A stretch of 64,000 nucleotides of DNA, from the NCBI RefSeq assembly GCF_025602895.1, contig NW_026516217.1, forward strand, positions 1 to 64,000, written 5' to 3'. The notes beneath the pieces are model-generated. The model made no database searches, had not been told where the DNA came from, and saw nothing but the letters and a program-made list of their open reading frames with translations. The first letter of the stretch is position 1. The number at the start of each line of letters is the position of its first letter. This stretch comes from Polychytrium aggregatum (taxonomy: Eukaryota > Chytridiomycota > Chytridiomycetes > Polychytriales). This document shows, piece after piece, positions 1-64,000 of the stretch. The translations under genes were made by a program, and so were the position numbers.

Positions 1-2772
1 TCCCCGAGATGCGGCAGCTTCGCGAGAGGCGCCGCGATCTCATCTACCAGCTCAAGTTGCCCGGGCTCTCCCTCCGCGTCGCCGAGGACAAGCGCGCCGA
101 ACTCCGCGCTGTCCGCAAACAAGAAAAGAACCTCATCGTCCAGTCCCGCCGAGCAGCCGAGACCCTGGCCATGAACAAGCTGCACTCCCTCAACGCTTCC
201 GAGGTCGCCAAGTCCCTGGCCGCCATGAAGAAGCGCAAGGAGCTCGACGACGCCTTCCACTTTGACAACTCGGACGAGGCCCTCGAGCGACTTGTGGTCC
301 ACTACGGCAAGGTCTCCTCGCACTCCCAGGACACCCCCGGTGCCGCCTTTGACCGGACCGTCGGCCCAAGACCCCTGGACACTGTTCCGCGCCTGCTCCC
401 CGAGGACCGCTCCATTCCCCGATTGTCGTCGGACGAGGTGGCCGATGCCATCGTCAAGTCCCCCAAGCGCAAGTCTTCCGGCCCGGACAAGATCAAGGCC
501 GAGATGCTGCACCCTGTCGCTCCCGTGGTCGCTCCCTGGCTCCGGGCCATCCTGCTGGCCGCCCTCAAGGCCTCCGTCGTCCCGACCGAGTGGAACACTG
601 TCCTGATCCACCCGGTCTACAAGAACAAGGGTTCGATCCTCGATCCGGCCATGTACCGGCCCATCGGGTTGACCCAGGTCCTCCGCAGATCGCCGAGCGA
701 GTCCTGCTGCCGTTCCTCACCCGCGAGATCGGCATCATGGACATTGCCCAGGGAGGCTTCCGCCCGGACCGAGGCACCCTCGACCAGGTGTACTCGCTCG
801 ACGCTCTTGTCCGCATGAACAAGATCCGCGACGACGAGTACAGCCTGGTCTTCCTCGACATCAAGGCCGCCTACGACACTGTCTGGCGGGAGCGCCTCTG
901 GGACAAGATCGCCACCCGAGGTGCTGGTCCGGTCGCCGTCGGGGTCCTCAGGGCCATGTTCGACCGCACTCTTGTCCGCGTCGCCAGCAAGGGCCGCACG
1001 TCGCAGCCTGTGTGGCTGCAGAGGGTCTCATCCAAGGCTCGGTCCTGAGTCCCCTTCTGTTCAGTGCCCACATTGACGACCTGCCTGGACTGCTCCGAGC
1101 CGAGGACGGACTTGTGCTTGCCTCGAGTCGCCACCACCGTCTCCGGGTCAACTCGCTCTGGTTTGCCGATGACGGTGTCCTCATCTGTCCGGCTGGCCGC
1201 ACCCAGGCCATGCTGGATATCTGCGAACGCCACAGCATCGACAACCGGTACCGCTTCTCGCCTCCCAAGTGCGAGGTGCTGTACTCGGCCTGCAACGTCG
1301 ACCAGCTCCATCCCGCCAAGCTGTACGGCACCGAGCTGCCCAAGGTCCTCCAGTTCCGCTACCTCGGTGTCATGGTCGACATTGACGGATTCCGCCCGGA
1401 CCTCCAGTTCGACAAGCTCCTCCGCAAGGTCCACATGGTCACCGACACCGTGGTTGGACTCGGCATCACCCTCGGCAAGGTCTCGGCCAAGACCATCACC
1501 CAGGTCTACAAGACCTTTGTGCGGCCGACCCTCGAATACGGGATGGCCATGGACATCCCCGACCCAGCTCTGCGCGACCGCCTCGACGACGCCCAGATGA
1601 CGGCCCTCCGCACCATGTTCCGCGTCGGCCCCGGCACTCCCGTCGGTGCCATGCACCTCAACTGCGGCCTTCCCAAGATGCGGTCCGTGTCAAGATGCTG
1701 GCCCTGCAGAACTGGGCCCGCTGGGACGACCAAGTCTCTGACGGCGACAAGATGCTGTCGATGATCCTGCGCAACAAGATCATTGCGCCCTACCACCCGA
1801 CCAGTTCCTCGGCCAAGGAGTCCGAGCCGATCCGCACTGGGCCATGGTGGTCCGCCGACAAGAGGCCGACCACTCCCTCACGGCCACGGAGATCTACCGA
1901 GGCAAGACCCGACACCAGCCGCCGCCGCCCGGACCGCCCCGACCCCAGCCCGTCCCGATCAAGACCCTCATCTTCGAGGACCACATGAAGAACGGCTTCG
2001 ACCGCTCCAAGCAGCTCACCGCCGCCTGCACCCCGTCGACCAAGATGTCGGGACTCTGGGAGGCTCGCGGGTACCAAGGATCCATGATCATGCTCATGTT
2101 CATGGTCCGATGGCGACTCGGTGCTCTCCCAGGCCACTTCAGATTTGGCTACCGCAAGTGCAAGAACCTGGCTCGACACGGATCCGGGATCGACTTGACC
2201 AGGACCCACGCACAGCAGTGTGTGGATCCGCATCAAGTCCTGGTCCGCAAGGTCGCAGCCCTCAAGACGGCCCACCCGACTTGGGTGGAAAGTGGTATAG
2301 CCGGAGTGGGACCAGTGGACAAGCTGCTGGACCTGCTCAGTTTCGATCGCACTCCCCTCGCAGTCGCACCCCTCCCGCACTTGGATCACTTGCTGCTCAT
2401 GTACCCGCTCCCCGCACTGCCTTCCGAGCATTCGCACTTGGTGCACACCAGCACCACCACCCACTCCCACACCCAGTGTAGTCCCACCCTTGCAGTCTCT
2501 CCCTGCACCCTCATCACAGCGTAGTATAGTGTCAGCACTTGTCATTCCTCCACCCCGACCCCCCTCGATCCTGCTGTTCCCTTGTGGGAACTGCTCGAAA
2601 ATGTGTTCACCCGCTTGGTCTCAGACCTTGTGGGCAGCTGAGGCAGCACTAGGCTGCAACAGGAGTAAATAGGCTTGCCTGTGTACTCAACGTGCCGGGG
2701 TACCAACCTGTTGGACCTGATGGCTTGTCTTCTTGAATAAAGTTGACTATAGTAACAAAAAAAAAAAAAAAA
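1..2772 (+). mobile_element. LINE copy 1, 3' part, decayed, with poly(A) tail
   Basis: Non-LTR retrotransposon cut by the left edge of the window. It encodes a reverse transcriptase, carries a polyadenylation signal (AATAAA near 2,736) and ends in a run of about 16 A at 2,757-2,772. The body is more than 90% alike to LINE pieces at 18,593-18,720 and 30,535-32,003, which shows it is a repeat family. Several single-base indels break the reading frame. The 5' part lies outside the window. Confidence 0.9.
9..2524 (+). pseudogene. LINE ORF2 reverse transcriptase, frameshifted
   Basis: Reverse transcriptase domain of a fungal LINE, readable only by changing frame near 680, 1,015, 1,682 and 1,800. 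Landmarks in order are a pre-RT basic helix, the KSSGPD(K) segment (about 475-490), the GGFRPDRGTLDQ motif (about 750-785), FLDIKAAYDTV (about 850-885), the catalytic FADDG box (about 1,162-1,176), the KCEVLYSACN palm region (about 1,270) and a long C-terminal region with a Cys/His cluster (CKNLARH...HAQQC, 2,160-2,225). Homopolymer-type indels could be decay or sequencing error. No RNase H domain is seen. The family is Tad/I-like by overall plan, but the clade is not certain. Confidence 0.85.
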
Positions 2773-3684
2773 TGGTCTTCGCCAGGGTTGAGACTCGGCG
2801 ATGGATCATGGCATCTCCATGCACTTGTCTCATGGATGATGAGTCTGATGGGGCATCCCACATGCCATTCCGACCTCACACTCCGATCATCGGGTTCGTA
2901 TCTCCCCCAAACCGACTCGGATTGGGGTATCGAGGGCGTATCTGCCGTGGGAAAGCTGCGTCTGGGGTGTCATGGATGTGAATTGCATCATCCATGCATC
3001 GTGGATGCCGTACTGTTTGGCCATGGATGGGGAGGGTATTGGTCATCGTCGATGCTGATTCGTGCGATATCGGTGCGCAGACTGTTGACCGTCGATCACG
3101 ATGGTCGATCACGATGGCAGATGAGTCTGGTTGGGGCGATTCCCACGATGTTGACTGCTGGCGGGCGATGCAGACTGGGAACGATAAATAGGGCAGCGAG
3201 GAAGACCAGCTTGACTGACATCGCCAATCGAGTTTCGGATCGCCAAAGCGGGATCGGATCGTGATGAAACACAGGTTCATCGCACATCGAGTTCTCTGCT
3301 CCTGCCGCACCCTATCCTGCTCCTGCTGCACCTGTCCTGCTCTTGCTGCACCTGTCTGCTCTTGCTGCACCTGTCCTTCTCTTGCTGCACCTGTCTGCTC
3401 CTGCTGCACCTGTATTGCTCTTGCTGACACCGTGTGGCCTGCACACACTGCTTTCACCTCTGTGTGTTTGTTCCAGCTCTGCCCCTCCAGTTCCCCGCCC
3501 CTCGCTCCCACACTCCCTGTCCCCTTCCCCACTGCTGAGCGATGTCCCAAGGACCGACCCCAGCAGTCCCTTCTCCCGGCCCTCGACATCGCTGGTCGGG
3601 CAGCTTGATCTTCAAGCGCAAGGAGCGACCCGTGGCCACCCCCTTCCTCCCCCGCCACAGCGTCGCCTGTCCTTGCCCGACGCA
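2773..3684. other. Unassigned stretch between LINE copies; may contain the 5' UTR of LINE copy 2
   Basis: No convincing coding region. The first 500 bases after the poly(A) of LINE copy 1 have no recognisable relatives in the window. From about 3,298 a short tandem array leads into ORF1 of LINE copy 2, so part of this stretch is probably its 5' UTR. The exact 5' end and any target-site duplication could not be found. Confidence 0.5.
3298..3426. repeat. Tandem array of 19-20 bp units (CTGCTCTTGCTGCACCTGT)
   Basis: About six imperfect copies of a 19-20 bp unit, each containing TGCTG and CACCTGT. The array sits just upstream of LINE ORF1. Tandem 5' UTR units are known in some LINEs as promoter elements; that role here is inference. 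Confidence 0.75.
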
Positions 3685-5833
3685 ATGACCATGCTCCCCA
3701 GGCCGGAGCATGACGAGCGTCTCCCCGAGTCCGAGTTCCCGTCCGTGTCCGTGCCCGAGTCCAGGCTCCCGGCCCCGCCCGAGTTCAGGTTCCCGGCCGA
3801 ACCCGACTTTTCGTTCCCGCCCTTGGACCGCGCTGCCGCCCGTGCCGCCGTCGACATTGATGAACTGGAGGACATCAATGTCGAAGAAGACCTCAGCCCG
3901 GACCAAGAGCCTGACGCTGAGCCCTCGTCCTCCTGTGCCGACCAAGACCACCCTGCCGAGTCCCTGGCTCCCGTGTCCTCCTCCGCCGCTCCCCACCAAG
4001 ACCACTGTGCCATGGACATTGTTGTCCAGCCCAGTGCCGACGTCGTCTCGGTTCCTTGGCGCGACGAGTTCTGGCGCAAGTGGCACGCCTCGTCCGACGT
4101 CGATGATCAGAAGGCTGCAACCCAGATCATCGACGTCACCAAGATGAACAACCAGCTGTGGATGGCCGTGACCGCCAAGCTGCAGTGCACTGTCCTGTGC
4201 CGCAAGTGCAAGCTCGCCTCGGCCGATCCCTGGATCGTCGTCAAGCACGGCAAGGACGAGCTCCAGCTCAAGTGTCCCCAGGCCCTCGAGGACGGACCCT
4301 GCCCCGGCCAGATGTCGGCCTTCCAGTTCTGGGCCCACATGAGCCGCACCACCAAGGAGTCCCGCAAGCTGTTTTGTGGATGCGTTCTCGGACAAGTTCA
4401 AGGAGAACTTCCACACCAAGTGCGGCCTCAAGACCATGGACAAGCAGCGCGCCGTCCCCCGTGGTGCCTCTGAAGGCGCCCCTCGAGCAGCCCCTGCTTC
4501 CACTGCTGACCCCGTCGATCCAGCTCGTCGAGCTGTTGATGCTGTTGGCACTGCGTCCCCTGTCCCCAAGGCCAGGCCCGTCCTTCCGCCCCGACCCGTC
4601 GTCAAGGCCAAGACCCCTCCTCCGTCCCAGGCTCCCGTCCCTGCGATGAAACCCGAGGAGGCCCTCGCTATCCTCAAGCGAGAGGCTGACCGGGTGCAGT
4701 CCATCCTGTTCGAGGCACTCGTGGCCGACAACATGGATGCTGCCACCAAGGCCATGGTCCAGAAGATCGCCAAGTCCAATGTGGCAATCAGCCGTGCCAC
4801 GGAGCAGCTCCGCAAGTCTGTTGCCAACAAGACTGCCACCCCCAAGACCCAGTCCCCCGGTTCCAAGACCCAGTCCTCCGGCTCCCTCCCTGGCTCTGCC
4901 CCTGTTTCCGCCCCGTCTCCCTCGTACAAGGCCGCTCTCTTGAAGAACGTTCGGGAGGCCGAGAGCCGTGTCGGCCGCATGTCCGAGGCCAGCCAGCTCG
5001 ACGAATGGAAGAGGATGCTGACCACCGGCCGAATGCCAGGCTCCTCCAAGCCGATCCAGCCCAACCAGCACCGCCAGCCAGTCCTTGTCCCCGGGACGGT
5101 CGCCAACTCTGAGCTCCGGAACGACAAGTTCAGGGAGGCCGTCACCAACATGGACTGGCTGTACGTCGAGGGCATCCGCTGTGGCGACCTCGGCAGTGTC
5201 CGCCGCAACCTCAAGCGATGCGGCATCGACACCAGGGAGTTGGCCGAGATCAACTTCCCTGAGGCCACGGTCATGGAGGTCCTTGTCCGCGACAAATCCA
5301 ACAAGGCCGACCTTGGTGCCCGTCTGGAGTCGCTGTCGTCCACACATGGCAGGGTCAGGGTCGTACCGGCCTACGACGTCATCCATGGTCTCAAGCACCA
5401 TGGACTGGCCCTGTCCCGATCCGATGCCATCAAGAACTTTATGGCAAAGTCCCTCCGCCAGGCAGCCAAGGCCAAGACCGCCCCTGTCCGCCGCTGCATC
5501 CAGATGCGCATCCCCGAGGAGTACCGCGACGAGTACGACTCGCTCCTCAAGAAGGCCCTATCCGGCAAGGAGGTCAAGCGGGCGGACATCACCGCCGTCC
5601 CCAAGGTCCCTGGTTCTGCCGCTGCCGCTGCCTCGTCGTCTGCCTCTGCCGCTGCCGCTACCGCTGCCCCTGCCGTTGTCGTTGCTGTCGCTGCTGCTGC
5701 TGCCCCCGCCGCTGGTGCCTCGTCAAAGCCCAGCAAGCCTCACCCCGCCTACAGAGTCCCGCTGTCCGTCATGGACACTGACTCTGAAGGAGAGGGCCCC
5801 CGGGCCAGCAGCAGCGCTGCACGACTCCAATGA
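3685..5833 (+). pseudogene. LINE ORF1 (Gag-like nucleic-acid-binding protein), one frameshift
   Basis: ORF1 starts at an ATG near 3,685 and ends at TGA 5,831-5,833. One frame change is needed near 4,372, where a TTTT run precedes VDAFSDKF. The N-terminus is acidic and proline-rich. The middle has a Cys cluster (CRKCK then C and C within about 40 residues, roughly 4,200-4,310) that may bind nucleic acid. The C-terminal third resembles the RNA-recognition-like end of LINE ORF1 proteins only loosely, and is followed by an Ala-rich tract (about 5,615-5,725). By position it should be the RNA-packaging protein of the LINE. A 629-residue ORF on the opposite strand is a GC shadow. Confidence 0.7.
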
Positions 5834-6927
5834 ATCCACACCCCTCGCAGGGAGGCGGCAGGGCCCAGACATCCCTGACCGTCGCTTCCTTCAATGTCTG
5901 TGGCATCAACGTCAACGACGTTGAACTCAAGAACCTCATCGACACCAACGACATCGACTTTGTCGGTGTCCAAGAAACCCTCGCCGACCTCGAACCCCGC
6001 AGCCCTCTCTGTGGCTATGCCGTCAAGGTCCCTGGTCCCCGTTGCCGCGCCGGTAGAGGCATCGCCATCCTCTACAACCCGGCCAGGATCGACCCGCACG
6101 ACTTCACCAACATTGAAGTCAGCGACAAGGGCGACGCCATGTGGGTGACATACAAACACGTCATCCACATCGGCAACTTCTACCTGTCCCCGAGCCTCAA
6201 GCTGGACGACTACCGCGAGGCCCTCCAGTCGATCCACACCAAGGCCGCCCTCCCCGACGCCCAGGTCATTGTGGTGGGTGACTTCAATGCCCACCTCAGT
6301 GCCCTGAGCGGACTGCCCACGCCGCTCCGTGGCAGGGAGAAGATCCTCGAGGACACTGTCTCCCGCGCCGGTCTCCGCGTTGTGCCTCCAGCTGTGATCC
6401 CGACCCACACCCGGCAGCGGGGTCCCAGCTGGACAACGATCGACTACATCTTTGTGTCGCATCGCCAGGCCAACAACGACCCGCTGCTGCAGGTCGACAC
6501 TGCCGGTGCCTTCCGTGGCCAGTCCGACCACTTCCCCATCTGGGCGACTCTGCGGGTACAGCCAAAGTACTACCCAAAGGTCGACCAATTGGCAGTGGAA
6601 GATCGCCCAGCTGCGAGGATCCTGCCGTCCGCGCCCAGTACCATCTTGGCGCTGCTGGACGAGCGGCGAAACGCGGTCTGCAGCGCATCCAGGCTGCACT
6701 CCGGCCAATCTCAAGGGGATCGGTCATTCCGATCTCGGAGAGTGCGGCCCAGGTCGACCGGCTGGTATCATTCGCGCTGTCACCACCGACTGCGACTCCC
6801 CATCGGCAAGGTTCATCAGACCTGGCGGACCCGGCCTGATCCCCGAGATGCGGCCAGCTTCGCGAGAGGCGCGGGATCTCATTACCCAAGTTGCGGGTCT
6901 CCCTCCGCGTGCCGAGACAAGCGCGCC
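5830..6927 (+). pseudogene. LINE ORF2, APE-type endonuclease domain, truncated
   Basis: ATG 5,830-5,832 overlaps the ORF1 stop as ATGA. The domain has the expected endonuclease/exonuclease/phosphatase landmarks: SFNVCGI near the start, the catalytic Glu in VQET (about 5,968), GDFNAH (about 6,280), TIDYIFVS (about 6,438) and the C-terminal SDHFP (about 6,525). This enzyme nicks target DNA for target-primed reverse transcription. After about 6,700 many small deletions appear, and the ORF is lost before the Ty3-A junction. Confidence 0.85.
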
Positions 6928-7021
6928 GAGCTCACCCGTCCGCTAGAATCCTAGCACGCCACTGAACAGTTGTACCCCTCCCTCCCCGTCTTGCCCCAAC
7001 GTCCCAGTAGTGGACGTTACA
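6928..7021 (+). repeat. Truncated and indel-rich 5' LTR of Ty3-A
   Basis: Matches only the last third of the 309-bp family 1 LTR and ends in the same GTGGACGTTACA. The first 200 or so bases are gone. Several internal deletions distinguish it from the three other, mutually identical LTR copies in the window. Confidence 0.85.
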
Positions 7022-7033
7022 TGGTAGCATCGG
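7022..7033 (+). other. Primer binding site of Ty3-A (tRNA type)
   Basis: TGGTAGCATCGG directly abuts the LTR end. TGG start and zero spacing fit a classical tRNA 3'-CCA primer; the tRNA would end in CCGATGCTACCA. The tRNA species is not identified. The same site is at 19,030-19,041 in Ty3-B. Confidence 0.7.
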
Positions 7034-7143
7034 AAATCCTCGTCTTGTTTTCGTCCTGTTTGTCCTCTTTCTAGATCCTCAAGCTGGATCCCGCCTCTCT
7101 TGCCGACCGACTCTCCTCTCTGTCCCTGGAGCCTGCCCCTGCC

Positions 7144-7965
7144 ATGAGCAACCCCCGCCCACTTCCGGAAGCCTTCCTCAAGACCTTCCGTGCCCCAGTG
7201 TTTACTGGGAAGAGCCGCTCCTCCTCGGTGGAGGACTGGCTGCAGCAACTCGAGGACTACCTCGATGCTGCCCAAGTCGCCCCCACCCACCACATCGTCG
7301 CCGCCAAGCTCTGCTTAAAGGACCAGGCGTACCGTTGGTACCGCCGCCAAGGGTTCGACGAGCAGAGCGAAGGTGTGTTTGACGACTTCAAGGACCGCCT
7401 CCGTCGCCGCTTCGGCAGCCCCAATGCTGAACTCATTGCCCGTGACAAGCTATACTCTCTCGTGCAGCGTGGTTCTGTGACCCGCTACATCGAGGAGTTT
7501 GAAGACCTCTCCTCCCAGATTGAGGAGCTGGGCTCTGCTGATGCGATGTACCTCTTCCAGAAGGGCCTCAAGCCCAAGATCAGAGAGTACATCGCCAGCA
7601 ACCCTGATGCCCGCAAGTCCCTGGACGTGATGATGGACGTTGCCGAGAACCTCGACAACGTCCAGTACCATGGCCGCCAGTTCTACCCGCAGCTGGCAGG
7701 CGGCCATCGGTCTCATCACGTCCCAGCCCGTCCGCCTCGCCCGGCCCCGCCCGCAAGACCCATGCCTGAGCCCATGGACGTTGACGTCAACGCCATGGAG
7801 GCTCGTGGCCCTCCCCGCTCCCGGTTCCAGCAAGCTGCCACTGTCTCCCCCAAGGACAGACAGAAGCAGGAGGACCTCCGCCATGGTTCCTGCTTCTTCT
7901 GTCACCGACCGGGACACCAGGCCAAGGAGTGCCCCATGAAGTCGGGAAACGGCCGACCCTACTAG
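7144..7965 (+). CDS. gag: Ty3-A Gag capsid/nucleocapsid protein
   Basis: 273-residue Gag. The central part (about residues 45-170) has the retrotransposon Gag capsid pattern: KLCLKDQAYRWYRR, DDFKDRLRRRFG, then YIEEFEDLSSQI. The C-terminus carries one CCHC zinc knuckle (CFFCHRPGHQAKEC, about residues 250-264) for RNA binding. It forms the particle in which reverse transcription occurs. The stop TAG 7,963-7,965 lies inside a hairpin that follows a slippery heptamer, so a fraction of ribosomes should shift -1 into pol. An identical protein is encoded at 19,152-19,973. Confidence 0.92.
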   Translation: MSNPRPLPEAFLKTFRAPVFTGKSRSSSVEDWLQQLEDYLDAAQVAPTHHIVAAKLCLKDQAYRWYRRQGFDEQSEGVFDDFKDRLRRRFGSPNAELIARDKLYSLVQRGSVTRYIEEFEDLSSQIEELGSADAMYLFQKGLKPKIREYIASNPDARKSLDVMMDVAENLDNVQYHGRQFYPQLAGGHRSHHVPARPPRPAPPARPMPEPMDVDVNAMEARGPPRSRFQQAATVSPKDRQKQEDLRHGSCFFCHRPGHQAKECPMKSGNGRPY

Positions 7966-7987
7966 GTGGCTCTGGAGCCCTAGTAGG
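7944..7987 (+). promoter_or_regulatory. -1 ribosomal frameshift signal, Ty3-A gag/pol
   Basis: Slippery heptamer GGGAAAC at 7,944-7,950, in the correct phase (gag codons GGA AAC). A 7-nt spacer leads to a hairpin: CCTACTAG (7,958-7,965) pairs with CTAGTAGG (7,980-7,987), with an inner GGCT/AGCC stem and a CTGG loop. The -1 frame continues directly as pol. The gag stop codon forms part of the 5' arm. Confidence 0.85.
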
Positions 7988-8483
7988 AGACCAACGCCGT
8001 GGATTGCTCAATGCAGTCCACGCGTCTCCAGAGGAAGTTCACCTCGCCCCCTCCCCCGAAGGAGAAACAAACCAAGTGTTGTGCGTCGTGCGAGAGGTGC
8101 ATGGTGGCGCAAGCCGCCTGCCTCTCCACGAACGTGAAGAGAAAACCAAAATTGAAAACCAAAACAAAAAAGAAAATCAAGAACCCTTGAGGGACAGGAC
8201 CGCCTGTGCCCTCACCCTGTCAAGTCGTGTGTGTCGGATGCTTCCGACATGTGTCCGCAAGCCGTGGACGTCGTGTGCAATGGCGTGCTGACGCCGCAGG
8301 CCCCCGCAATGGCCGAACCCTATCCAAATGTCCGAGTGGCCGTGATGAAGCCAACCAAGACCAAGTGTCGCCCGTTCCCCCAAGTCAAGTCATGGTGCAG
8401 GAGGCTGTGCAGGAGGACCATGAAGAGTCCCTGCTGTACCTCCCTGCCACCGTCCAAGGTCACACCGTCCGAATGATGGTGGA
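7944..8483 (+). pseudogene. pol: Ty3-A pol, 5' segment up to element C
   Basis: Frame -1 to gag; encodes the linker before the protease. Compared with Ty3-B, one C is missing near 8,216 and one A near 8,326, which throws it out of frame. It reaches the first residues of the protease (MMVD) and is then cut by element C after the target copy GTGGA at 8,479-8,483. Pol continues at 14,894. Confidence 0.85.
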
Positions 8484-9274
8484 TGTTAGAGTCCAAAGGG
8501 GACTCAACGGCAAAAGAAGAAGTGAGCTCGAAGTGAGCTCAGGGAAAGCAAGGGTAGAGTCCGAAGTGGACTCGGAGAGGGAGCGAGGGAAGCAAAGATC
8601 CGTTCAAGATAAGACTTGTCTCGAAATGAGACGTGAGGAACACTCAGAGAATAAAGTAGAAGGCACTTTATTTAGTCCTATTTTGAACGCTAAGGTTCGA
8701 CTACACATCGCGGGGGTCAGGCTATTTATAGACAAGTCCGGACTTGGCAGCGAAGGGCGGCCAAGGGAGGGAAAAGTGGGCGATCGAGCAGGGCGAAGGG
8801 GGCGATGCACGAACGAGGGCCGAGAAGGACCACCGAGACAGGCAGAGAACCAAAGCGAGAGAGGCGCAAGCAAAAGCGAAGCACCTGGCAGGAGAAACGT
8901 GCAAAGGCGAAGCAATGTGACTCAACGTCCAAGAAGCGGATTGGTCAAGTATAAGGTTGGGGCAAATGCATGCGAGATGAACAAGAGATCGGGGCGGTCA
9001 GGCAGGTCATGAGTCACCGGTGGGGGGACACATGACCGGCAGCCGAATTGCAACCAATCGCAGCAAGGCGCGTGCACAAACAAACCGGCGCGTGCGAAGA
9101 AGACAAAGGAAGCGGAGCAGCGCGGGAAAACGGAAGTGCGGAAGGAGCGGAAAAGACAGGCAAAAGGCGGAAAATCGGAGGGGAACTGCAAGGCTACACA
9201 CAAACAAACAGAAAGGCAAAAGAATAGCCAAGTGTGCAGTCAAAGTGGAGAACAAGCAGGAGCTATCCCTAACA
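8484..9274 (-). repeat. Element C 3' LTR (left copy)
   Basis: 791 bp, TGTTAG...CTAACA ends, nearly identical to 14,103-14,893. Long ORFs across it (for example 268 codons from 8,206) are chance readings with no family resemblance. The purine-rich GGAAGGGGATGA on the minus strand at 9,275-9,286 is the likely polypurine tract. Confidence 0.95.
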
Positions 9275-9286
9275 TCATCCCCTTCC

Positions 9287-12200
9287 TTAGCGACGAACTC
9301 CGGACGTCGCCTTCGGCTTTGAGGGATAGCGAAGGTGGAAGTCAGCAACAAGATCAGTGGCGTGGGAAACATTGGCAGCGGGCTCCCAAGACCGGTCAGT
9401 CTCGGAATAGCCCTTCCACTGAACCAAGTACTGTAAGCGACCACGGAAGAGCCGAGAATCGAGAACAGTCTCGACCTCAAACTCTTCCTGGGAGTTAACA
9501 AGAATGGGAGGTGGTTCTGGTTGGGTGAACTCGGGAACAATGTCCTTCGTTCGGGGTTCAAGGAGGGATACATGGAAAACGGGGTGAACTTTAAGTGTGG
9601 AAGGGAGTTTAAGCTCAAAGGCAACGGGGTTGATGCGGCGAAGAACTTTAAAGGGGCCAAGCTTTTTCTGGTCAAGCTTGTTGGAGGGACGAAGGGTGCG
9701 AATGTGGCGACGATCCAGAAAAACGAGGTCGCCAACGGAGATGTCGGGAGTGGGGAGACGGGATTTGTTGGCCTGCACAGTGTAGGACTCTTGGGCAACC
9801 CGGAGGTTGGCCTTGAGATCCTCGAGAACGGTCTGAAGTCGGTCGACACGTTCTTCGGCAGAGGGCACAACAGAGGGATCACGAATGATAGAGGGATCGA
9901 AAATGGGGTGATGGCCATGGACTGCAAAGAAGGGAGTCATGCCAGTGGAGGTGTTTTCCGAGTTGTTGTAAGTGAACTCGGCAAGGGGAAGGTGAAGGGT
10001 CCAGTCGTCTTGCAGGTAATTGCAATGGATACGCAAATACTGCTCGATGACCTGGTTGAGAACCTCGGTCGAACCGTCGGTCTCGGGGTGGAAGGCAGAA
10101 GAAAGGGAAATCTTCGTCTTCAGAAGCTCATTGAAGCGCCTCCAGAAGGCCGAAGTAAACTGAGTTCCTCGGTCCGAAACAATAGACCGGGGACAACCAT
10201 GCAAGCGGAAGATGTGGGAGAGGAAGAGTTCGGCGGTTTGCTCGCCTGTAACCGTCTTCGTGGTGGGCACAAAGTGTGCTTGTTTGGACAGGCGGTCCTT
10301 AACCACGAAGATCGAGTCAAAACCGTTCGAAGGTGGGAGATCCGTGATGAAGTCCATCGACAGGTCCCACCAACGTTCGGAAGGAACGGGGAGAGGATGA
10401 AGTAAACCATAAGGGGAGTGACGGGACGGCTTGGCTCGCTGGCACGCTTCACAATTAGCAATGAAGCGACGCACAGACTTACGAAGCCGGGGCCAGTGAA
10501 AGTCCCGGGAGACGAGCTCAACGGTCTTGGCAAGACCAAAGTGACCAGCGGCAGCGGAGCAGTGACGTTGCTCAAACACTTTGAGCTGGAGCTCGGGGGA
10601 AGGGACAACGATCAGGTCTTTAAAGTAAAGGAGACCGTCACGGAAGGAGTAATCGCCATCAAGACGTTTGGCGTTAAAGTCAGAAAGGAGGGAACAAGAA
10701 AGGGTGGCAGCTCGAATCTCGGAAAGAAAGTCGGGATTCGAGCCGATAACAGTGATGCTGTCGAGAGAAATAGACTCGAACAGCTGAAGGAAGTTGGTGG
10801 AGTGGAGGGAGTCACCAGGCTTTATCTCAAAGTCAGAACGGCGACTGAGAGCATCGGCTTTGGTGTTGAGACGACCAGGGCGGTGGTAAATGCGAAAAGC
10901 AAAGTCAGAAAGGAATTGGGCCCACCGGAACTGGCGGCGAGAAAGTTGAGAAGCGGCAGTGAACCGGGTAAGGTTCTGATGATCAGAGAAAACAAGAGTG
11001 GGAATATCAGGGTCGGCAGCCATCAAGTAATGACGCCAGGCGGTAAAGGAATCGACAATGGCGAGGAGCTCTTTGTCGTGAGTGTCATAATTCACCTCGG
11101 CGGGACGGAATTGCCGAGAGTGAAAAGCAACGGGGTGAAGAGCGCCGTCAGGGTCAAACTGAGAAAGGACGGCACCCAAAGCAAAGTCAGAAGCATCGGG
11201 CTCGATGACAGCGGGTTTAGAGAAATCAAAGTATCGAAGAATAGGTGCGGAAGTGAAGGAAAGTTTAAGAGAATCAAAAGCCTCTTGGGCCTCGGGAGAC
11301 CAAGAGAAGGTGGAGGATTTGGTAGTGAGGGAAGTCAAAGGACGAGCAAGTGCGGAAAAGTCCTTGACGAAGCGGCGGTAAAAGTTTGCGAAACCAATAA
11401 AGACTTGGATATCGCGAGCAGAAGAGGGAACAGGCCAAAGGGAAACGGCCTCGACCTTGGCAGGGTCCATTTTGATGCCATCGGCAGAAATGATCATGCC
11501 GAGAAAGTCAACTTCAGAAAGGTCAAAAGAACACTTGGCCGGATTGACCTTAAGGGAGTGTTCACGAAGGCGAGAGAGAACAAGCTTAACATGCTCCTCA
11601 TGCTCCTGGGGATCTTTTGAGAAGATCAGGATGTCGTCAAGATAAATGACAACACAGACACCAAGGAGGTCCGAGAAGATGTCGTTCATAAAAAACTGAA
11701 AAGCAGCGGGGGCATTCGAAAGACCAAAGGGGATAACATTGTACTCAAATGAGCCAGATTTGCAAACAAAAGCAGTCTTCCACTCATCGCCCTTCTTGAC
11801 ACGAACCAAGTGGTAAGCATCAGGAAGGTCGAGGTGTGAGAAGACGCGGGCAGAAGAAAGTTTATCCAGAAGATCCTGGAAGAGGGGAAGTGGGTAACGG
11901 TTCTTCTTCGTGATGGCATTGAGGCCTCGGTAGTCGACGCAAAGGCGAAGACCACCATTGGGCTTCTTCACGAAGAAGCAGGGAGCACCAACGGGAGAAG
12001 AGGATTTGGAGATCCAACCACGTGCGAGGGCGTTGGTCAGATACTCCGAAAGAGCAGATTCCTCGGCCGGGGACAAAGGATAGACTTTCCCCGGCTTTGG
12101 CAAACGAGGTTCCTTTCCATCCTCGGTCCGTACAAACTCAATGGACAAGTCATACGGACGATGAGGAGGCAAGGAAGAAGGAGGGTCAGACTTGAGGCTG

Positions 12201-13114
12201 AAAACGTCGCCAAACTCATTGTATTTGAGTGGGACGCCTCGAGAGTCAACAGGGGTGCCAGACTCGGCATACACCTTCGTCGTGAGCACGGACCTTATCG
12301 ACACCGTAGGATACGTCTCCGGCGAAGGAGGACGGATATCCATTTGGGCAGCGAAAATGTCGAGCTTGTCTTCCCGTGCAAGACGGAGAAGACTCGCCGC
12401 ATTAACGAGCTCAATGTCGGGTGAAGATAAAGCCGTTGGCTCTTCAGAAAGCGAAGCAGAGTCAAGGCGGGAAGAAAGGGAAGGCGAAGTGCCAAAGGAG
12501 GGAACCGGTGTAAGGGAAGGACCGGAGGGAGGAGGAGTCAAAGGCGAAGTGCCCGAAGGGGGAGGCGAGGAGCCGGAAGCGGACGGAAGTGTCCAAGGAA
12601 GAAGCAGAGACATCCGCGAGGATGTGTCCATCAGCAAGGCAAGAGGGATCGGAGAACTGAAAGGGAGAGGGACTTCCAATTAACAACTGGATTATGCAAG
12701 CGCATCCAGGGAAGACCAAGAGTGATGGGAGTGGTGGAGAGTCGAGTCACAAGAAAAGAAATCGACTCGGTGTGGGAACCAATGGTCAACGTCACAGGAA
12801 GCGGTTTGGAAACGAATGAAACCGGCCGAAGAACCATCAGCAAGGGAAACGGAGTAAGGAGTAGAAAGAGGGATAAGAGAGAGTTTATGGAGATCGGCAA
12901 AGGCAGGATCAATGAGGGCAAGAGCGGAACATCCATCATCAATAAAAACAGAAAGGGAGATGGAGACCGGGCCAGAAAGACTCATGACGATAAGAGTGGC
13001 CGGAAGAAGAAGCTTATCGTCCGATAGTGACGAGTCAGAGGGGGAAGATGTTCGTATCGCCGAACAGACCACCTCGCTTACTTGCGAGGTGCTGCTCGGC
13101 TGTGAGCATTTCCC
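9287..13114 (-). CDS. pol: Element C Pol polyprotein (protease, RT, RNase H, integrase, chromodomain)
   Basis: Read from the frameshift heptamer down to TAA at 9,287-9,289. The protease has an active-site IDDGCSA near 12,920, but its second half (PITLGLPW..., about 12,650-12,820) is in another frame, so two compensating indels interrupt the polyprotein. From 12,679 one open frame of 1,130 codons contains RT (GAPCFFVKKPNG; YLDD in VVIYLDDILIFS), RNase H (IEPDASDFALGAVL; KELLAIV; SDHQNL), integrase (H-H-C-C in HCSAAAGHFG...CEACQRAK; catalytic MDFITDLP, VSDRGTQFTS and ETDGSTEVLNQ) and a C-terminal chromodomain (VETVLDSR...LVQWKGY...SWEP). The chromodomain should steer insertion to modified chromatin. 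Confidence 0.9.
13059..13114 (-). promoter_or_regulatory. -1 ribosomal frameshift signal, element C gag/pol
   Basis: On the minus strand GGGAAAT (13,114-13,108) sits in phase with gag codons GGA AAT. A 7-nt spacer follows, then a long hairpin: 13,100-13,084 pairs with 13,077-13,059 as about 17 pairs including one G-U and a 2-nt bulge. The 6-nt loop AAGTAA holds the gag stop codon. Confidence 0.85.
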
Positions 13115-14031
13115 GAGTTCCGTTTGACCAGAACCGGGCACTGCTGAACATCGCGACTGCCGGGACAAGACTTTTCCCCGCAGTACAAGCAGAGACCCTG
13201 CTCACGACGTCGCTTTTTCTCGACGTCGGAGAGCTTAGCAGGGCGGACCGAGACAGAGTCAAGGTCCATGGGAGTGGGTGCAGAAGAGGAGGAAGAAGAA
13301 ACATGCGCGGGAGAATGGTGGTGATGGGGAGCAGAGCGAGAAGAAGGAGGAGGAGGTTGGGAACGGGAGGAGACCTTGAGACGATGGAGGGCATCGTCGT
13401 ACTCGACCGCTGCCTTGATCAACTCGGGCAAGGAAGCGGGAGCGGGGCGGAGACCGATGAGGTGGAACTTGACCTCAGACTTCAAACCCTCCTTGAAGAA
13501 GTGCATCTTGGTGGGTTCGTCAGTCTGGACGCGGGCGGCGAGCTGGACGAAGCGGGTGGCGAAGGCTTGGCAGGACTTGAGCTGGACCAAGCGTTTGAGG
13601 TCGTTCAAGGCCTTATCTTGCGAGGAGGCCGTGTCCTCACCGAAGGTCGACTTGAGGGCAACTTCAAAATCCGCGAAGGAAGCCGGGAAGCGGTTGGCCA
13701 TATAAAAGGCGGCCTCGTACCATTTGAAAGCTTCGCCGCGGAGGAAGGAGGTGGCATAAAGGACCTTCTGGCGCTCGGGCGCAAAGAAGGCAGGATCGGC
13801 GAGGAAGACGAGGTGGCACTGGGCGAGGAAGGCCGTCGTCTCGTCGCGGGAACCTAGGAACTCCTTGGGCTTGTTCACCTGGTAGACCTGGCGGGGAGCG
13901 GCGGCGGGAGCTTGCAGATCTTGGATCTGACGATGGAGAGCAGCGTTCTGGGTCATGAGGGCGTTCATACGCTCCTCCATGCGCGCCAGGTACGCATTGA
14001 GATCTGCCGGGGGTGCAGCAGGCTCAGCCAT
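13078..14031 (-). CDS. gag: Element C Gag protein
   Basis: 317 residues from ATG 14,031 (MAEPAAPP...); the open frame runs further back into the LTR but without an ATG. It has an N-terminal coiled stretch (LARMEERMNALM), then a capsid region with FLRGEAFKWYEAA, DFEVALKSTFG and CQAFATRFVQLAARV, and a C-terminal Cys motif (CLYCGEKSCPG...CP) that is a variant, not a clean CCHC knuckle. It ends at TAA 13,080-13,078 inside the frameshift hairpin loop. The role is particle assembly. Confidence 0.88.
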   Translation of the reverse strand: MAEPAAPPADLNAYLARMEERMNALMTQNAALHRQIQDLQAPAAAPRQVYQVNKPKEFLGSRDETTAFLAQCHLVFLADPAFFAPERQKVLYATSFLRGEAFKWYEAAFYMANRFPASFADFEVALKSTFGEDTASSQDKALNDLKRLVQLKSCQAFATRFVQLAARVQTDEPTKMHFFKEGLKSEVKFHLIGLRPAPASLPELIKAAVEYDDALHRLKVSSRSQPPPPSSRSAPHHHHSPAHVSSSSSSAPTPMDLDSVSVRPAKLSDVEKKRRREQGLCLYCGEKSCPGSRDVQQCPVLVKRNSGNAHSRAAPRK

Positions 14032-14088
14032 CGGATCGACGAGGGAAAGAGAGGCGAAAGAAGAAGAAAGGCCGGGAAGCCAAGAGGG

Positions 14089-14100
14089 AGCGTTCAAAAT
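14089..14100 (-). other. Element C self-priming primer binding site
   Basis: Two bases inside the 5' LTR the minus strand reads ATTTTGAACGCT (14,100-14,089). It has no TGG start. Its exact complement AGCGTTCAAAAT lies in the LTR at 14,310-14,299, about 31-35 bases downstream of a TATAAATAG box (14,349-14,341), where the RNA 5' end is expected. This matches the Tf1-type self-primer mechanism. Confidence 0.75.
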
Positions 14101-14102
14101 GA

Positions 14103-14893
14103 TGTTAGAGTCCAAAGGGGACTCAACGGCAAAAGAAGAAGTGAGCTCGAAGTGAGCTCAGGGAAGGCAAGGGTAGAGTCCGAAGTGGACTCGGAGAGGG
14201 AGCGAGGGAAGCAAAGATCCGTTCAAGATAAGACTAGTCTCGAAATGAGACGTGAGGAACACTCAGAGAATAAAGTAGAAGGCACTTTATTTAGTCCTAT
14301 TTTGAACGCTAAGGTTCGACTACACATCGCGGGGGTCAGGCTATTTATAGACAAGTCCGGACTTGGCAGCGAAGGGCGGCCAAGGGAGGGAAAAGTGGGC
14401 GATCGAGCAGGGCGAAGGGGGCGATGCACGAACGAGGGCCGAGAAGGACCACCGAGACAGGCAGAGAACCAAAGCGAGAGAGGCGCAAGCAAAAGCGAAG
14501 CACCTGGCAGGAGAAACGTGCAAAGGCGAAGCAATGTGACTCAACGTCCAAGAAGCGGATTGGTCAAGTATAAGGTTGGGGCAAATGCATGCGAGATGAA
14601 CAAGAGATCGGGGCGGTCAGGCAGGTCATGAGTCACCGGTGGGGGGACACATGACCGGCAGCCGAATTGCAACCAATCGCAGCAAGGCGCGTGCACAAAC
14701 AAACCGGCGCGTGCGAAGAAGACAAAGGAAGCGGAGCAGCGCGGGAAAACGGAAGTGCGGAAGGAGCGGAAAAGACAGGCAAAAGGCGGAAAATCGGAGG
14801 GGAACTGCAAGGCTACACACAAACAAACAGAAAGGCAAAAGAATAGCCAAGTGTGCAGTCAAAGTGGAGAACAAGCAGGAGCTATCCCTAACA
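14103..14893 (-). repeat. Element C 5' LTR (right copy), with TATA box
   Basis: 791 bp. On the minus strand it has TATAAATAG at 14,349-14,341, a predicted RNA start near 14,310 and AATAAA near 14,292-14,287, so promoter and polyadenylation signal are both visible. Confidence 0.93.
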
Positions 14894-17800
14894 GTGGACT
14901 CTGGAGCAAGCTGCAACTTTGTCAGCAGACGCTTGCTCCAGGAGCTCAACATACATGCAACCAAGAAGAAGTCGCCGATGAGTGTGGCGCTTGCAGACGA
15001 TCGTGTGCAGCAGTGCACACACCAAGTGGTCCTGCGAGTGGCCCTCCATCCCAAGTACCATCCTGTCCTGTTGTTCCAAGTGATCGACACCAAGTTCGAT
15101 GCCATCCTCGGCATGAGCTGGCTTGCTCGTGCCGAGCCGACTCCAGTCGTCGACTGGAAAGGCCGCACTGTCCGTGTTGGCCCTGACATTGTCCTGCAGG
15201 GCATGGCCTCACCCAACATGCCACCTCTCCTCTCAGCCATGCAATTCAAGAGGCTGATCAAGAAGGACACGTCGTTCCTCTGTGTCGTGCGTGAGGTCGA
15301 CGACACCGACCAAGCCGGTCCCGGTCCCCCGCCTGTGGTGACCAAGCTGCTCGACGAGTACAAGGACGTATTCCCCGACCAGTTGCCACAATGCCTGCCA
15401 CCCCAACGCACCGTCGATCATCGCATCGACATCGAACCAGGCTCGTCGCCTCCGTCAAGACCGACGTACCAACTGTCGCTGACGGAGATGGACGAACTCA
15501 AGCGCCAGTTGGATGACCTCCTCGCCCATGGGTTCATCCGCCCGAGCCAGTCACCGTATGGTGCACCAGTGCTCTTTGTCAAGAAGAAAGAAGGTGATCT
15601 CAGGATGTGCGTCGACTATCGCGCACTAAACAAACAGACCATCAAGAACACCTACCCGTTGCCCAGGATCGACGAGTTGATGGATCGTCTGAGTGGAGCA
15701 AAGGTCTTTAGCAAGATAGACCTCCGCTCAGGCTACCATCAGATCCGCATCCACGAGGATGATGTCCACAAGACCGCCTTCAGGACTCGCTACGGACTGT
15801 ACGAGTTCCTAGTGCTGCCGTTCGGATTGACGAACGCACCTGCCACGTTCATGCAGCTGATGAACGATGTGTTCCGCCAAGAGCTCGACAACTCTGTCAT
15901 CGTGTACCTGGATGATATCCTTGTGTACAGCAAGGATGAAGCGACCCATGAAGGTCATGTCGCCCGCGTGCTGGCCAAGCTACGCGAGCACAAGTTGTAT
16001 GCCAAACTGTCCAAGTGTGAGTTCTTCAAGAATCAAGTCCCGTTCCTGGGACACGTTGTCTCAGGAAGAGGAATCGAAGTCGACCCCGCCAAGGTCAAGT
16101 CTGTGGTCGAGTGGCCGCCGCTCGCATGCGTCTCTGACGTGCAGTCGTTTCTCGGTCTCGTCAACTACTACCGCCGATTCATCCCCGATCTGGCGCGCAC
16201 TGCCGGTCCACTCACAGACCTACTCCGCAAAGAGTGCCCCTTCGTGTGGGACCACCCACAACGCCAAGCGTTCGAGACCCTCAAGCACGCCTTGACGAAC
16301 GCTCCTGTCCTCGCTGTGTTCGACCCGAACACGGATGTCTCCGTGCACACCGACGCCTCCGACTTTGCGGTGGGAGCTGTTTTGATGCAGGAGGGAAGGC
16401 CCGTTGCCTTCGAGTCGCGCAAACTGTCCCAACACGAGATCAACTATCCCGTGCACGAGAAGGAGCAGCTTGCGATCATCTACGCGCTGCAGAAGTTCCG
16501 AGTGTACCTCCACGGTACCGCCAAGCCCTTCAAGATTGTGACGGACCACCAGTCACTGCGTTACCTCGACACCAAGAAGAACCTGAGCCGACGCCAAGCG
16601 CGATGGATGGAGTTCCTCGCCGAGTACAACTACGAGGTTGTATACCAGAAAGGCAAACTCAATGTGGTGCCTGACGCACTGTCCCGACGCCCCGACTACC
16701 AATTGGCGTCACTGTACGAGTCGACTGTCAGTGTCGACAACACGATGCTGGATGTTGTCCGAGACAACATCGCCAACGACAAACAGTTCGGAGAACTGTT
16801 CCGAAAGGTGTCTAAGCTCCCCAAGGACGACGAATCATCCGAGTACACAGTGCGTGATGGCCTGCTCCTCCTGAAGAAGGACAGCCGTGTCTGTGTGCCG
16901 GACATTCCGTCGTTGAAGACCAAGTTGCTCCAAGAGGTCCACGACTCGCCCCTCGCTGGACACTTTGGAGTCGAGAAGACATACGACCGACTGGCCAAAG
17001 TCGCATACTGGCCTGGAATGAAGCGCACCGTCGAGAAGTACATCGAGTCCTGCCATACCTGCAAGATGGTCAAGTCACGCACGACCCGAGAGCAAGGATT
17101 GCTGCAACCCCTGCCTGTTCCCGACCGCCCCTGGACCAGCATGTCCATGGATCTCATCACGCATCTACCGACGACCAAGTTGGACCACGATGCAATCGCT
17201 GTCTTTGTCGACAGGTTCAGCAAGATGGCACACTTTGTGCCGTGCCAGACGACATGCTCCGCGCCTGACCTTGCACTGCTGTTCTTCAAGCATGTGTTCA
17301 AGCACCACGGCCTCCCAAAGTCCATCGTCAGTGATCGAGACCCCCGATTCACCTCCTTGTTTTGGACAAGTCTGTTCGACCATCTCGGCACCAAGCTGAA
17401 CATGTCAACCTCGCACCACCAACAAACGGATGGACAGTCCGAGCGGACGATCCGCACCCTCGAGCAATACCTGAGGACATACGCCTCGACCAGCCAAGAC
17501 GACTGGGACATACAGCTGAGTCATGCAGAGTTTGCATACAACACCGCCAAGTCGAGCACAACTGGCTTGAGCCCCTTTGAGGCGCTCTACGGATTCCAGC
17601 CTGATGTTCCCACCTCCTTGACACTGACCGAGTCCACGGCTGGATTGCCTCCCAAACCAAGTGCCTTTGTCAAAGATCATCAAGTCCGACACAAGATGAT
17701 CGCCGACGCGCTCACGGATGCGCAACAAGTGATGGCGAAGTACTACGACCGCCGACACCAGGATGTCTCCTTTGAAGTTGGAGACCTTGTCTACCTGGAC

Positions 17801-18274
17801 GCCGACAACATCAAGGTCCCCGAAGCCCAGTCAAAGAAGTTGTTGCCCAAGTACCGAGGACCGTTCAAGATAGCGGCCCGACCCAGTCCCCTCAACTACC
17901 TGTTGGACTTGCCACCTGGAAGCAAGCTCCATCCTGTCTTCCATGTGTCCAAGCTGCGTCGCCACACGACCCGCAGTCCAGCACAGTTCCCCGACGCCGA
18001 CGAAGGTGTCCCGGACGACGCACCACTGGAAGACGACCTCGGACAATACTATACTCAAGAATATGAAGTCGAAAGGATCGTGAGGCACAAGAAAGTGGCT
18101 GATGGGTCACTTCGGTTTTATGTCAAGTGGGTTGGTTACCCACACTCGGGCAACACATGGCAAACACTGGAGGACTTGTCCCATGCACCCGAGGAGCTGA
18201 GTAAATACGGTAAACACCTCGAGGAGCCCCAAATAAAGAGCACACGCAGGGCTCCTCGCAGGAAGCCTTCTTAA
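14894..18274 (+). CDS. pol: Ty3-A Pol, 3' segment (protease to chromodomain)
   Basis: About 1,126 codons, open from the protease (VDSGASCNF at the insertion edge) to TAA 18,272-18,274. Domains in order are aspartic protease, RT ([12 protein letters not shown] in [12 protein letters not shown] near 15,900), RNase H ([18 protein letters not shown]), integrase ([10 protein letters not shown]...[36 protein letters not shown]) and a chromodomain (VERIVRHKK...FYVKWVGY...TWQ). The frame also stays open leftwards into the LTR of element C as far as an ATG near 14,651, giving a chimeric reading frame with an Arg/Lys-rich leader. An identical segment is in Ty3-B. Confidence 0.92.
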
Positions 18275-18283
18275 GTGTGGGAG

Positions 18284-18592
18284 TGTAGGAGATGGTATCT
18301 CCGACGCTGTGCTGCGCGTACTGCGCGTACTGCGCGGCGCAGTGGGTCGTGACCTGTGCTGCGCTTTGCGTTTTCACGCACCGCAGGCAGGCCACCGCAG
18401 GGTATACCTGCGGGTTGCCCCCGTTCCCCCCGTTTGTCTGGAGTTCGGTTTTATCGTGAATAAACGTAAGTGCTCCCCGAGCTCACCCGTCCGCTAGAGT
18501 AGCCTAGCACCGCCCTGTTCTGCCCCGTCCTGTCTTGTCTTGTACCCCCTCCCTCCCCGTCTTGCCCCAACGTCCCAGTAGTGGACGTTACA
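18284..18592 (+). repeat. Ty3-A 3' LTR
   Basis: 309 bp, TGTAGG...GTTACA, apparently identical to both LTRs of Ty3-B. GTGAATAAACG gives a polyadenylation signal. The purine-rich AAGTGTGGGAG just before it is the probable polypurine tract. Confidence 0.95.
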
Positions 18593-18720
18593 TCATCTGT
18601 CCGGCTGGCCGCACCCAGGCCATGCTGGATATCTGCGAACGCCACAGCATCGACAACCGGTACCGCTTCTCGCCTCCCAAGTGCGAGGTGCTGTACTCGG
18701 CCTGCAACGTCGACCAGCTC
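18593..18720 (+). mobile_element. LINE copy 2, 128-bp middle remnant
   Basis: Matches LINE copy 1 at 1,181-1,309 almost base for base. It is caught between the 3' LTR of Ty3-A and the 5' LTR of Ty3-B. It ends in AGCTC, the left target copy for Ty3-B. Confidence 0.95.
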
Positions 18721-19029
18721 TGTAGGAGATGGTATCTCCGACGCTGTGCTGCGCGTACTGCGCGTACTGCGCGGCGCAGTGGGTCGTGACCTGTGCTGCG
18801 CTTTGCGTTTTCACGCACCGCAGGCAGGCCACCGCAGGGTATACCTGCGGGTTGCCCCCGTTCCCCCCGTTTGTCTGGAGTTCGGTTTTATCGTGAATAA
18901 ACGTAAGTGCTCCCCGAGCTCACCCGTCCGCTAGAGTAGCCTAGCACCGCCCTGTTCTGCCCCGTCCTGTCTTGTCTTGTACCCCCTCCCTCCCCGTCTT
19001 GCCCCAACGTCCCAGTAGTGGACGTTACA
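18721..19029 (+). repeat. Ty3-B 5' LTR
   Basis: 309 bp; followed at once by the tRNA-type primer site TGGTAGCATCGG (19,030-19,041). The copy at 30,226-30,534 appears identical. Confidence 0.95.
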
Positions 19030-19151
19030 TGGTAGCATCGGAAATCCTCGTCTTGTTTTCGTCCTGTTTGTCCTCTTTCTAGATCCTCAAGCTGGATCCC
19101 GCCTCTCTTGCCGACCGACTCTCCTCTCTGTCCCTGGAGCCTGCCCCTGCC

Positions 19152-19973
19152 ATGAGCAACCCCCGCCCACTTCCGGAAGCCTTCCTCAAGACCTTCCGTG
19201 CCCCAGTGTTTACTGGGAAGAGCCGCTCCTCCTCGGTGGAGGACTGGCTGCAGCAACTCGAGGACTACCTCGATGCTGCCCAAGTCGCCCCCACCCACCA
19301 CATCGTCGCCGCCAAGCTCTGCTTAAAGGACCAGGCGTACCGTTGGTACCGCCGCCAAGGGTTCGACGAGCAGAGCGAAGGTGTGTTTGACGACTTCAAG
19401 GACCGCCTCCGTCGCCGCTTCGGCAGCCCCAATGCTGAACTCATTGCCCGTGACAAGCTATACTCTCTCGTGCAGCGTGGTTCTGTGACCCGCTACATCG
19501 AGGAGTTTGAAGACCTCTCCTCCCAGATTGAGGAGCTGGGCTCTGCTGATGCGATGTACCTCTTCCAGAAGGGCCTCAAGCCCAAGATCAGAGAGTACAT
19601 CGCCAGCAACCCTGATGCCCGCAAGTCCCTGGACGTGATGATGGACGTTGCCGAGAACCTCGACAACGTCCAGTACCATGGCCGCCAGTTCTACCCGCAG
19701 CTGGCAGGCGGCCATCGGTCTCATCACGTCCCAGCCCGTCCGCCTCGCCCGGCCCCGCCCGCAAGACCCATGCCTGAGCCCATGGACGTTGACGTCAACG
19801 CCATGGAGGCTCGTGGCCCTCCCCGCTCCCGGTTCCAGCAAGCTGCCACTGTCTCCCCCAAGGACAGACAGAAGCAGGAGGACCTCCGCCATGGTTCCTG
19901 CTTCTTCTGTCACCGACCGGGACACCAGGCCAAGGAGTGCCCCATGAAGTCGGGAAACGGCCGACCCTACTAG
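19152..19973 (+). CDS. gag: Ty3-B Gag protein
   Basis: 273 residues, same protein as at 7,144-7,965: capsid-type core and one CCHC knuckle near the C-terminus. The stop codon lies in the frameshift hairpin at 19,966-19,995, downstream of GGGAAAC at 19,952-19,958. Confidence 0.92.
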   Translation: MSNPRPLPEAFLKTFRAPVFTGKSRSSSVEDWLQQLEDYLDAAQVAPTHHIVAAKLCLKDQAYRWYRRQGFDEQSEGVFDDFKDRLRRRFGSPNAELIARDKLYSLVQRGSVTRYIEEFEDLSSQIEELGSADAMYLFQKGLKPKIREYIASNPDARKSLDVMMDVAENLDNVQYHGRQFYPQLAGGHRSHHVPARPPRPAPPARPMPEPMDVDVNAMEARGPPRSRFQQAATVSPKDRQKQEDLRHGSCFFCHRPGHQAKECPMKSGNGRPY

Positions 19974-19995
19974 GTGGCTCTGGAGCCCTAGTAGG
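19952..19995 (+). promoter_or_regulatory. -1 ribosomal frameshift signal, Ty3-B gag/pol
   Basis: Same heptamer, 7-nt spacer and hairpin as in Ty3-A. Here the pol frame is intact downstream, so this copy shows the functional arrangement. Confidence 0.85.
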
Positions 19996-21041
19996 AGACC
20001 AACGCCGTGGATTGCTCAATGCAGTCCACGCGTCTCCAGAGGAAGTTCACCTCGCCCCCTCCCCCGAAGGAGAAACAAACCAAGTGTTGTGCGTCGTGCG
20101 AGAGGTGCATGGTGGCGCAAGCCGCCTGCCTCTCCACGAACGTGAAGAGAAAACCAAAATTGAAAACCAAAACAAAAAAGAAAATCAAGAACCCTTGAGG
20201 GACAGGACCGCCTGTGCCCTCACCCCTGTCAAGTCGTGTGTGTCGGATGCTTCCGACATGTGTCCGCAAGCCGTGGACGTCGTGTGCAATGGCGTGCTGA
20301 CGCCGCAGGCCCCCGCAATGGCCGAACCCTATCCAAAATGTCCGAGTGGCCGTGATGAAGCCAACCAAGACCAAGTGTCGCCCGTTCCCCCAAGTCAAGT
20401 CATGGTGCAGGAGGCTGTGCAGGAGGACCATGAAGAGTCCCTGCTGTACCTCCCTGCCACCGTCCAAGGTCACACCGTCCGAATGATGGTGGACTCTGGA
20501 GCAAGCTGCAACTTTGTCAGCAGACGCTTGCTCCAGGAGCTCAACATACATGCAACCAAGAAGAAGTCGCCGATGAGTGTGGCGCTTGCAGACGATCGTG
20601 TGCAGCAGTGCACACACCAAGTGGTCCTGCGAGTGGCCCTCCATCCCAAGTACCATCCTGTCCTGTTGTTCCAAGTGATCGACACCAAGTTCGATGCCAT
20701 CCTCGGCATGAGCTGGCTTGCTCGTGCCGAGCCGACTCCAGTCGTCGACTGGAAAGGCCGCACTGTCCGTGTTGGCCCTGACATTGTCCTGCAGGGCATG
20801 GCCTCACCCAACATGCCACCTCTCCTCTCAGCCATGCAATTCAAGAGGCTGATCAAGAAGGACACGTCGTTCCTCTGTGTCGTGCGTGAGGTCGACGACA
20901 CCGACCAAGCCGGTCCCGGTCCCCCGCCTGTGGTGACCAAGCTGCTCGACGAGTACAAGGACGTATTCCCCGACCAGTTGCCACAATGCCTGCCACCCCA
21001 ACGCACCGTCGATCATCGCATCGACATCGAACCAGGCTCGT
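19952..21041 (+). CDS. pol: Ty3-B Pol, 5' segment (linker, protease, start of RT), cut by element D
   Basis: Open in the -1 frame from the heptamer through the linker and the protease ([11 protein letters not shown] about 20,485; ILGMSWL about 20,700) to DIEPGS, where element D begins. Unlike Ty3-A it has no frameshift. Reading continues at 27,384. The 30-40 codons past 21,041 come from the LTR of D and are not pol. Confidence 0.92.
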
Positions 21042-21622
21042 TGTCAAGACTGGACAACGGGGCAAGCAGGGAAGCGCGCAAGAGTCCTAATGCAAGACTC
21101 GAACGTAGGGAGAGGAGCGGGGACTGGACTGGGACACAGAGTGTCAAGTGTGAAGCCAAAGTTTTATTCTAGATCCAAGGCTTAGGATACTAAAAATACA
21201 AAGTGGCAAGACGAAGGCAAAAGACAGAGGCTGGTCGGAGGGCTATTTATGCGAGCGCCAAGGATCGACGTTGCAGAGCGAGGGGGCAGGAGCGAAGCAG
21301 CGGCGGGGAGGGCGAAGCAGCGAGCGAAGCAGGTGGCGGCCGTGACTCGGGATCCGTGAGTCAGCGGGCGTCAGTGGCGGCGGCATGGCGGCGCCAAGGC
21401 GTCAGGCGGCGTCGAGGCGGCGTCGTGGGCGTAACCCACGACCAACAGCAAGGAAGCGGGAACGGAACACAGACAGCGCGCGTGCTGGCGGGAAGACAAC
21501 AAGGCAGCACAGCGCGGGAAACAAACAAACAGAAGGAAGGGAAAGCGCTAAGGCAGGCAAACAGAAAGGAAAGGGCAAAGGCAAAGGAAGGAAGAGGGCA
21601 AAGGCAGAGGGTGTTCATGACA
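21042..21622 (-). repeat. Element D 3' LTR (left copy)
   Basis: 581 bp, TGTCAAG...CATGACA on the plus strand. The pol stop codon ends exactly at its border, and the purine run GAGAGGGGGG just before it on the minus strand is the likely polypurine tract, overlapping the pol end. Confidence 0.95.
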
Positions 21623-24600
21623 CTACCCCCCTCTCAAGGCCCGAGCTCCGAGAGGGCCAGGCTTCGAGGGATGAGAGGAGTGGTAGGCTGCGACAGGCTC
21701 CGGACAATGTGCAAGATTGCTGGCGGGCTCCCAGGTGCAATCCATCACCGTGTAGCCACGCCAGTGCACAAGATACTGGAGCTTACCTCGGAACAGCCTG
21801 GAGTCCAGGATCTGTTCGACTTCCCATTCGTCGTGGCCGTCGACTTGGATGGGTGGAGGGGGCGGGATGATTCGACCTGGGATCTTGTCATCGGCGGCAG
21901 GCTCGAGGAGGGAGACGTGGAACACCGGATGGATGCGCATGGACGAGGGCAAGTCCAACTTGAAAGCGCGGGAACCGACTTGAGCGACGATCTTGAACGG
22001 CCCAAGCTTGGTGTGGTCGAGCTTGGCCGTGGGTCGCTGGGTCTTGATGTTCTTGGCGGAGAGCCAAACTCGGTCTCCAATCTTGAACGGAGGGGAAGGG
22101 GAGTGGCCGGGGTCGTAGAACTTGGCTTGGGAGTCCTGGGCAAGGGCGATGTTGAACTTGAGTTCATCGTGGAGGGAGTGAATGGCTCGGGCTTGATCGT
22201 CGGCGACGGAGGCATTCTTGGTGGTGCGGGGAAGGGCGACGGAAAAACGAGGGTGGTAGCCGGTGTAGGCAAAGAAGGGGGAGCAGCCGAGGGTTGCTTG
22301 AGAGGTGTTGTTGTAGGTGAACTCGGCGTGAGGGAGAAGCTGGGCCCAGTCGTCTTGCTGGAAGTTGATGAAGCAGCGGAGGTACTGCTCGAGGATGGCG
22401 TTGACCCGCTCGGTCTGGCCGTCGGTCTGCGGATGGAACGCAGTCGACATCTTGTGCTTGATCTTGAGGCGGGTCAGGACGGCTTGGAAGAACTTGGAGG
22501 CAAAGGTAGATCCTCGGTCTGAGACGATATCGTCTGGAAGACCGTGCTTGGTGAAGACGTGCTCGACAAACATCCGAGCAGTGTCCTCGGCGTTGGCCTC
22601 GTTGCTTGACGGGACGAAGTGGGCCATCTTGGTGAAGCGGTCGACAAACACACAGATGGCTGTGTGTCCAGAGGACTCGGGAAGCTGGGTGATGAAGTCG
22701 ACGGAGACAGAAGACCAAGGGCGATCGGGAACAGGGAGCGAGGCAAGGAGTCCGTAGGGCTTGTGACGGGAGTGCTTGTTCCGCTGGCAGGTGTCGCATC
22801 CGGAGACATACTCCTTGATGTAGCGACGCATGGTCGGCCAGTGGAAGGTCCGGGAGACGAGCTCGAAGGTCTTGGCGACGCCGAAGTGGCCGGCGGTCGG
22901 CGAGTCGTGGCACTCGACGAGAATCTTGCGCTTGAGCTCGGGAACATCGGGGACGCAGACGAGACCTTCAAAGAGCAGAAGGTCGTTGTCGACGGAGTAG
23001 CCGGGACAGGAGGCAGGGTTCTTGAGGACTTGGGACAGGATCGGACCAAAGGTAGAGTCCTTCTTGAGGTTTGACTTGATGAGGGCGGCGATATCCTCGG
23101 ACTCGGGGGCAACGGGAACAGCTCGGAGGGCGGAAACGAAGAGTTTTGGTGGCAGCAGGGTCTGGGTGTTCGGGGAGCTACGAGAGTCACCCCCCTCCTT
23201 AGGGAACTTGTCCTTGCGGGAGAGGGCGTCGGCGGCATTGTTGAGGGTTCCGGGTCGATACCTGATGACGAAGTTGTAATCGCCAAGGATCTCGGACCAA
23301 CGGACTTGGCGACGGCTGAGGTTGCGGGAGGTCTGGAAGTATTCGAGGTTCTTGTGGTCGGTGACGACCTCGGTGGCTTGGGAGGAGAACTCGAGGTAGT
23401 GTCTCCATTGCTTGAAGGCTGCGACGATGGCGAGAAGTTCCTTATCATAGATTTGATAATTCATTTCCGCATCGAGCAGCTTCCGGGAGTAGAAAGCCAC
23501 GGGGTGCAGGAGGCCTTCGTCGTCGCGCTGACTGAGAACAGCGCCAAGAGCATAGTCAGATGCGTCGGCTTCGATGACGCACTGACGCTCGGGGTCGAAG
23601 TGGCGGAGGACAGGACCGGTGCTCAGGCATTCCTTAAGCTTCAGGAATGACGTTTGAGCCGAGGGAGACCAGGAGAACTTGATGTCCTTCTTCAGGAGGT
23701 CCGTCAGCGGGGTGGCGATCTTGGAGTAGTCCTTGACGAACCGACGGTAGAAGTTCGCCAGGCCGAGGAAGACTTGGATGTCGTGGGCAGATCGGGGGAT
23801 CTCCCACTCCTGGATGGCCTTGACCTTGTCGGGATCCATGGAGATTCCATCGGGCGAGATGATGAACCCGAGGAAGGCGACGGAGGACTGGTCGAACTCA
23901 CACTTTTCAAGCTTGAGTGAGAGTCCGGCGTCTTGGAGCTTGGTCAGGACTTTCTTGACATGAGCCTCGTGCTCGGCAGGATCGGAGGAGTAGATGAGGA
24001 TGTCGTCCAGGTAGACGACCACGAACTGGTCAAGGTATTCTCGGAGGACATCGTTGACGAAGGCTTGGAACGAGGCAGGAGCGTTGGTCAAGCCGAACGG
24101 CATGACGTTGTACTCGAAATGGCCGTAGCGGCAGCGGAAGGCCGTCTTCCACTCTTCACCTTCAGCGATGCGCAAAAGGTTGTATGCGCCTCGCATGTCG
24201 AGCTTGGTGAAGATCTTGGCCTTGCCGAGGTTGTCGAACGTCTCGGCAATCAGAGGAAGGGGACAGCGGTTCGGCACGGTGATCTTGTTCAGGGCCCGGT
24301 AGTCGACGCAGAGACGGAGGGAGCCATCCTTCTTCTTGACGAACAGGACTGGGGCACCGGCAGGGGACTCGGAACGGCGGATGAAACCCTTGGAGAGGTT
24401 CTCTTGGATGTAGGTGTGGAGGGCGTCCATCTCCGGCTTGGAGAGGTTGTAGACGGGCCCAAACGACGGAGACGCACCTTCGACCAACGGGATCGTGTGG
24501 TCGTAAGGGCGGTGCTGGGGGAGCTTGTCGGCCTCGGACTTGGAAAACACCTTGGCAAAGGACGAGTACTTGGAGGGGACAGAGGGCTCGGCCTTGGGCT

Positions 24601-25510
24601 TGGCTCCAGCGTCGACGGAGCAGAGGGACAGGACTCGGGCAGCATCCAAGAGGAACACTTCCAGGCCTTCCTTCTGGACGGCGTGCTGGAAGGGGATGCT
24701 GCCGATCAGGCTGACGCTGGGCAGGGACTGGGTCTTGGTCTTGGTCTTTGGGACGGCAGGAGGCAAGGCAGGACTGGGCTTGGGCACGGCAGGAGGCAAG
24801 GCAGGGAGGATCTCGGGCTCGGCTGGGGACTCGGCTGGGGACTTGGCAGGAACAATCTTGGACTCGGGCAGGGACACGGCAGGCTCGGCGGGGACCTCAG
24901 CAGGGGACTCGGCAGGGCTGGACCTAGAGGACTGTGGCTCGGGAGAGAACGGGGAGGCCAAACTGTGGATAGAGGTGCAAGGCAAGAAAATAGAGTCATG
25001 GTGCCAGTCAAAGTAGGGTTTGTGTTTCTTGATCCAATCCATACCCAAGATGATCGGGTATGAAGCCAAGGGAATCAGCGCGAACGAGATTTGTTCATAG
25101 TGGCTGATGCCTGTGATCATAGAAACACAAACTCCAAGACTAGACTCCATCGAAGAACCATCGGCAAGAGTGATGACGAAAGAAGTTTCAAAGGTGGGGA
25201 GAGCGTGGGTTGCGGCGAATCCAGTGTCCATAAACGAAGTAACCGCGCCGGTATCGATCATGGCGGTTGCCCGTATGGACTCTGGACCGCACAGCAGAGT
25301 CACAGCGAGGGAGGGCTGACGTTGGATGTCAGGCTCGGGAGGCGAAGACGAAGAAGCAAGAGCGGTGGAAACGGTGGCAATGGTGACGGGGGCAAGATGG
25401 CAAAAGGCAGAAGAGTGATTTACCGTGGAGACATTTACAGGAGGAAGATTTATGACATGATTGACGCCTAGGAAAGCTCCTCCGACCTTTTCTAGGCAGA
25501 GAAGTTTTCC
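21623..25510 (-). CDS. pol: Element D Pol polyprotein
   Basis: Open in the -1 frame from the shift site near 25,504 to TAG at 21,623-21,625, about 1,290 codons. The frame has no ATG near its start, as expected for a frameshift product. Domains are protease (AMIDTGAVTSF, about 25,255), a Pro/Ala/Glu-rich spacer (about 24,750-24,950), RT (YLDD in VVVYLDDILIYS near 24,010), RNase H (IEADASDYALGAVL), integrase (HDSPTAGHFG...CDTCQRNK; VDFITQLP; VSDRGSTFAS; QTDGQTERVN) and chromodomain (VEQILDSR...LVHWRGY...TWEP). The protein looks intact, so this may be an active copy. Confidence 0.93.
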   Translation of the reverse strand, partial: GKLLCLEKVGGAFLGVNHVINLPPVNVSTVNHSSAFCHLAPVTIATVSTALASSSSPPEPDIQRQPSLAVTLLCGPESIRATAMIDTGAVTSFMDTGFAATHALPTFETSFVITLADGSSMESSLGVCVSMITGISHYEQISFALIPLASYPIILGMDWIKKHKPYFDWHHDSIFLPCTSIHSLASPFSPEPQSSRSSPAESPAEVPAEPAVSLPESKIVPAKSPAESPAEPEILPALPPAVPKPSPALPPAVPKTKTKTQSLPSVSLIGSIPFQHAVQKEGLEVFLLDAARVLSLCSVDAGAKPKAEPSVPSKYSSFAKVFSKSEADKLPQHRPYDHTIPLVEGASPSFGPVYNLSKPEMDALHTYIQENLSKGFIRRSESPAGAPVLFVKKKDGSLRLCVDYRALNKITVPNRCPLPLIAETFDNLGKAKIFTKLDMRGAYNLLRIAEGEEWKTAFRCRYGHFEYNVMPFGLTNAPASFQAFVNDVLREYLDQFVVVYLDDILIYSSDPAEHEAHVKKVLTKLQDAGLSLKLEKCEFDQSSVAFLGFIISPDGISMDPDKVKAIQEWEIPRSAHDIQVFLGLANFYRRFVKDYSKIATPLTDLLKKDIKFSWSPSAQTSFLKLKECLSTGPVLRHFDPERQCVIEADASDYALGAVLSQRDDEGLLHPVAFYSRKLLDAEMNYQIYDKELLAIVAAFKQWRHYLEFSSQATEVVTDHKNLEYFQTSRNLSRRQVRWSEILGDYNFVIRYRPGTLNNAADALSRKDKFPKEGGDSRSSPNTQTLLPPKLFVSALRAVPVAPESEDIAALIKSNLKKDSTFGPILSQVLKNPASCPGYSVDNDLLLFEGLVCVPDVPELKRKILVECHDSPTAGHFGVAKTFELVSRTFHWPTMRRYIKEYVSGCDTCQRNKHSRHKPYGLLASLPVPDRPWSSVSVDFITQLPESSGHTAICVFVDRFTKMAHFVPSSNEANAEDTARMFVEHVFTKHGLPDDIVSDRGSTFASKFFQAVLTRLKIKHKMSTAFHPQTDGQTERVNAILEQYLRCFINFQQDDWAQLLPHAEFTYNNTSQATLGCSPFFAYTGYHPRFSVALPRTTKNASVADDQARAIHSLHDELKFNIALAQDSQAKFYDPGHSPSPPFKIGDRVWLSAKNIKTQRPTAKLDHTKLGPFKIVAQVGSRAFKLDLPSSMRIHPVFHVSLLEPAADDKIPGRIIPPPPPIQVDGHDEWEVEQILDSRLFRGKLQYLVHWRGYTVMDCTWEPASNLAHCPEPVAAYHSSHPSKPGPLGARALRGG
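25466..25510 (-). promoter_or_regulatory. Candidate -1 frameshift signal, element D gag/pol
   Basis: Minus strand GGAAAAC (25,510-25,504) in phase with gag codons GAA AAC, then a 6-nt spacer. A hairpin follows in which GCCTAG-A-AAAG (25,497-25,487) pairs with CTTT-C-CTAGGC (25,476-25,466), with one mismatch. The heptamer is not strictly canonical (GGA instead of GGG), but layout and frame shift equal those of the other two families. Confidence 0.6.
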
Positions 25511-26730
25511 TGGTCGTCAAGTTTATTCACATCAACGACAGCCAAAGAAGCATCGATGGCAGCCAAGCGGGAGGATGCCTTATTGGGGCAGCGAGGGGCA
25601 ATGTGCCCTTCCTGCTTGCAATAAAAGCAACGATTAGCAGCACGGAGGGCGGCCTTGTCCTCGGCGGTCAGCCTGCGAGCGGAAGCCTGGCTGAGGTCCA
25701 TGGGCTGGGGAACGTTGAAGGCTTGAGCGGGGCGAGGAGGAGGAGCAGGAGCGAAGGGACGAGGAGCCGGACGGAAAGGGAGAGGAGCCGGACGAGCAGG
25801 AGCAGGAGCAGGAGCGGAGCGGTGGTTGGGACGGCGGGAGCGTTGGTCCTCCTGGCGGTTGTCGATGGCGATCGCCGCTTGCATGAGATCTTCGAGGTTG
25901 TCGAAGGAGCGGCGGGAGAGTTCATCTTGAACCGAGGGCTTGAGTCCACTCTCGAAGTGGAACATGAGAGGGTCTTGGGACCAAGTGACGAGGTGGACGG
26001 CTTGGCGGCGGTACTCGGCGGCATAGGCGGCGGCGGAGGTGACTTGGTAAAGCCTGACCATCTCGCGAGCAGCGGCGATGGTGGGCTGGACCTGGCCAAA
26101 GGCAGCACGGAGCCACTCGGAGAAACCGGCAAAGTCACGGATGGCAGGGGGAGAGCACTCGGGGTCTCTCTCCAACTGATCGATGTACGGCTGCATGTAG
26201 TCTGCAGCAGTACCATCGAGATAGGATAAGGCGTAAAACACCTTATCCCTTTCAGTCTGGAAGAGGGGAGGGTTGGACACGAAGGCCAGTCTGCAATGCG
26301 AGAGGAAGGCATTGCAGCGGCTCGGGTCCTTACCAGAGAAGCGGTCGGGAGGACCTATCTGCCTGGTGGCAGAGTTGCGACCAGCAGAGTGATCCTCGGG
26401 GTCTTGGGCAGGATCATCGACGTCGTCAGGTACGCCGAAGTAGGGGCGACCTGCGCGACGGATCGGAGCGGGAGCAGGAACTGGAGGAGGTAGCTGGGCC
26501 TGGTAGCTGCGGAGGGCCTCCTGGACACTGGCGGCGACAACTTGGCGGACATCCTCTTCACGGCGAGCCAGGACCTGGTCCATACGATCGGTGATGCGGT
26601 TGAGCGCATCATCCTGATCGTGGAGGAACTTGGAAAAGTCCTGGAGAGAACGGGCGTTCTCGGCGGACTGGATAATGACCGCACGGATGGCCTGGAGCTC
26701 GGGCTCGGAAAGGCCAGAAGGGGAAGCCAT
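25492..26730 (-). CDS. gag: Element D Gag protein
   Basis: 412 residues from ATG 26,730 (MASPSGLSEPEL); upstream codons lie in the LTR and lack a better ATG. A heptad-rich N-terminus is followed by a capsid core (FYALSYLDGTAADYMQPY, WLRAAFGQVQP, AAYAAEYRRQAV), a Pro/Ala/Arg-rich stretch and one clean CCHC knuckle (CFYCKQEGHIAPRC, about 25,607-25,570). It ends at TAG 25,494-25,492 inside the frameshift hairpin. Confidence 0.92.
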   Translation of the reverse strand: MASPSGLSEPELQAIRAVIIQSAENARSLQDFSKFLHDQDDALNRITDRMDQVLARREEDVRQVVAASVQEALRSYQAQLPPPVPAPAPIRRAGRPYFGVPDDVDDPAQDPEDHSAGRNSATRQIGPPDRFSGKDPSRCNAFLSHCRLAFVSNPPLFQTERDKVFYALSYLDGTAADYMQPYIDQLERDPECSPPAIRDFAGFSEWLRAAFGQVQPTIAAAREMVRLYQVTSAAAYAAEYRRQAVHLVTWSQDPLMFHFESGLKPSVQDELSRRSFDNLEDLMQAAIAIDNRQEDQRSRRPNHRSAPAPAPARPAPLPFRPAPRPFAPAPPPRPAQAFNVPQPMDLSQASARRLTAEDKAALRAANRCFYCKQEGHIAPRCPNKASSRLAAIDASLAVVDVNKLDDQENFSA

Positions 26731-26791
26731 TGGTAAAAGAGATAGCGAAGGGAACGGGGACAAAAGCTGGGCAAGTGGGGGGTTGTTGAAG

Positions 26792-26800
26792 GTCTTGCCA
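26792..26800 (-). other. Element D primer binding site, probably self-priming
   Basis: Two bases inside the 5' LTR the minus strand reads TGGCAAGAC (26,800-26,792). The exact complement GTCTTGCCA lies at 26,973-26,965, about 32 bases downstream of an ATAAATA box (27,011-27,005), at the expected RNA 5' end. TGG would also fit a tRNA, so the self-priming reading is a little weaker than in element C. Confidence 0.6.
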
Positions 26801-26802
26801 AG

Positions 26803-27383
26803 TGTCAAGACTGGACAACGGGGCAAGCAGGGAAGCGCGCAAGAGTCCTAATGCAAGACTCGAACGTAGGGAGAGGAGCGGGGACTGGACTGGGACACAG
26901 AGTGTCAAGTGTGAAGCCAAAGTTTTATTCTAGATCCAAGGCTTAGGATACTAAAAATACAAAGTGGCAAGACGAAGGCAAAAGACAGAGGCTGGTCGGA
27001 GGGCTATTTATGCGAGCGCCAAGGATCGACGTTGCAGAGCGAGGGGGCAGGAGCGAAGCAGCGGCGGGGAGGGCGAAGCAGCGAGCGAAGCAGGTGGCGG
27101 CCGTGACTCGGGATCCGTGAGTCAGCGGGCGTCAGTGGCGGCGGCATGGCGGCGCCAAGGCGTCAGGCGGCGTCGAGGCGGCGTCGTGGGCGTAACCCAC
27201 GACCAACAGCAAGGAAGCGGGAACGGAACACAGACAGCGCGCGTGCTGGCGGGAAGACAACAAGGCAGCACAGCGCGGGAAACAAACAAACAGAAGGAAG
27301 GGAAAGCGCTAAGGCAGGCAAACAGAAAGGAAAGGGCAAAGGCAAAGGAAGGAAGAGGGCAAAGGCAGAGGGTGTTCATGACA
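26803..27383 (-). repeat. Element D 5' LTR (right copy)
   Basis: 581 bp, same as the left copy. The minus strand shows ATAAATAG, a predicted start near 26,973 and GAATAAAAC downstream. Confidence 0.95.
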
Positions 27384-30216
27384 CTCGTCGCCTCCGTCAA
27401 GACCGACGTACCAACTGTCGCTGACGGAGATGGACGAACTCAAGCGCCAGTTGGATGACCTCCTCGCCCATGGGTTCATCCGCCCGAGCCAGTCACCGTA
27501 TGGTGCACCAGTGCTCTTTGTCAAGAAGAAAGAAGGTGATCTCAGGATGTGCGTCGACTATCGCGCACTAAACAAACAGACCATCAAGAACACCTACCCG
27601 TTGCCCAGGATCGACGAGTTGATGGATCGTCTGAGTGGAGCAAAGGTCTTTAGCAAGATAGACCTCCGCTCAGGCTACCATCAGATCCGCATCCACGAGG
27701 ATGATGTCCACAAGACCGCCTTCAGGACTCGCTACGGACTGTACGAGTTCCTAGTGCTGCCGTTCGGATTGACGAACGCACCTGCCACGTTCATGCAGCT
27801 GATGAACGATGTGTTCCGCCAAGAGCTCGACAACTCTGTCATCGTGTACCTGGATGATATCCTTGTGTACAGCAAGGATGAAGCGACCCATGAAGGTCAT
27901 GTCGCCCGCGTGCTGGCCAAGCTACGCGAGCACAAGTTGTATGCCAAACTGTCCAAGTGTGAGTTCTTCAAGAATCAAGTCCCGTTCCTGGGACACGTTG
28001 TCTCAGGAAGAGGAATCGAAGTCGACCCCGCCAAGGTCAAGTCTGTGGTCGAGTGGCCGCCGCTCGCATGCGTCTCTGACGTGCAGTCGTTTCTCGGTCT
28101 CGTCAACTACTACCGCCGATTCATCCCCGATCTGGCGCGCACTGCCGGTCCACTCACAGACCTACTCCGCAAAGAGTGCCCCTTCGTGTGGGACCACCCA
28201 CAACGCCAAGCGTTCGAGACCCTCAAGCACGCCTTGACGAACGCTCCTGTCCTCGCTGTGTTCGACCCGAACACGGATGTCTCCGTGCACACCGACGCCT
28301 CCGACTTTGCGGTGGGAGCTGTTTTGATGCAGGAGGGAAGGCCCGTTGCCTTCGAGTCGCGCAAACTGTCCCAACACGAGATCAACTATCCCGTGCACGA
28401 GAAGGAGCAGCTTGCGATCATCTACGCGCTGCAGAAGTTCCGAGTGTACCTCCACGGTACCGCCAAGCCCTTCAAGATTGTGACGGACCACCAGTCACTG
28501 CGTTACCTCGACACCAAGAAGAACCTGAGCCGACGCCAAGCGCGATGGATGGAGTTCCTCGCCGAGTACAACTACGAGGTTGTATACCAGAAAGGCAAAC
28601 TCAATGTGGTGCCTGACGCACTGTCCCGACGCCCCGACTACCAATTGGCGTCACTGTACGAGTCGACTGTCAGTGTCGACAACACGATGCTGGATGTTGT
28701 CCGAGACAACATCGCCAACGACAAACAGTTCGGAGAACTGTTCCGAAAGGTGTCTAAGCTCCCCAAGGACGACGAATCATCCGAGTACACAGTGCGTGAT
28801 GGCCTGCTCCTCCTGAAGAAGGACAGCCGTGTCTGTGTGCCGGACATTCCGTCGTTGAAGACCAAGTTGCTCCAAGAGGTCCACGACTCGCCCCTCGCTG
28901 GACACTTTGGAGTCGAGAAGACATACGACCGACTGGCCAAAGTCGCATACTGGCCTGGAATGAAGCGCACCGTCGAGAAGTACATCGAGTCCTGCCATAC
29001 CTGCAAGATGGTCAAGTCACGCACGACCCGAGAGCAAGGATTGCTGCAACCCCTGCCTGTTCCCGACCGCCCCTGGACCAGCATGTCCATGGATCTCATC
29101 ACGCATCTACCGACGACCAAGTTGGACCACGATGCAATCGCTGTCTTTGTCGACAGGTTCAGCAAGATGGCACACTTTGTGCCGTGCCAGACGACATGCT
29201 CCGCGCCTGACCTTGCACTGCTGTTCTTCAAGCATGTGTTCAAGCACCACGGCCTCCCAAAGTCCATCGTCAGTGATCGAGACCCCCGATTCACCTCCTT
29301 GTTTTGGACAAGTCTGTTCGACCATCTCGGCACCAAGCTGAACATGTCAACCTCGCACCACCAACAAACGGATGGACAGTCCGAGCGGACGATCCGCACC
29401 CTCGAGCAATACCTGAGGACATACGCCTCGACCAGCCAAGACGACTGGGACATACAGCTGAGTCATGCAGAGTTTGCATACAACACCGCCAAGTCGAGCA
29501 CAACTGGCTTGAGCCCCTTTGAGGCGCTCTACGGATTCCAGCCTGATGTTCCCACCTCCTTGACACTGACCGAGTCCACGGCTGGATTGCCTCCCAAACC
29601 AAGTGCCTTTGTCAAAGATCATCAAGTCCGACACAAGATGATCGCCGACGCGCTCACGGATGCGCAACAAGTGATGGCGAAGTACTACGACCGCCGACAC
29701 CAGGATGTCTCCTTTGAAGTTGGAGACCTTGTCTACCTGGACGCCGACAACATCAAGGTCCCCGAAGCCCAGTCAAAGAAGTTGTTGCCCAAGTACCGAG
29801 GACCGTTCAAGATAGCGGCCCGACCCAGTCCCCTCAACTACCTGTTGGACTTGCCACCTGGAAGCAAGCTCCATCCTGTCTTCCATGTGTCCAAGCTGCG
29901 TCGCCACACGACCCGCAGTCCAGCACAGTTCCCCGACGCCGACGAAGGTGTCCCGGACGACGCACCACTGGAAGACGACCTCGGACAATACTATACTCAA
30001 GAATATGAAGTCGAAAGGATCGTGAGGCACAAGAAAGTGGCTGATGGGTCACTTCGGTTTTATGTCAAGTGGGTTGGTTACCCACACTCGGGCAACACAT
30101 GGCAAACACTGGAGGACTTGTCCCATGCACCCGAGGAGCTGAGTAAATACGGTAAACACCTCGAGGAGCCCCAAATAAAGAGCACACGCAGGGCTCCTCG
30201 CAGGAAGCCTTCTTAA
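27384..30216 (+). CDS. pol: Ty3-B Pol, 3' segment (RT to chromodomain)
   Basis: Continues pol after element D; open to TAA 30,214-30,216, with a first ATG at 27,430. It holds RT (YLDD near 27,845), RNase H, integrase with its HHCC and three acidic residues, and the chromodomain. The sequence matches 15,448-18,274. Joined across D, Ty3-B pol would be a single open frame, so D is the only visible lesion. Confidence 0.93.
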
Positions 30217-30225
30217 GTGTGGGAG

Positions 30226-30534
30226 TGTAGGAGATGGTATCTCCGACGCTGTGCTGCGCGTACTGCGCGTACTGCGCGGCGCAGTGGGTCGTGACCTGTG
30301 CTGCGCTTTGCGTTTTCACGCACCGCAGGCAGGCCACCGCAGGGTATACCTGCGGGTTGCCCCCGTTCCCCCCGTTTGTCTGGAGTTCGGTTTTATCGTG
30401 AATAAACGTAAGTGCTCCCCGAGCTCACCCGTCCGCTAGAGTAGCCTAGCACCGCCCTGTTCTGCCCCGTCCTGTCTTGTCTTGTACCCCCTCCCTCCCC
30501 GTCTTGCCCCAACGTCCCAGTAGTGGACGTTACA
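30226..30534 (+). repeat. Ty3-B 3' LTR
   Basis: 309 bp, identical by eye to 18,721-19,029 and 18,284-18,592. Confidence 0.95.
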
Positions 30535-31877
30535 AGCTCCATCCCGCCAAGCTGTACGGCACCGAGCTGCCCAAGGTCCTCCAGTTCCGCTACCTCGGTG
30601 TCATGGTCGACATTGACGGATTCCGCCCGGACCTCCAGTTCGACAAGCTCCTCCGCAAGGTCCACATGGTCACCGACACCGTGGTTGGACTCGGCATCAC
30701 CCTCGGCAAGGTCTCGGCCAAGACCATCACCCAGGTCTACAAGACCTTTGTGCGGCCGACCCTCGAATACGGGATGGCCATGGACATCCCGGACCCGGCT
30801 CTGCGCGACCGCCTCGACGACGCACAGATGACGGCCCTCCGCACCATGTTCCGCGTCGGCCCCGGCACTCCCATCGGTGCCATGCACCTCAACTGCGGCC
30901 TTCCCAAGATGTCCGTCCGTGTCAAGATGCTGGCCCTCCAGAACTGGGCCCGCTGGGACGACCAAGTCTCTGACGGCGACAAGATGCTGTCGATGATCCT
31001 GCGCAACAAGATCATTGCGCCGTACCACCCCGACCAGTTCCTCGGCCAAGGAGTCCGAGCCGATCCGCACTGGGCCATGGTGGTCCGCCGACAAGAGGCC
31101 GACCACTCCCTCACGGCCACGGAGATCTACCGAGGCAAGACCCGACACCAGCCGCCGCCGCCCGGACCGCCCCGACCCCAGCCCGTCCCGATCAAGACCC
31201 TCATCTTCGAGGACCACATGAAGAACGGCTTCGACCGCTCCAAGCAACTCACCGCCGCCTGCACCCCGTCGACCAAGATGTCGGGACTCTGGGAGGCTCG
31301 CGGGTACCAAGGATCCATGGTCATGCTCATGTTCATGGTCCGATGGCGACTCGGTGCTCTCCCAGGCCACTTCAGGTTTGGATACCGCAAGTGCAAGAAC
31401 CTGGCTCGACACGGATCCGGGATCGACTTGACCAGGACCCACGCACAGCAATGTGTGGATCCGCATCAAGTCCTGGTCCGCAAGGTCGCAGCCCTCAAGA
31501 CGGCCCACCCGACTTGGGTGGAAAGTGGTATAGCCGGAGTGGGACCAGTGGACAAGCTGCTGGACCTGCTCTCTTTCGATCGCACTCCCCCTCGCACTCG
31601 CACCCCTCCCGCACTTGGATCGCTTGCTGCTCATGTACCCGCTCCCCGCACTGCCTTCCGAGCATTCGCACTTGGTGCACACCCAGTACCAGCACCCACT
31701 CCCACAACCAGTGTAGTCCCACCCTTGCAGTCTCTCCCTGCACCCTCATCACAGCGTAGTATAGTGCCAGCACTTGTCACTCCACCACCCCGACCTCCCG
31801 TCGATCCTGCTATTCCCTTGTGGGAACTGCTTGAAAATGTGTTCACCCGCTTGGTCTCAGACCTTGTGGGCAGCTGA
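30535..31877 (+). pseudogene. LINE copy 2, C-terminal part of the reverse transcriptase ORF
   Basis: About 447 codons open without frameshift, from LHPAKLYGTE to TGA 31,875-31,877, ending in WELLENVFTRLVSDLVGS. It lacks the catalytic centre, which lies in the part removed or displaced by Ty3-A. The segment KNGFDRSKQLTAAC...KMSGLWEARG and the Cys/His cluster recur in LINE copy 4. It shows what copy 1 would read like without its indels. Confidence 0.85.
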
Positions 31878-32003
31878 GGCAGCACTAGGCTGCAACAGGA
31901 GTAAATAGGCTTGCCTGTGTACTCAACGTGCCGGGGTACCAACCTGTTGGACCTGATGGCTTGTCTTCTTAAATAAAGTTGACTATAGTAACAAAAAAAA
32001 AAA
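30535..32003 (+). mobile_element. LINE copy 2, 3' part with poly(A) tail
   Basis: Resumes exactly where 18,720 stopped and repeats the 5-bp target AGCTC. It encodes the RT C-terminus, has the AATAAA signal near 31,972 and ends in poly(A) at 31,993-32,003. It matches copy 1 from 1,305 to 2,772 with few changes. Confidence 0.93.
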
Positions 32004-33135
32004 GCAACAGCAGCACACTGGTGTGGGAACCCAAACACCAGGGAGAGAGAGACATGGCAATAACAATAATAATCACTCGGTGGGGAAGCGAGGGGAGAGA
32101 CCGGGGCTTTTGATCGCATCAATAGTCTCGGATACAGATGATGACACTGGCATCAGTGATGCTGATGTAGACGACGACTTTGATGATCGAGATCGGCTCT
32201 GGAGCTCCCTACCGGGAGTGATTGCTCGGATGGGGAGGCTCAGACTGACTGGTCCCGAAGTGGACTCGGACCTTGGCTCTGAAGTCAGCTCAGTGTCAGA
32301 CTACGACATTGACTTTGACTTCTTGGTAAGAACCGACCCAACGCCGAGACCAATCTGGGACGAGCTTGACGAACTGTCTCTCGATAGTGGAGGACACTAC
32401 TGCTGGGACACTGACCAGAGTTTGGACTTAGTATCCCACTCCGATCATAGTGGGGACCTAGTGCCTCACTCTGACCTTGGTGGGGACTTAGTACCTCACT
32501 CCGACCAGAGTGTGGACTTAGTGCCCCACCACCCCGAACCGAGCTCAGACCTTGCCTCGGGGTCGAACTGGGGAGGAACCTCAGAGTCAGTCTCAGAGTC
32601 TGGCTCAGAGTACTTCCCTGATGGTAACGAAGACAATGGAGACCGAAACCGGGCCAGGAAGACGAATAGAAACATAGTCTCTGGCCTCGAAACCATAGAG
32701 GTTCCCACGCCCTCCCAAGGACGAAGTACTGACCCGATCCCAGAGTCCGACGATGACTTGGGTCTGGGGCAGACCCCAGGATACGAGATAAATCCCGAGT
32801 ACCCCTCCCACAGACAAACTCACACTCCTTTGAGGGCAAGTCAAGACCCAACACCGCACAGCAAACCCTGGAGTGGGTTCGAGTTGATACTAGAGAGGGA
32901 CTTGGAGAAACCAGCCCCCGACATCCCGGAGCGGGACTTGGAGACATGCGACTCCCTCTGGGAGCTATTAGAAGAAGTGTTCACCCGCATGGCTCGCCGT
33001 GTGGGCTGGAGAGTCGGCGAAGGCCGCAACAGGGGTGTATGAGCGAGCTTGGTCACCCACTGCCGGGTATCCTGCGATACTGATGGCATGTTGAATATTC
33101 CTGAATATACAACTATCAAAACAAAAAAAAAAAAA
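32004..33135 (+). mobile_element. LINE copy 3, 3' end only, with poly(A)
   Basis: A related but different LINE tail. An open frame ends in LWELLEEVFTRMARRVGW, close to the end of copies 1 and 2 (LWELLENVFTRLVSDLVG). A short 3' UTR and a poly(A) run at 33,123-33,135 follow. It starts directly after the tail of copy 2, so it looks 5'-truncated. Confidence 0.75.
32011..33042 (+). pseudogene. LINE copy 3, acidic C-terminal ORF fragment
   Basis: About 343 codons without an in-frame ATG at the start. The fragment is rich in Asp, Ser and Glu. It contains four tandem 10-11 residue units of the form SLDLVSHSDHSG / GDLVPHSDLG (about 32,410-32,530). Only the last 25 residues resemble the other LINE ends. 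The function of the acidic region is unknown. Confidence 0.6.
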
Positions 33136-33337
33136 CATGGCATTTTGGTTGGCATGTATTCAGTTCATTTTTCAAGGACTAAAGTATTTTAAGGCATCAA
33201 TAGAGTAAGGTAATTCTACACCAGATTCCGCGCAGGGCCGGTATCGCCTGCGCAGACTATATCATAGAGTGTCCGAGTTGAGGTAAGGTGTATACTGTCA
33301 TAGGGATATTGAAGGGGAGGGGAGGAGGTCTTGGGAA

Positions 33338-34373
33338 TCAGACCTGAGGAGTTTCGGTCGCGAAGGAAGCAGGAGCGGTGGGGAAAGAGGCAGAGGCCGA
33401 GGCAGTCGTAGAGGCAGGGGCGGAGGCGGTCGTAGAGGTGATCTTCGTGGCAGAGTCGGTGTTGCGACCGGGGTGTCCGCCACCGTTGTCGCTGGTGCTT
33501 GTCGAGGGCTGACCACCGCCGCCGTTGTTGCTGGGAGAGGGTGTAGTGAACACGGTAGTGGTGGTAGTGGTGGTGGTGGTGGTAGTGGACGAGCGGTGGG
33601 GGTGGTCGGCAGTGGTTGTGGTGACGGTAGAGGTCGAGGAGGCCTCGGTAGTGGCATCTGAGCTGGCCGATGTGCGGTGGCGATGGTCAGTAGTGGTGGT
33701 CGAGGTCTCAGTCAAAGTGGAAGTGGAGGGGGTGGCCGAGTCGGAAGGAACTTCGCTCCAAGTGCGGGTGCGAGAAGGGCGATGGTCGGTGGTGGTGGTG
33801 GCCTGGCCAGCGGAGGTGTCAGAAACAGCGCCAGAGGCAGAGATGTGTCTGCTGGTGATGACATTGACGGAGGAGGACGAGGAGGGCACGACGACGGGCG
33901 AGGTGGTGTGGGCCTTGGAGCTGGAGGCAGAAGACTGGGTGGGAACAGGGCCAACAGTCACCGCAGAGGTGGGAACGACAGCTCCGGAAGTCGCGGCAGT
34001 GGAGGAGGCGCCAGAGGAAGAAATGACAGCAGTGAACTCAGAGGGGCCAGTCGAGGAAGCGGAATGGGGAGCAACAGAGCTAGCAGCAGTGAGGGTGTTG
34101 GCAGAGGCAGAGGCAGCGGAAGTCACAACAGGAGGCACTGAGGCGGTCACGGTGGAAGGCACCGCACTCGATCCATAGACAGGGGTAGAGAGTGGCACGG
34201 CGCTGGATCCGTAGACAGGGGTCGAAGTCGCGGTGGCAGGGGTGGTGGTCTTGCGGCATTTGCTCTTGGTCGTGGCGGGGGACGAAGCAATCAAGGTCGC
34301 AGTGGCCGTGGCTGAGATGGTCGAGCTAGACAAGCTGGGAGTGACCGATGAGACGGCGACGCTGGAGCTGCCT
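33338..34373 (-). pseudogene. Ser/Thr-rich protein fragment, 5' end cut by LINE copy 4
   Basis: A minus-strand open frame ending at TAA/TAG near 33,338 with over 50% Ser, Thr, Ala and Pro. It includes poly-Thr (about 33,553-33,590), a duplicated STPVYGSSAVP unit (about 34,165-34,225) and several DHRHR/DHPHR islands. Such composition is typical of O-glycosylated fungal cell-surface stalks. No signal peptide or anchor is visible, because the start lies beyond the LINE junction near 34,374. The opposite strand is also open but Val/Gly-rich and looks like a shadow. A non-coding repeat cannot be excluded. Confidence 0.45.
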
Positions 34374-35252
34374 GCTTGTTGGCAGATGCACTGCCTCACG
34401 GCGCTGTTCAAAGTGGTTCGAAACACATCGTGGGGAGCCATGCACATCAACTGCAGGCTCATCTCAATGTCGGGCCGCCTCAAACAGCTGGCGATCCAAT
34501 ACCGGGCTGTCTGGGAGGATCGGAAAGACCAGGACGACAAGATGGTCTCGCTGGTGCTCCGATTCACTCGCGCAGACCCAGAGCGCAAGTCCATATTCCT
34601 GGGAGCAACCATCTACGAGGACGACTACTGGAAGCGCCTCGAACAAGTCAAGACCCGGCGTCCCCTGTGGCCGATGAGGTGGCTCTTCGCGGAAGGAACG
34701 GTTGAAGAACCTGGCTCACCTCTGAGAATGGCGATGCACCTCGAAGACGCCCGCAGTTTCGACCGGAAGAAAGAGCTGACGGCGGCCTGCTCGCCCCTGA
34801 CGACCATGTCGGGCCTGTGGGCTGCCAAGAAATCCAAAATGGACCGATGGCTGCACTGCATCGCGGCCCGATGGAGACTCGGAAGCTTCCCTGGCCACCC
34901 GAAAGGCGGGAGGAGACACTGCAAGCAGTGCACGACAGACCCAAATGACCCGGTGATCCTCGACAGAACACATGCTCAGGAATGTGCTGACCCAGACGGA
35001 AGCCTCCACGAGGTGGTCCGAGAGTACAAAGCCCGACACCCAGAGTGGGAGGAACCGACTCACGATAGTGTGGGGCCGATAGACAAGATCCTCGACTTCC
35101 TCAGCCATGTTGGGTACGACAGAAGTGAGAGGATGGTGCGTTTCGTGAGAACTGACACAGATGTAGATGCTCTGTGGGGTACGATCTCACAAATCTTCGT
35201 GAAGCTGACAAAGGACCTGGCTGGGTGGGCAGCACCTACCCATAGAAGATAG
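34374..35252 (+). pseudogene. LINE copy 4, C-terminal ORF2 fragment
   Basis: About 290 codons to TAG 35,250-35,252. It shares with copies 1/2 the segments WGAMHINC, FDRKKELTAACSPLTTMSGLW and RWRLGSFPGHPKGG, plus the Cys/His cluster HCKQC...DRTHAQEC (about 34,918-34,982). Here the cluster is a clear CX2C...HX3C, a nucleic-acid-binding motif common at LINE C-termini. No catalytic RT motif remains. Confidence 0.75.
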
Positions 35253-35401
35253 CACAGGGGAGGAGGCCTGTAGCCACCTTCCAGATAGCCCAGGGGAGGA
35301 GGCGTATAGCCACCTTCCAGAACGACACTTTGCCGAGTATCTGTGATGCCGAGGGCAGGCGCACACAAATAAAAGTGCGCTATTGAAACAAAAAAAATAA
35401 A
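34374..35401 (+). mobile_element. LINE copy 4, 5'-truncated, divergent, with poly(A)
   Basis: A fourth LINE tail of another subfamily. Its ORF aligns with the C-terminal RT region of copies 1 and 2. AATAAA lies near 35,368 and an A-rich tail at 35,390-35,401. The left border is estimated from where similarity to the LINE starts. Confidence 0.75.
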
Positions 35402-35747
35402 AGCTACAGCCAATCTTGATTTCAAAGCCACCATGAGCAGCGCTTTATTCAACTTTCAATACATCCAATCGTCGAATCAACGCACATGAACAACATGAAT
35501 CGCTGAGTGACCGAGAGAACAGTCGAGTTTCTCAGTGACGCAACAGCGAGTCACTTGATATCCGACCGTCAATCCTCCCTGTATGTATTTGGAATGAGAT
35601 TCAATCTCACGTCAACCCTTCGTCTCAGGGAGCCTGCTGCGACCTTCCATGGCACTATGACCATTCTCCCTCAGTCGCAAATGAGGCAGTATTACCAGAT
35701 TTGAAGCGACCGCCGCTGGATATCGCTGGAAATAGTCGGGTCTCATT
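35402..35747. other. Intergenic, nothing recognised
   Basis: Between the LINE copy 4 tail and the 3' end of the receptor gene. No coding or RNA signal seen; probably 3' flank of the receptor. Confidence 0.5.
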
Positions 35748-38700
35748 TCAATTTGAGCTGGCTGTAGTCACCGCGACCGAGGTACTCCGCAAGTTGGGCT
35801 GTGAGGGGATGTGTTAGTATCAATTCATTGATATAGTCCATCAACATAAAAACTCACCCGAATGATGACAGGTTGGGAATTGACCATTATAAGGGATTCT
35901 GATATAATTTTCCGGTGATCCCAGTTGTGAAGTGAACTTGGTACTTTGAACAGCTGACCTCCATGTCGAATCCACTGGAGCGGAATACTTGTTGCTCCCC
36001 GGTTTCGGAGGATTGTTGCCTGGCCTTCCAGCATCCAATCGCTTGATGTTACAGGAGTTGGGGCAACTGCAAAGCTCTCACTACTCTGGTTCGAGGGTAA
36101 AAACTCGTCCAAGTGTCGAGTCCATATAATCTCTCGACCATCCCAATCCCGGGAAATGATCGTGTTGCTGTCTGTGGTGATTTCCAAAGAAGTGATGGGC
36201 CATATATGTCCTCCGAGGGATTGAACCAGACGACCTGTTGTTGCGTCCCACACGTTGACCGTTCTATCACTGGATCCTGAAGCGATCCAACGGCCATCTG
36301 GGGATGCGGCAACGGCTTCGACGGAGCCCGTATGTCCCACGCGTGTGTACGCTGTCGGACTCTTCAGGGGCTCCCAAACTTTGATCGTTTCATCATTGGA
36401 TGCAGACACAATCAGCTCACTATTCGCAGAGACGGCGACTTGATTGATAACGTCTGTATGCCCCTCAATACTTTGCTCAACTTGACCTGTCAATACATTC
36501 CAGACCTTGATTGTCTTATCATATGAGCCAGAAACGATCGACATGCTGTCGGATGTAAATGTCAAGGTATGCACATCGCTTGTATGTCCCTGGAGTGTTT
36601 GTTTCAATTGACCCGTGGTTGAGTCCCACACCTTGATGGTGCGATCACTGGAGCCGGATGCAATTGACATTCCATCAGGCGAGATCGCTACGGACATCAC
36701 TTGGTCGGTGTGTCCCACGAGTGTGTGCTTCAGCTGCCCTGTGGCTGTATCCCAGATCTTGATGGTTCTGTCAGCCGAGCTCGTGATGATGAACTTGGCA
36801 TCGAGCGAGGTTGCCACAGACCAAACATATGCTGCGTGACCTTCAATTGTATGTATCAGGCGACCCGTATCCATGCTCCACATCTTGATGGTCATGTCAC
36901 CAGAGCCCGAGACAATGAATTGACCATCATGTGAAATCGCCACGGAGCTTACTAACTTTGTATGCACGTCGAACGTGTGCTTCACTTGGCCTGTGGCAGC
37001 ATCCCATATCTTGATTGTCATGTCGTATGACCCAGAGACGATCCACTTGCCATCGGGTGATATCGCCACGGAACTCACACTGTTTGTGTGGCCGTCAAGA
37101 GTGTTCTTCAGCTGACCAGTGATGGTATCCCATACTTTGATGGTCGTGTCGTTTGATCCCGATACAATCCACTTGCCATCGGGCGAGATGACAAGTGAGC
37201 TCACTCCACCTTCATGTCCAGTAATTGTCATCACACACGGATCCCAGGTGGGTGCTGGACCGGCTGTGACCAGGAACGGGATCTTGTCCTCGAGCTGGGT
37301 GGCATATGTCTTGTAGATCGCCGTCTCCTTCGGTGTGAATGCATACCCCGAGTTGTACACCTGTGGCGCACTCGCAATGATCGGATCGGCAAACTCGCGG
37401 ATGAATCGATACGTGTCCTTGACCAGTTCCTTCGTGGTGTCGTCGACGATGGTGCTGGGTGCCATGTTGGTCACTCCTCGCAGCACAGCCAGTTGCTCGA
37501 TGATCGGCTTGACCACATGTGTGAGCGACACACACTCGAGCCAGAAGAATACATGGGTCTTGACGAACCGAGTGAGCACCGCTGCCACATCGACCATCTC
37601 GGCCGACTGCCACACCGGACTCGACTCGGCCACTCCTTCCACACACCACACAAAGTGTGTGATCCAGTGGGCGACGCTGTATCGCAGCGACGGTGTGATC
37701 TTGGCTGCGACCCTGTCCTCGAGGTCTGGGATCTTGTCGTGGAACTCGAAGATCTCGCAGATGTTGATCACTGGCTCGTGCGAGAGGATCACTCCGAGAC
37801 ATCCCTTGGCAAACACCGTGTGGAACGAAGTCGACACATGCCACGGATGGCCAGTCGATGCATCGCCGAGGAGATAGTCCGCCACCGACTTGTGGTTGAA
37901 CTTGACCTCGGTATTGGTGGACGGGCTGCCTCGGGGACCCAGTCCATTGGCGCCAGGATCGAGGACCAGACTGAGGCCCTTGAGACACTCGCGAACGACC
38001 CCGATCTCGAGTCCAAACACATGGGCGATGATCTGCGGGGTCAGGATCGACTGGGCTGTGGCAATTGCCGACACCACCGCGACCAGCTCGGCCGGGTGGC
38101 TCGACTGCGAGTGGATCTTGGCAAATGTCTTGTGGTACAGCTGCCCGACATCGGCGGCGCTATCGTTGATGTCCTTGATCGTGGCGAGTGTCACTGGGCC
38201 GTCTGTGGATGCTGCGTCGACGGTGTTGAGGATCAGGTTGATCCACACGAATGTCTTGGACTGGTCCAGCAGGATGGCGACTGCCTCGGTGCGGTCCGAG
38301 TCACTGAGAGTGTCATGCACTCGGAGTCGGTGGTGGATGTACACCTCGAGGTCAAGGATGTTCTCCTCGCTCGAGGGCTCGATCGTCTTGGTCGGGACTC
38401 CATCGAATGCTGCCTTGATGTCCTCCTCGGGTCGGGATGTCAGCAGCAACTTGAGCCACGGACGGGTCTTGTTCAGCTCGACGAAGCGCCAGGCAAGCAG
38501 ACTGAGCAGCTGGTCGCGCGGAGAGCACTCGTCGAGTGCATCCACCAGGACCATCACCGATCCCTTGGGTCTGTAGTCGCCGATGGCTCCGAGTGGATCG
38601 GCAATCACGGCCTTGAACAGATCAGGAATGCTCATCTTGTCGAGACTGTCCTTGGAGTGGCCAGCATCGAGCAGCTTGCGGCCGATTGGAGAGTACCACT

Positions 38701-40900
38701 TGCACAGACCGTATGCGATGGTGTTCAGCACCACTCGTGGATCGCTCTTGCGAGTGTCGTTGTACTTGAGGAACAGCGCCGACACCAGCTGGTTGGATGC
38801 AGTGAGGATGTTGGCGATCTGGGCGGCAGCGACAGACTTGCCCACTCCAGCAACAGCCGTGACCCACAGGACAGTGTCGGTGGTATCCTGGTTGACCCAG
38901 TCGGTGGTTTGGTCGAACAGCCACTGGCGAGTGCCCTCGACATACAGTCTCTCAAGTGATCGGCGATCCTGCTCCGAGTTCAAAGGCATGAGGAGAGCCA
39001 TCAAGGCCTCGATCTCTGCTGCATTGAGCACAATCGCACCACTTTGATGATACACTTCGCCATTCTTTCTGGCTCTTTCTGTCTTGGTGATCAACTCCCG
39101 GATGCTTGGAACATGGCTGGTGGCAGATCCGCTCCCGGTTATTGAAGTACTCAAATCGCGGTGCCTCTTGTTCCTCACCCGACTTACCTCTTGAGAGCAT
39201 TTCCATCGACAGCATCGAGTGCTTGGAGCTTCAAGAGCTCATTAAATGTCCTACGAATCGTCATCGGACGTCCGTCAAACAAGGGACTGCTCTTATGGAG
39301 AGGAGGATAGTCGGGAAAGTCTTTTGGATCCGGAAAATATTTCCTTGAAAATAGCCCATCTCCCACGCGGACTGTTCACCAAATGAATATTGGCTGCAAT
39401 ATTACAAACTTCCTCGTTTCTGGGTCTTTGATGAGCTTCAAGGCGTGTTGAACCTATTATGTAGTTCGTCTGCGTCAGAATCAGTTCTCGTTGACCTTGC
39501 CCACATGATCGGCTCACCTCAAGGAATTGATTGTCGGCGTAGAGGTGCGCCTTCAGGGTGCGTTTCAGCCCCTCTTCGGACAACAATAGCACAATCACAG
39601 GAGAACGATGCAGCCCGTTGATGAAGCCATCCTCCCAATTTTGCCCATTACAAAGGCACAAATGGTCGAGATAGGGATGGAGGGAACTCTGGCTTCTCTT
39701 GTTGGATATGAGCGCACTAAGCAACAGATTTGCCTTGTCGCTTTCGCTTGCAACCCGGTAGCTATGAACGCTGACGTGAGTCTAGGGCACTATCCAGGCT
39801 GAAATATGAAGAGCACCCCATGACCGTACCTGATGAAAACATCGTGCCTCTGACATTCAAGGCGACATTCCCAGTCGGGAATGATCTCGGCAGGTGTATA
39901 GTGCTCAGGGCCAAAGTATTTCGGCTCGGGATCTTGCTCACGGTTAAACTTTGCATCGGCCACGACCTCCTCGCTCGTGCCATCCTCTGTGATGCTCGGT
40001 TTAGCTGAAGTGTGCTGGAGCTTTGGTGTCGGCTCTTCATTTGGATTCCATGCCGGCGACGCTGTCATGGAAGGAGATGAGCCTCGTTTGCGACCCCGGT
40101 TGGTCAGGCGAATCTCAGGCAGAGCGGCGTTGCCGCGGGAGACACACTGTTTCGAGTGAGCGATCTCGTGGGCTCGAAGGGCTCCTTGGGCGACCCTGAT
40201 CTTTCTTCGAGCGCCAATTTTGAGTCCAATCTGGGCCATGTCTCCTCGAGACATTGCCAAAACCTGAGTCAAAGGCGGATGGTCAGCAACGGGCCAGTCC
40301 TTTTGCACACCGAGCAGCAATACCCACAGCATCGATGGTGTCGAAGTCGCTCTCGACCAACACGGCTCTGGACTTTTCCAATCCCCATTCGGCCAGAAAC
40401 TCGTCGAATGTGTCCCTGGATTCGATATTGGCAAGGCGGCCAGACTCCGTGGTGGGAAGACAAATGTGCAATGTCGATGGGTTGGTTTGTGCCAGCTTGA
40501 CTTTCTTCATAGCACCAACGGTCAGCCCGATGGCCCTCATCTCGTCCTCTGTCATCAAGAGCACCTGGAACAGCAAGTATCAGCATTTGCCCAAAGTTCG
40601 ACCGAGGCCTGTGCTCGTCTCCCTCCCATCAAGACCCACCAATCTGGCGTTCGTGAATCCGGCAGCTATAAGCACCGGACACTCCGCCATCAAATCGTGA
40701 TCTTCGAGGAATCGCTCAAAGTCTTCAGTTGAACCGCTTGAACGGCCCTCCATGGGTAAGCAAATATTCATCGAGAGACTGAAGCTGATGGCCCCATGTG
40801 GCGGGTATCGAAAGCCCAAGAGATGGCATCGATTGCCAAGCCATAGGAAGGCGAACAGCACGACGATGGTGCCCACGGCAGCGGCAATAGCATGTAGCAT
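35748..40900 (-). CDS. Predicted membrane-anchored SAM-SAM-TIR-NACHT-WD40 NLR-type receptor, with one in-frame TGA
   Basis: Seven exons by splice signals and phase: 40,900-40,640; 40,564-40,328; 40,263-39,830; 39,761-39,518; 39,453-39,188; 39,116-35,858; 35,798-35,748. Together about 1,583 codons. Domains are a hydrophobic N-terminus (residues 4-22, AAAVGTIVVLFAFLWLG), SAM1 (about 59-115), SAM2 (about 138-195), TIR (about 306-480; DVFIS, NGQNWEDGF, RSPVIVLLLSE, and the Glu in NQFLE as candidate catalytic residue), NACHT (Walker A AGVGKS near 570-575, Walker B VMVLVDALDEC near 668-677), a helical region and nine WD40 repeats (about 1,105-1,480). The family logic is WD40 sensing, NACHT oligomerisation and TIR NAD+ cleavage or signalling. 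An in-frame TGA at 39,376-39,378 (codon 418) would truncate it. The start and the last exon (two possible frames) are the least certain parts. Confidence 0.75.
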
Positions 40901-41460
40901 CTGTCGACACACATCATCGAGATCCACATGGGCTGGGTGAGCTGGGATGTCCAGTATGGGGCAGATCCAACGTCCTCGCGCACCCAAAAGCTCGGCGATG
41001 AGGCAAATACAAATGCATAGTTTCCAAACCTGGGCACTGTTCCGAGCCGGTGCTGAGTCGAGACGAGGATGAACAGACGCAGAATATCAGAAATGGTGGA
41101 GGCTCTCGGTGCGATGGGAAAGAGATTCCTCGGTGGGAGATGCGATCGCAAGCCAGAGCCAGGAGGCCAGTCGGGAGACAGGGGGATCACCACCACCCAA
41201 GGACGCGGAATCCTGACCCGGCCAGAGTCCCGGCGATCAGCGGTGTCGATCCAGCAGGGAAACACTCCCGTCTTGATGAACAATGAGCTTCGGCCGGGCC
41301 AAGCGACCTGCCAAACTCAGAACTCCCTCCATTGGGTGGGTGTGATATTGTTTTATTGTCGCTGTAATCCACATTTGCAGCTCAGGCAATCATCCTCAAC
41401 GTCGGGTCTTTGCTCGTTGATCGCCATTCCCTTCCCATCATCGAAGAGAGATTTTGGTGC
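40901..41460. other. Intergenic, upstream of the receptor gene
   Basis: About 560 bases between the receptor start and the 3' end of the next minus-strand gene; no convincing coding region. The receptor frame stays open to 40,987 but without an ATG. Confidence 0.5.
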
Positions 41461-42499
41461 TCACGGCCGCCAGGAACTTGGAATGAACCGACCCCACATT
41501 CGCCGGGCAACGTAGCGGAAGTAGGCCCCTCGCCCAAAGAGCGTGCCCACAGTGACCAAGACAAGCGAGTAGAACGGCAGCGTCGTCATAAGATAGCAGA
41601 TCCGGAAGAGCCACGGGCCCTGGGCAAATGTGCCTGATGGAGCATACACGGTATCAGCCGGGTTTCTTCATCGTCTCGGGAGATATCGACAATCGCTGTC
41701 GTGTGGCCAGACCGATGGTGATCATCGACAAACGCTGATCTCCTGCCCGACGTCCGTGCACACTCTTACCTTCAATGCCGATGACATTGTTCAGAAACGG
41801 CCGCACAATCGACACGGCCGTGGATCCGGTGATGCCAAAGATGACAAAGATGATTGCCCAGTCCTTCCACCAGCCCATCGAAAACTGTGGATGCTCGGAT
41901 GCCGACGGCTTCGTTCGGACGGTTTCGGGACCAGCAGAGCCCGCATGTGGCATTTGTGGGGCCCGATCGAGTCCCGGCTTTTCCGGATGACCGGCTGCAT
42001 TCGCCAGAGTCTGCTTGGTTGCTGCATCGACCTCAACTTGGCAAAGGCCGCCCTTGGAGGTCGCTGCCGAATCATCGGGTTGTCTGGGAGGTGCGCTGCT
42101 CATCGCCCGAGACTGGCCTGGACCTGCTCGATGCGGAGCAGTGAGCGGCAAGTCCAGCGAAGATCCCCAAGGCAGCGTAGTTGCAGGCAACTTGGCAATG
42201 ACCATGATTTGGCGGAAAGGGGTGCTGGGTGTGGTTGCAAACGGGGCCTGTGTGGGCCGGAATGGCACGTTTGTGTGGCTGGTGGCAGAGGAAACCGACA
42301 GATGGCCCCGACAAAAGGCAGGAGAGTGCGGTAACCCTGCGGCCGGGGTGACTGGCCCTCGTTGGGTCGATGCGGCCCGCCAAAGTCCTCTCGATCCGCT
42401 TGGGCTGATCGAGATGGCCAAAGGGTCATTGTGGGCACCGGAGTGATTGGGCTTTGAGCTGCCCCTGATCGACACAAGCGATCGTCGGAGCACGGACAT
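41461..42499 (-). CDS. Small membrane protein resembling DUF6787, probably mitochondrial
   Basis: Two exons, 42,499-41,770 and 41,633-41,461, with a GTAAGA...CAG intron of 136 nt; 300 residues. The N-terminal 170 residues are Ser/Arg/Pro-rich with few acidic residues ([13 protein letters not shown]...), which suits a mitochondrial presequence plus spacer. The conserved part spans the intron: [27 protein letters not shown] (first membrane segment), then [17 protein letters not shown] and [13 protein letters not shown] (second), ending in [12 protein letters not shown]. The GITGS and GPW...GRxxYF pattern recalls the DUF6787 family from memory; no biochemical role is known to me. Its start faces fumarase across a 625-bp shared upstream region. 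Confidence 0.7.
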
Positions 42500-43124
42500 G
42501 GCGGACAGGAAGGGACGACGATGTCGCGAAATGACTCGGGACGATGCCAAGACGATGTCAAGACGACGTCAGGACGACGTCAAGATGAGCGAGATGGCGA
42601 TCAGAGGTGCAAGGCCAGAGGATCACGATCGGCCGCCGAGCCGCAAACCAAATCCCGAATTTGCCATCCAACCGACGCCGCCAAACGAACCCACAACCCA
42701 CCACCGCTGGTCACCGCCAGCCAGCAGCGATCCGGCCTCTGTCCTGCCGTCATGCACCCGCCTTCTTCCATGCCGTCTCTCTCCTTCTCCCTCTTTCGTC
42801 GTCGGGTTGTGAAAGCTCGAGCAGAATACATAGCGCGCAGCACTCACCGTTTGCTGGGGCGAACCCGACATGTGGCGCAGCCGGCTGATTCGGCGGCGCG
42901 TCACTCTGACGCCGAGGCGTCGCACCGAGGAGCGAGGACACAGACACAGCGTCGCCGGCAGCACAGCCGCCCCACGAGGGCAAGCGAGAACCCCGCGAGA
43001 GAGCCGGCCGGGGTCTCTGCCCACAACCCACATCGCCATCGACACTCTCCCCACCACTTGCCATCATCCAGCTGCTCTTCCAGCAATCCATCACATCCCG
43101 ATCCAGCACAGCAAGACAACCGAC
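42500..43124. promoter_or_regulatory. Divergent upstream region of the DUF6787-like gene and fumarase
   Basis: 625 bp between two divergent starts. Near 42,541-42,592 an array of ACGATGTCAAG/ACGACGTCAGG units repeats the ACGTC core, a bZIP-type site. ORFs running through here (for example from 42,521) are not supported. A mitochondrial leader exon for fumarase could be hidden here but was not found. Confidence 0.4.
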
Positions 43125-45808
43125 ATGGCCGATGTTCGTGTCTCGCGATCGTATCAGCTATGCGTGGTCTCGGAGCACCAGGCTCGTATCTGAGAGCCCA
43201 CAGTCTGACCTTCATACCTTCATACCCTCATTCCATCAACACGCGGCTCTCCAGAGCTACAGAATCGAGCACGATACCTTTGGCGAAATCAAGGTTCCTG
43301 CCAACCGCTACTGGGGCGCCCAGACGCAGAGGTATGGTCTTTAGTGCGTTCAAAGTCTCGCCATATCATCCGCGATCGCCTGGCATTGTCGGGTTGCATG
43401 TTACTGACATCCTATATGTGACCGATCGTCTTCCCTTGTTCGCAGATCTCTCCAGAACTTTGAGATTGGCGGGCACCGGGAGCGCATGCCCGAGCCTGTT
43501 ATCGAAGCCATGGCCATTCTCAAGAAGGCCGCCGCCATCGTCAACATCGATTATGGGCTCGACCACAAGCTGGGCGAAGCCATCTCCAAGGCGGCCGACG
43601 AGGTGCGACTCCCTTGTCCGCACCGGTGCCGCCTTCTCAGCGAGCATCGAGCCAGTATTGAAATCGCATCGAGGAAGTAGCTTCTCACAACCCTGCGATC
43701 CGCTCTGCGTGCCCCAGATCCTGGCCGGCAAGCTGCACGACGAGTTCCCCTTGGTCATTTGGCAGACCGGCTCTGGTACCCAGACCAACATGAACGTCAA
43801 CGAAGTCATCGCCAACCGTGCCAACGAGATTCTCGGCGTCCAGACACGCGGCACTCAGAAGCCCGTTCATCCCAACGACACCGTCAACATGAGTCAGAGC
43901 TCGAACGACACGTATGTGCCGCCGCTGGGCCGTGACATGGCAACCCGAACCCGCCTCTGCAGGGCTGGGTGCATTGGATGGGACTCGACGCCTGCTGACC
44001 CTCACCCGGCGGATCTTGATCTGCGGGATTTTCTTGGTCGTCCAGGTTCCCCACGGCCATGCACATCTCGGCCGTCCTGGAAATCAACCGACGCCTGCTT
44101 CCCGGCCTTCAGGGGCTCCAGCGGGCTCTCCAGGAGTGCTCCGACAAGTGGATGCACATCATCAAGATCGGCAGAACGCACACGTAAGCTCTCGCTTCCG
44201 ACACTGCCATCTGCAGAAGATCACCCCCTCGAATAACAAGCCATACGTATCTGTATCCCGTCCCTCATGCGGACCTGGCCCTTCAGCCAAGATGCCACTC
44301 CCCTGACCTTGGGCCAAGAGTTCTCAGGCTATGCGACTCAGGTTGCTTACAGCATCGAGCGCGTCAAGGCCGCCATTCCCCGTCTCAGCCAGCTTGCCCA
44401 AGGCGGAACAGCCGTTGGCACTGTAAGTTGCATCTCCCCGTGATCGTTCGGACGTAGGAGTTGACAAGCTCAGTCATTTATCGACGGGCTCTTTGTAGAT
44501 CTTGACTCGCCACTGATACGCCGTTATCGCGATAGGGTCTCAACACGAAGAAGGGCTTTGACGTCAAAGTCGCTGCCGAAATCACAAAAATCACCGGCAC
44601 CCATTTCACCGCCGCTCCTAACAAGGTAGGGTCGTCCAGACTGCTGAGCATAACTGGGTTTGTGTCTTCGAATAACCAAATAACACCGCGCAACGGGCAC
44701 CATTCTGCTCCGCCTCCGCACTCAAGTTCGAGGCTCTTGCTGCCCATGATGCCATCGTCGAGGCGAGTGGCGCTTTGAATGCCGTCGCTGCCTCGCTGAT
44801 GAAGATTGCCAACGACATCCGATTCCTGGGTATGTTTCGATTGCACCTCGCGCCGCGCATGAACTGAGTGCGGACCCGGTGTATGGCGCGGTGCTATCGA
44901 TCAGCCATCGCAGCTGCGTCAAGTGTGCATTTCTTTGCTTGGCCTCATCACCACTCACGACATCCACAGGATCCGGTCCCCGAAGCGGCCTCGGCGAGCT
45001 TTCTCTTCCTGAAAACGAACCCGGCTCGTCGATCATGCCGGGCAAAGTCAACCCGACCCAGTGCGAGGCCATGACCATGGTCTGCAGCCAAGTCTTTGGA
45101 AACCACGTCGCCATCACCGTTGCCGGCTCCAACGGCCACTTTGAGGTTCGTACAGAGCCCAGAGCCCGTCCACACCACGCCACTCTCTGTCGCTACCAAT
45201 GTTCATGCGCCTTGCACACGGCACTCCACTCCGGGGCAATACCACCCGATGCTAAGTCGACCCTTGCTTTCTTCGTCGTGATGGTATTCACGGCACGTCT
45301 TGCTGCGTACGCTCATTGCTGCCCCTTGCTCAGCTCAACGTCTTCAAGCCCGTCCTCATCGCCAACCTGCTGCAGTCCATCCGTCTTCTCGGGGATGCTG
45401 CAGTGTCATTCACCAAGAACTGCGTCGTGGGTATCCAGCCCAACGAGGACAAGATCAAGCAGCTCTTGCAGCAGAGTTTGATGTTGGTCACGGCCCTGAA
45501 CCCACACATCGGATACGAAAGTATGTACTTTTGCACTGCGGTCCATTCGCCGTGACAGCCCTGTGGAGTGGCATCTCTCTTGCTCGAGCCCTTGTATCAA
45601 CGACTCGAGTGCTGGATGCGGCCCTATGTGCACCATTTCCATCAGCATTGACCAGTTCTGCCACCCGCCAGATTCCGCCAAGGTCGCCAAGAAGGCTCAC
45701 AAGGAGGGCACGACCCTGAAGGAGGCTGCCCTTGCCCTGGGTCTCTTGACCTCTGAGCAATTCGACGCATGGGTCCGTCCCGAGGACATGCTGGGCCCCA
45801 AATTGTAG
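43125..45808 (+). CDS. FUM1: Fumarate hydratase, class II
   Basis: Catalyses fumarate to L-malate in the TCA cycle as a homotetramer. Eleven exons: 43,125-43,133; 43,255-43,331; 43,446-43,602; 43,718-43,911; 44,046-44,183; 44,287-44,422; 44,536-44,625; 44,727-44,829; 44,970-45,145; 45,334-45,520; 45,672-45,808. The sum is 1,404 nt, giving 467 residues, the usual class II length. Signatures include YWGAQTQR near the N-terminus, [12 protein letters not shown], the active-site [25 protein letters not shown] and the family motif [11 protein letters not shown]. The first exon is tiny (Met-Ala-Asp) with a weak donor, so the start is the least sure part; as drawn the product lacks a mitochondrial presequence and would be cytosolic. 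All other introns are short GT-AG introns. Confidence 0.93.
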
Positions 45809-46241
45809 AGGCTGATTGAAATACGCTGATAACGAACTGATCCGAAACAGGAGCTTGTCGTTCGGCATCAGCCAAGTCTGCACGAGTACACTTGGTACCG
45901 AGAATAAAGTGTGATGTGAACCAACACCCACAGCATCCACAGCATCCACAGCATCTACAACACCCACAGCATCTACAGCATCCACAGCATCTACAGCATC
46001 CACAGCATCCACAGCATCCACAGCATCCCGCAGCGAGGCACAATTCTATTCTCATGCGATAAACATGAGTATATTTATGCTCTCGAAAACGCCACCGAAT
46101 AATACGTTTCTCTGTGTTCGAACGCTTCAAACGCCATTGTTGGCACGGGCAGATTCATTGACGCCTTCCAGTTCAACACTGCCGAGGGAGCTGCCTTTCC
46201 AGTGCGCTGCTCGGGTTTATGCATATGGCACCGTATCTGGA
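45809..46241. other. Intergenic between convergent fumarase and cyclophilin genes
   Basis: 433 bases between the 3' ends of two convergent genes. It contains an AATAAA near 45,903 and a 9-bp tandem array; no gene seen. Confidence 0.6.
45927..46028. repeat. 9-bp tandem repeat (CATCCACAG)n
   Basis: About eleven units of CAGCATCCA or CAGCATCTA, with a few AACACCC variants. It lies between convergent gene ends, just after a poly(A) signal. Confidence 0.9.
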
Positions 46242-47457
46242 TTACAGCTCACCAGCAGCGTCAATGACGATCTTGGCCTTGGTGGAGCCAGAGGACGAGC
46301 CGTAGGACTCGATCTTCTTGACAACATCCAGACCCTCGACGACAGAGCCAAAGACGACGTGGCGGCCGTTCAGCCAGGTGGTCTCGGCGGTGCAGATGAA
46401 GAACTGCGAGCCGTTGGTGTTGGGGCCGGCGTTGGCCATGGAGAGAATGCCAGCGCCAGTGTGCTTGAGCTGGAAGTTCTCGTCGTTGAAGCGAGCACCG
46501 TAGATTGATTTGCCACCAGTGCCGTTGTGGTTGGTAAAGTCGCCTGGACAACGAACAGTCGGTTAAGAAGAGTCCGACGACCGCATTGCACTCGCAGATC
46601 ACATCAATCGATGCGTCTTGCACCAAGCCACGATGCTGATCATGGCTCCAAACTCACCTCCTTGGCACCTACAACGACGGTGGTATCAGCGAACAGGGGT
46701 TACGTCGTGAACATTGCAACCCGGCCAGAGCGAACCACGAGTCCCCTCGATGATCGATCCGCGGCGTACATGCCGTGAGTCCTTGCGAACCAGGGTACCG
46801 ATACTCACATGAATCCGGGAATGACTCGATGGAATGACGAGCCGGCGTATCCAAAGCCCTTCTCTCCAGTGCACTGTGATCGAGACCAGAAACGAGGACA
46901 TGCACATCAGCCACAAGCCGCAAGCCGGGATGGGTACCACGCATGAACATGATGGCCGTGCTCAAACAAAACGACTCAATCTCGACAGATACTCACAAGA
47001 GCACGGAAGTTCTCAGCTAGGGACCATGGCCGATGGTTTGGAGTCCAAGTTGAGGAGATGGCGTCAGCCGCACGGTTCGCTGAACAAACACTGCCCCACT
47101 CTAGATATCGACTGCTCTGGCGAGGCTTCGCCATCCGCAGGCTGCGCTCGATCGATCGAATACGAACCGGTCTTGGGGACGACGTCGGCGCGAAGCTGTT
47201 GGGGGAGGACATGAGTCGATCCACGAAGTGACCACGTCGGATAGGGAGTGAGTGTCGATGTCGGAAAGATGCATCCATCATGCTCGGCAAAGCCGGATGC
47301 CGTCCTCCTGATCGGTCGTTGATCGAGATGACGGACATGGACCGATCCAACGCAGACACACCTCCATCACAACGCGGCCGAGCTTGTTGGTGCCGGCAGA
47401 GACATCAAAGTAGACTCGGGGGTTCTTGGCGAGGGTCTGGGTGAAGCGGAAGGCCAT
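46242..47457 (-). CDS. Cyclophilin A-type peptidyl-prolyl isomerase, paralogue 1
   Basis: Six exons: 47,457-47,362; 47,195-47,168; 47,016-46,997; 46,873-46,809; 46,668-46,658; 46,543-46,242. Total 522 nt, 173 residues. The fifth exon is an 11-nt microexon (GTGCCAAGGAG) that supplies the Cys-Gln-Gly of FMCQGGDF. The catalytic set is present: Arg and Phe in [10 protein letters not shown], Gln in MCQGGDF, Phe in GSQFFICT and Trp in [12 protein letters not shown]. It accelerates proline isomerisation and is the usual cyclosporin target. The N-terminus [18 protein letters not shown] has a short basic extension compared with paralogue 2, which could be a weak organelle signal. The last exon is nearly identical to that of the neighbouring gene. 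Confidence 0.93.
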
Positions 47458-48025
47458 GGTGGGCAAAGATGCAGCGGCTTGCGGATGGACAGGCTGGGGT
47501 GGATCGGGCGGAAGGGCAGCACTGGATTTTGCGGCTGGCTGGAAGAAAACGAGGGCGCGCAGCAGATCCAATAAAAACGAGACACCCGTGTTTTTGACGA
47601 TTGATCAAATATTTTGTTATCGCGCGCTGGCCACTCGATTGCCAACCAGGACGGGAAACAATCTCACGGCTTGCTCATTGGGGCCTACGGAAGTTCGGCA
47701 GGCTGCGGGCCGCTGAAGCCAGAAAGTGACTGCCCCGTTTCTTGCTGGACCGACTGTATCCTCACGTGGCCCAGATGTGGTGTTGAGATCTGGTTGAGTG
47801 CAAGTCGGCGGCCAGATCTGATGTATCCGAGACTCGAGTAAAAGCACAGCTACGACAGCGCATCGCGAGACGTCCTGGCGGGGAAAACTCTGTGCCCGAC
47901 CCAACTGGATCATCTCCCCAATACGACCGATCCATAGTCTGCTCGTAAACACGCTGTATATTACAGTTTGAACAAAGCACAGACACGCTGCAGATGCAGG
48001 GTATCAGGAACTAAGCGATTATGCT
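47458..48025. other. Intergenic between the two cyclophilin genes
   Basis: 568 bases upstream of paralogue 1 and downstream of paralogue 2; no coding signal seen. It presumably holds the promoter of paralogue 1. Confidence 0.5.
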
Positions 48026-49287
48026 TTACAACTGGCCGGAGGCATCGATGACGATCTTGGCCTTGGTGGAGCCAGAGGACGAGCCGTAGGACTCGACCTT
48101 CTGGACAACATCCAGACCCTCGACGACAGAGCCAAAGACGACGTGGCGGCCGTTCAGCCAGGCGGTCTCGGCGGTGCAGATGAAGAACTGCGAGCCGTTG
48201 GTGTTGGGGCCGGCGTTGGCCATGGAGAGAATGCCAGCGCCAGTGTGCTTGAGCTGGAAGTTCTCGTCGTTGAAGCGAGCACCGTAAATGGAGCGGCCAC
48301 CAGTGCCGTTGTGGTTGGTAAAGTCACCTGGGTAGAAGCAGAGAGAGTCAGTTTCTGGACATGTAGATCGCAGCGTAGCCACGGGGAAGGCCTGGATATT
48401 TACCGCCCTGGCACCTGGAGGACAAGAAACAAACAGTGTCAGAGCCATACCGACACGGACACGGACACGTTCTAGGACATGAATGGACGAAGCCAAAGCC
48501 TCCGCACAAGAGTCGAAGCAGCAGCACACTCACATGAAGCCGGGAATGACACGGTGGAACGAGGAGCCAGCGAAGCCAAAGCCCTTCTCGCCAGTGCACT
48601 GTGGCAACAAAAAGACACATAGTGAGTATGGCGCGTCCAAACAGTATGATCAGCACGACGGCCAGGTGGGACCGGGTGCAGAGCGGTCGCCAGCAGCAGC
48701 CTGGTCACTTCACTTACGAGGGCACGGAAGTTCTCAGCTACAGTCCGAACACAGGAGGAGCAAGGGAGATGGCACGTCGCCGTGAGCATGGCGGCCAAGT
48801 TGCCGATGTCGATGTCGATGTCGATGTCGATCGCGACTGCGACACTGCACAGTCAAGCAAATGCTTACCAGTCTTGGGGACGACATCGGCACGGAGCTGC
48901 AAGGGGAGGCCGTGAAGACGTTAGCAACATGCAAGAGCAATCCCAGACACCTTGCCGAGGCAGCGCGGCGATCTGGATGACGCCGACGACAGTCAGAGAG
49001 CGGGGAGCAACAGGCTATGCCCGGAGTGCACACACGACGCTGCAGATCAGGCTGCCACGGCGCAAGCCATGTGGCGAAAGGACGGCGACACCCCCCAGAC
49101 ACCGAGATCTCGGGTGGCAAGCGAGATTCCGAGACAAGAAGCGGAATCTCGTCTCCGCCACCCCGAGCAAGCCGACCGGCACCAGATGCAAGATCCCTCA
49201 AGCAGCAGCGGTGCTTACCTCCATGACGATGCGGCCGAGACGCTGGCCGCCGGCGCTGACGTCGAAGAAAACACGGGGGTTGGACAT
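48026..49287 (-). CDS. Cyclophilin A-type peptidyl-prolyl isomerase, paralogue 2
   Basis: Six exons: 49,287-49,219; 48,896-48,869; 48,737-48,718; 48,598-48,534; 48,414-48,404; 48,327-48,026. Total 495 nt, 164 residues, the standard cytosolic length. The 11-nt fifth exon reads GTGCCAGGGCG. Exons 2 to 6 have exactly the same lengths as in paralogue 1 (28, 20, 65, 11 and 302 nt), so the pair is a tandem duplication. Active-site residues match ([24 protein letters not shown]). It starts [19 protein letters not shown]. The frame upstream of this ATG is open but has no other ATG. Confidence 0.94.
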
Positions 49288-49607
49288 GGCGATGGAGTTG
49301 CTGGGCAGACCGGGGAAGAGCAGGCTGGGATGAAGGACAAGTTCGGGGCGGCGGGGGGCGACGCTCAAATCCGCCCAGCCGCGCGTGGCTTGGCGCGCAG
49401 CACGCTCAACCGGGACGAGTGTGGGGAGCGCCACACCCGCCGTCGCACAAGGCGGCGATTGGGCGGGCTGGAGAGTCTGTAGGAATCATGGTCTCGTTCC
49501 GACCAGAGCGATGTATTCCCGAACATGCAGTATGCGCTGTGGGCTCGGAGTGGCCGATTCTCAGCGTTGACGGGCACCGTGCCTGCACCGGCCATACTCG
49601 AGGCGGA
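49288..49607. other. Intergenic between cyclophilin 2 and the acyltransferase
   Basis: 320 bases, likely the promoter of cyclophilin 2; nothing else recognised. Confidence 0.5.
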
Positions 49608-52600
49608 CTAGAGCTTGGATCGCTCGTGCTTGGTTGCGCGACCCGCCGCACCATCAACTTGTCCTGCCTCCTCAACAGGGCTCGATTCGCTGCCGCCCAC
49701 TCCAGGCTTACGCTGGCCGCCCGTGGACGCACCGGATCCCATATCCGCAGTGCGTCCCGATTTGATCGCCTGCGCTGCGATGCGAGCAAGTCTCAGCACC
49801 CGCATCGACACGGTCTCGGTGTCGCGGCGGTTTTTGCCTTCCCGTCGGAAGGTGCTGATGTGCTCGCATAGTTCCCACAGCTTGCCTGCAGGCTTGTGTC
49901 GGACCCACTGATCATGCACCGATTCCAGATGCTGCTCCGAGCTACCAAGCCTCACCGGAGGGAGGTTCTCTGGCGGGAGCCAATTGGGGTGGACCGCCAG
50001 ATAGGACTTCACACTTGGCAGCGCCGGCTTGGGTGTCTTTGGTTGGTTTGGTCGCACCGTCGGCTCAACCGATGGAAGCTCCATTGGCCGTGGAAGCTCG
50101 TTGTCCTCGCTGCTGCTTCCAGGAACCGGAATGAACTTGCGGCACAGCAGCACCCCCATCTCCATCAGACGAGTGATGGCATTCTTGATCGTTTCCTTGT
50201 TGACTGATTCAAAGTACGAGATATCGCCTGGGAGCCAGCAGGCATGACGTTGGTCAGACCACGGCCAGAACTACCACATTGCCGCTCACCACATGTAAAC
50301 TCACCTTCAAAGTACAGTGTCTTGCCAAACGCCTGGGCGCGATCCAGAAACTCCTTCTCCTCGACCCAGCAGCTCTCATCCAGCCGATCTTCTGGCGGAA
50401 TCTCTGCGTCATGACTCCGAGACCGCGGCAAGGTGTCCGGCACGATGACGAACAGGCTGACGGCTGCAAGCCAGTATGCTTCGATGAACGGCCACAACAA
50501 GAAACAAAAGAAATCTGGGCAGCGACCGCAGGTCAGAAGTGAACAGTCGCAAGGGGCCATGCCATACAAGCAGGAGTCGGCCCTCCAAGGCACATTCCAG
50601 AGTCATCCCTCCCTCCCCCATCAGGCGGCAGCACAACTTACCGAACGTCTCACGGCCCTTTTTGCGCTCTTCAGAGCTCAGCGACACCCAAACAGTCTTG
50701 TGCAATCTTGTGCTTTCGTAACTGCTCGGAACACCATATATGTCGCCTGGATCCTCCTCGATGGATATGACCTTGGCATCGTGGAGCGATCGCACTGCCG
50801 CATCCAGGTTCTTGTCCATGCCACTGGGCCCATAGATAAACTCGCCCTTGAGCAGGTGCGACAAGAACGATGCCTCTTCAAAGAGTGTTGGGTGGTAGGG
50901 CAGACGCTGTTGCACAATCGGCCCTCCGTACTTGATCTTGGTGTAGATGGACGTGGCCACGATTGCTAGATGCGTCGCAATCCAGCGACATACCAACGCG
51001 AGGCTTGAGTTATCGTGATGTCACGGCAGGATGTCTCACTGCCCTCGACCAGGGCATTGCACTCACGCTGCGCGCTCCCATCACCCTCCTTGCTGACACA
51101 ACACTCACCCTCGGGCACAAACAAGTGAATGACTTGATTGCGGTAAAGGCTGAGCTCGAACCGCTTCAGTGGGAAGAACACAGGCTCCAAAAGATCCATT
51201 CGATGCCCAATCAGATGCTTCAGGTCGTGGATTGCTCGGTCCACGATCATGCCCGTCGTCATGCCGCCAAAGTCAGCAACGTTGCCACCTTTGGACGCAA
51301 TCTCATTTCGGAGCCAGTCGACCTTTCGAATCAGCTGATAAGCGAGCATTGGATTAACACCACTCTCCTTCGGGCACCTCTGCGTTGCATTGGCCACCAT
51401 CTCCGTCAAGGATGCTTTGTTGGTCATGATCGTGTCCTGCATGGAAACTGGATTTTTCCCAAGCCACCAGTCCACCATACCTCATCTCTGCCCACGCCAC
51501 GGCCACGGAGCGTCAGGATGACAGTGCCAACTGAAGGACAAAACAAGAATCAGCAAGATAATAGATTAGTCATCGTGTCCCTCCCCATACCCAGCTCAGG
51601 CTCGGAGCTGGCTACTGGGGGCTCGCTGCTGGGAGCACAGGAATCCGCACTTACCGAGCGCTGTTGGCATAACAACGCTGACCGAGTTGATATCGCTGAG
51701 CACTCTGATAAGCGAGCAGTGCCAGCCTCATTAGATATAGCATCCGTCAATCGGCTTCGGTAATCCCATCAGATGGCCTCGTCCTTACCGGAATCCTAGC
51801 GCTTGGAGCAGTACATCATGGTCCTTGGACTGGTTCACTGGATCAAATGTATCTCTGAGAGCACGCCATTGATGATGAGTCTTTGGTATCCCCAGTCGGC
51901 TTTGGGCAGATGAACCATTGGTGTCCTGCCCCCAGTTCGAACCGTATCCTTGGATACCTCGACTTACCCGCGACTCTTGATCTGTTCCTCGATGTACTCC
52001 CGCAGGGAAAAGATCTGAGAGAAGCGGATGTCGACTCGCCCCCACTTGAGCTGGAGATTGGTGTTGACATTCATATTCAGCAGTCCATATGATATGGATC
52101 GGGAAGTCTGCCATAGTGGTAGCAACCGCCCCACCACGCATAGCACATAGGGCGCTGAGTAATTGAGATGAAACTTACGTTCAGCACGTTCGCGCTACTG
52201 AAGAGCTGATAGAGACTCTCCTTTTCCTTCTCGCGTCCGAGAAGCTCGTGGACGTATGACTCGGTCTCGATTACCTACCAAAGCGCACGGGTGGGGTAGA
52301 TTAATTCTCACAGACCCAACCGGTGTGCATAGCAATAATGGATAGACAAGGGCAACGGATAGACAAAGACATCGACGGACAGATATGGATATACGCTCGC
52401 CTGTTTGAAAATCAATTCTGCCGCACACCTAGGAATAGAGCATAACCCTCAGCTAGCGACATGGACCCACCTTATCGTAGCCGATACTCATTGGCACAAT
52501 CAAACAGTCGCGCACCCGCCTGTTCATCACAGCATCCATTATGATCTTCAGGATTCCCAGCTTTGGCTGGAGCAGCTTGCCGATGCGACTACGGGTGCCT

Positions 52601-54240
52601 TCGATAAACACTTCAATGTTGTAGCCCCTCAACAAGAGCAGCTAGTGCTCAAATGTACATATATCCGCATCAAGGACAGCGAGGGTACAGAAGGGTCAGG
52701 AGCACGGGTCGCTGCGTTCGATGGGCAAGGCCCAGAGCACTTGATCACCGTTTTACGGAAATCATCTATCCATTCGCGGTCGAGGCTGCGGTGGGAGCAT
52801 ACCTCAATGTATTCCCTCATGATGGTGGTGTATAGTGCGTCGTCGTTCCACTTGCGACGGATAAAGAAGGCCCCGGCCGATCGAAGCAGCGGGCCGATAA
52901 CCGGGAGATCGAGGTTGTCGCCGGCAGCAATATGGGGCAGGGCCAGTCCAAATCGATAAAATACATAGCTGGAGATTGTAGGCATGCCAGCCACCAAAGA
53001 ACACATTGGCCTGATTAGAGCTTGAAGCGCAACGGATCGTTGGTCGGCTGCGAGGAGCAATCATGCCAGGGGCAATCATGCAAGCAGAGGACAGGCCCAT
53101 CTTCACATCACCTGGACCAGCGTTCCAGTTCGCATTTAGAGTCCGTACCTGATGACAAGATAATCGATGTGCGATTTGTGGCATGGCAGAACGATCAGCG
53201 ATAGCCCCTTCTTCTCGGCAAGCTTGGCAGTTTCTTGAAGCTGGATCCCAGTTCACCGGCAAGATGTATGATGGATTATCAATAGTGTCGGTGGCAAATC
53301 GAGCTTCTGCAGCCAATATCCTCCTCTTCGCCGCCTCTGTACTCGATGCCATCAATGCAGGGAGTGACCTCGGAGCGCCACGAGCAGGCATTTGCCCGTA
53401 CCATGCGCCACTCGCTCTCGCGAATGTGTATTCCCTGATGATAGAGCCGCATCAGCATGTTGCCGGTCATAAAGGCAATGAATCTGAAAGCAAAGTCCAG
53501 CCGGAGTCAATAGAGAGCCTCCCCTCTGCTGTGTCTTCGTAAGCCAGGCACGAGAACGACATTCCGCCAGTGCCACAGGGCTCCGTACCGCACGGTGGTG
53601 ATCGAAGTCATGTTCGCAATGAGCTTGTCGATGATTTGCGAAGCCTTGGCGTAATACTCCTTCTCCATATCCTCAAAGTTTAGTTTATGGTCTGTCTCCA
53701 GGTTGTATCTGGCGAGAGCAAAGCTCTGAATCGATTTCTGGACTGTTCGCGGAGAAGCGACCTGGTTACGGATCGATCGAACGGCGGGGATCTGATCTGG
53801 CTGGCCGAGTCTGCGGTTTGGCCAGTCGAGTCTGCGGTCTGGTGGGAGGAGACGACCTACGTTTTGGCGAAGCCAGAAGGGACGACTTGATCTCGGCAGC
53901 GTACTGCATGAACATGATGCGGGTGCCGATGTAGTCCCGATACGACTGCCATCCCTGTTGGTCCGGAATGTGCAGCGACGGGCGACACCAACAGAAGCAC
54001 CGGCGAAAGCAACATTGGATAAGTCTGAAACACATGCCCGTGATGCTCGACTGCTCGGCTGCTCGATTGCTCGGCTGCTCGACTGCTATGCATCGTCAGG
54101 CTGGACTACATACGTTGCCGGCATAGTACTGAGTCGACTCGGAGGTCAGTCGGACGATAAAGCCGAGCGGATCCTTTCGGAACTCGCCGAGGCCGCTCTC
54201 GCTGCAAGCCGTTTGGGTTTGGAGCCGATGAAGTGTCGCA
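49608..54240 (-). CDS. Glycerone-phosphate (DHAP) / glycerol-3-phosphate acyltransferase with SKL peroxisomal signal
   Basis: A multi-exon PlsB/GNPAT-family enzyme that acylates dihydroxyacetone phosphate or glycerol 3-phosphate, the first step of ether lipid or glycerolipid synthesis. In order: motif I LPCHKSHIDYL (HX4D catalytic pair, about 53,165-53,200); GDNLDLPVIGPLLRSAGAFFIRRKW (about 52,850-52,930, motif II); motif III FIEGTRSR (about 52,580-52,615); motif IV VPMSIGYDKV (about 52,480-52,505); KWGRVDIRF (about 52,030); and a helical C-terminal half with LLWPFIEAYWLAAVSLF (about 50,450-50,500). The last exon (50,232-49,608) ends in Ser-Lys-Leu, a canonical PTS1, so DHAP acyltransferase in the peroxisome is the best reading. 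Upstream exons include KDPLGFIVRLTSESTQYYAGN (about 54,190-54,115). The 5' start and some junctions are not resolved. Confidence 0.82.
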
Positions 54241-54854
54241 TCGGGCGTCAAGCCACGGTTCGCTGCGTTACCATTCCTGCGTGCTGTTTCTCGGCGAGCG
54301 AATCATCCTCGTGCGGACCCGATAGGCAAGCGAAACAGCGGAAGGGGGATAGACCACTCGACCCACCTCGATATATTCTTGCTCTGCATCGCAGCAGACG
54401 GGGTTGATGGAGGCATTGTCGGCGGCCGGCGCTGGCTCGTCGGCTGTCTGAAAGTCTGGCCCGTGAAAGCCTGGCAGAGCGGCACGGGAGCCGGCCGTTC
54501 TTCCGAGGTGGTTGATTCTGGGATTGGCCGGCATGATCGCCTTTCCAGGCAGAAGCTGGTGATCCAGCTGGGTCGAACTCTGGAACGGACGAACAGACGG
54601 ACGGACGGACGGACGAGAAAAACTCTGCACCGATGCAGACTTTGCCTGACAGCGATGGTCGGTTGGATCGACAACAAGGGTCTTGGTTGAGCACTTCCTT
54701 CGCATTGGAAACCGAGATATCCGACGCATTCAGAGACAGATCGGCCCATCGCACCCCGAGACATTAGCACCGGCCACTGCCCTCGGCACGGCTCGCAAAG
54801 CATCCATATCGCCCACATCTGCACCGTCGCCGGCCCCGCTGCCCAGCCCAGCCT
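54241..54854. promoter_or_regulatory. Divergent upstream region of the acyltransferase and the ankyrin gene
   Basis: About 600 bp between divergent genes; it may contain the first exon of the acyltransferase. A GGAC tandem run is at about 54,590-54,613. No other gene seen. Confidence 0.4.
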
Positions 54855-56135
54855 ATGTGCCCCTCCTTCGTCGATCTGCCCAACGAGCTGCTGTTCCGGA
54901 TCGCCCGGCATGGCTCCGATATCCCGTCGCTTCTCGCTCTTGGGCAGGCCTCCCGAGCATTGCGGGTCCGTCTGGGCAGCGAAATCGATCGCAGAGTCTG
55001 CCGCATTCTTATCGACACCCGCAACATCCTGTGGACCGACTCGCCTGCAGGTCTCTCGGGCTCCATGATCACCTTCGAGCAGGCCACCCATCCACTCTGC
55101 TTTGTCGTCTCGAGAGGCGGCACCGCCATCTTCCGTACCCTGCGTTCCTGTGCAGTGTGGCCGCCCAACATCATCAATCTGTGTTTTTTGCTGGCCGTCG
55201 TCCGAGGCCACCACGGCCTCGCAGCCCAGCTGCTGGAAGAGCTCGATGCCCTTCGCCATGTGCACCTGGTTGAGTGCATCTGTCTGGTGCGCTTCCTGGC
55301 GCATTTCGACGGGGCCCTGGACACCTCGGCAATCGCCAGATCGTCGTTCCGGGCATTCATCGAGAAGAAGGCCTTTGCTGACCAGGCCCTCATCGAGCGG
55401 CACTACTTTAGCATCATCCTTAACACAGCGTTTCTGCTCTGCTGCAAGCGCGGCGATCGGGCAATGGTCGAGCTGCTTGTTCGCAACCGGGTAGAGACTC
55501 GCTACGAAGACGACGAGGGGCTCTGTCGGGCTGTTTTCCATGGCCATTTGGATCTGGTCGAGTACTTGCTGGCCAACGGAGCCAACCCGAGGGCACAGAA
55601 CGGCAAGCCCATGTTCCTGGCCTGCCAACAGGGCCGTCTTGTCCTTGCTCGTGTTCTCCATCATCATGGGGCCCCTGTCGACGATCAGCACAACCAGAAT
55701 CTGATGGCAGCCTCGAGTCGGGGCCACTACGACGTTGTCAAGTTCCTGGTCGAGCACGGCGCCGACGTCAACGCTCAGGGCGGCTTTGGACTCCGCATCG
55801 CCTGCTCCCGGGGCCACTGGGACATTGTGCAGCTCTTCTGCGATCGAGGCGTCGGCCAAGATGCCATCTGCCGAACGTCTCTCGGGCTGGGGTGTTTGAA
55901 CGGACACTTGCGCATTGTCCAGCTGCTGCTGAGCCTCGGGGCCGATCTGCACGAGAACAGGGATGATCCGCTCTTCATGGCGGCGCACAATGGGCATCTA
56001 CGCATCGTCGAGTACTTGCTCATGCATGGCGCCGATCCATTTGCCCGGGGGCCCTCGGGATTCGCCCAGATCACGGATCTGTTTACTGCAGACTACTACA
56101 TGGAAGGCGCCCTGGGAAAGCTGTTTGAGATGTAG
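54855..56135 (+). CDS. F-box-like ankyrin-repeat protein
   Basis: A single exon of 426 residues. The first 35 residues (FVDLPNELLFRIARHGSDIPSLLALGQASRALR) have the F-box pattern, which would bind Skp1 in an SCF ubiquitin ligase. Residues about 195-410 hold seven ankyrin repeats with recurring GHLDLVEYLLANGAN, GHYDVVKFLVEHGADV and GHLRIVQLLLSLGAD. Such proteins present substrates to the ligase; the substrate is not known. ATG 54,855 gives the F-box in its normal N-terminal place. It is divergent from the acyltransferase and has no introns, unlike its neighbours. Confidence 0.85.
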   Translation: MCPSFVDLPNELLFRIARHGSDIPSLLALGQASRALRVRLGSEIDRRVCRILIDTRNILWTDSPAGLSGSMITFEQATHPLCFVVSRGGTAIFRTLRSCAVWPPNIINLCFLLAVVRGHHGLAAQLLEELDALRHVHLVECICLVRFLAHFDGALDTSAIARSSFRAFIEKKAFADQALIERHYFSIILNTAFLLCCKRGDRAMVELLVRNRVETRYEDDEGLCRAVFHGHLDLVEYLLANGANPRAQNGKPMFLACQQGRLVLARVLHHHGAPVDDQHNQNLMAASSRGHYDVVKFLVEHGADVNAQGGFGLRIACSRGHWDIVQLFCDRGVGQDAICRTSLGLGCLNGHLRIVQLLLSLGADLHENRDDPLFMAAHNGHLRIVEYLLMHGADPFARGPSGFAQITDLFTADYYMEGALGKLFEM

Positions 56136-56579
56136 CAACATCGGCCTGGCCCTCGATCGGCACAACCGCCACGGCCAGTGAATACTCGCAACGACACCGG
56201 CAACGCTCTTGGATTCGCTGAAGCCCAGGTCATCGAGGTGTCGATGTTGCTTACTGTGGACAGCCGTTGTGATAGATGAGCGTGCAGTCACTGCACAATA
56301 TGCTGCTACTGACTGCCCAGAATGTGGAAAATCGCACTCTGCTCTGTGCTGGAGCACTTTCGCCTTCGTCCTTGTCAATAGCCATGCACTCTGCTTCCCT
56401 GAATACAGTGCGAATCCTCCATGGAGCGACCACCATTCAATCGGCGATTGGTGTCCCCCTCTGACGTACGCCGACTGCTGACGGCATCCGTATCAATGGT
56501 CATCGGCGTGCCTCTGGTCCGAAGACGAATGCATCCTGCTTCGACTCAGAGTTGGTGCTATCGCTCCCACACCGCCAGG
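56136..56579. other. Intergenic, upstream of the LRR gene
   Basis: No separate gene seen. The LRR frame is open from 56,421, so two in-frame ATGs here (56,421 and about 56,493) could be alternative starts. Confidence 0.4.
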
Positions 56580-59363
56580 ATGATCCAAAGCTCCACCAAG
56601 ACCTCCGTGTCGGCATATAGCGCCTTTCTGGATATCCTCAATGAAACGACCGGCATCAAGCCCGTGGACGAGTCCAAGATCTGCCCCGTCCTGGACAGCA
56701 GCGACAAGCACCCAGGGATAAGTCCGAGATTCCAACGGGGCTCCCTTCAACCCAATACTCGTTCTCGATGCCATGACCCGCCTGGGTTCCTGGCCATCGA
56801 TCCGCGCGAGCTCGACTTTGAAGACCCCGAGATCGACAACTTTGACTGCAATGATGAGATCCTGGACTGGTCCCACGAAGCAAACGAGCTCAAGCGGCTC
56901 CAGAGCACCTACAAAAAGCACTCGTCCGAGGCTCAGACAGGCAAACGCAGCCAGCCTCCGGCGCCTCTGACCCACCAGTTCCTGCAGGCCTTCCTCAAGT
57001 CGCTGCGGCTGGTCGACCGCAAAATCGGCGACATTGACTCCAAGATGCTGGCCTTCCGCAATCTCACCGAGCTGAGCCTCACCGGCAATCACCTCGAAGC
57101 AGTGGGCCACTTGCCAAAGTCGCTCAAGACCCTGCATCTGAATGCCAACCGGTAGAGTACTGTTCTTTCGTCGCCAAAAAACCCATTCGAATGGCGACGG
57201 CATGTCACCGACAAATACTGGAGCACTGGAGCCGATCCAGACATCCAGGAATGCCGTTTGCATCTCAACTCGGCGCCAGCTTACCCGATTGCACCCCAGC
57301 ATCCAGATGATGCCTTTTCTCGGTGGTCTCACTGCGCTCCAGCATGTTGGCCTCGCATACAATCAAATCAAGGCATTCCGGGCGGCCTCAAGCACCATGT
57401 CGCCCAAACCCAGAGCTGGTCCCAGAGACCTCTTCCCAGCCAGCCTCGTCAGTCTCGATGTGAGCTGGAACAGCCTCGAAAGCCTGGATGAAATTGTCGA
57501 GACGCTGCAGGGGCTGCCGAATCTCAAGGCCCTTGTATTGATGGCAAGTACTCCGTGGGCTGCACTTTTCTGTGCTGGGTTGTACCGGGCGTCGCGAAGA
57601 TTTCACCCAACGATCACCATCCGCCCGATGGTTACTATTCCCTGACTGCCTCCATCCACTCGGCTGGCTCAAGGGCAATCCAATCGGGCTCTTTGAGCAC
57701 TACCGTAGACAAAGCATCCATGGCTTGCAGCGGCTTGTCTCGCTCGACGACGTACCTGTTCCAGTCTTCGAGCGGGAAGGCATTCTGCGTGAGCTGGCAT
57801 CGGGGTTGAGCATGATCCGCTATCGAGGTATGAGCAAAACTCCAATGCCTACCATGACTGCACCGGGCATTCCAAGTGCCCGTGCCTCTCTGGGCGACTG
57901 GCAACGGCATCTGCTTGTCGGACGTGAGTAAAGACGGCGACGCTGCTCTTCTTCAGAGGCTGCGCTCAAGTTGCATGTCCATGATGTCGAGGGACTGTCT
58001 CCAATCGAGCCTGTGGCCCCGGAAAACCCTGAACAACCGCCAGATCGGTGAGCAGCGGCAGCAGCAGCGGCAACGGACACTTGCTATGCCTCCCTTTGCG
58101 CTGGTGACGCTCTGGGCGGGGGTATGCAGCGCTCAATCGTGCGGAAGGAATCAGACACTGCCCTGCATGGTGGCCTGACTGCTTCATTCGAATCATCGTC
58201 GTCACAGGCATTTCTTCAATATCGACGTTGTCGTCACTGGATATAACAAGCACCGAATCTCAACCAGTCTGAAAGAATGGACGGGTGAAGCTGTGGTCAT
58301 GGATTTTTCCAAGACAGTCGCCTTTCCCGTGGGCAAGCAACTCCGTGATGCCTTCAGCGGTGAGCTCCAGCATGGTTTCCTTTGTACGGAGGTTTCCCCA
58401 ACCAGGCACCGCCCTATGGTTACAAACGACGGCGACACTCTGTGTTGTAGAGACAGAGTTACTTTGGCTCTTGTCGTCCAAGCGGCATGATTGAGTGGGA
58501 TATCCAATGGATGATCTGATGAAATTGGTTTCCCAGTGGGCGTTGATGTGTTGCTGGTCCGGAAAAAGTATGTCTTCAAACAGGAGCCCAAAGCTGTCGA
58601 GACCAACGAGCTGTCGAGCAGCCGACCAAATAGTGGAGACCGACTTAAGAGCGCCGGAAAGGGAAGGCTGGCGGTGGACAAGGATAAGGACAAGAAGAAA
58701 GGCGGAAAGGCGGCTGCCGAAGAAGAAGGTGGGCTTGCGATAGCGGTGCCGGATTTATATGCGATCATATCTCGATGGGGTTGATTTCTGGCATTGCGGC
58801 AAAGTTGCGCGCGGAGCTGTTGGGATAGACAGCGGGGCACTCGGAGACTCGGAGACTCATCTCATCCACCACGTCCATTTCCTCCGACCCAGCTCCCTGG
58901 GTGCCGGCGCTGCACGAAGTCGCCGTCGTTGCCGAGGGCAGGCTCGACACCCACATCTTTCTCGAGAACCAGGTCAGCTCGGGTATCGCGGCAGTGGCGG
59001 CTGAGAGGCTCTTGAGTTTCTTCATGCCCCGACCACACCATACTTACCCGAGGTCACACCCACCTCTCTTCATTCCGGCCATGTCAGTTCGTCATCAAGG
59101 AGACCATTGCGCTGTCGCTCTGCTGTGACTGGACCGAGACCGAGATACCACCAGCGCCGGTGGTGCGCCTCAGTCTGCAGCTGCATCCGCAACGCACCGA
59201 TGCTGCCCATGTCTCGATTCCGGTCGACGAAGACACTGTCGGCCTTGGCGGAGGCGAGGGCCCGGGATGTGGGAGTGGACCGCCGCCCGTCGACGCCGAG
59301 CAGTCGGGTGCCGCACAGGCACACAACCGCCCGCCGAGTTCCAAGCCGAAAAAGAAAAAGTAG
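56580..59363 (+). CDS. Leucine-rich-repeat protein, LRRC43-like
   Basis: Eight exons: 56,580-57,151; 57,300-57,543; 57,674-57,827; 57,957-58,047; 58,208-58,359; 58,537-58,728; 58,833-58,972; 59,088-59,363. Sum 1,821 nt, 606 residues. After about 150 mostly polar residues come LRRs: FRNLTELSLTGNHLEAV, LKTLHLNANRIQMMPFLGGL (built across intron 1), LQHVGLAYNQI, LVSLDVSWNSLESL and LKALVLMGNPIGL, capped by LQRLVSLDDVPV. The C-terminal half (FFNIDVVVTGYNKHRI..., WVPALHEVAVVAEGRLD) has no known fold I can name; it contains a Lys-rich stretch near 58,680-58,715 and ends in KKKK. Length and plan resemble LRRC43, a family mostly found in ciliated organisms; this is from memory and moderate. Intron 2 is GC-AG (ATG|GCAAGT). 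Confidence 0.75.
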
Positions 59364-59973
59364 CAACGACACGGATGTTGTGTTGTGGCCCGAGATGCGG
59401 TGCCATGACAATACAAGCACATGGCAGGATGGGTTCTTGTGCAGCACGCGAGGACATTCTGGTACTCTGCGAGGGACGGCGGATGCATGGATGGGCAGAT
59501 GGACAGGTTGGAGCGGGTGTCTATTACTGTGAAATGTAGCAAGGAAGAGGAGCAGCGGAACTATGAGACATGGGAGGAGGTGCAGCTGACTGATGCTAAT
59601 GGAACGTGGGCTTGGGGAATGGTTCGCAGTGGGCGGTATCGTGATGCGGGAATACAAAGGCGATGTGGGTCTGGTGAACAGTGTCGATGGGAGATGAAAA
59701 CAGCAAGCAGCGAACAGCCCGGCAAGCAATGCTGGCGGCAAAAGCACGCGAGGAGAATAGAGCCACGAAGTGTTGGGTGTGTTGCGTGCGTTGGGTGTAG
59801 AATTAAAGACGAGGAGCGGCCGCAAAAGCCAACGTGGGAACCAGGACACCGGCACAGTCGCTACCGGCAACGGCAAGGGGGCAGTGCAATCTGCATCGAT
59901 GGATGTGCGATCGATCGAATGCAGACGGCGAGCATAGCAGTAAGTCGGCCGACGAAGCACTCGGGCGAGCTGG
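59364..59973. other. Intergenic between convergent genes
   Basis: 610 bases, 3' ends of the LRR gene and of the membrane-protein gene; no coding signal seen. Confidence 0.5.
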
Positions 59974-60711
59974 TTACATCTTGGGCACCGAGAATTGCTG
60001 CGACGGAGAGGACTTTGACTGCTTGCCGTTGCGGAAGGCCGCCTGGCCCTTGGCAATCAGCTCCGGGTCCAGAACAGAGAATCCGGGACCAGGGATGGAG
60101 GCAACGGACTTTTGCGGCCGGATGATAGGCGACGAGTTCGGGCTCGGGTTGGCCGAGCCCATCTCCAGATCGATGCGGCTCGAGGCAGCGCGCGGGCTCA
60201 TGAAGCCTGGCAGCGAGCTCTGCGGAATTTCGGGGGTGGTGGTGTACATGGTGACCGAGACGCCGTCAGACTTTGTCCGGGCATGATCGATCGACTTTGG
60301 CTGGGGAGTGGATGACCGCGATGAGACGGGATATGTCGATGAGGGAACAGGGCTCTGGATGGGAATCTGCACGGCGCCGTGGTTGGAGACTCGAGCGCCA
60401 GGGTTGCTGGCCGACGACGCCCGGGTATCTTGGACGCTGGTCGAAGAGGCACGGATGTCATGGCTGCCGGCAGAGGAAGCAATGTTGCGGGGGATCAGAG
60501 ACAGAATGCTGGCCAGCCGTTTGCGCTGCAGCGACTGGCGGGCCAGGAAACGGGGAAGGAGGATAACGAGGGCGACGATGGCGACGACAGCAGCGCCAAT
60601 GATGGCATACAACGCTCCGGTGCTGAGCGACGATCCGCCAGGCGACGGCGAGGTGTCAAAGGATGCCTGTGGTGATGGAATGCTGGTGGACGACGAAAGA
60701 GAGGCAGACAT
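59974..60711 (-). CDS. Single-pass membrane protein with Ser-rich ends
   Basis: 245 residues from ATG 60,711 (MSASLSSSTSIPSP). The first 32 residues are Ser/Pro-rich. A strong membrane segment follows (ALYAIIGAAVVAIVALVILLPRF, about residues 33-55), then RQSLQRKR as a positive inside signal. The remaining 185 residues are low-complexity Ser/Pro with many possible phosphorylation sites. There is no cleavable signal peptide, so a short outer N-terminus and a cytosolic tail are likely. Such a plan resembles fungal cell-surface stress sensors in outline only; the outer domain is much shorter. Single exon; the function is not known. Confidence 0.65.
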   Translation of the reverse strand: MSASLSSSTSIPSPQASFDTSPSPGGSSLSTGALYAIIGAAVVAIVALVILLPRFLARQSLQRKRLASILSLIPRNIASSAGSHDIRASSTSVQDTRASSASNPGARVSNHGAVQIPIQSPVPSSTYPVSSRSSTPQPKSIDHARTKSDGVSVTMYTTTPEIPQSSLPGFMSPRAASSRIDLEMGSANPSPNSSPIIRPQKSVASIPGPGFSVLDPELIAKGQAAFRNGKQSKSSPSQQFSVPKM

Positions 60712-60875
60712 GGGCAGGAATGGTGGAAAGAAAAAAAAGAATGAAGCGCGACGAGATGGGCCGGTGGTGGGCGGTGAGAAACGGAGCTGGATGGAGAAAG
60801 AAGGCTGCGAGGAGACTGCACCGAAGCAGGGATGGTGGGAACGAGGGAGCGGGGTGGAGCGGACGGACGAAAGCA

Positions 60876-60950
60876 AAAGCGAATGTCAAAGCGAATGGCA
60901 AAGCGAATGGCAAAGCGAATGGCAAAGCGAATGGCAAAGCGAATGGCAAA
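60876..60950. repeat. 12-bp tandem repeat (AAAGCGAATGGC)n
   Basis: One variant unit (AAAGCGAATGTC) plus five perfect AAAGCGAATGGC units, upstream of the membrane-protein gene. Confidence 0.93.
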
Positions 60951-62080
60951 ATGATCAACGAAGCAAGCGACGAAGCGATGCAGATGGCGGGCGAGCAGGT
61001 CGACGGTCTTTTCAGTTCGATGGCGACGACGAGCAAGCCCGGCAGCGCACGCCGGGTGATTGTGCACAACGGGACAGCCCGAGTGTCTGCAAAATGTCCT
61101 GGGTTGTGGTCAGGGAGGGGTGGCGCGCAGCCGTTGTTGAGTCTTTGGCTGTAGAATGGGGTCGCACACTTGATGGGTGGAGCGATACCCTTGCTGGGCT
61201 GCGGTCGCACACTTGCTTGGTGAGGTGGTACATCCGGTTGTCAAGCCGGATTGGGTGCTCGAGCCAGTTGTCAAGTCGGGGGGGGTGGAGTTGCTGTCAA
61301 GTCGAGTTGAATGGTTGTGTCAGTTGTCATGGCGAGTCGTCGCGGCGGATGCCAAGTCGGCTGGAGCAATGCATCTCCGGTCGACCATGTTGCCAGCGCA
61401 AACGTCCCAGCAACAGCACTCGCCGCGCTTGCTCCCCGCTGTGTCTCACCGCTCTCGGCTCCGGTCTTGTCCTTTCTCGCTGCTTTGTCGACACGCTGCT
61501 TGCACCACCGCGGTGGGATGTGCTCGTGCTGCATGGCTGTCCCAGCACGTTCCCTCGCTGCCTCGTGTCGGGCGTCCCCCACCACCACCTGGCTGGTCGT
61601 CGCCATTGGCGAGTCTGCGCCAAACCAGCCTTTGCGGCAGAGAAAGAGACAGCCGGCCCACCGGCCGATCGAGACAGGAGCACTCGGCAAGACACCCACA
61701 GCCGACGAGACACCCGTCTCCATACAGCGCACTCTTGGTGGTGGAGGACTGCAGACGGACAAGGCCAAGCGACCGCAAAATGGCAAAGGGGCACCCCGCG
61801 CATGGCTTGCCAGCTTCTGTTCTGTTGGTTCGGAACAGCCCGGCATGGGCTCGGACATGATGCCCAGCCGCCATGGACAGCGCGAACATCGAAACGGGTG
61901 CGCGGAGCCGGCATCAATGGGCGGGTCCGATCCGCGTTGGATGGAGGCATCGGAGCGGTGTCGGATGGATGGATGGATGGATGGATCGATCGATATGAGC
62001 GAATGCCTGTCATCTCCTGCACCGCCAGCTCCCCCCGACACTGCAGCAATATCAGCCACCGCCATTGTTCCGCGCCGTCG

Positions 62081-62255
62081 CATCCACATCCACATCCACA
62101 TCCACATTCATATCCACATTCATATCCACATCCACATCCACATCCACATTCACATCCACATCCACATCCACATCCACATTCATATCCACATCCACATCCA
62201 CATTCATATCCACATCCACATCCACATTCATATCCACATTCATATCCATTCATTC
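62081..62255. repeat. Hexanucleotide array (CCACAT)n with periodic CATTCATAT variants
   Basis: About 28 hexamer units. Every few units a CCACAT is replaced by TCATAT or CATTCA, giving a higher-order period of 12-30 bp. It reads as Ile-His or Asp-Val/Asn-Val dipeptides in different frames, so ORFs here are not evidence of coding. Confidence 0.95.
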
Positions 62256-62394
62256 ATTTCACGACCATGACCATTTCACATTCATCGTTCCATACAACAT
62301 CGCGCACATGCCCACCGAATGCCCAGCGTCGACACCCACTTCCCACGATCATGACCGTCTGGCAAAGCACGGCATCTGTCTGCTTCCCTCGCGT

Positions 62395-64000
62395 TCATCC
62401 CCGGTTGCCCGGGCAGTGTTCGCTCAGATGGTCTCGCGCCTCGCAGTACCGGCAGCCCGCCGTGCATGTCGTCGACTCGTGTCCACTGAGGCCGCAGTTG
62501 CTGCATCGGATCACTTGTGTCGGGCGGCCGCCGCGGGTCGGGCGACCATCGGTGGGCTTGCTACTGCTGCTGCTGCTGCCTGTCGCCGGAGAGCCACCGC
62601 CGCTGCTGGGATCTCTTGGGGTGTGGCCTCGGTCCCGGCTTCGCCAGCCCGCTGCTCGCTCGCGGTCGGCCGATGCGGTGGTAGACGCCGAGGTGCTGCG
62701 ACTCAGCGGCGGGATGCGGCCATCACCGCCGAGGCCTGTTCCTTGCGGCAGGGGCCGCTCGGGTCGCTGGGCTTGAAGATACGCTTCCGAGGCCATCGAC
62801 TCGCGCAACTTGACGGCCAGCATCTGGTTCTCGGTCAGCAACACGCCCAGTTCGTTCTTGAGCCGGTGAGACTCCTCCACAAGCATCTTGTTCGATGCCA
62901 GGGCGGCGGCCATCTCCTGCTTGAGCAGTCGGTTCTCTTCACGAAGGATCGCCATTTCACGCAGGATCATTTGCGTCGACACCGCGGACGGCGCTGACGC
63001 CGAGCCGCTGATGGGAACCGACACTCCTGGAACCACCGGGGCGATGTGGTTGGGCGGATAGAACGTCCCAGGCGGAGGCCGGAAGTACGGGTTGTTGACG
63101 CCCTCGAGCGTGTCAAAGTCGGCCAGGGATTCGGTTTGGGACGGGACTGGGCCGAAGCCCGGCGCAGGGGGCGCTCCGGTCACTGCGCTGCTGCCGGGCT
63201 GCTGGCTGAACATTTGCTGCCGCTGCTGAATCTGCTGCTGGACAAACTTGAGGGACGGGTGCGTGGCCTTGGGAGGCGACGAAGCCGAGCTGCCCTGGCC
63301 ACCGAGTCCAGGCGGCAGCTCCTGCAGCGGGCTCTGCGAGGCCACATCGCCGTTGTTGATGACGACAAGGTCAGTGTCGATATTGAGGTCGCCCGCGTCG
63401 CTGCGGATGCTTGCCTGCATTGATTCGCCGTCGTCATCGCCGGTCACCGACAGGGCCAGCACTTCGGAGTCTGCAAGTGCGTCGGCAGATGCAGGCGTCC
63501 CAGCCTTCTTCTTCTTCTTCTTGGACTTTTTCTTGTCGCTGCCCTCGGTACCGGGCTCGGTTGCCGCGGCTGTAGGCGAGTCGTTCTTGGTCGGCGTCCC
63601 CAGCAGCTTCCTCTCTGCCTTCATCGACAGGATCTCCTCAACCAGGCGTCTTCCCTCCTTGAAGAACAGCGCCGCCATGGCCTTGGCAACTTCGATCATG
63701 CCCACAGCCACTGACAGCTCGACACGGTCCATGACCTCGTCCTTCTTCTGCATCCACTCGGCCGTCTGCGTCTGGTACGAGGCGTTGTAGCCGGCCAAGA
63801 ACTCGGCCTCGTAGCTCTCGCACTCTTCCAGGGTCAGCTCCAGGATCGGCAGACAAGCATCGGTGAGGTCCTTCATGGGCACGCACACTGAGACGATCTG
63901 CGTCTGCCGCTCGGTGCGCCGCCGCGCAATCTCGCTTTCGATATCCTTGGTGCGCTTCTTGAACTCCCTGTTGGCACACTTTTCGAGGCGCCCAGCAATC
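62395..64000 (-). CDS. Coiled-coil protein with two C-terminal CCHC zinc knuckles (5' end outside window)
   Basis: About 535 codons visible; the frame is open to the right edge and no start ATG can be fixed. The N-terminal part is helical and charged (REFKKRTKDIESEIARRRTE; CESYEAEFLAGYNASYQTQ). A Lys run (KKKSKKKKKK, about 63,500-63,530) looks like a nuclear signal. A Gln-rich stretch (about 63,200-63,250) is followed by a leucine-rich coiled coil (ILREMAILREENRLLKQEM..., about 62,800-62,970). The Ser/Arg/Gly tail has two knuckles, CSNCGLSGHESTTC and CRYCEARDHLSEHC, both CX2CX4HX4C. This suggests a nuclear single-stranded nucleic-acid-binding protein that self-associates. No family is recognised. 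It is not part of a retroelement by context. Confidence 0.7.
   Translation of the reverse strand, partial: IAGRLEKCANREFKKRTKDIESEIARRRTERQTQIVSVCVPMKDLTDACLPILELTLEECESYEAEFLAGYNASYQTQTAEWMQKKDEVMDRVELSVAVGMIEVAKAMAALFFKEGRRLVEEILSMKAERKLLGTPTKNDSPTAAATEPGTEGSDKKKSKKKKKKAGTPASADALADSEVLALSVTGDDDGESMQASIRSDAGDLNIDTDLVVINNGDVASQSPLQELPPGLGGQGSSASSPPKATHPSLKFVQQQIQQRQQMFSQQPGSSAVTGAPPAPGFGPVPSQTESLADFDTLEGVNNPYFRPPPGTFYPPNHIAPVVPGVSVPISGSASAPSAVSTQMILREMAILREENRLLKQEMAAALASNKMLVEESHRLKNELGVLLTENQMLAVKLRESMASEAYLQAQRPERPLPQGTGLGGDGRIPPLSRSTSASTTASADRERAAGWRSRDRGHTPRDPSSGGGSPATGSSSSSSKPTDGRPTRGGRPTQVIRCSNCGLSGHESTTCTAGCRYCEARDHLSEHCPGNRG

Follow-up and report, generated by a model that had tools for sequence, protein, structure and literature searches.

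Gene model and domain order

The minus strand of the window, by which we mean the whole 64,000-nt stretch analysed, carries a gene whose model encodes two SAM domains, a TIR domain, a NACHT domain and WD40 repeats, in that order (Table 1). NACHT and WD40 both lie inside a single open frame of 1,137 codons (35825-39238, minus); the NPHP3_N match, the Walker A and B motifs and the eight C-terminal WD40 stretches uphold the fungal NLR chassis recognised in an earlier note on this DNA. The best solved chain for the WD40 part is the WD-40 repeat protein 2ymu. TRF found no DNA-level tandem repeats in the window's WD40, and ARAGORN, run with the bacterial code, found no tRNAs in the window.

Table 1. 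Features of the locus, in order of transcription within the gene
Feature	Position	Strand	Details
SAM-SAM-TIR-NACHT-WD40 gene	35825-40900	minus	
Exon 1	40640..40900	minus	Hydrophobic N-terminus and first half of SAM1
Predicted membrane anchor	40835..40891	minus	Residues 4-22; hydropathy 2.38 over 19 residues
SAM1	40499..40732	minus	Pfam SAM_1, E 2.8e-6, stretch 57-109
Intron splitting SAM1	40565-40639	minus	
Exon 2	40328..40564	minus	End of SAM1 and start of SAM2
SAM2	40198..40417	minus	Pfam SAM_2, E 1.1e-5, stretch 137-188
Intron splitting SAM2	40264-40327	minus	
Exon 3	39830..40263	minus	Remainder of SAM2, a linker, and the first strand of TIR (HDVFI)
Exon 4	39518..39761	minus	TIR core, ending in the conserved Glu codon
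Exon 5	39188..39453	minus	C-terminal part of TIR, taken as a single exon by the paralogue pattern; interrupted by TGA
Premature in-frame TGA inside TIR	39376-39378	minus	Read as sense in each of the 35 paralogous loci where the exon was found
Intron between TIR exon and NACHT-WD40 exon	39117..39187	minus	GTAAGT...CAG, 71 nt, phase-consistent
Exon 6	35825..39116	minus	Linker, NACHT, NACHT-WD40 spacer, WD40 propeller
NACHT	38432..38935	minus	NPHP3_N, E 7.9e-27, residues 102-269; Walker A AGVGKS, Walker B VLVDALDEC
Stretch of low silent-site divergence, putative gene-conversion tract	37343..38782	minus	Codons 20 to 500 counted from Walker A
WD40 repeats	36104..37213	minus	8 WD40 stretches

The domain order given in the earlier note is borne out by the Pfam matches and by the exon structure. 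Specifically, SAM1, SAM2 and the start of TIR are each split by an intron, with exons common to neighbouring domains, so the SAM-SAM-TIR order is independent of any guess about gene borders. Furthermore, the introns in SAM1 and SAM2 share a single position in the SAM fold (alignment A2 and exon borders). In the spliced product both SAM families score above their Pfam cut-offs (28.0 bits against 23 and 26.0 against 20.5, with two stretches each); as isolated single-domain pieces SAM1 and SAM2 each fall slightly below. A SAM_1 match at E<=0.1 was found in all 12 rows of alignment A2. Searched by sequence against solved structures, the window SAMs matched those of Caskin and Eph, not those of SARM1. 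For the TIR core, an acceptor at 39762/39761 is the better placement; it yields DVFISYR, which P0001, an annotated homologue, also has (the homologue P0004 reads DIFISYR). The present model comes to 1,565 codons if a 36-nt stretch discussed below is skipped and 1,577 if it is not, in place of the roughly 1,583 first estimated.

The distance from the first ATG to the beginning of SAM1 is 56 residues, and the start codon is uncertain, with in-frame ATGs at model residues 1, 44 and 50. The hydrophobic stretch reported at the N-terminus is probably right: among the window's 1,154 open 60-codon blocks, 6 have a hydropathy at least equal to that of the predicted anchor, and a similar first exon is present in three paralogues with two SAMs. 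A filter for strict splice joins of the anchor exon found none in the paralogous loci L043, L046 and L047; read by hand, the join in these loci combines a GTCAGT donor with an AAAG acceptor. A role of this putative segment as membrane anchor is plausible.

The TIR domain and its premature stop

Detection of TIR in the spliced product succeeded in part: TIR_2 is matched in the window copy at 20.1-22.9 bits, below the Pfam cut-off of 28, and exceeds that cut-off in the homologues P0003 (37.7) and P0004 (28.6). Among the 11 TIR members of alignment A3, 10 have a TIR_2 match at E<=0.01 (best E 1.7e-10). When the family TIR profile was compared with solved structures, SARM1 ranked first (E 3e-7) and plant TIR structures below it, among the matches listed; the solved structures closest in sequence are those of NAD hydrolases. 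The Glu codon that ends exon 4 (39518-39520) aligns with SARM1 E642, and Glu occupies this position in 39 of the 41 exons read, a count from a pattern that itself demands Glu together with two exceptions read individually. The TIR exon bears the mark of purifying selection. The likeness of this half to SARM1, namely tandem SAM followed by a TIR with SARM1 as its top solved match and the E642 Glu, holds up, and NAD+ cleavage by the family TIR would be consistent with these sequence features. Two peptide patterns used to look for bacterial or archaeal TIR relatives matched 47 stretches, none of which was confirmed.

The earlier model contained a 36-nt intron at 39344-39379. We reject it: the stretch is coding in 35 of 35 paralogous loci in which the exon was found, some of these being near-identical copies (the pattern gave no exon match in the other 5 of 41 loci, L038, L039, L040, L042 and L067). 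The gene's other five introns measure 64-75 nt, and the homologous intron between the TIR exons spans 61-193 nt in the paralogues measured, with an acceptor other than AG found in L060. Within the 36-nt stretch a stop occurs in 1 of 36 loci with the exon, the window copy alone; it lies downstream of the Glu codon, directly after the stretch aligned with the model's fourth TIR strand. For the window copy as assembled, which this TGA cuts within TIR, a working self-contained switch is no more than a proposal.

Order and phase agree with a SAM/TIR effector in one polypeptide with NACHT-WD40, although the window copy has the TIR stop. That two adjoining genes, SAM-TIR and NACHT-WD40, have been wrongly fused appears very improbable: the whole join hangs on one 71-nt intron, but that intron is phase-consistent and its position recurs in the paralogues read, within the NACHT exon no in-frame ATG precedes the paralogue-conserved segment SHVPSIRELI, and P0001, P0003 and P0004 are annotated, by prediction, as single proteins. 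Moreover, the TIR end and NACHT-WD40 share one open frame in L036, L037 and L047, within which an in-phase intron would still be possible. We give slightly better than even chances to the window copy being a recent pseudogene or null allele whose paralogues alone work. The restriction of the TGA to this copy suits that reading, as do the otherwise open NACHT-WD40 frame and the past purifying selection on the TIR exon, both expected after a recent loss. A search of the genome gave no second high-identity copy of 39000-41400, a result that also favours it; for the same reason the TGA fits a null allele and an assembly error alike, and a substitution error in the assembly would give an identical picture. 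A stop in the reference sequence of the Dictyostelium TIR gene tirD is absent from other assemblies, and that locus was verified as one gene, according to the available passages of a 2026 preprint (PMC13142454). It is improbable that the window copy makes a short SAM-SAM-TIR protein, lacking NACHT-WD40, that acts as a stand-alone or partner TIR; the stop does come after the conserved Glu and just past the fourth-strand alignment, but the C-terminal part of TIR would be lost, and the downstream NACHT-WD40 frame is unbroken, although a short form of long standing could do without it.

A family TIR that serves only as a scaffold, with no NADase role, strikes us as unlikely. Scaffolding is described as common among animal TIRs (passages of PMC13142454), whereas the prevalence of Glu at the E642 position and the NAD hydrolases among the closest solved relatives speak against it here. 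Based on these results we regard the locus as probably a member of a large chytrid-like NLR family of SAM(1-2)-TIR-NACHT-WD40 architecture, interrupted in this assembly by one in-frame stop, with TIR-NADase activity as its proposed mechanism.

The family in this genome and in other fungi

TIR-exon matches in the genome number 121, of which 94 are at E<=4e-12, both haplotypes probably being counted, and many are preceded by SAM sequence. The order, for which the earlier note knew of no described fungal NLR, is apparently undescribed, but the gene is not unique, with about 100 related TIR-exon places in this genome (again probably over both haplotypes). NACHT is conserved and WD40 variable across paralogues; this comparison uses the 9 of 15 loci that could be divided into parts, giving 36 pairs that are not independent, as L034/L035 and L044/L045 are near-identical. 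Silent sites show a related pattern: most paralogues compared are near saturation outside the NACHT core and close inside it. For the window copy, fourfold divergence is 0.01-0.15 in 16 of the 17 thirty-codon bins between positions 20 and 500, counted in codons from Walker A. Exceptions in the core are L039/L040 (pS 0.35-0.67) and L043/L046 (0.19-0.44); the pooled profile comprises seven loci without these, chosen after the exceptions had been seen, and the L039 and L043 pairs, tabulated apart, give 0.08-0.42 in core bins.

Low silent divergence in the core beside near-saturation outside it suggests gene conversion around a shared NACHT core. GC3 is 0.72-0.79 in the core against 0.53-0.70 in WD40 (14 loci), which would fit GC-biased conversion; we judged biased codon use alone unable to keep fourfold divergence as low as 0.01-0.15. 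The pattern may also reflect some other kind of synonymous constraint. A conserved antisense gene opposite NACHT, where a 586-codon frame is open on the plus strand (37199-38959), is unsupported as the cause: across the core this frame is open in 4 of 15 loci (L029, L045, L047 and L048) and broken in 11. Of 300 codon-preserving shuffles per locus, few (5) reached the observed antisense run in the window copy, and in the 14 remaining loci the number that did so ranged from 23 to 300.

The search for the same architecture in other chytrids, which the earlier note had suggested, succeeded in Chytriomyces sp. MP71, where BC830DRAFT_1141173 (P0004) has the same order with two SAMs; in C. hyalinus, HDU78_009105 has the same order with one SAM. 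Both are hypothetical proteins, P0004 with its architecture unannotated, and both differ from the window model in having no evident N-terminal anchor. P0001 has an additional second SAM-TIR at its C-terminus. Rhizophlyctis rosea HDV00_001374 shares TIR-NACHT but carries ZZ zinc fingers and shows neither SAM nor a WD40 match. A protein search with P0004 as query returned only P0004, though P0001 is related, so such searches overlook relatives.

Known systems and a proposed mechanism

SARM1 and C. elegans TIR-1 are NAD hydrolases of ARM-SAM-SAM-TIR organization, in which the ARM region keeps SARM1 inactive. The window gene resembles them in its tandem SAM followed by TIR, in the closest solved structure of its TIR by sequence (among the matches listed) and in the position of the catalytic Glu; it differs in having NACHT-WD40 downstream of TIR. 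ARM repeats, which carry the NAD+/NMN site in SARM1, were not found in model residues 1-495, where Pfam matched only SAM_1, SAM_2 and TIR_2 at E<=10. The "SARM1 arrangement" of the earlier note therefore stands for order and likely chemistry; with SAMs nearer those of Caskin and Eph and no ARM counterpart found, common descent would be conjectural. Plant TIR-NB-ARC-LRR receptors similarly place a TIR effector on an oligomerising STAND ATPase, with an LRR sensor in place of WD40, NB-ARC in place of NACHT, and no SAM. Fungal HNWD NLRs such as HET-E (HET-NACHT-WD40) likewise have WD40 repeats, in numbers that vary, downstream of NACHT; in contrast, the effector of the window family is TIR with SAMs, and its NACHT core is nearly identical between most paralogues compared.

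The HET domain is itself described as a remote relative of TIR (passages of PMC9815663 and PMC4986451). The available text of PMC9815663 also reports TIR in Chytridiomycota NLRs and TIR-like effectors resembling SEFIR in those of Pezizomycotina, and gives no SAM ahead of TIR, no such architecture and no such family size. An analysis of 2014 found no chytrid NLRs (passages of PMC4986451). A 2026 TIR atlas, in the passages available, has hardly any TIRs from fungi in its database, with Rhizoclosmatium globosum as their sole source, finds none in the InterPro TIR clan and mentions very few previously reported (PMC13142454). No description of SAM-TIR-NACHT-WD40 in fungi was found in the passages of open-licence papers that the search covered. 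A large fungal immune-type receptor family joining a SARM1-like SAM/TIR end to a NACHT-WD40 body is apparently undescribed.

In the mechanism that we propose, the WD40 propeller would keep the protein inactive and bind a variable trigger, upon which NACHT would undergo nucleotide exchange and oligomerise. The SAM domains would assist the packing of the TIR domains, and the clustered TIRs would cut NAD+ via the conserved Glu, leading to cell death or growth arrest. In the two-SAM members of this genome the N-terminal hydrophobic segment may hold the complex at a membrane, with the remainder cytosolic.

These data are best read as a TIR-NLR repertoire that is diversifying within a chytrid-like fungus. 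More tentatively, and with somewhat less than even confidence, we envisage a recombination hub: a NACHT core, homogenised by gene conversion, that keeps joining SAM/TIR effectors and WD40 sensors, both diverging, across many tens of TIR-NLR genes of a zoosporic fungus. On this view a SARM1-style NADase system of immunity or allorecognition would have evolved independently in a kingdom where surveys have turned up hardly any TIR domains, and its two-SAM branch would be tethered to a membrane. The 94-121 TIR-exon matches of this chytrid-like genome would alter the picture of how TIR-NLR immunity is distributed. They would also make testable whether early-branching fungi use the loss of NAD+ as a route for killing infected or incompatible cells, and the silent-site pattern offers a concrete model for how such a repertoire diversifies.

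Gene model and domain order

The receptor gene, which adjoins a retroelement-rich block, had been proposed in the earlier note to encode SAM-SAM-TIR-NACHT-WD40 in one phase-consistent model, and this order was borne out. All six exons are in phase and are separated by GT-AG introns of 64-75 nt; in the spliced translation, a hydrophobic start is followed by SAM1, SAM2 and a linker, then by TIR and NACHT, with the WD40 propeller at the C terminus. In Pfam comparisons of the spliced product, SAM_1 (28.0 bits versus a cut-off of 23) and SAM_2 (26.0 versus 20.5) each matched in two stretches, and the last exon matched NPHP3_N (7.9e-27), taken as NACHT class, and WD40 in eight stretches; the TIR_2 match was weak and below its cut-off (20.1 bits versus 28). 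Exons 2 and 3 each bridge neighbouring domains, and the SAM-SAM-TIR order is therefore fixed by the exons themselves.

Features of the receptor gene and its neighbourhood
Feature	Position	Strand	Remarks
Ty3/gypsy-type element 1	9287-12679	minus	reverse transcriptase, integrase, chromodomain
Ty3/gypsy-type element 2	14600-18274	plus	reverse transcriptase, integrase, chromodomain
Ty3/gypsy-type element 3	21623-25516	minus	reverse transcriptase, integrase, chromodomain
Ty3/gypsy-type element 4	27382-30216	plus	reverse transcriptase, integrase, chromodomain
Exon 6 (last)	39116-35825	minus	phase-consistent GT-AG joins
Exon 5	39453-39188	minus	taken as single exon; phase-consistent GT-AG joins
Exon 4	39761-39518	minus	phase-consistent GT-AG joins
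Exon 3	40263-39830	minus	phase-consistent GT-AG joins; SAM2 end, first TIR strand
Exon 2	40564-40328	minus	phase-consistent GT-AG joins; SAM1 end, SAM2 start
Exon 1	40900-40640	minus	phase-consistent GT-AG joins
Lyase_1-matching frame, read as fumarase-like	42458-44236	plus	opposite-strand neighbour of receptor gene

The hydrophobic start had also been read as a membrane anchor. In three paralogous loci (L043, L046 and L047), the first exon codes ML(Q/L)xIIVISALVGLLSLWWLH(Q/R)KKQ (hydropathy 1.83-2.40) and can be joined by hand, in phase, to the SAM1 exon with GTCAGT as donor and AAAG as acceptor; a stricter scripted splice filter gave no such join in these loci. The anchor remains a prediction, one with family support from these two-SAM paralogues.

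A receptor family and its relatives

A search of the whole genome (64.7 Mb, 418 contigs) with the TIR exon gave 121 matches at E<=0.001. Of these, 94 pass E<=4e-12, and the remaining 27, which are weaker, may represent other TIR families. A hand-composed query running from the middle of SAM through the linker to the first TIR strand gave 76 matches at about 69 places; in six of them the SAM half is hardly covered or not covered at all. Neither the window copy nor its closest relatives (C51, C142, C312 and C368) were recovered, and the total therefore does not give the exact number of SAM carriers. Because contig pairs carry near-identical loci, both haplotypes appear to be present in the assembly, and the number of distinct genes may therefore be nearer half of these counts.

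Among 12 loci read upstream of TIR, some (e.g. L034, L041 and L044) have one SAM starting a few residues after an ATG, and L043, L046 and L047 have two, as in the window copy. In a tree of TIR exon 4 (82 columns), L030 and L039 group with the window copy (support 87/99), but the topology is poorly resolved, both support marks being attained at 6 of its 24 inner branches. The TIR exons of L042 and L067 carry Gln and Gly, respectively, at the conserved Glu. In L060, the sequence before TIR exon 5 lacks AG at the pattern-placed acceptor, possibly a splice-site change. Simple-repeat expansions (THSL.., SHSH..) lie downstream of TIR exon 4 in L038 and L036/L037, and in L038 the C-terminal TIR exon is not visible in the stretch read after exon 4.

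Protein searches of the public collection recovered four relatives, all annotated as hypothetical: two from Chytriomyces hyalinus and one each from Chytriomyces sp. MP71 and Rhizophlyctis rosea. A third search, with the MP71 protein (P0004) as query, returned that protein alone, so these searches miss relatives. The architecture that the earlier note suggested seeking in other chytrids, SAM-SAM-TIR-NACHT-WD40, is found in P0004, its second SAM and TIR lying above the Pfam cut-off and its first SAM being identified by profile comparison (probability 98.5). The C. hyalinus protein P0001 has one SAM, TIR, NACHT and WD40, then another SAM-TIR at the C terminus, after the WD40 repeats; this addition may be real, or annotation may have merged two genes.

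The TIR stop and divergence among paralogues

A 36-nt intron previously placed at 39344-39379 does not stand: the stretch is read through in every one of the 35 paralogous loci that yielded the exon, and the homologous intron in paralogues spans 61-193 nt. The TGA at 39376-39378 is a stop in the window copy alone (1 of 36 copies with the exon found; many compared loci are near-identical, 40 of them reducing to 23 distinct TIR exon-4 proteins). No second high-identity copy of 39000-41400 was found in the genome, the next-best DNA match being 69% over 408 bases. The stop may reflect a null allele, a recent pseudogene or an assembly error. Against L030, silent change in exon 4 is high (pS 0.79) and replacement change low (pN 0.14), a pattern suggestive of prolonged selection on this TIR lineage, prior to any loss.

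Across the nine of 15 loci that could be split into parts, median identity (36 pairs) is 92% for NACHT and 59% for the WD part, with 5 to 12 WD repeats per locus. At TIR exon 4, 21-44% of residues differ between the window copy and eight paralogues; for NACHT the figure is 6-8% in six of eight loci, with 12% for L053 and 24% for L043. Relative to 14 loci, pS is 0.66-0.82 in the 50 codons starting 95 codons before Walker A and 0.48-0.80 in WD40; in the NACHT core it is 0.05-0.23 in nine loci, 0.07-0.31 in L053, 0.19-0.44 in L043 and L046, and 0.35-0.67 in L039 and L040. In seven pooled loci, picked after the departing lineages were known, fourfold-site divergence drops from 0.62 to 0.02-0.16 in bins 20-470 codons after Walker A and is 0.45-0.50 from 530 codons on. 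GC3 is raised in the core. In most paralogues compared (L029-L048, L053), the flanking linker and WD40 are near silent-site saturation and the NACHT core is close.

The simplest account is that the NACHT core, a candidate gene-conversion hub, undergoes conversion or unequal exchange, and that the effector and sensor ends diverge outside it. Codon bias alone seems too weak to explain the low silent divergence there. An antisense gene opposite NACHT is not supported as an explanation: the antisense frame is open in 4 of 15 loci. In the window copy it extends over 586 codons facing the core (37199-38959, plus strand), a run that few codon-preserving shuffles (5 of 300) reached.

A SARM1-like effector half in a fungal NLR

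The analysis shows anatomy, homology and selection pattern; for the biochemistry, the named families suggest that WD40 would act as sensor, NACHT would then oligomerise, the SAM domains and TIR would assemble, and TIR would cleave NAD+, with cell death or arrest as the outcome. Excerpts of PMC9815663 report TIR in Chytridiomycota NLRs, describe TIR-like effectors in Pezizomycotina and list the SAM family SAM_Ste50p as one of those newly annotated at the N terminus of fungal NLRs; the survey PMC13142454, in excerpt, has fungal TIRs almost absent. The SAM-TIR-NACHT-WD40 architecture is not described in excerpts of these two papers or of PMC4986451, PMC9153377, PMC11291939, PMC12881547 and PMC7075850. 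The TIR-NLR kind being already known, what is new here is best called a variant of it whose effector half is SARM1-like and which forms a large family within a fungus.
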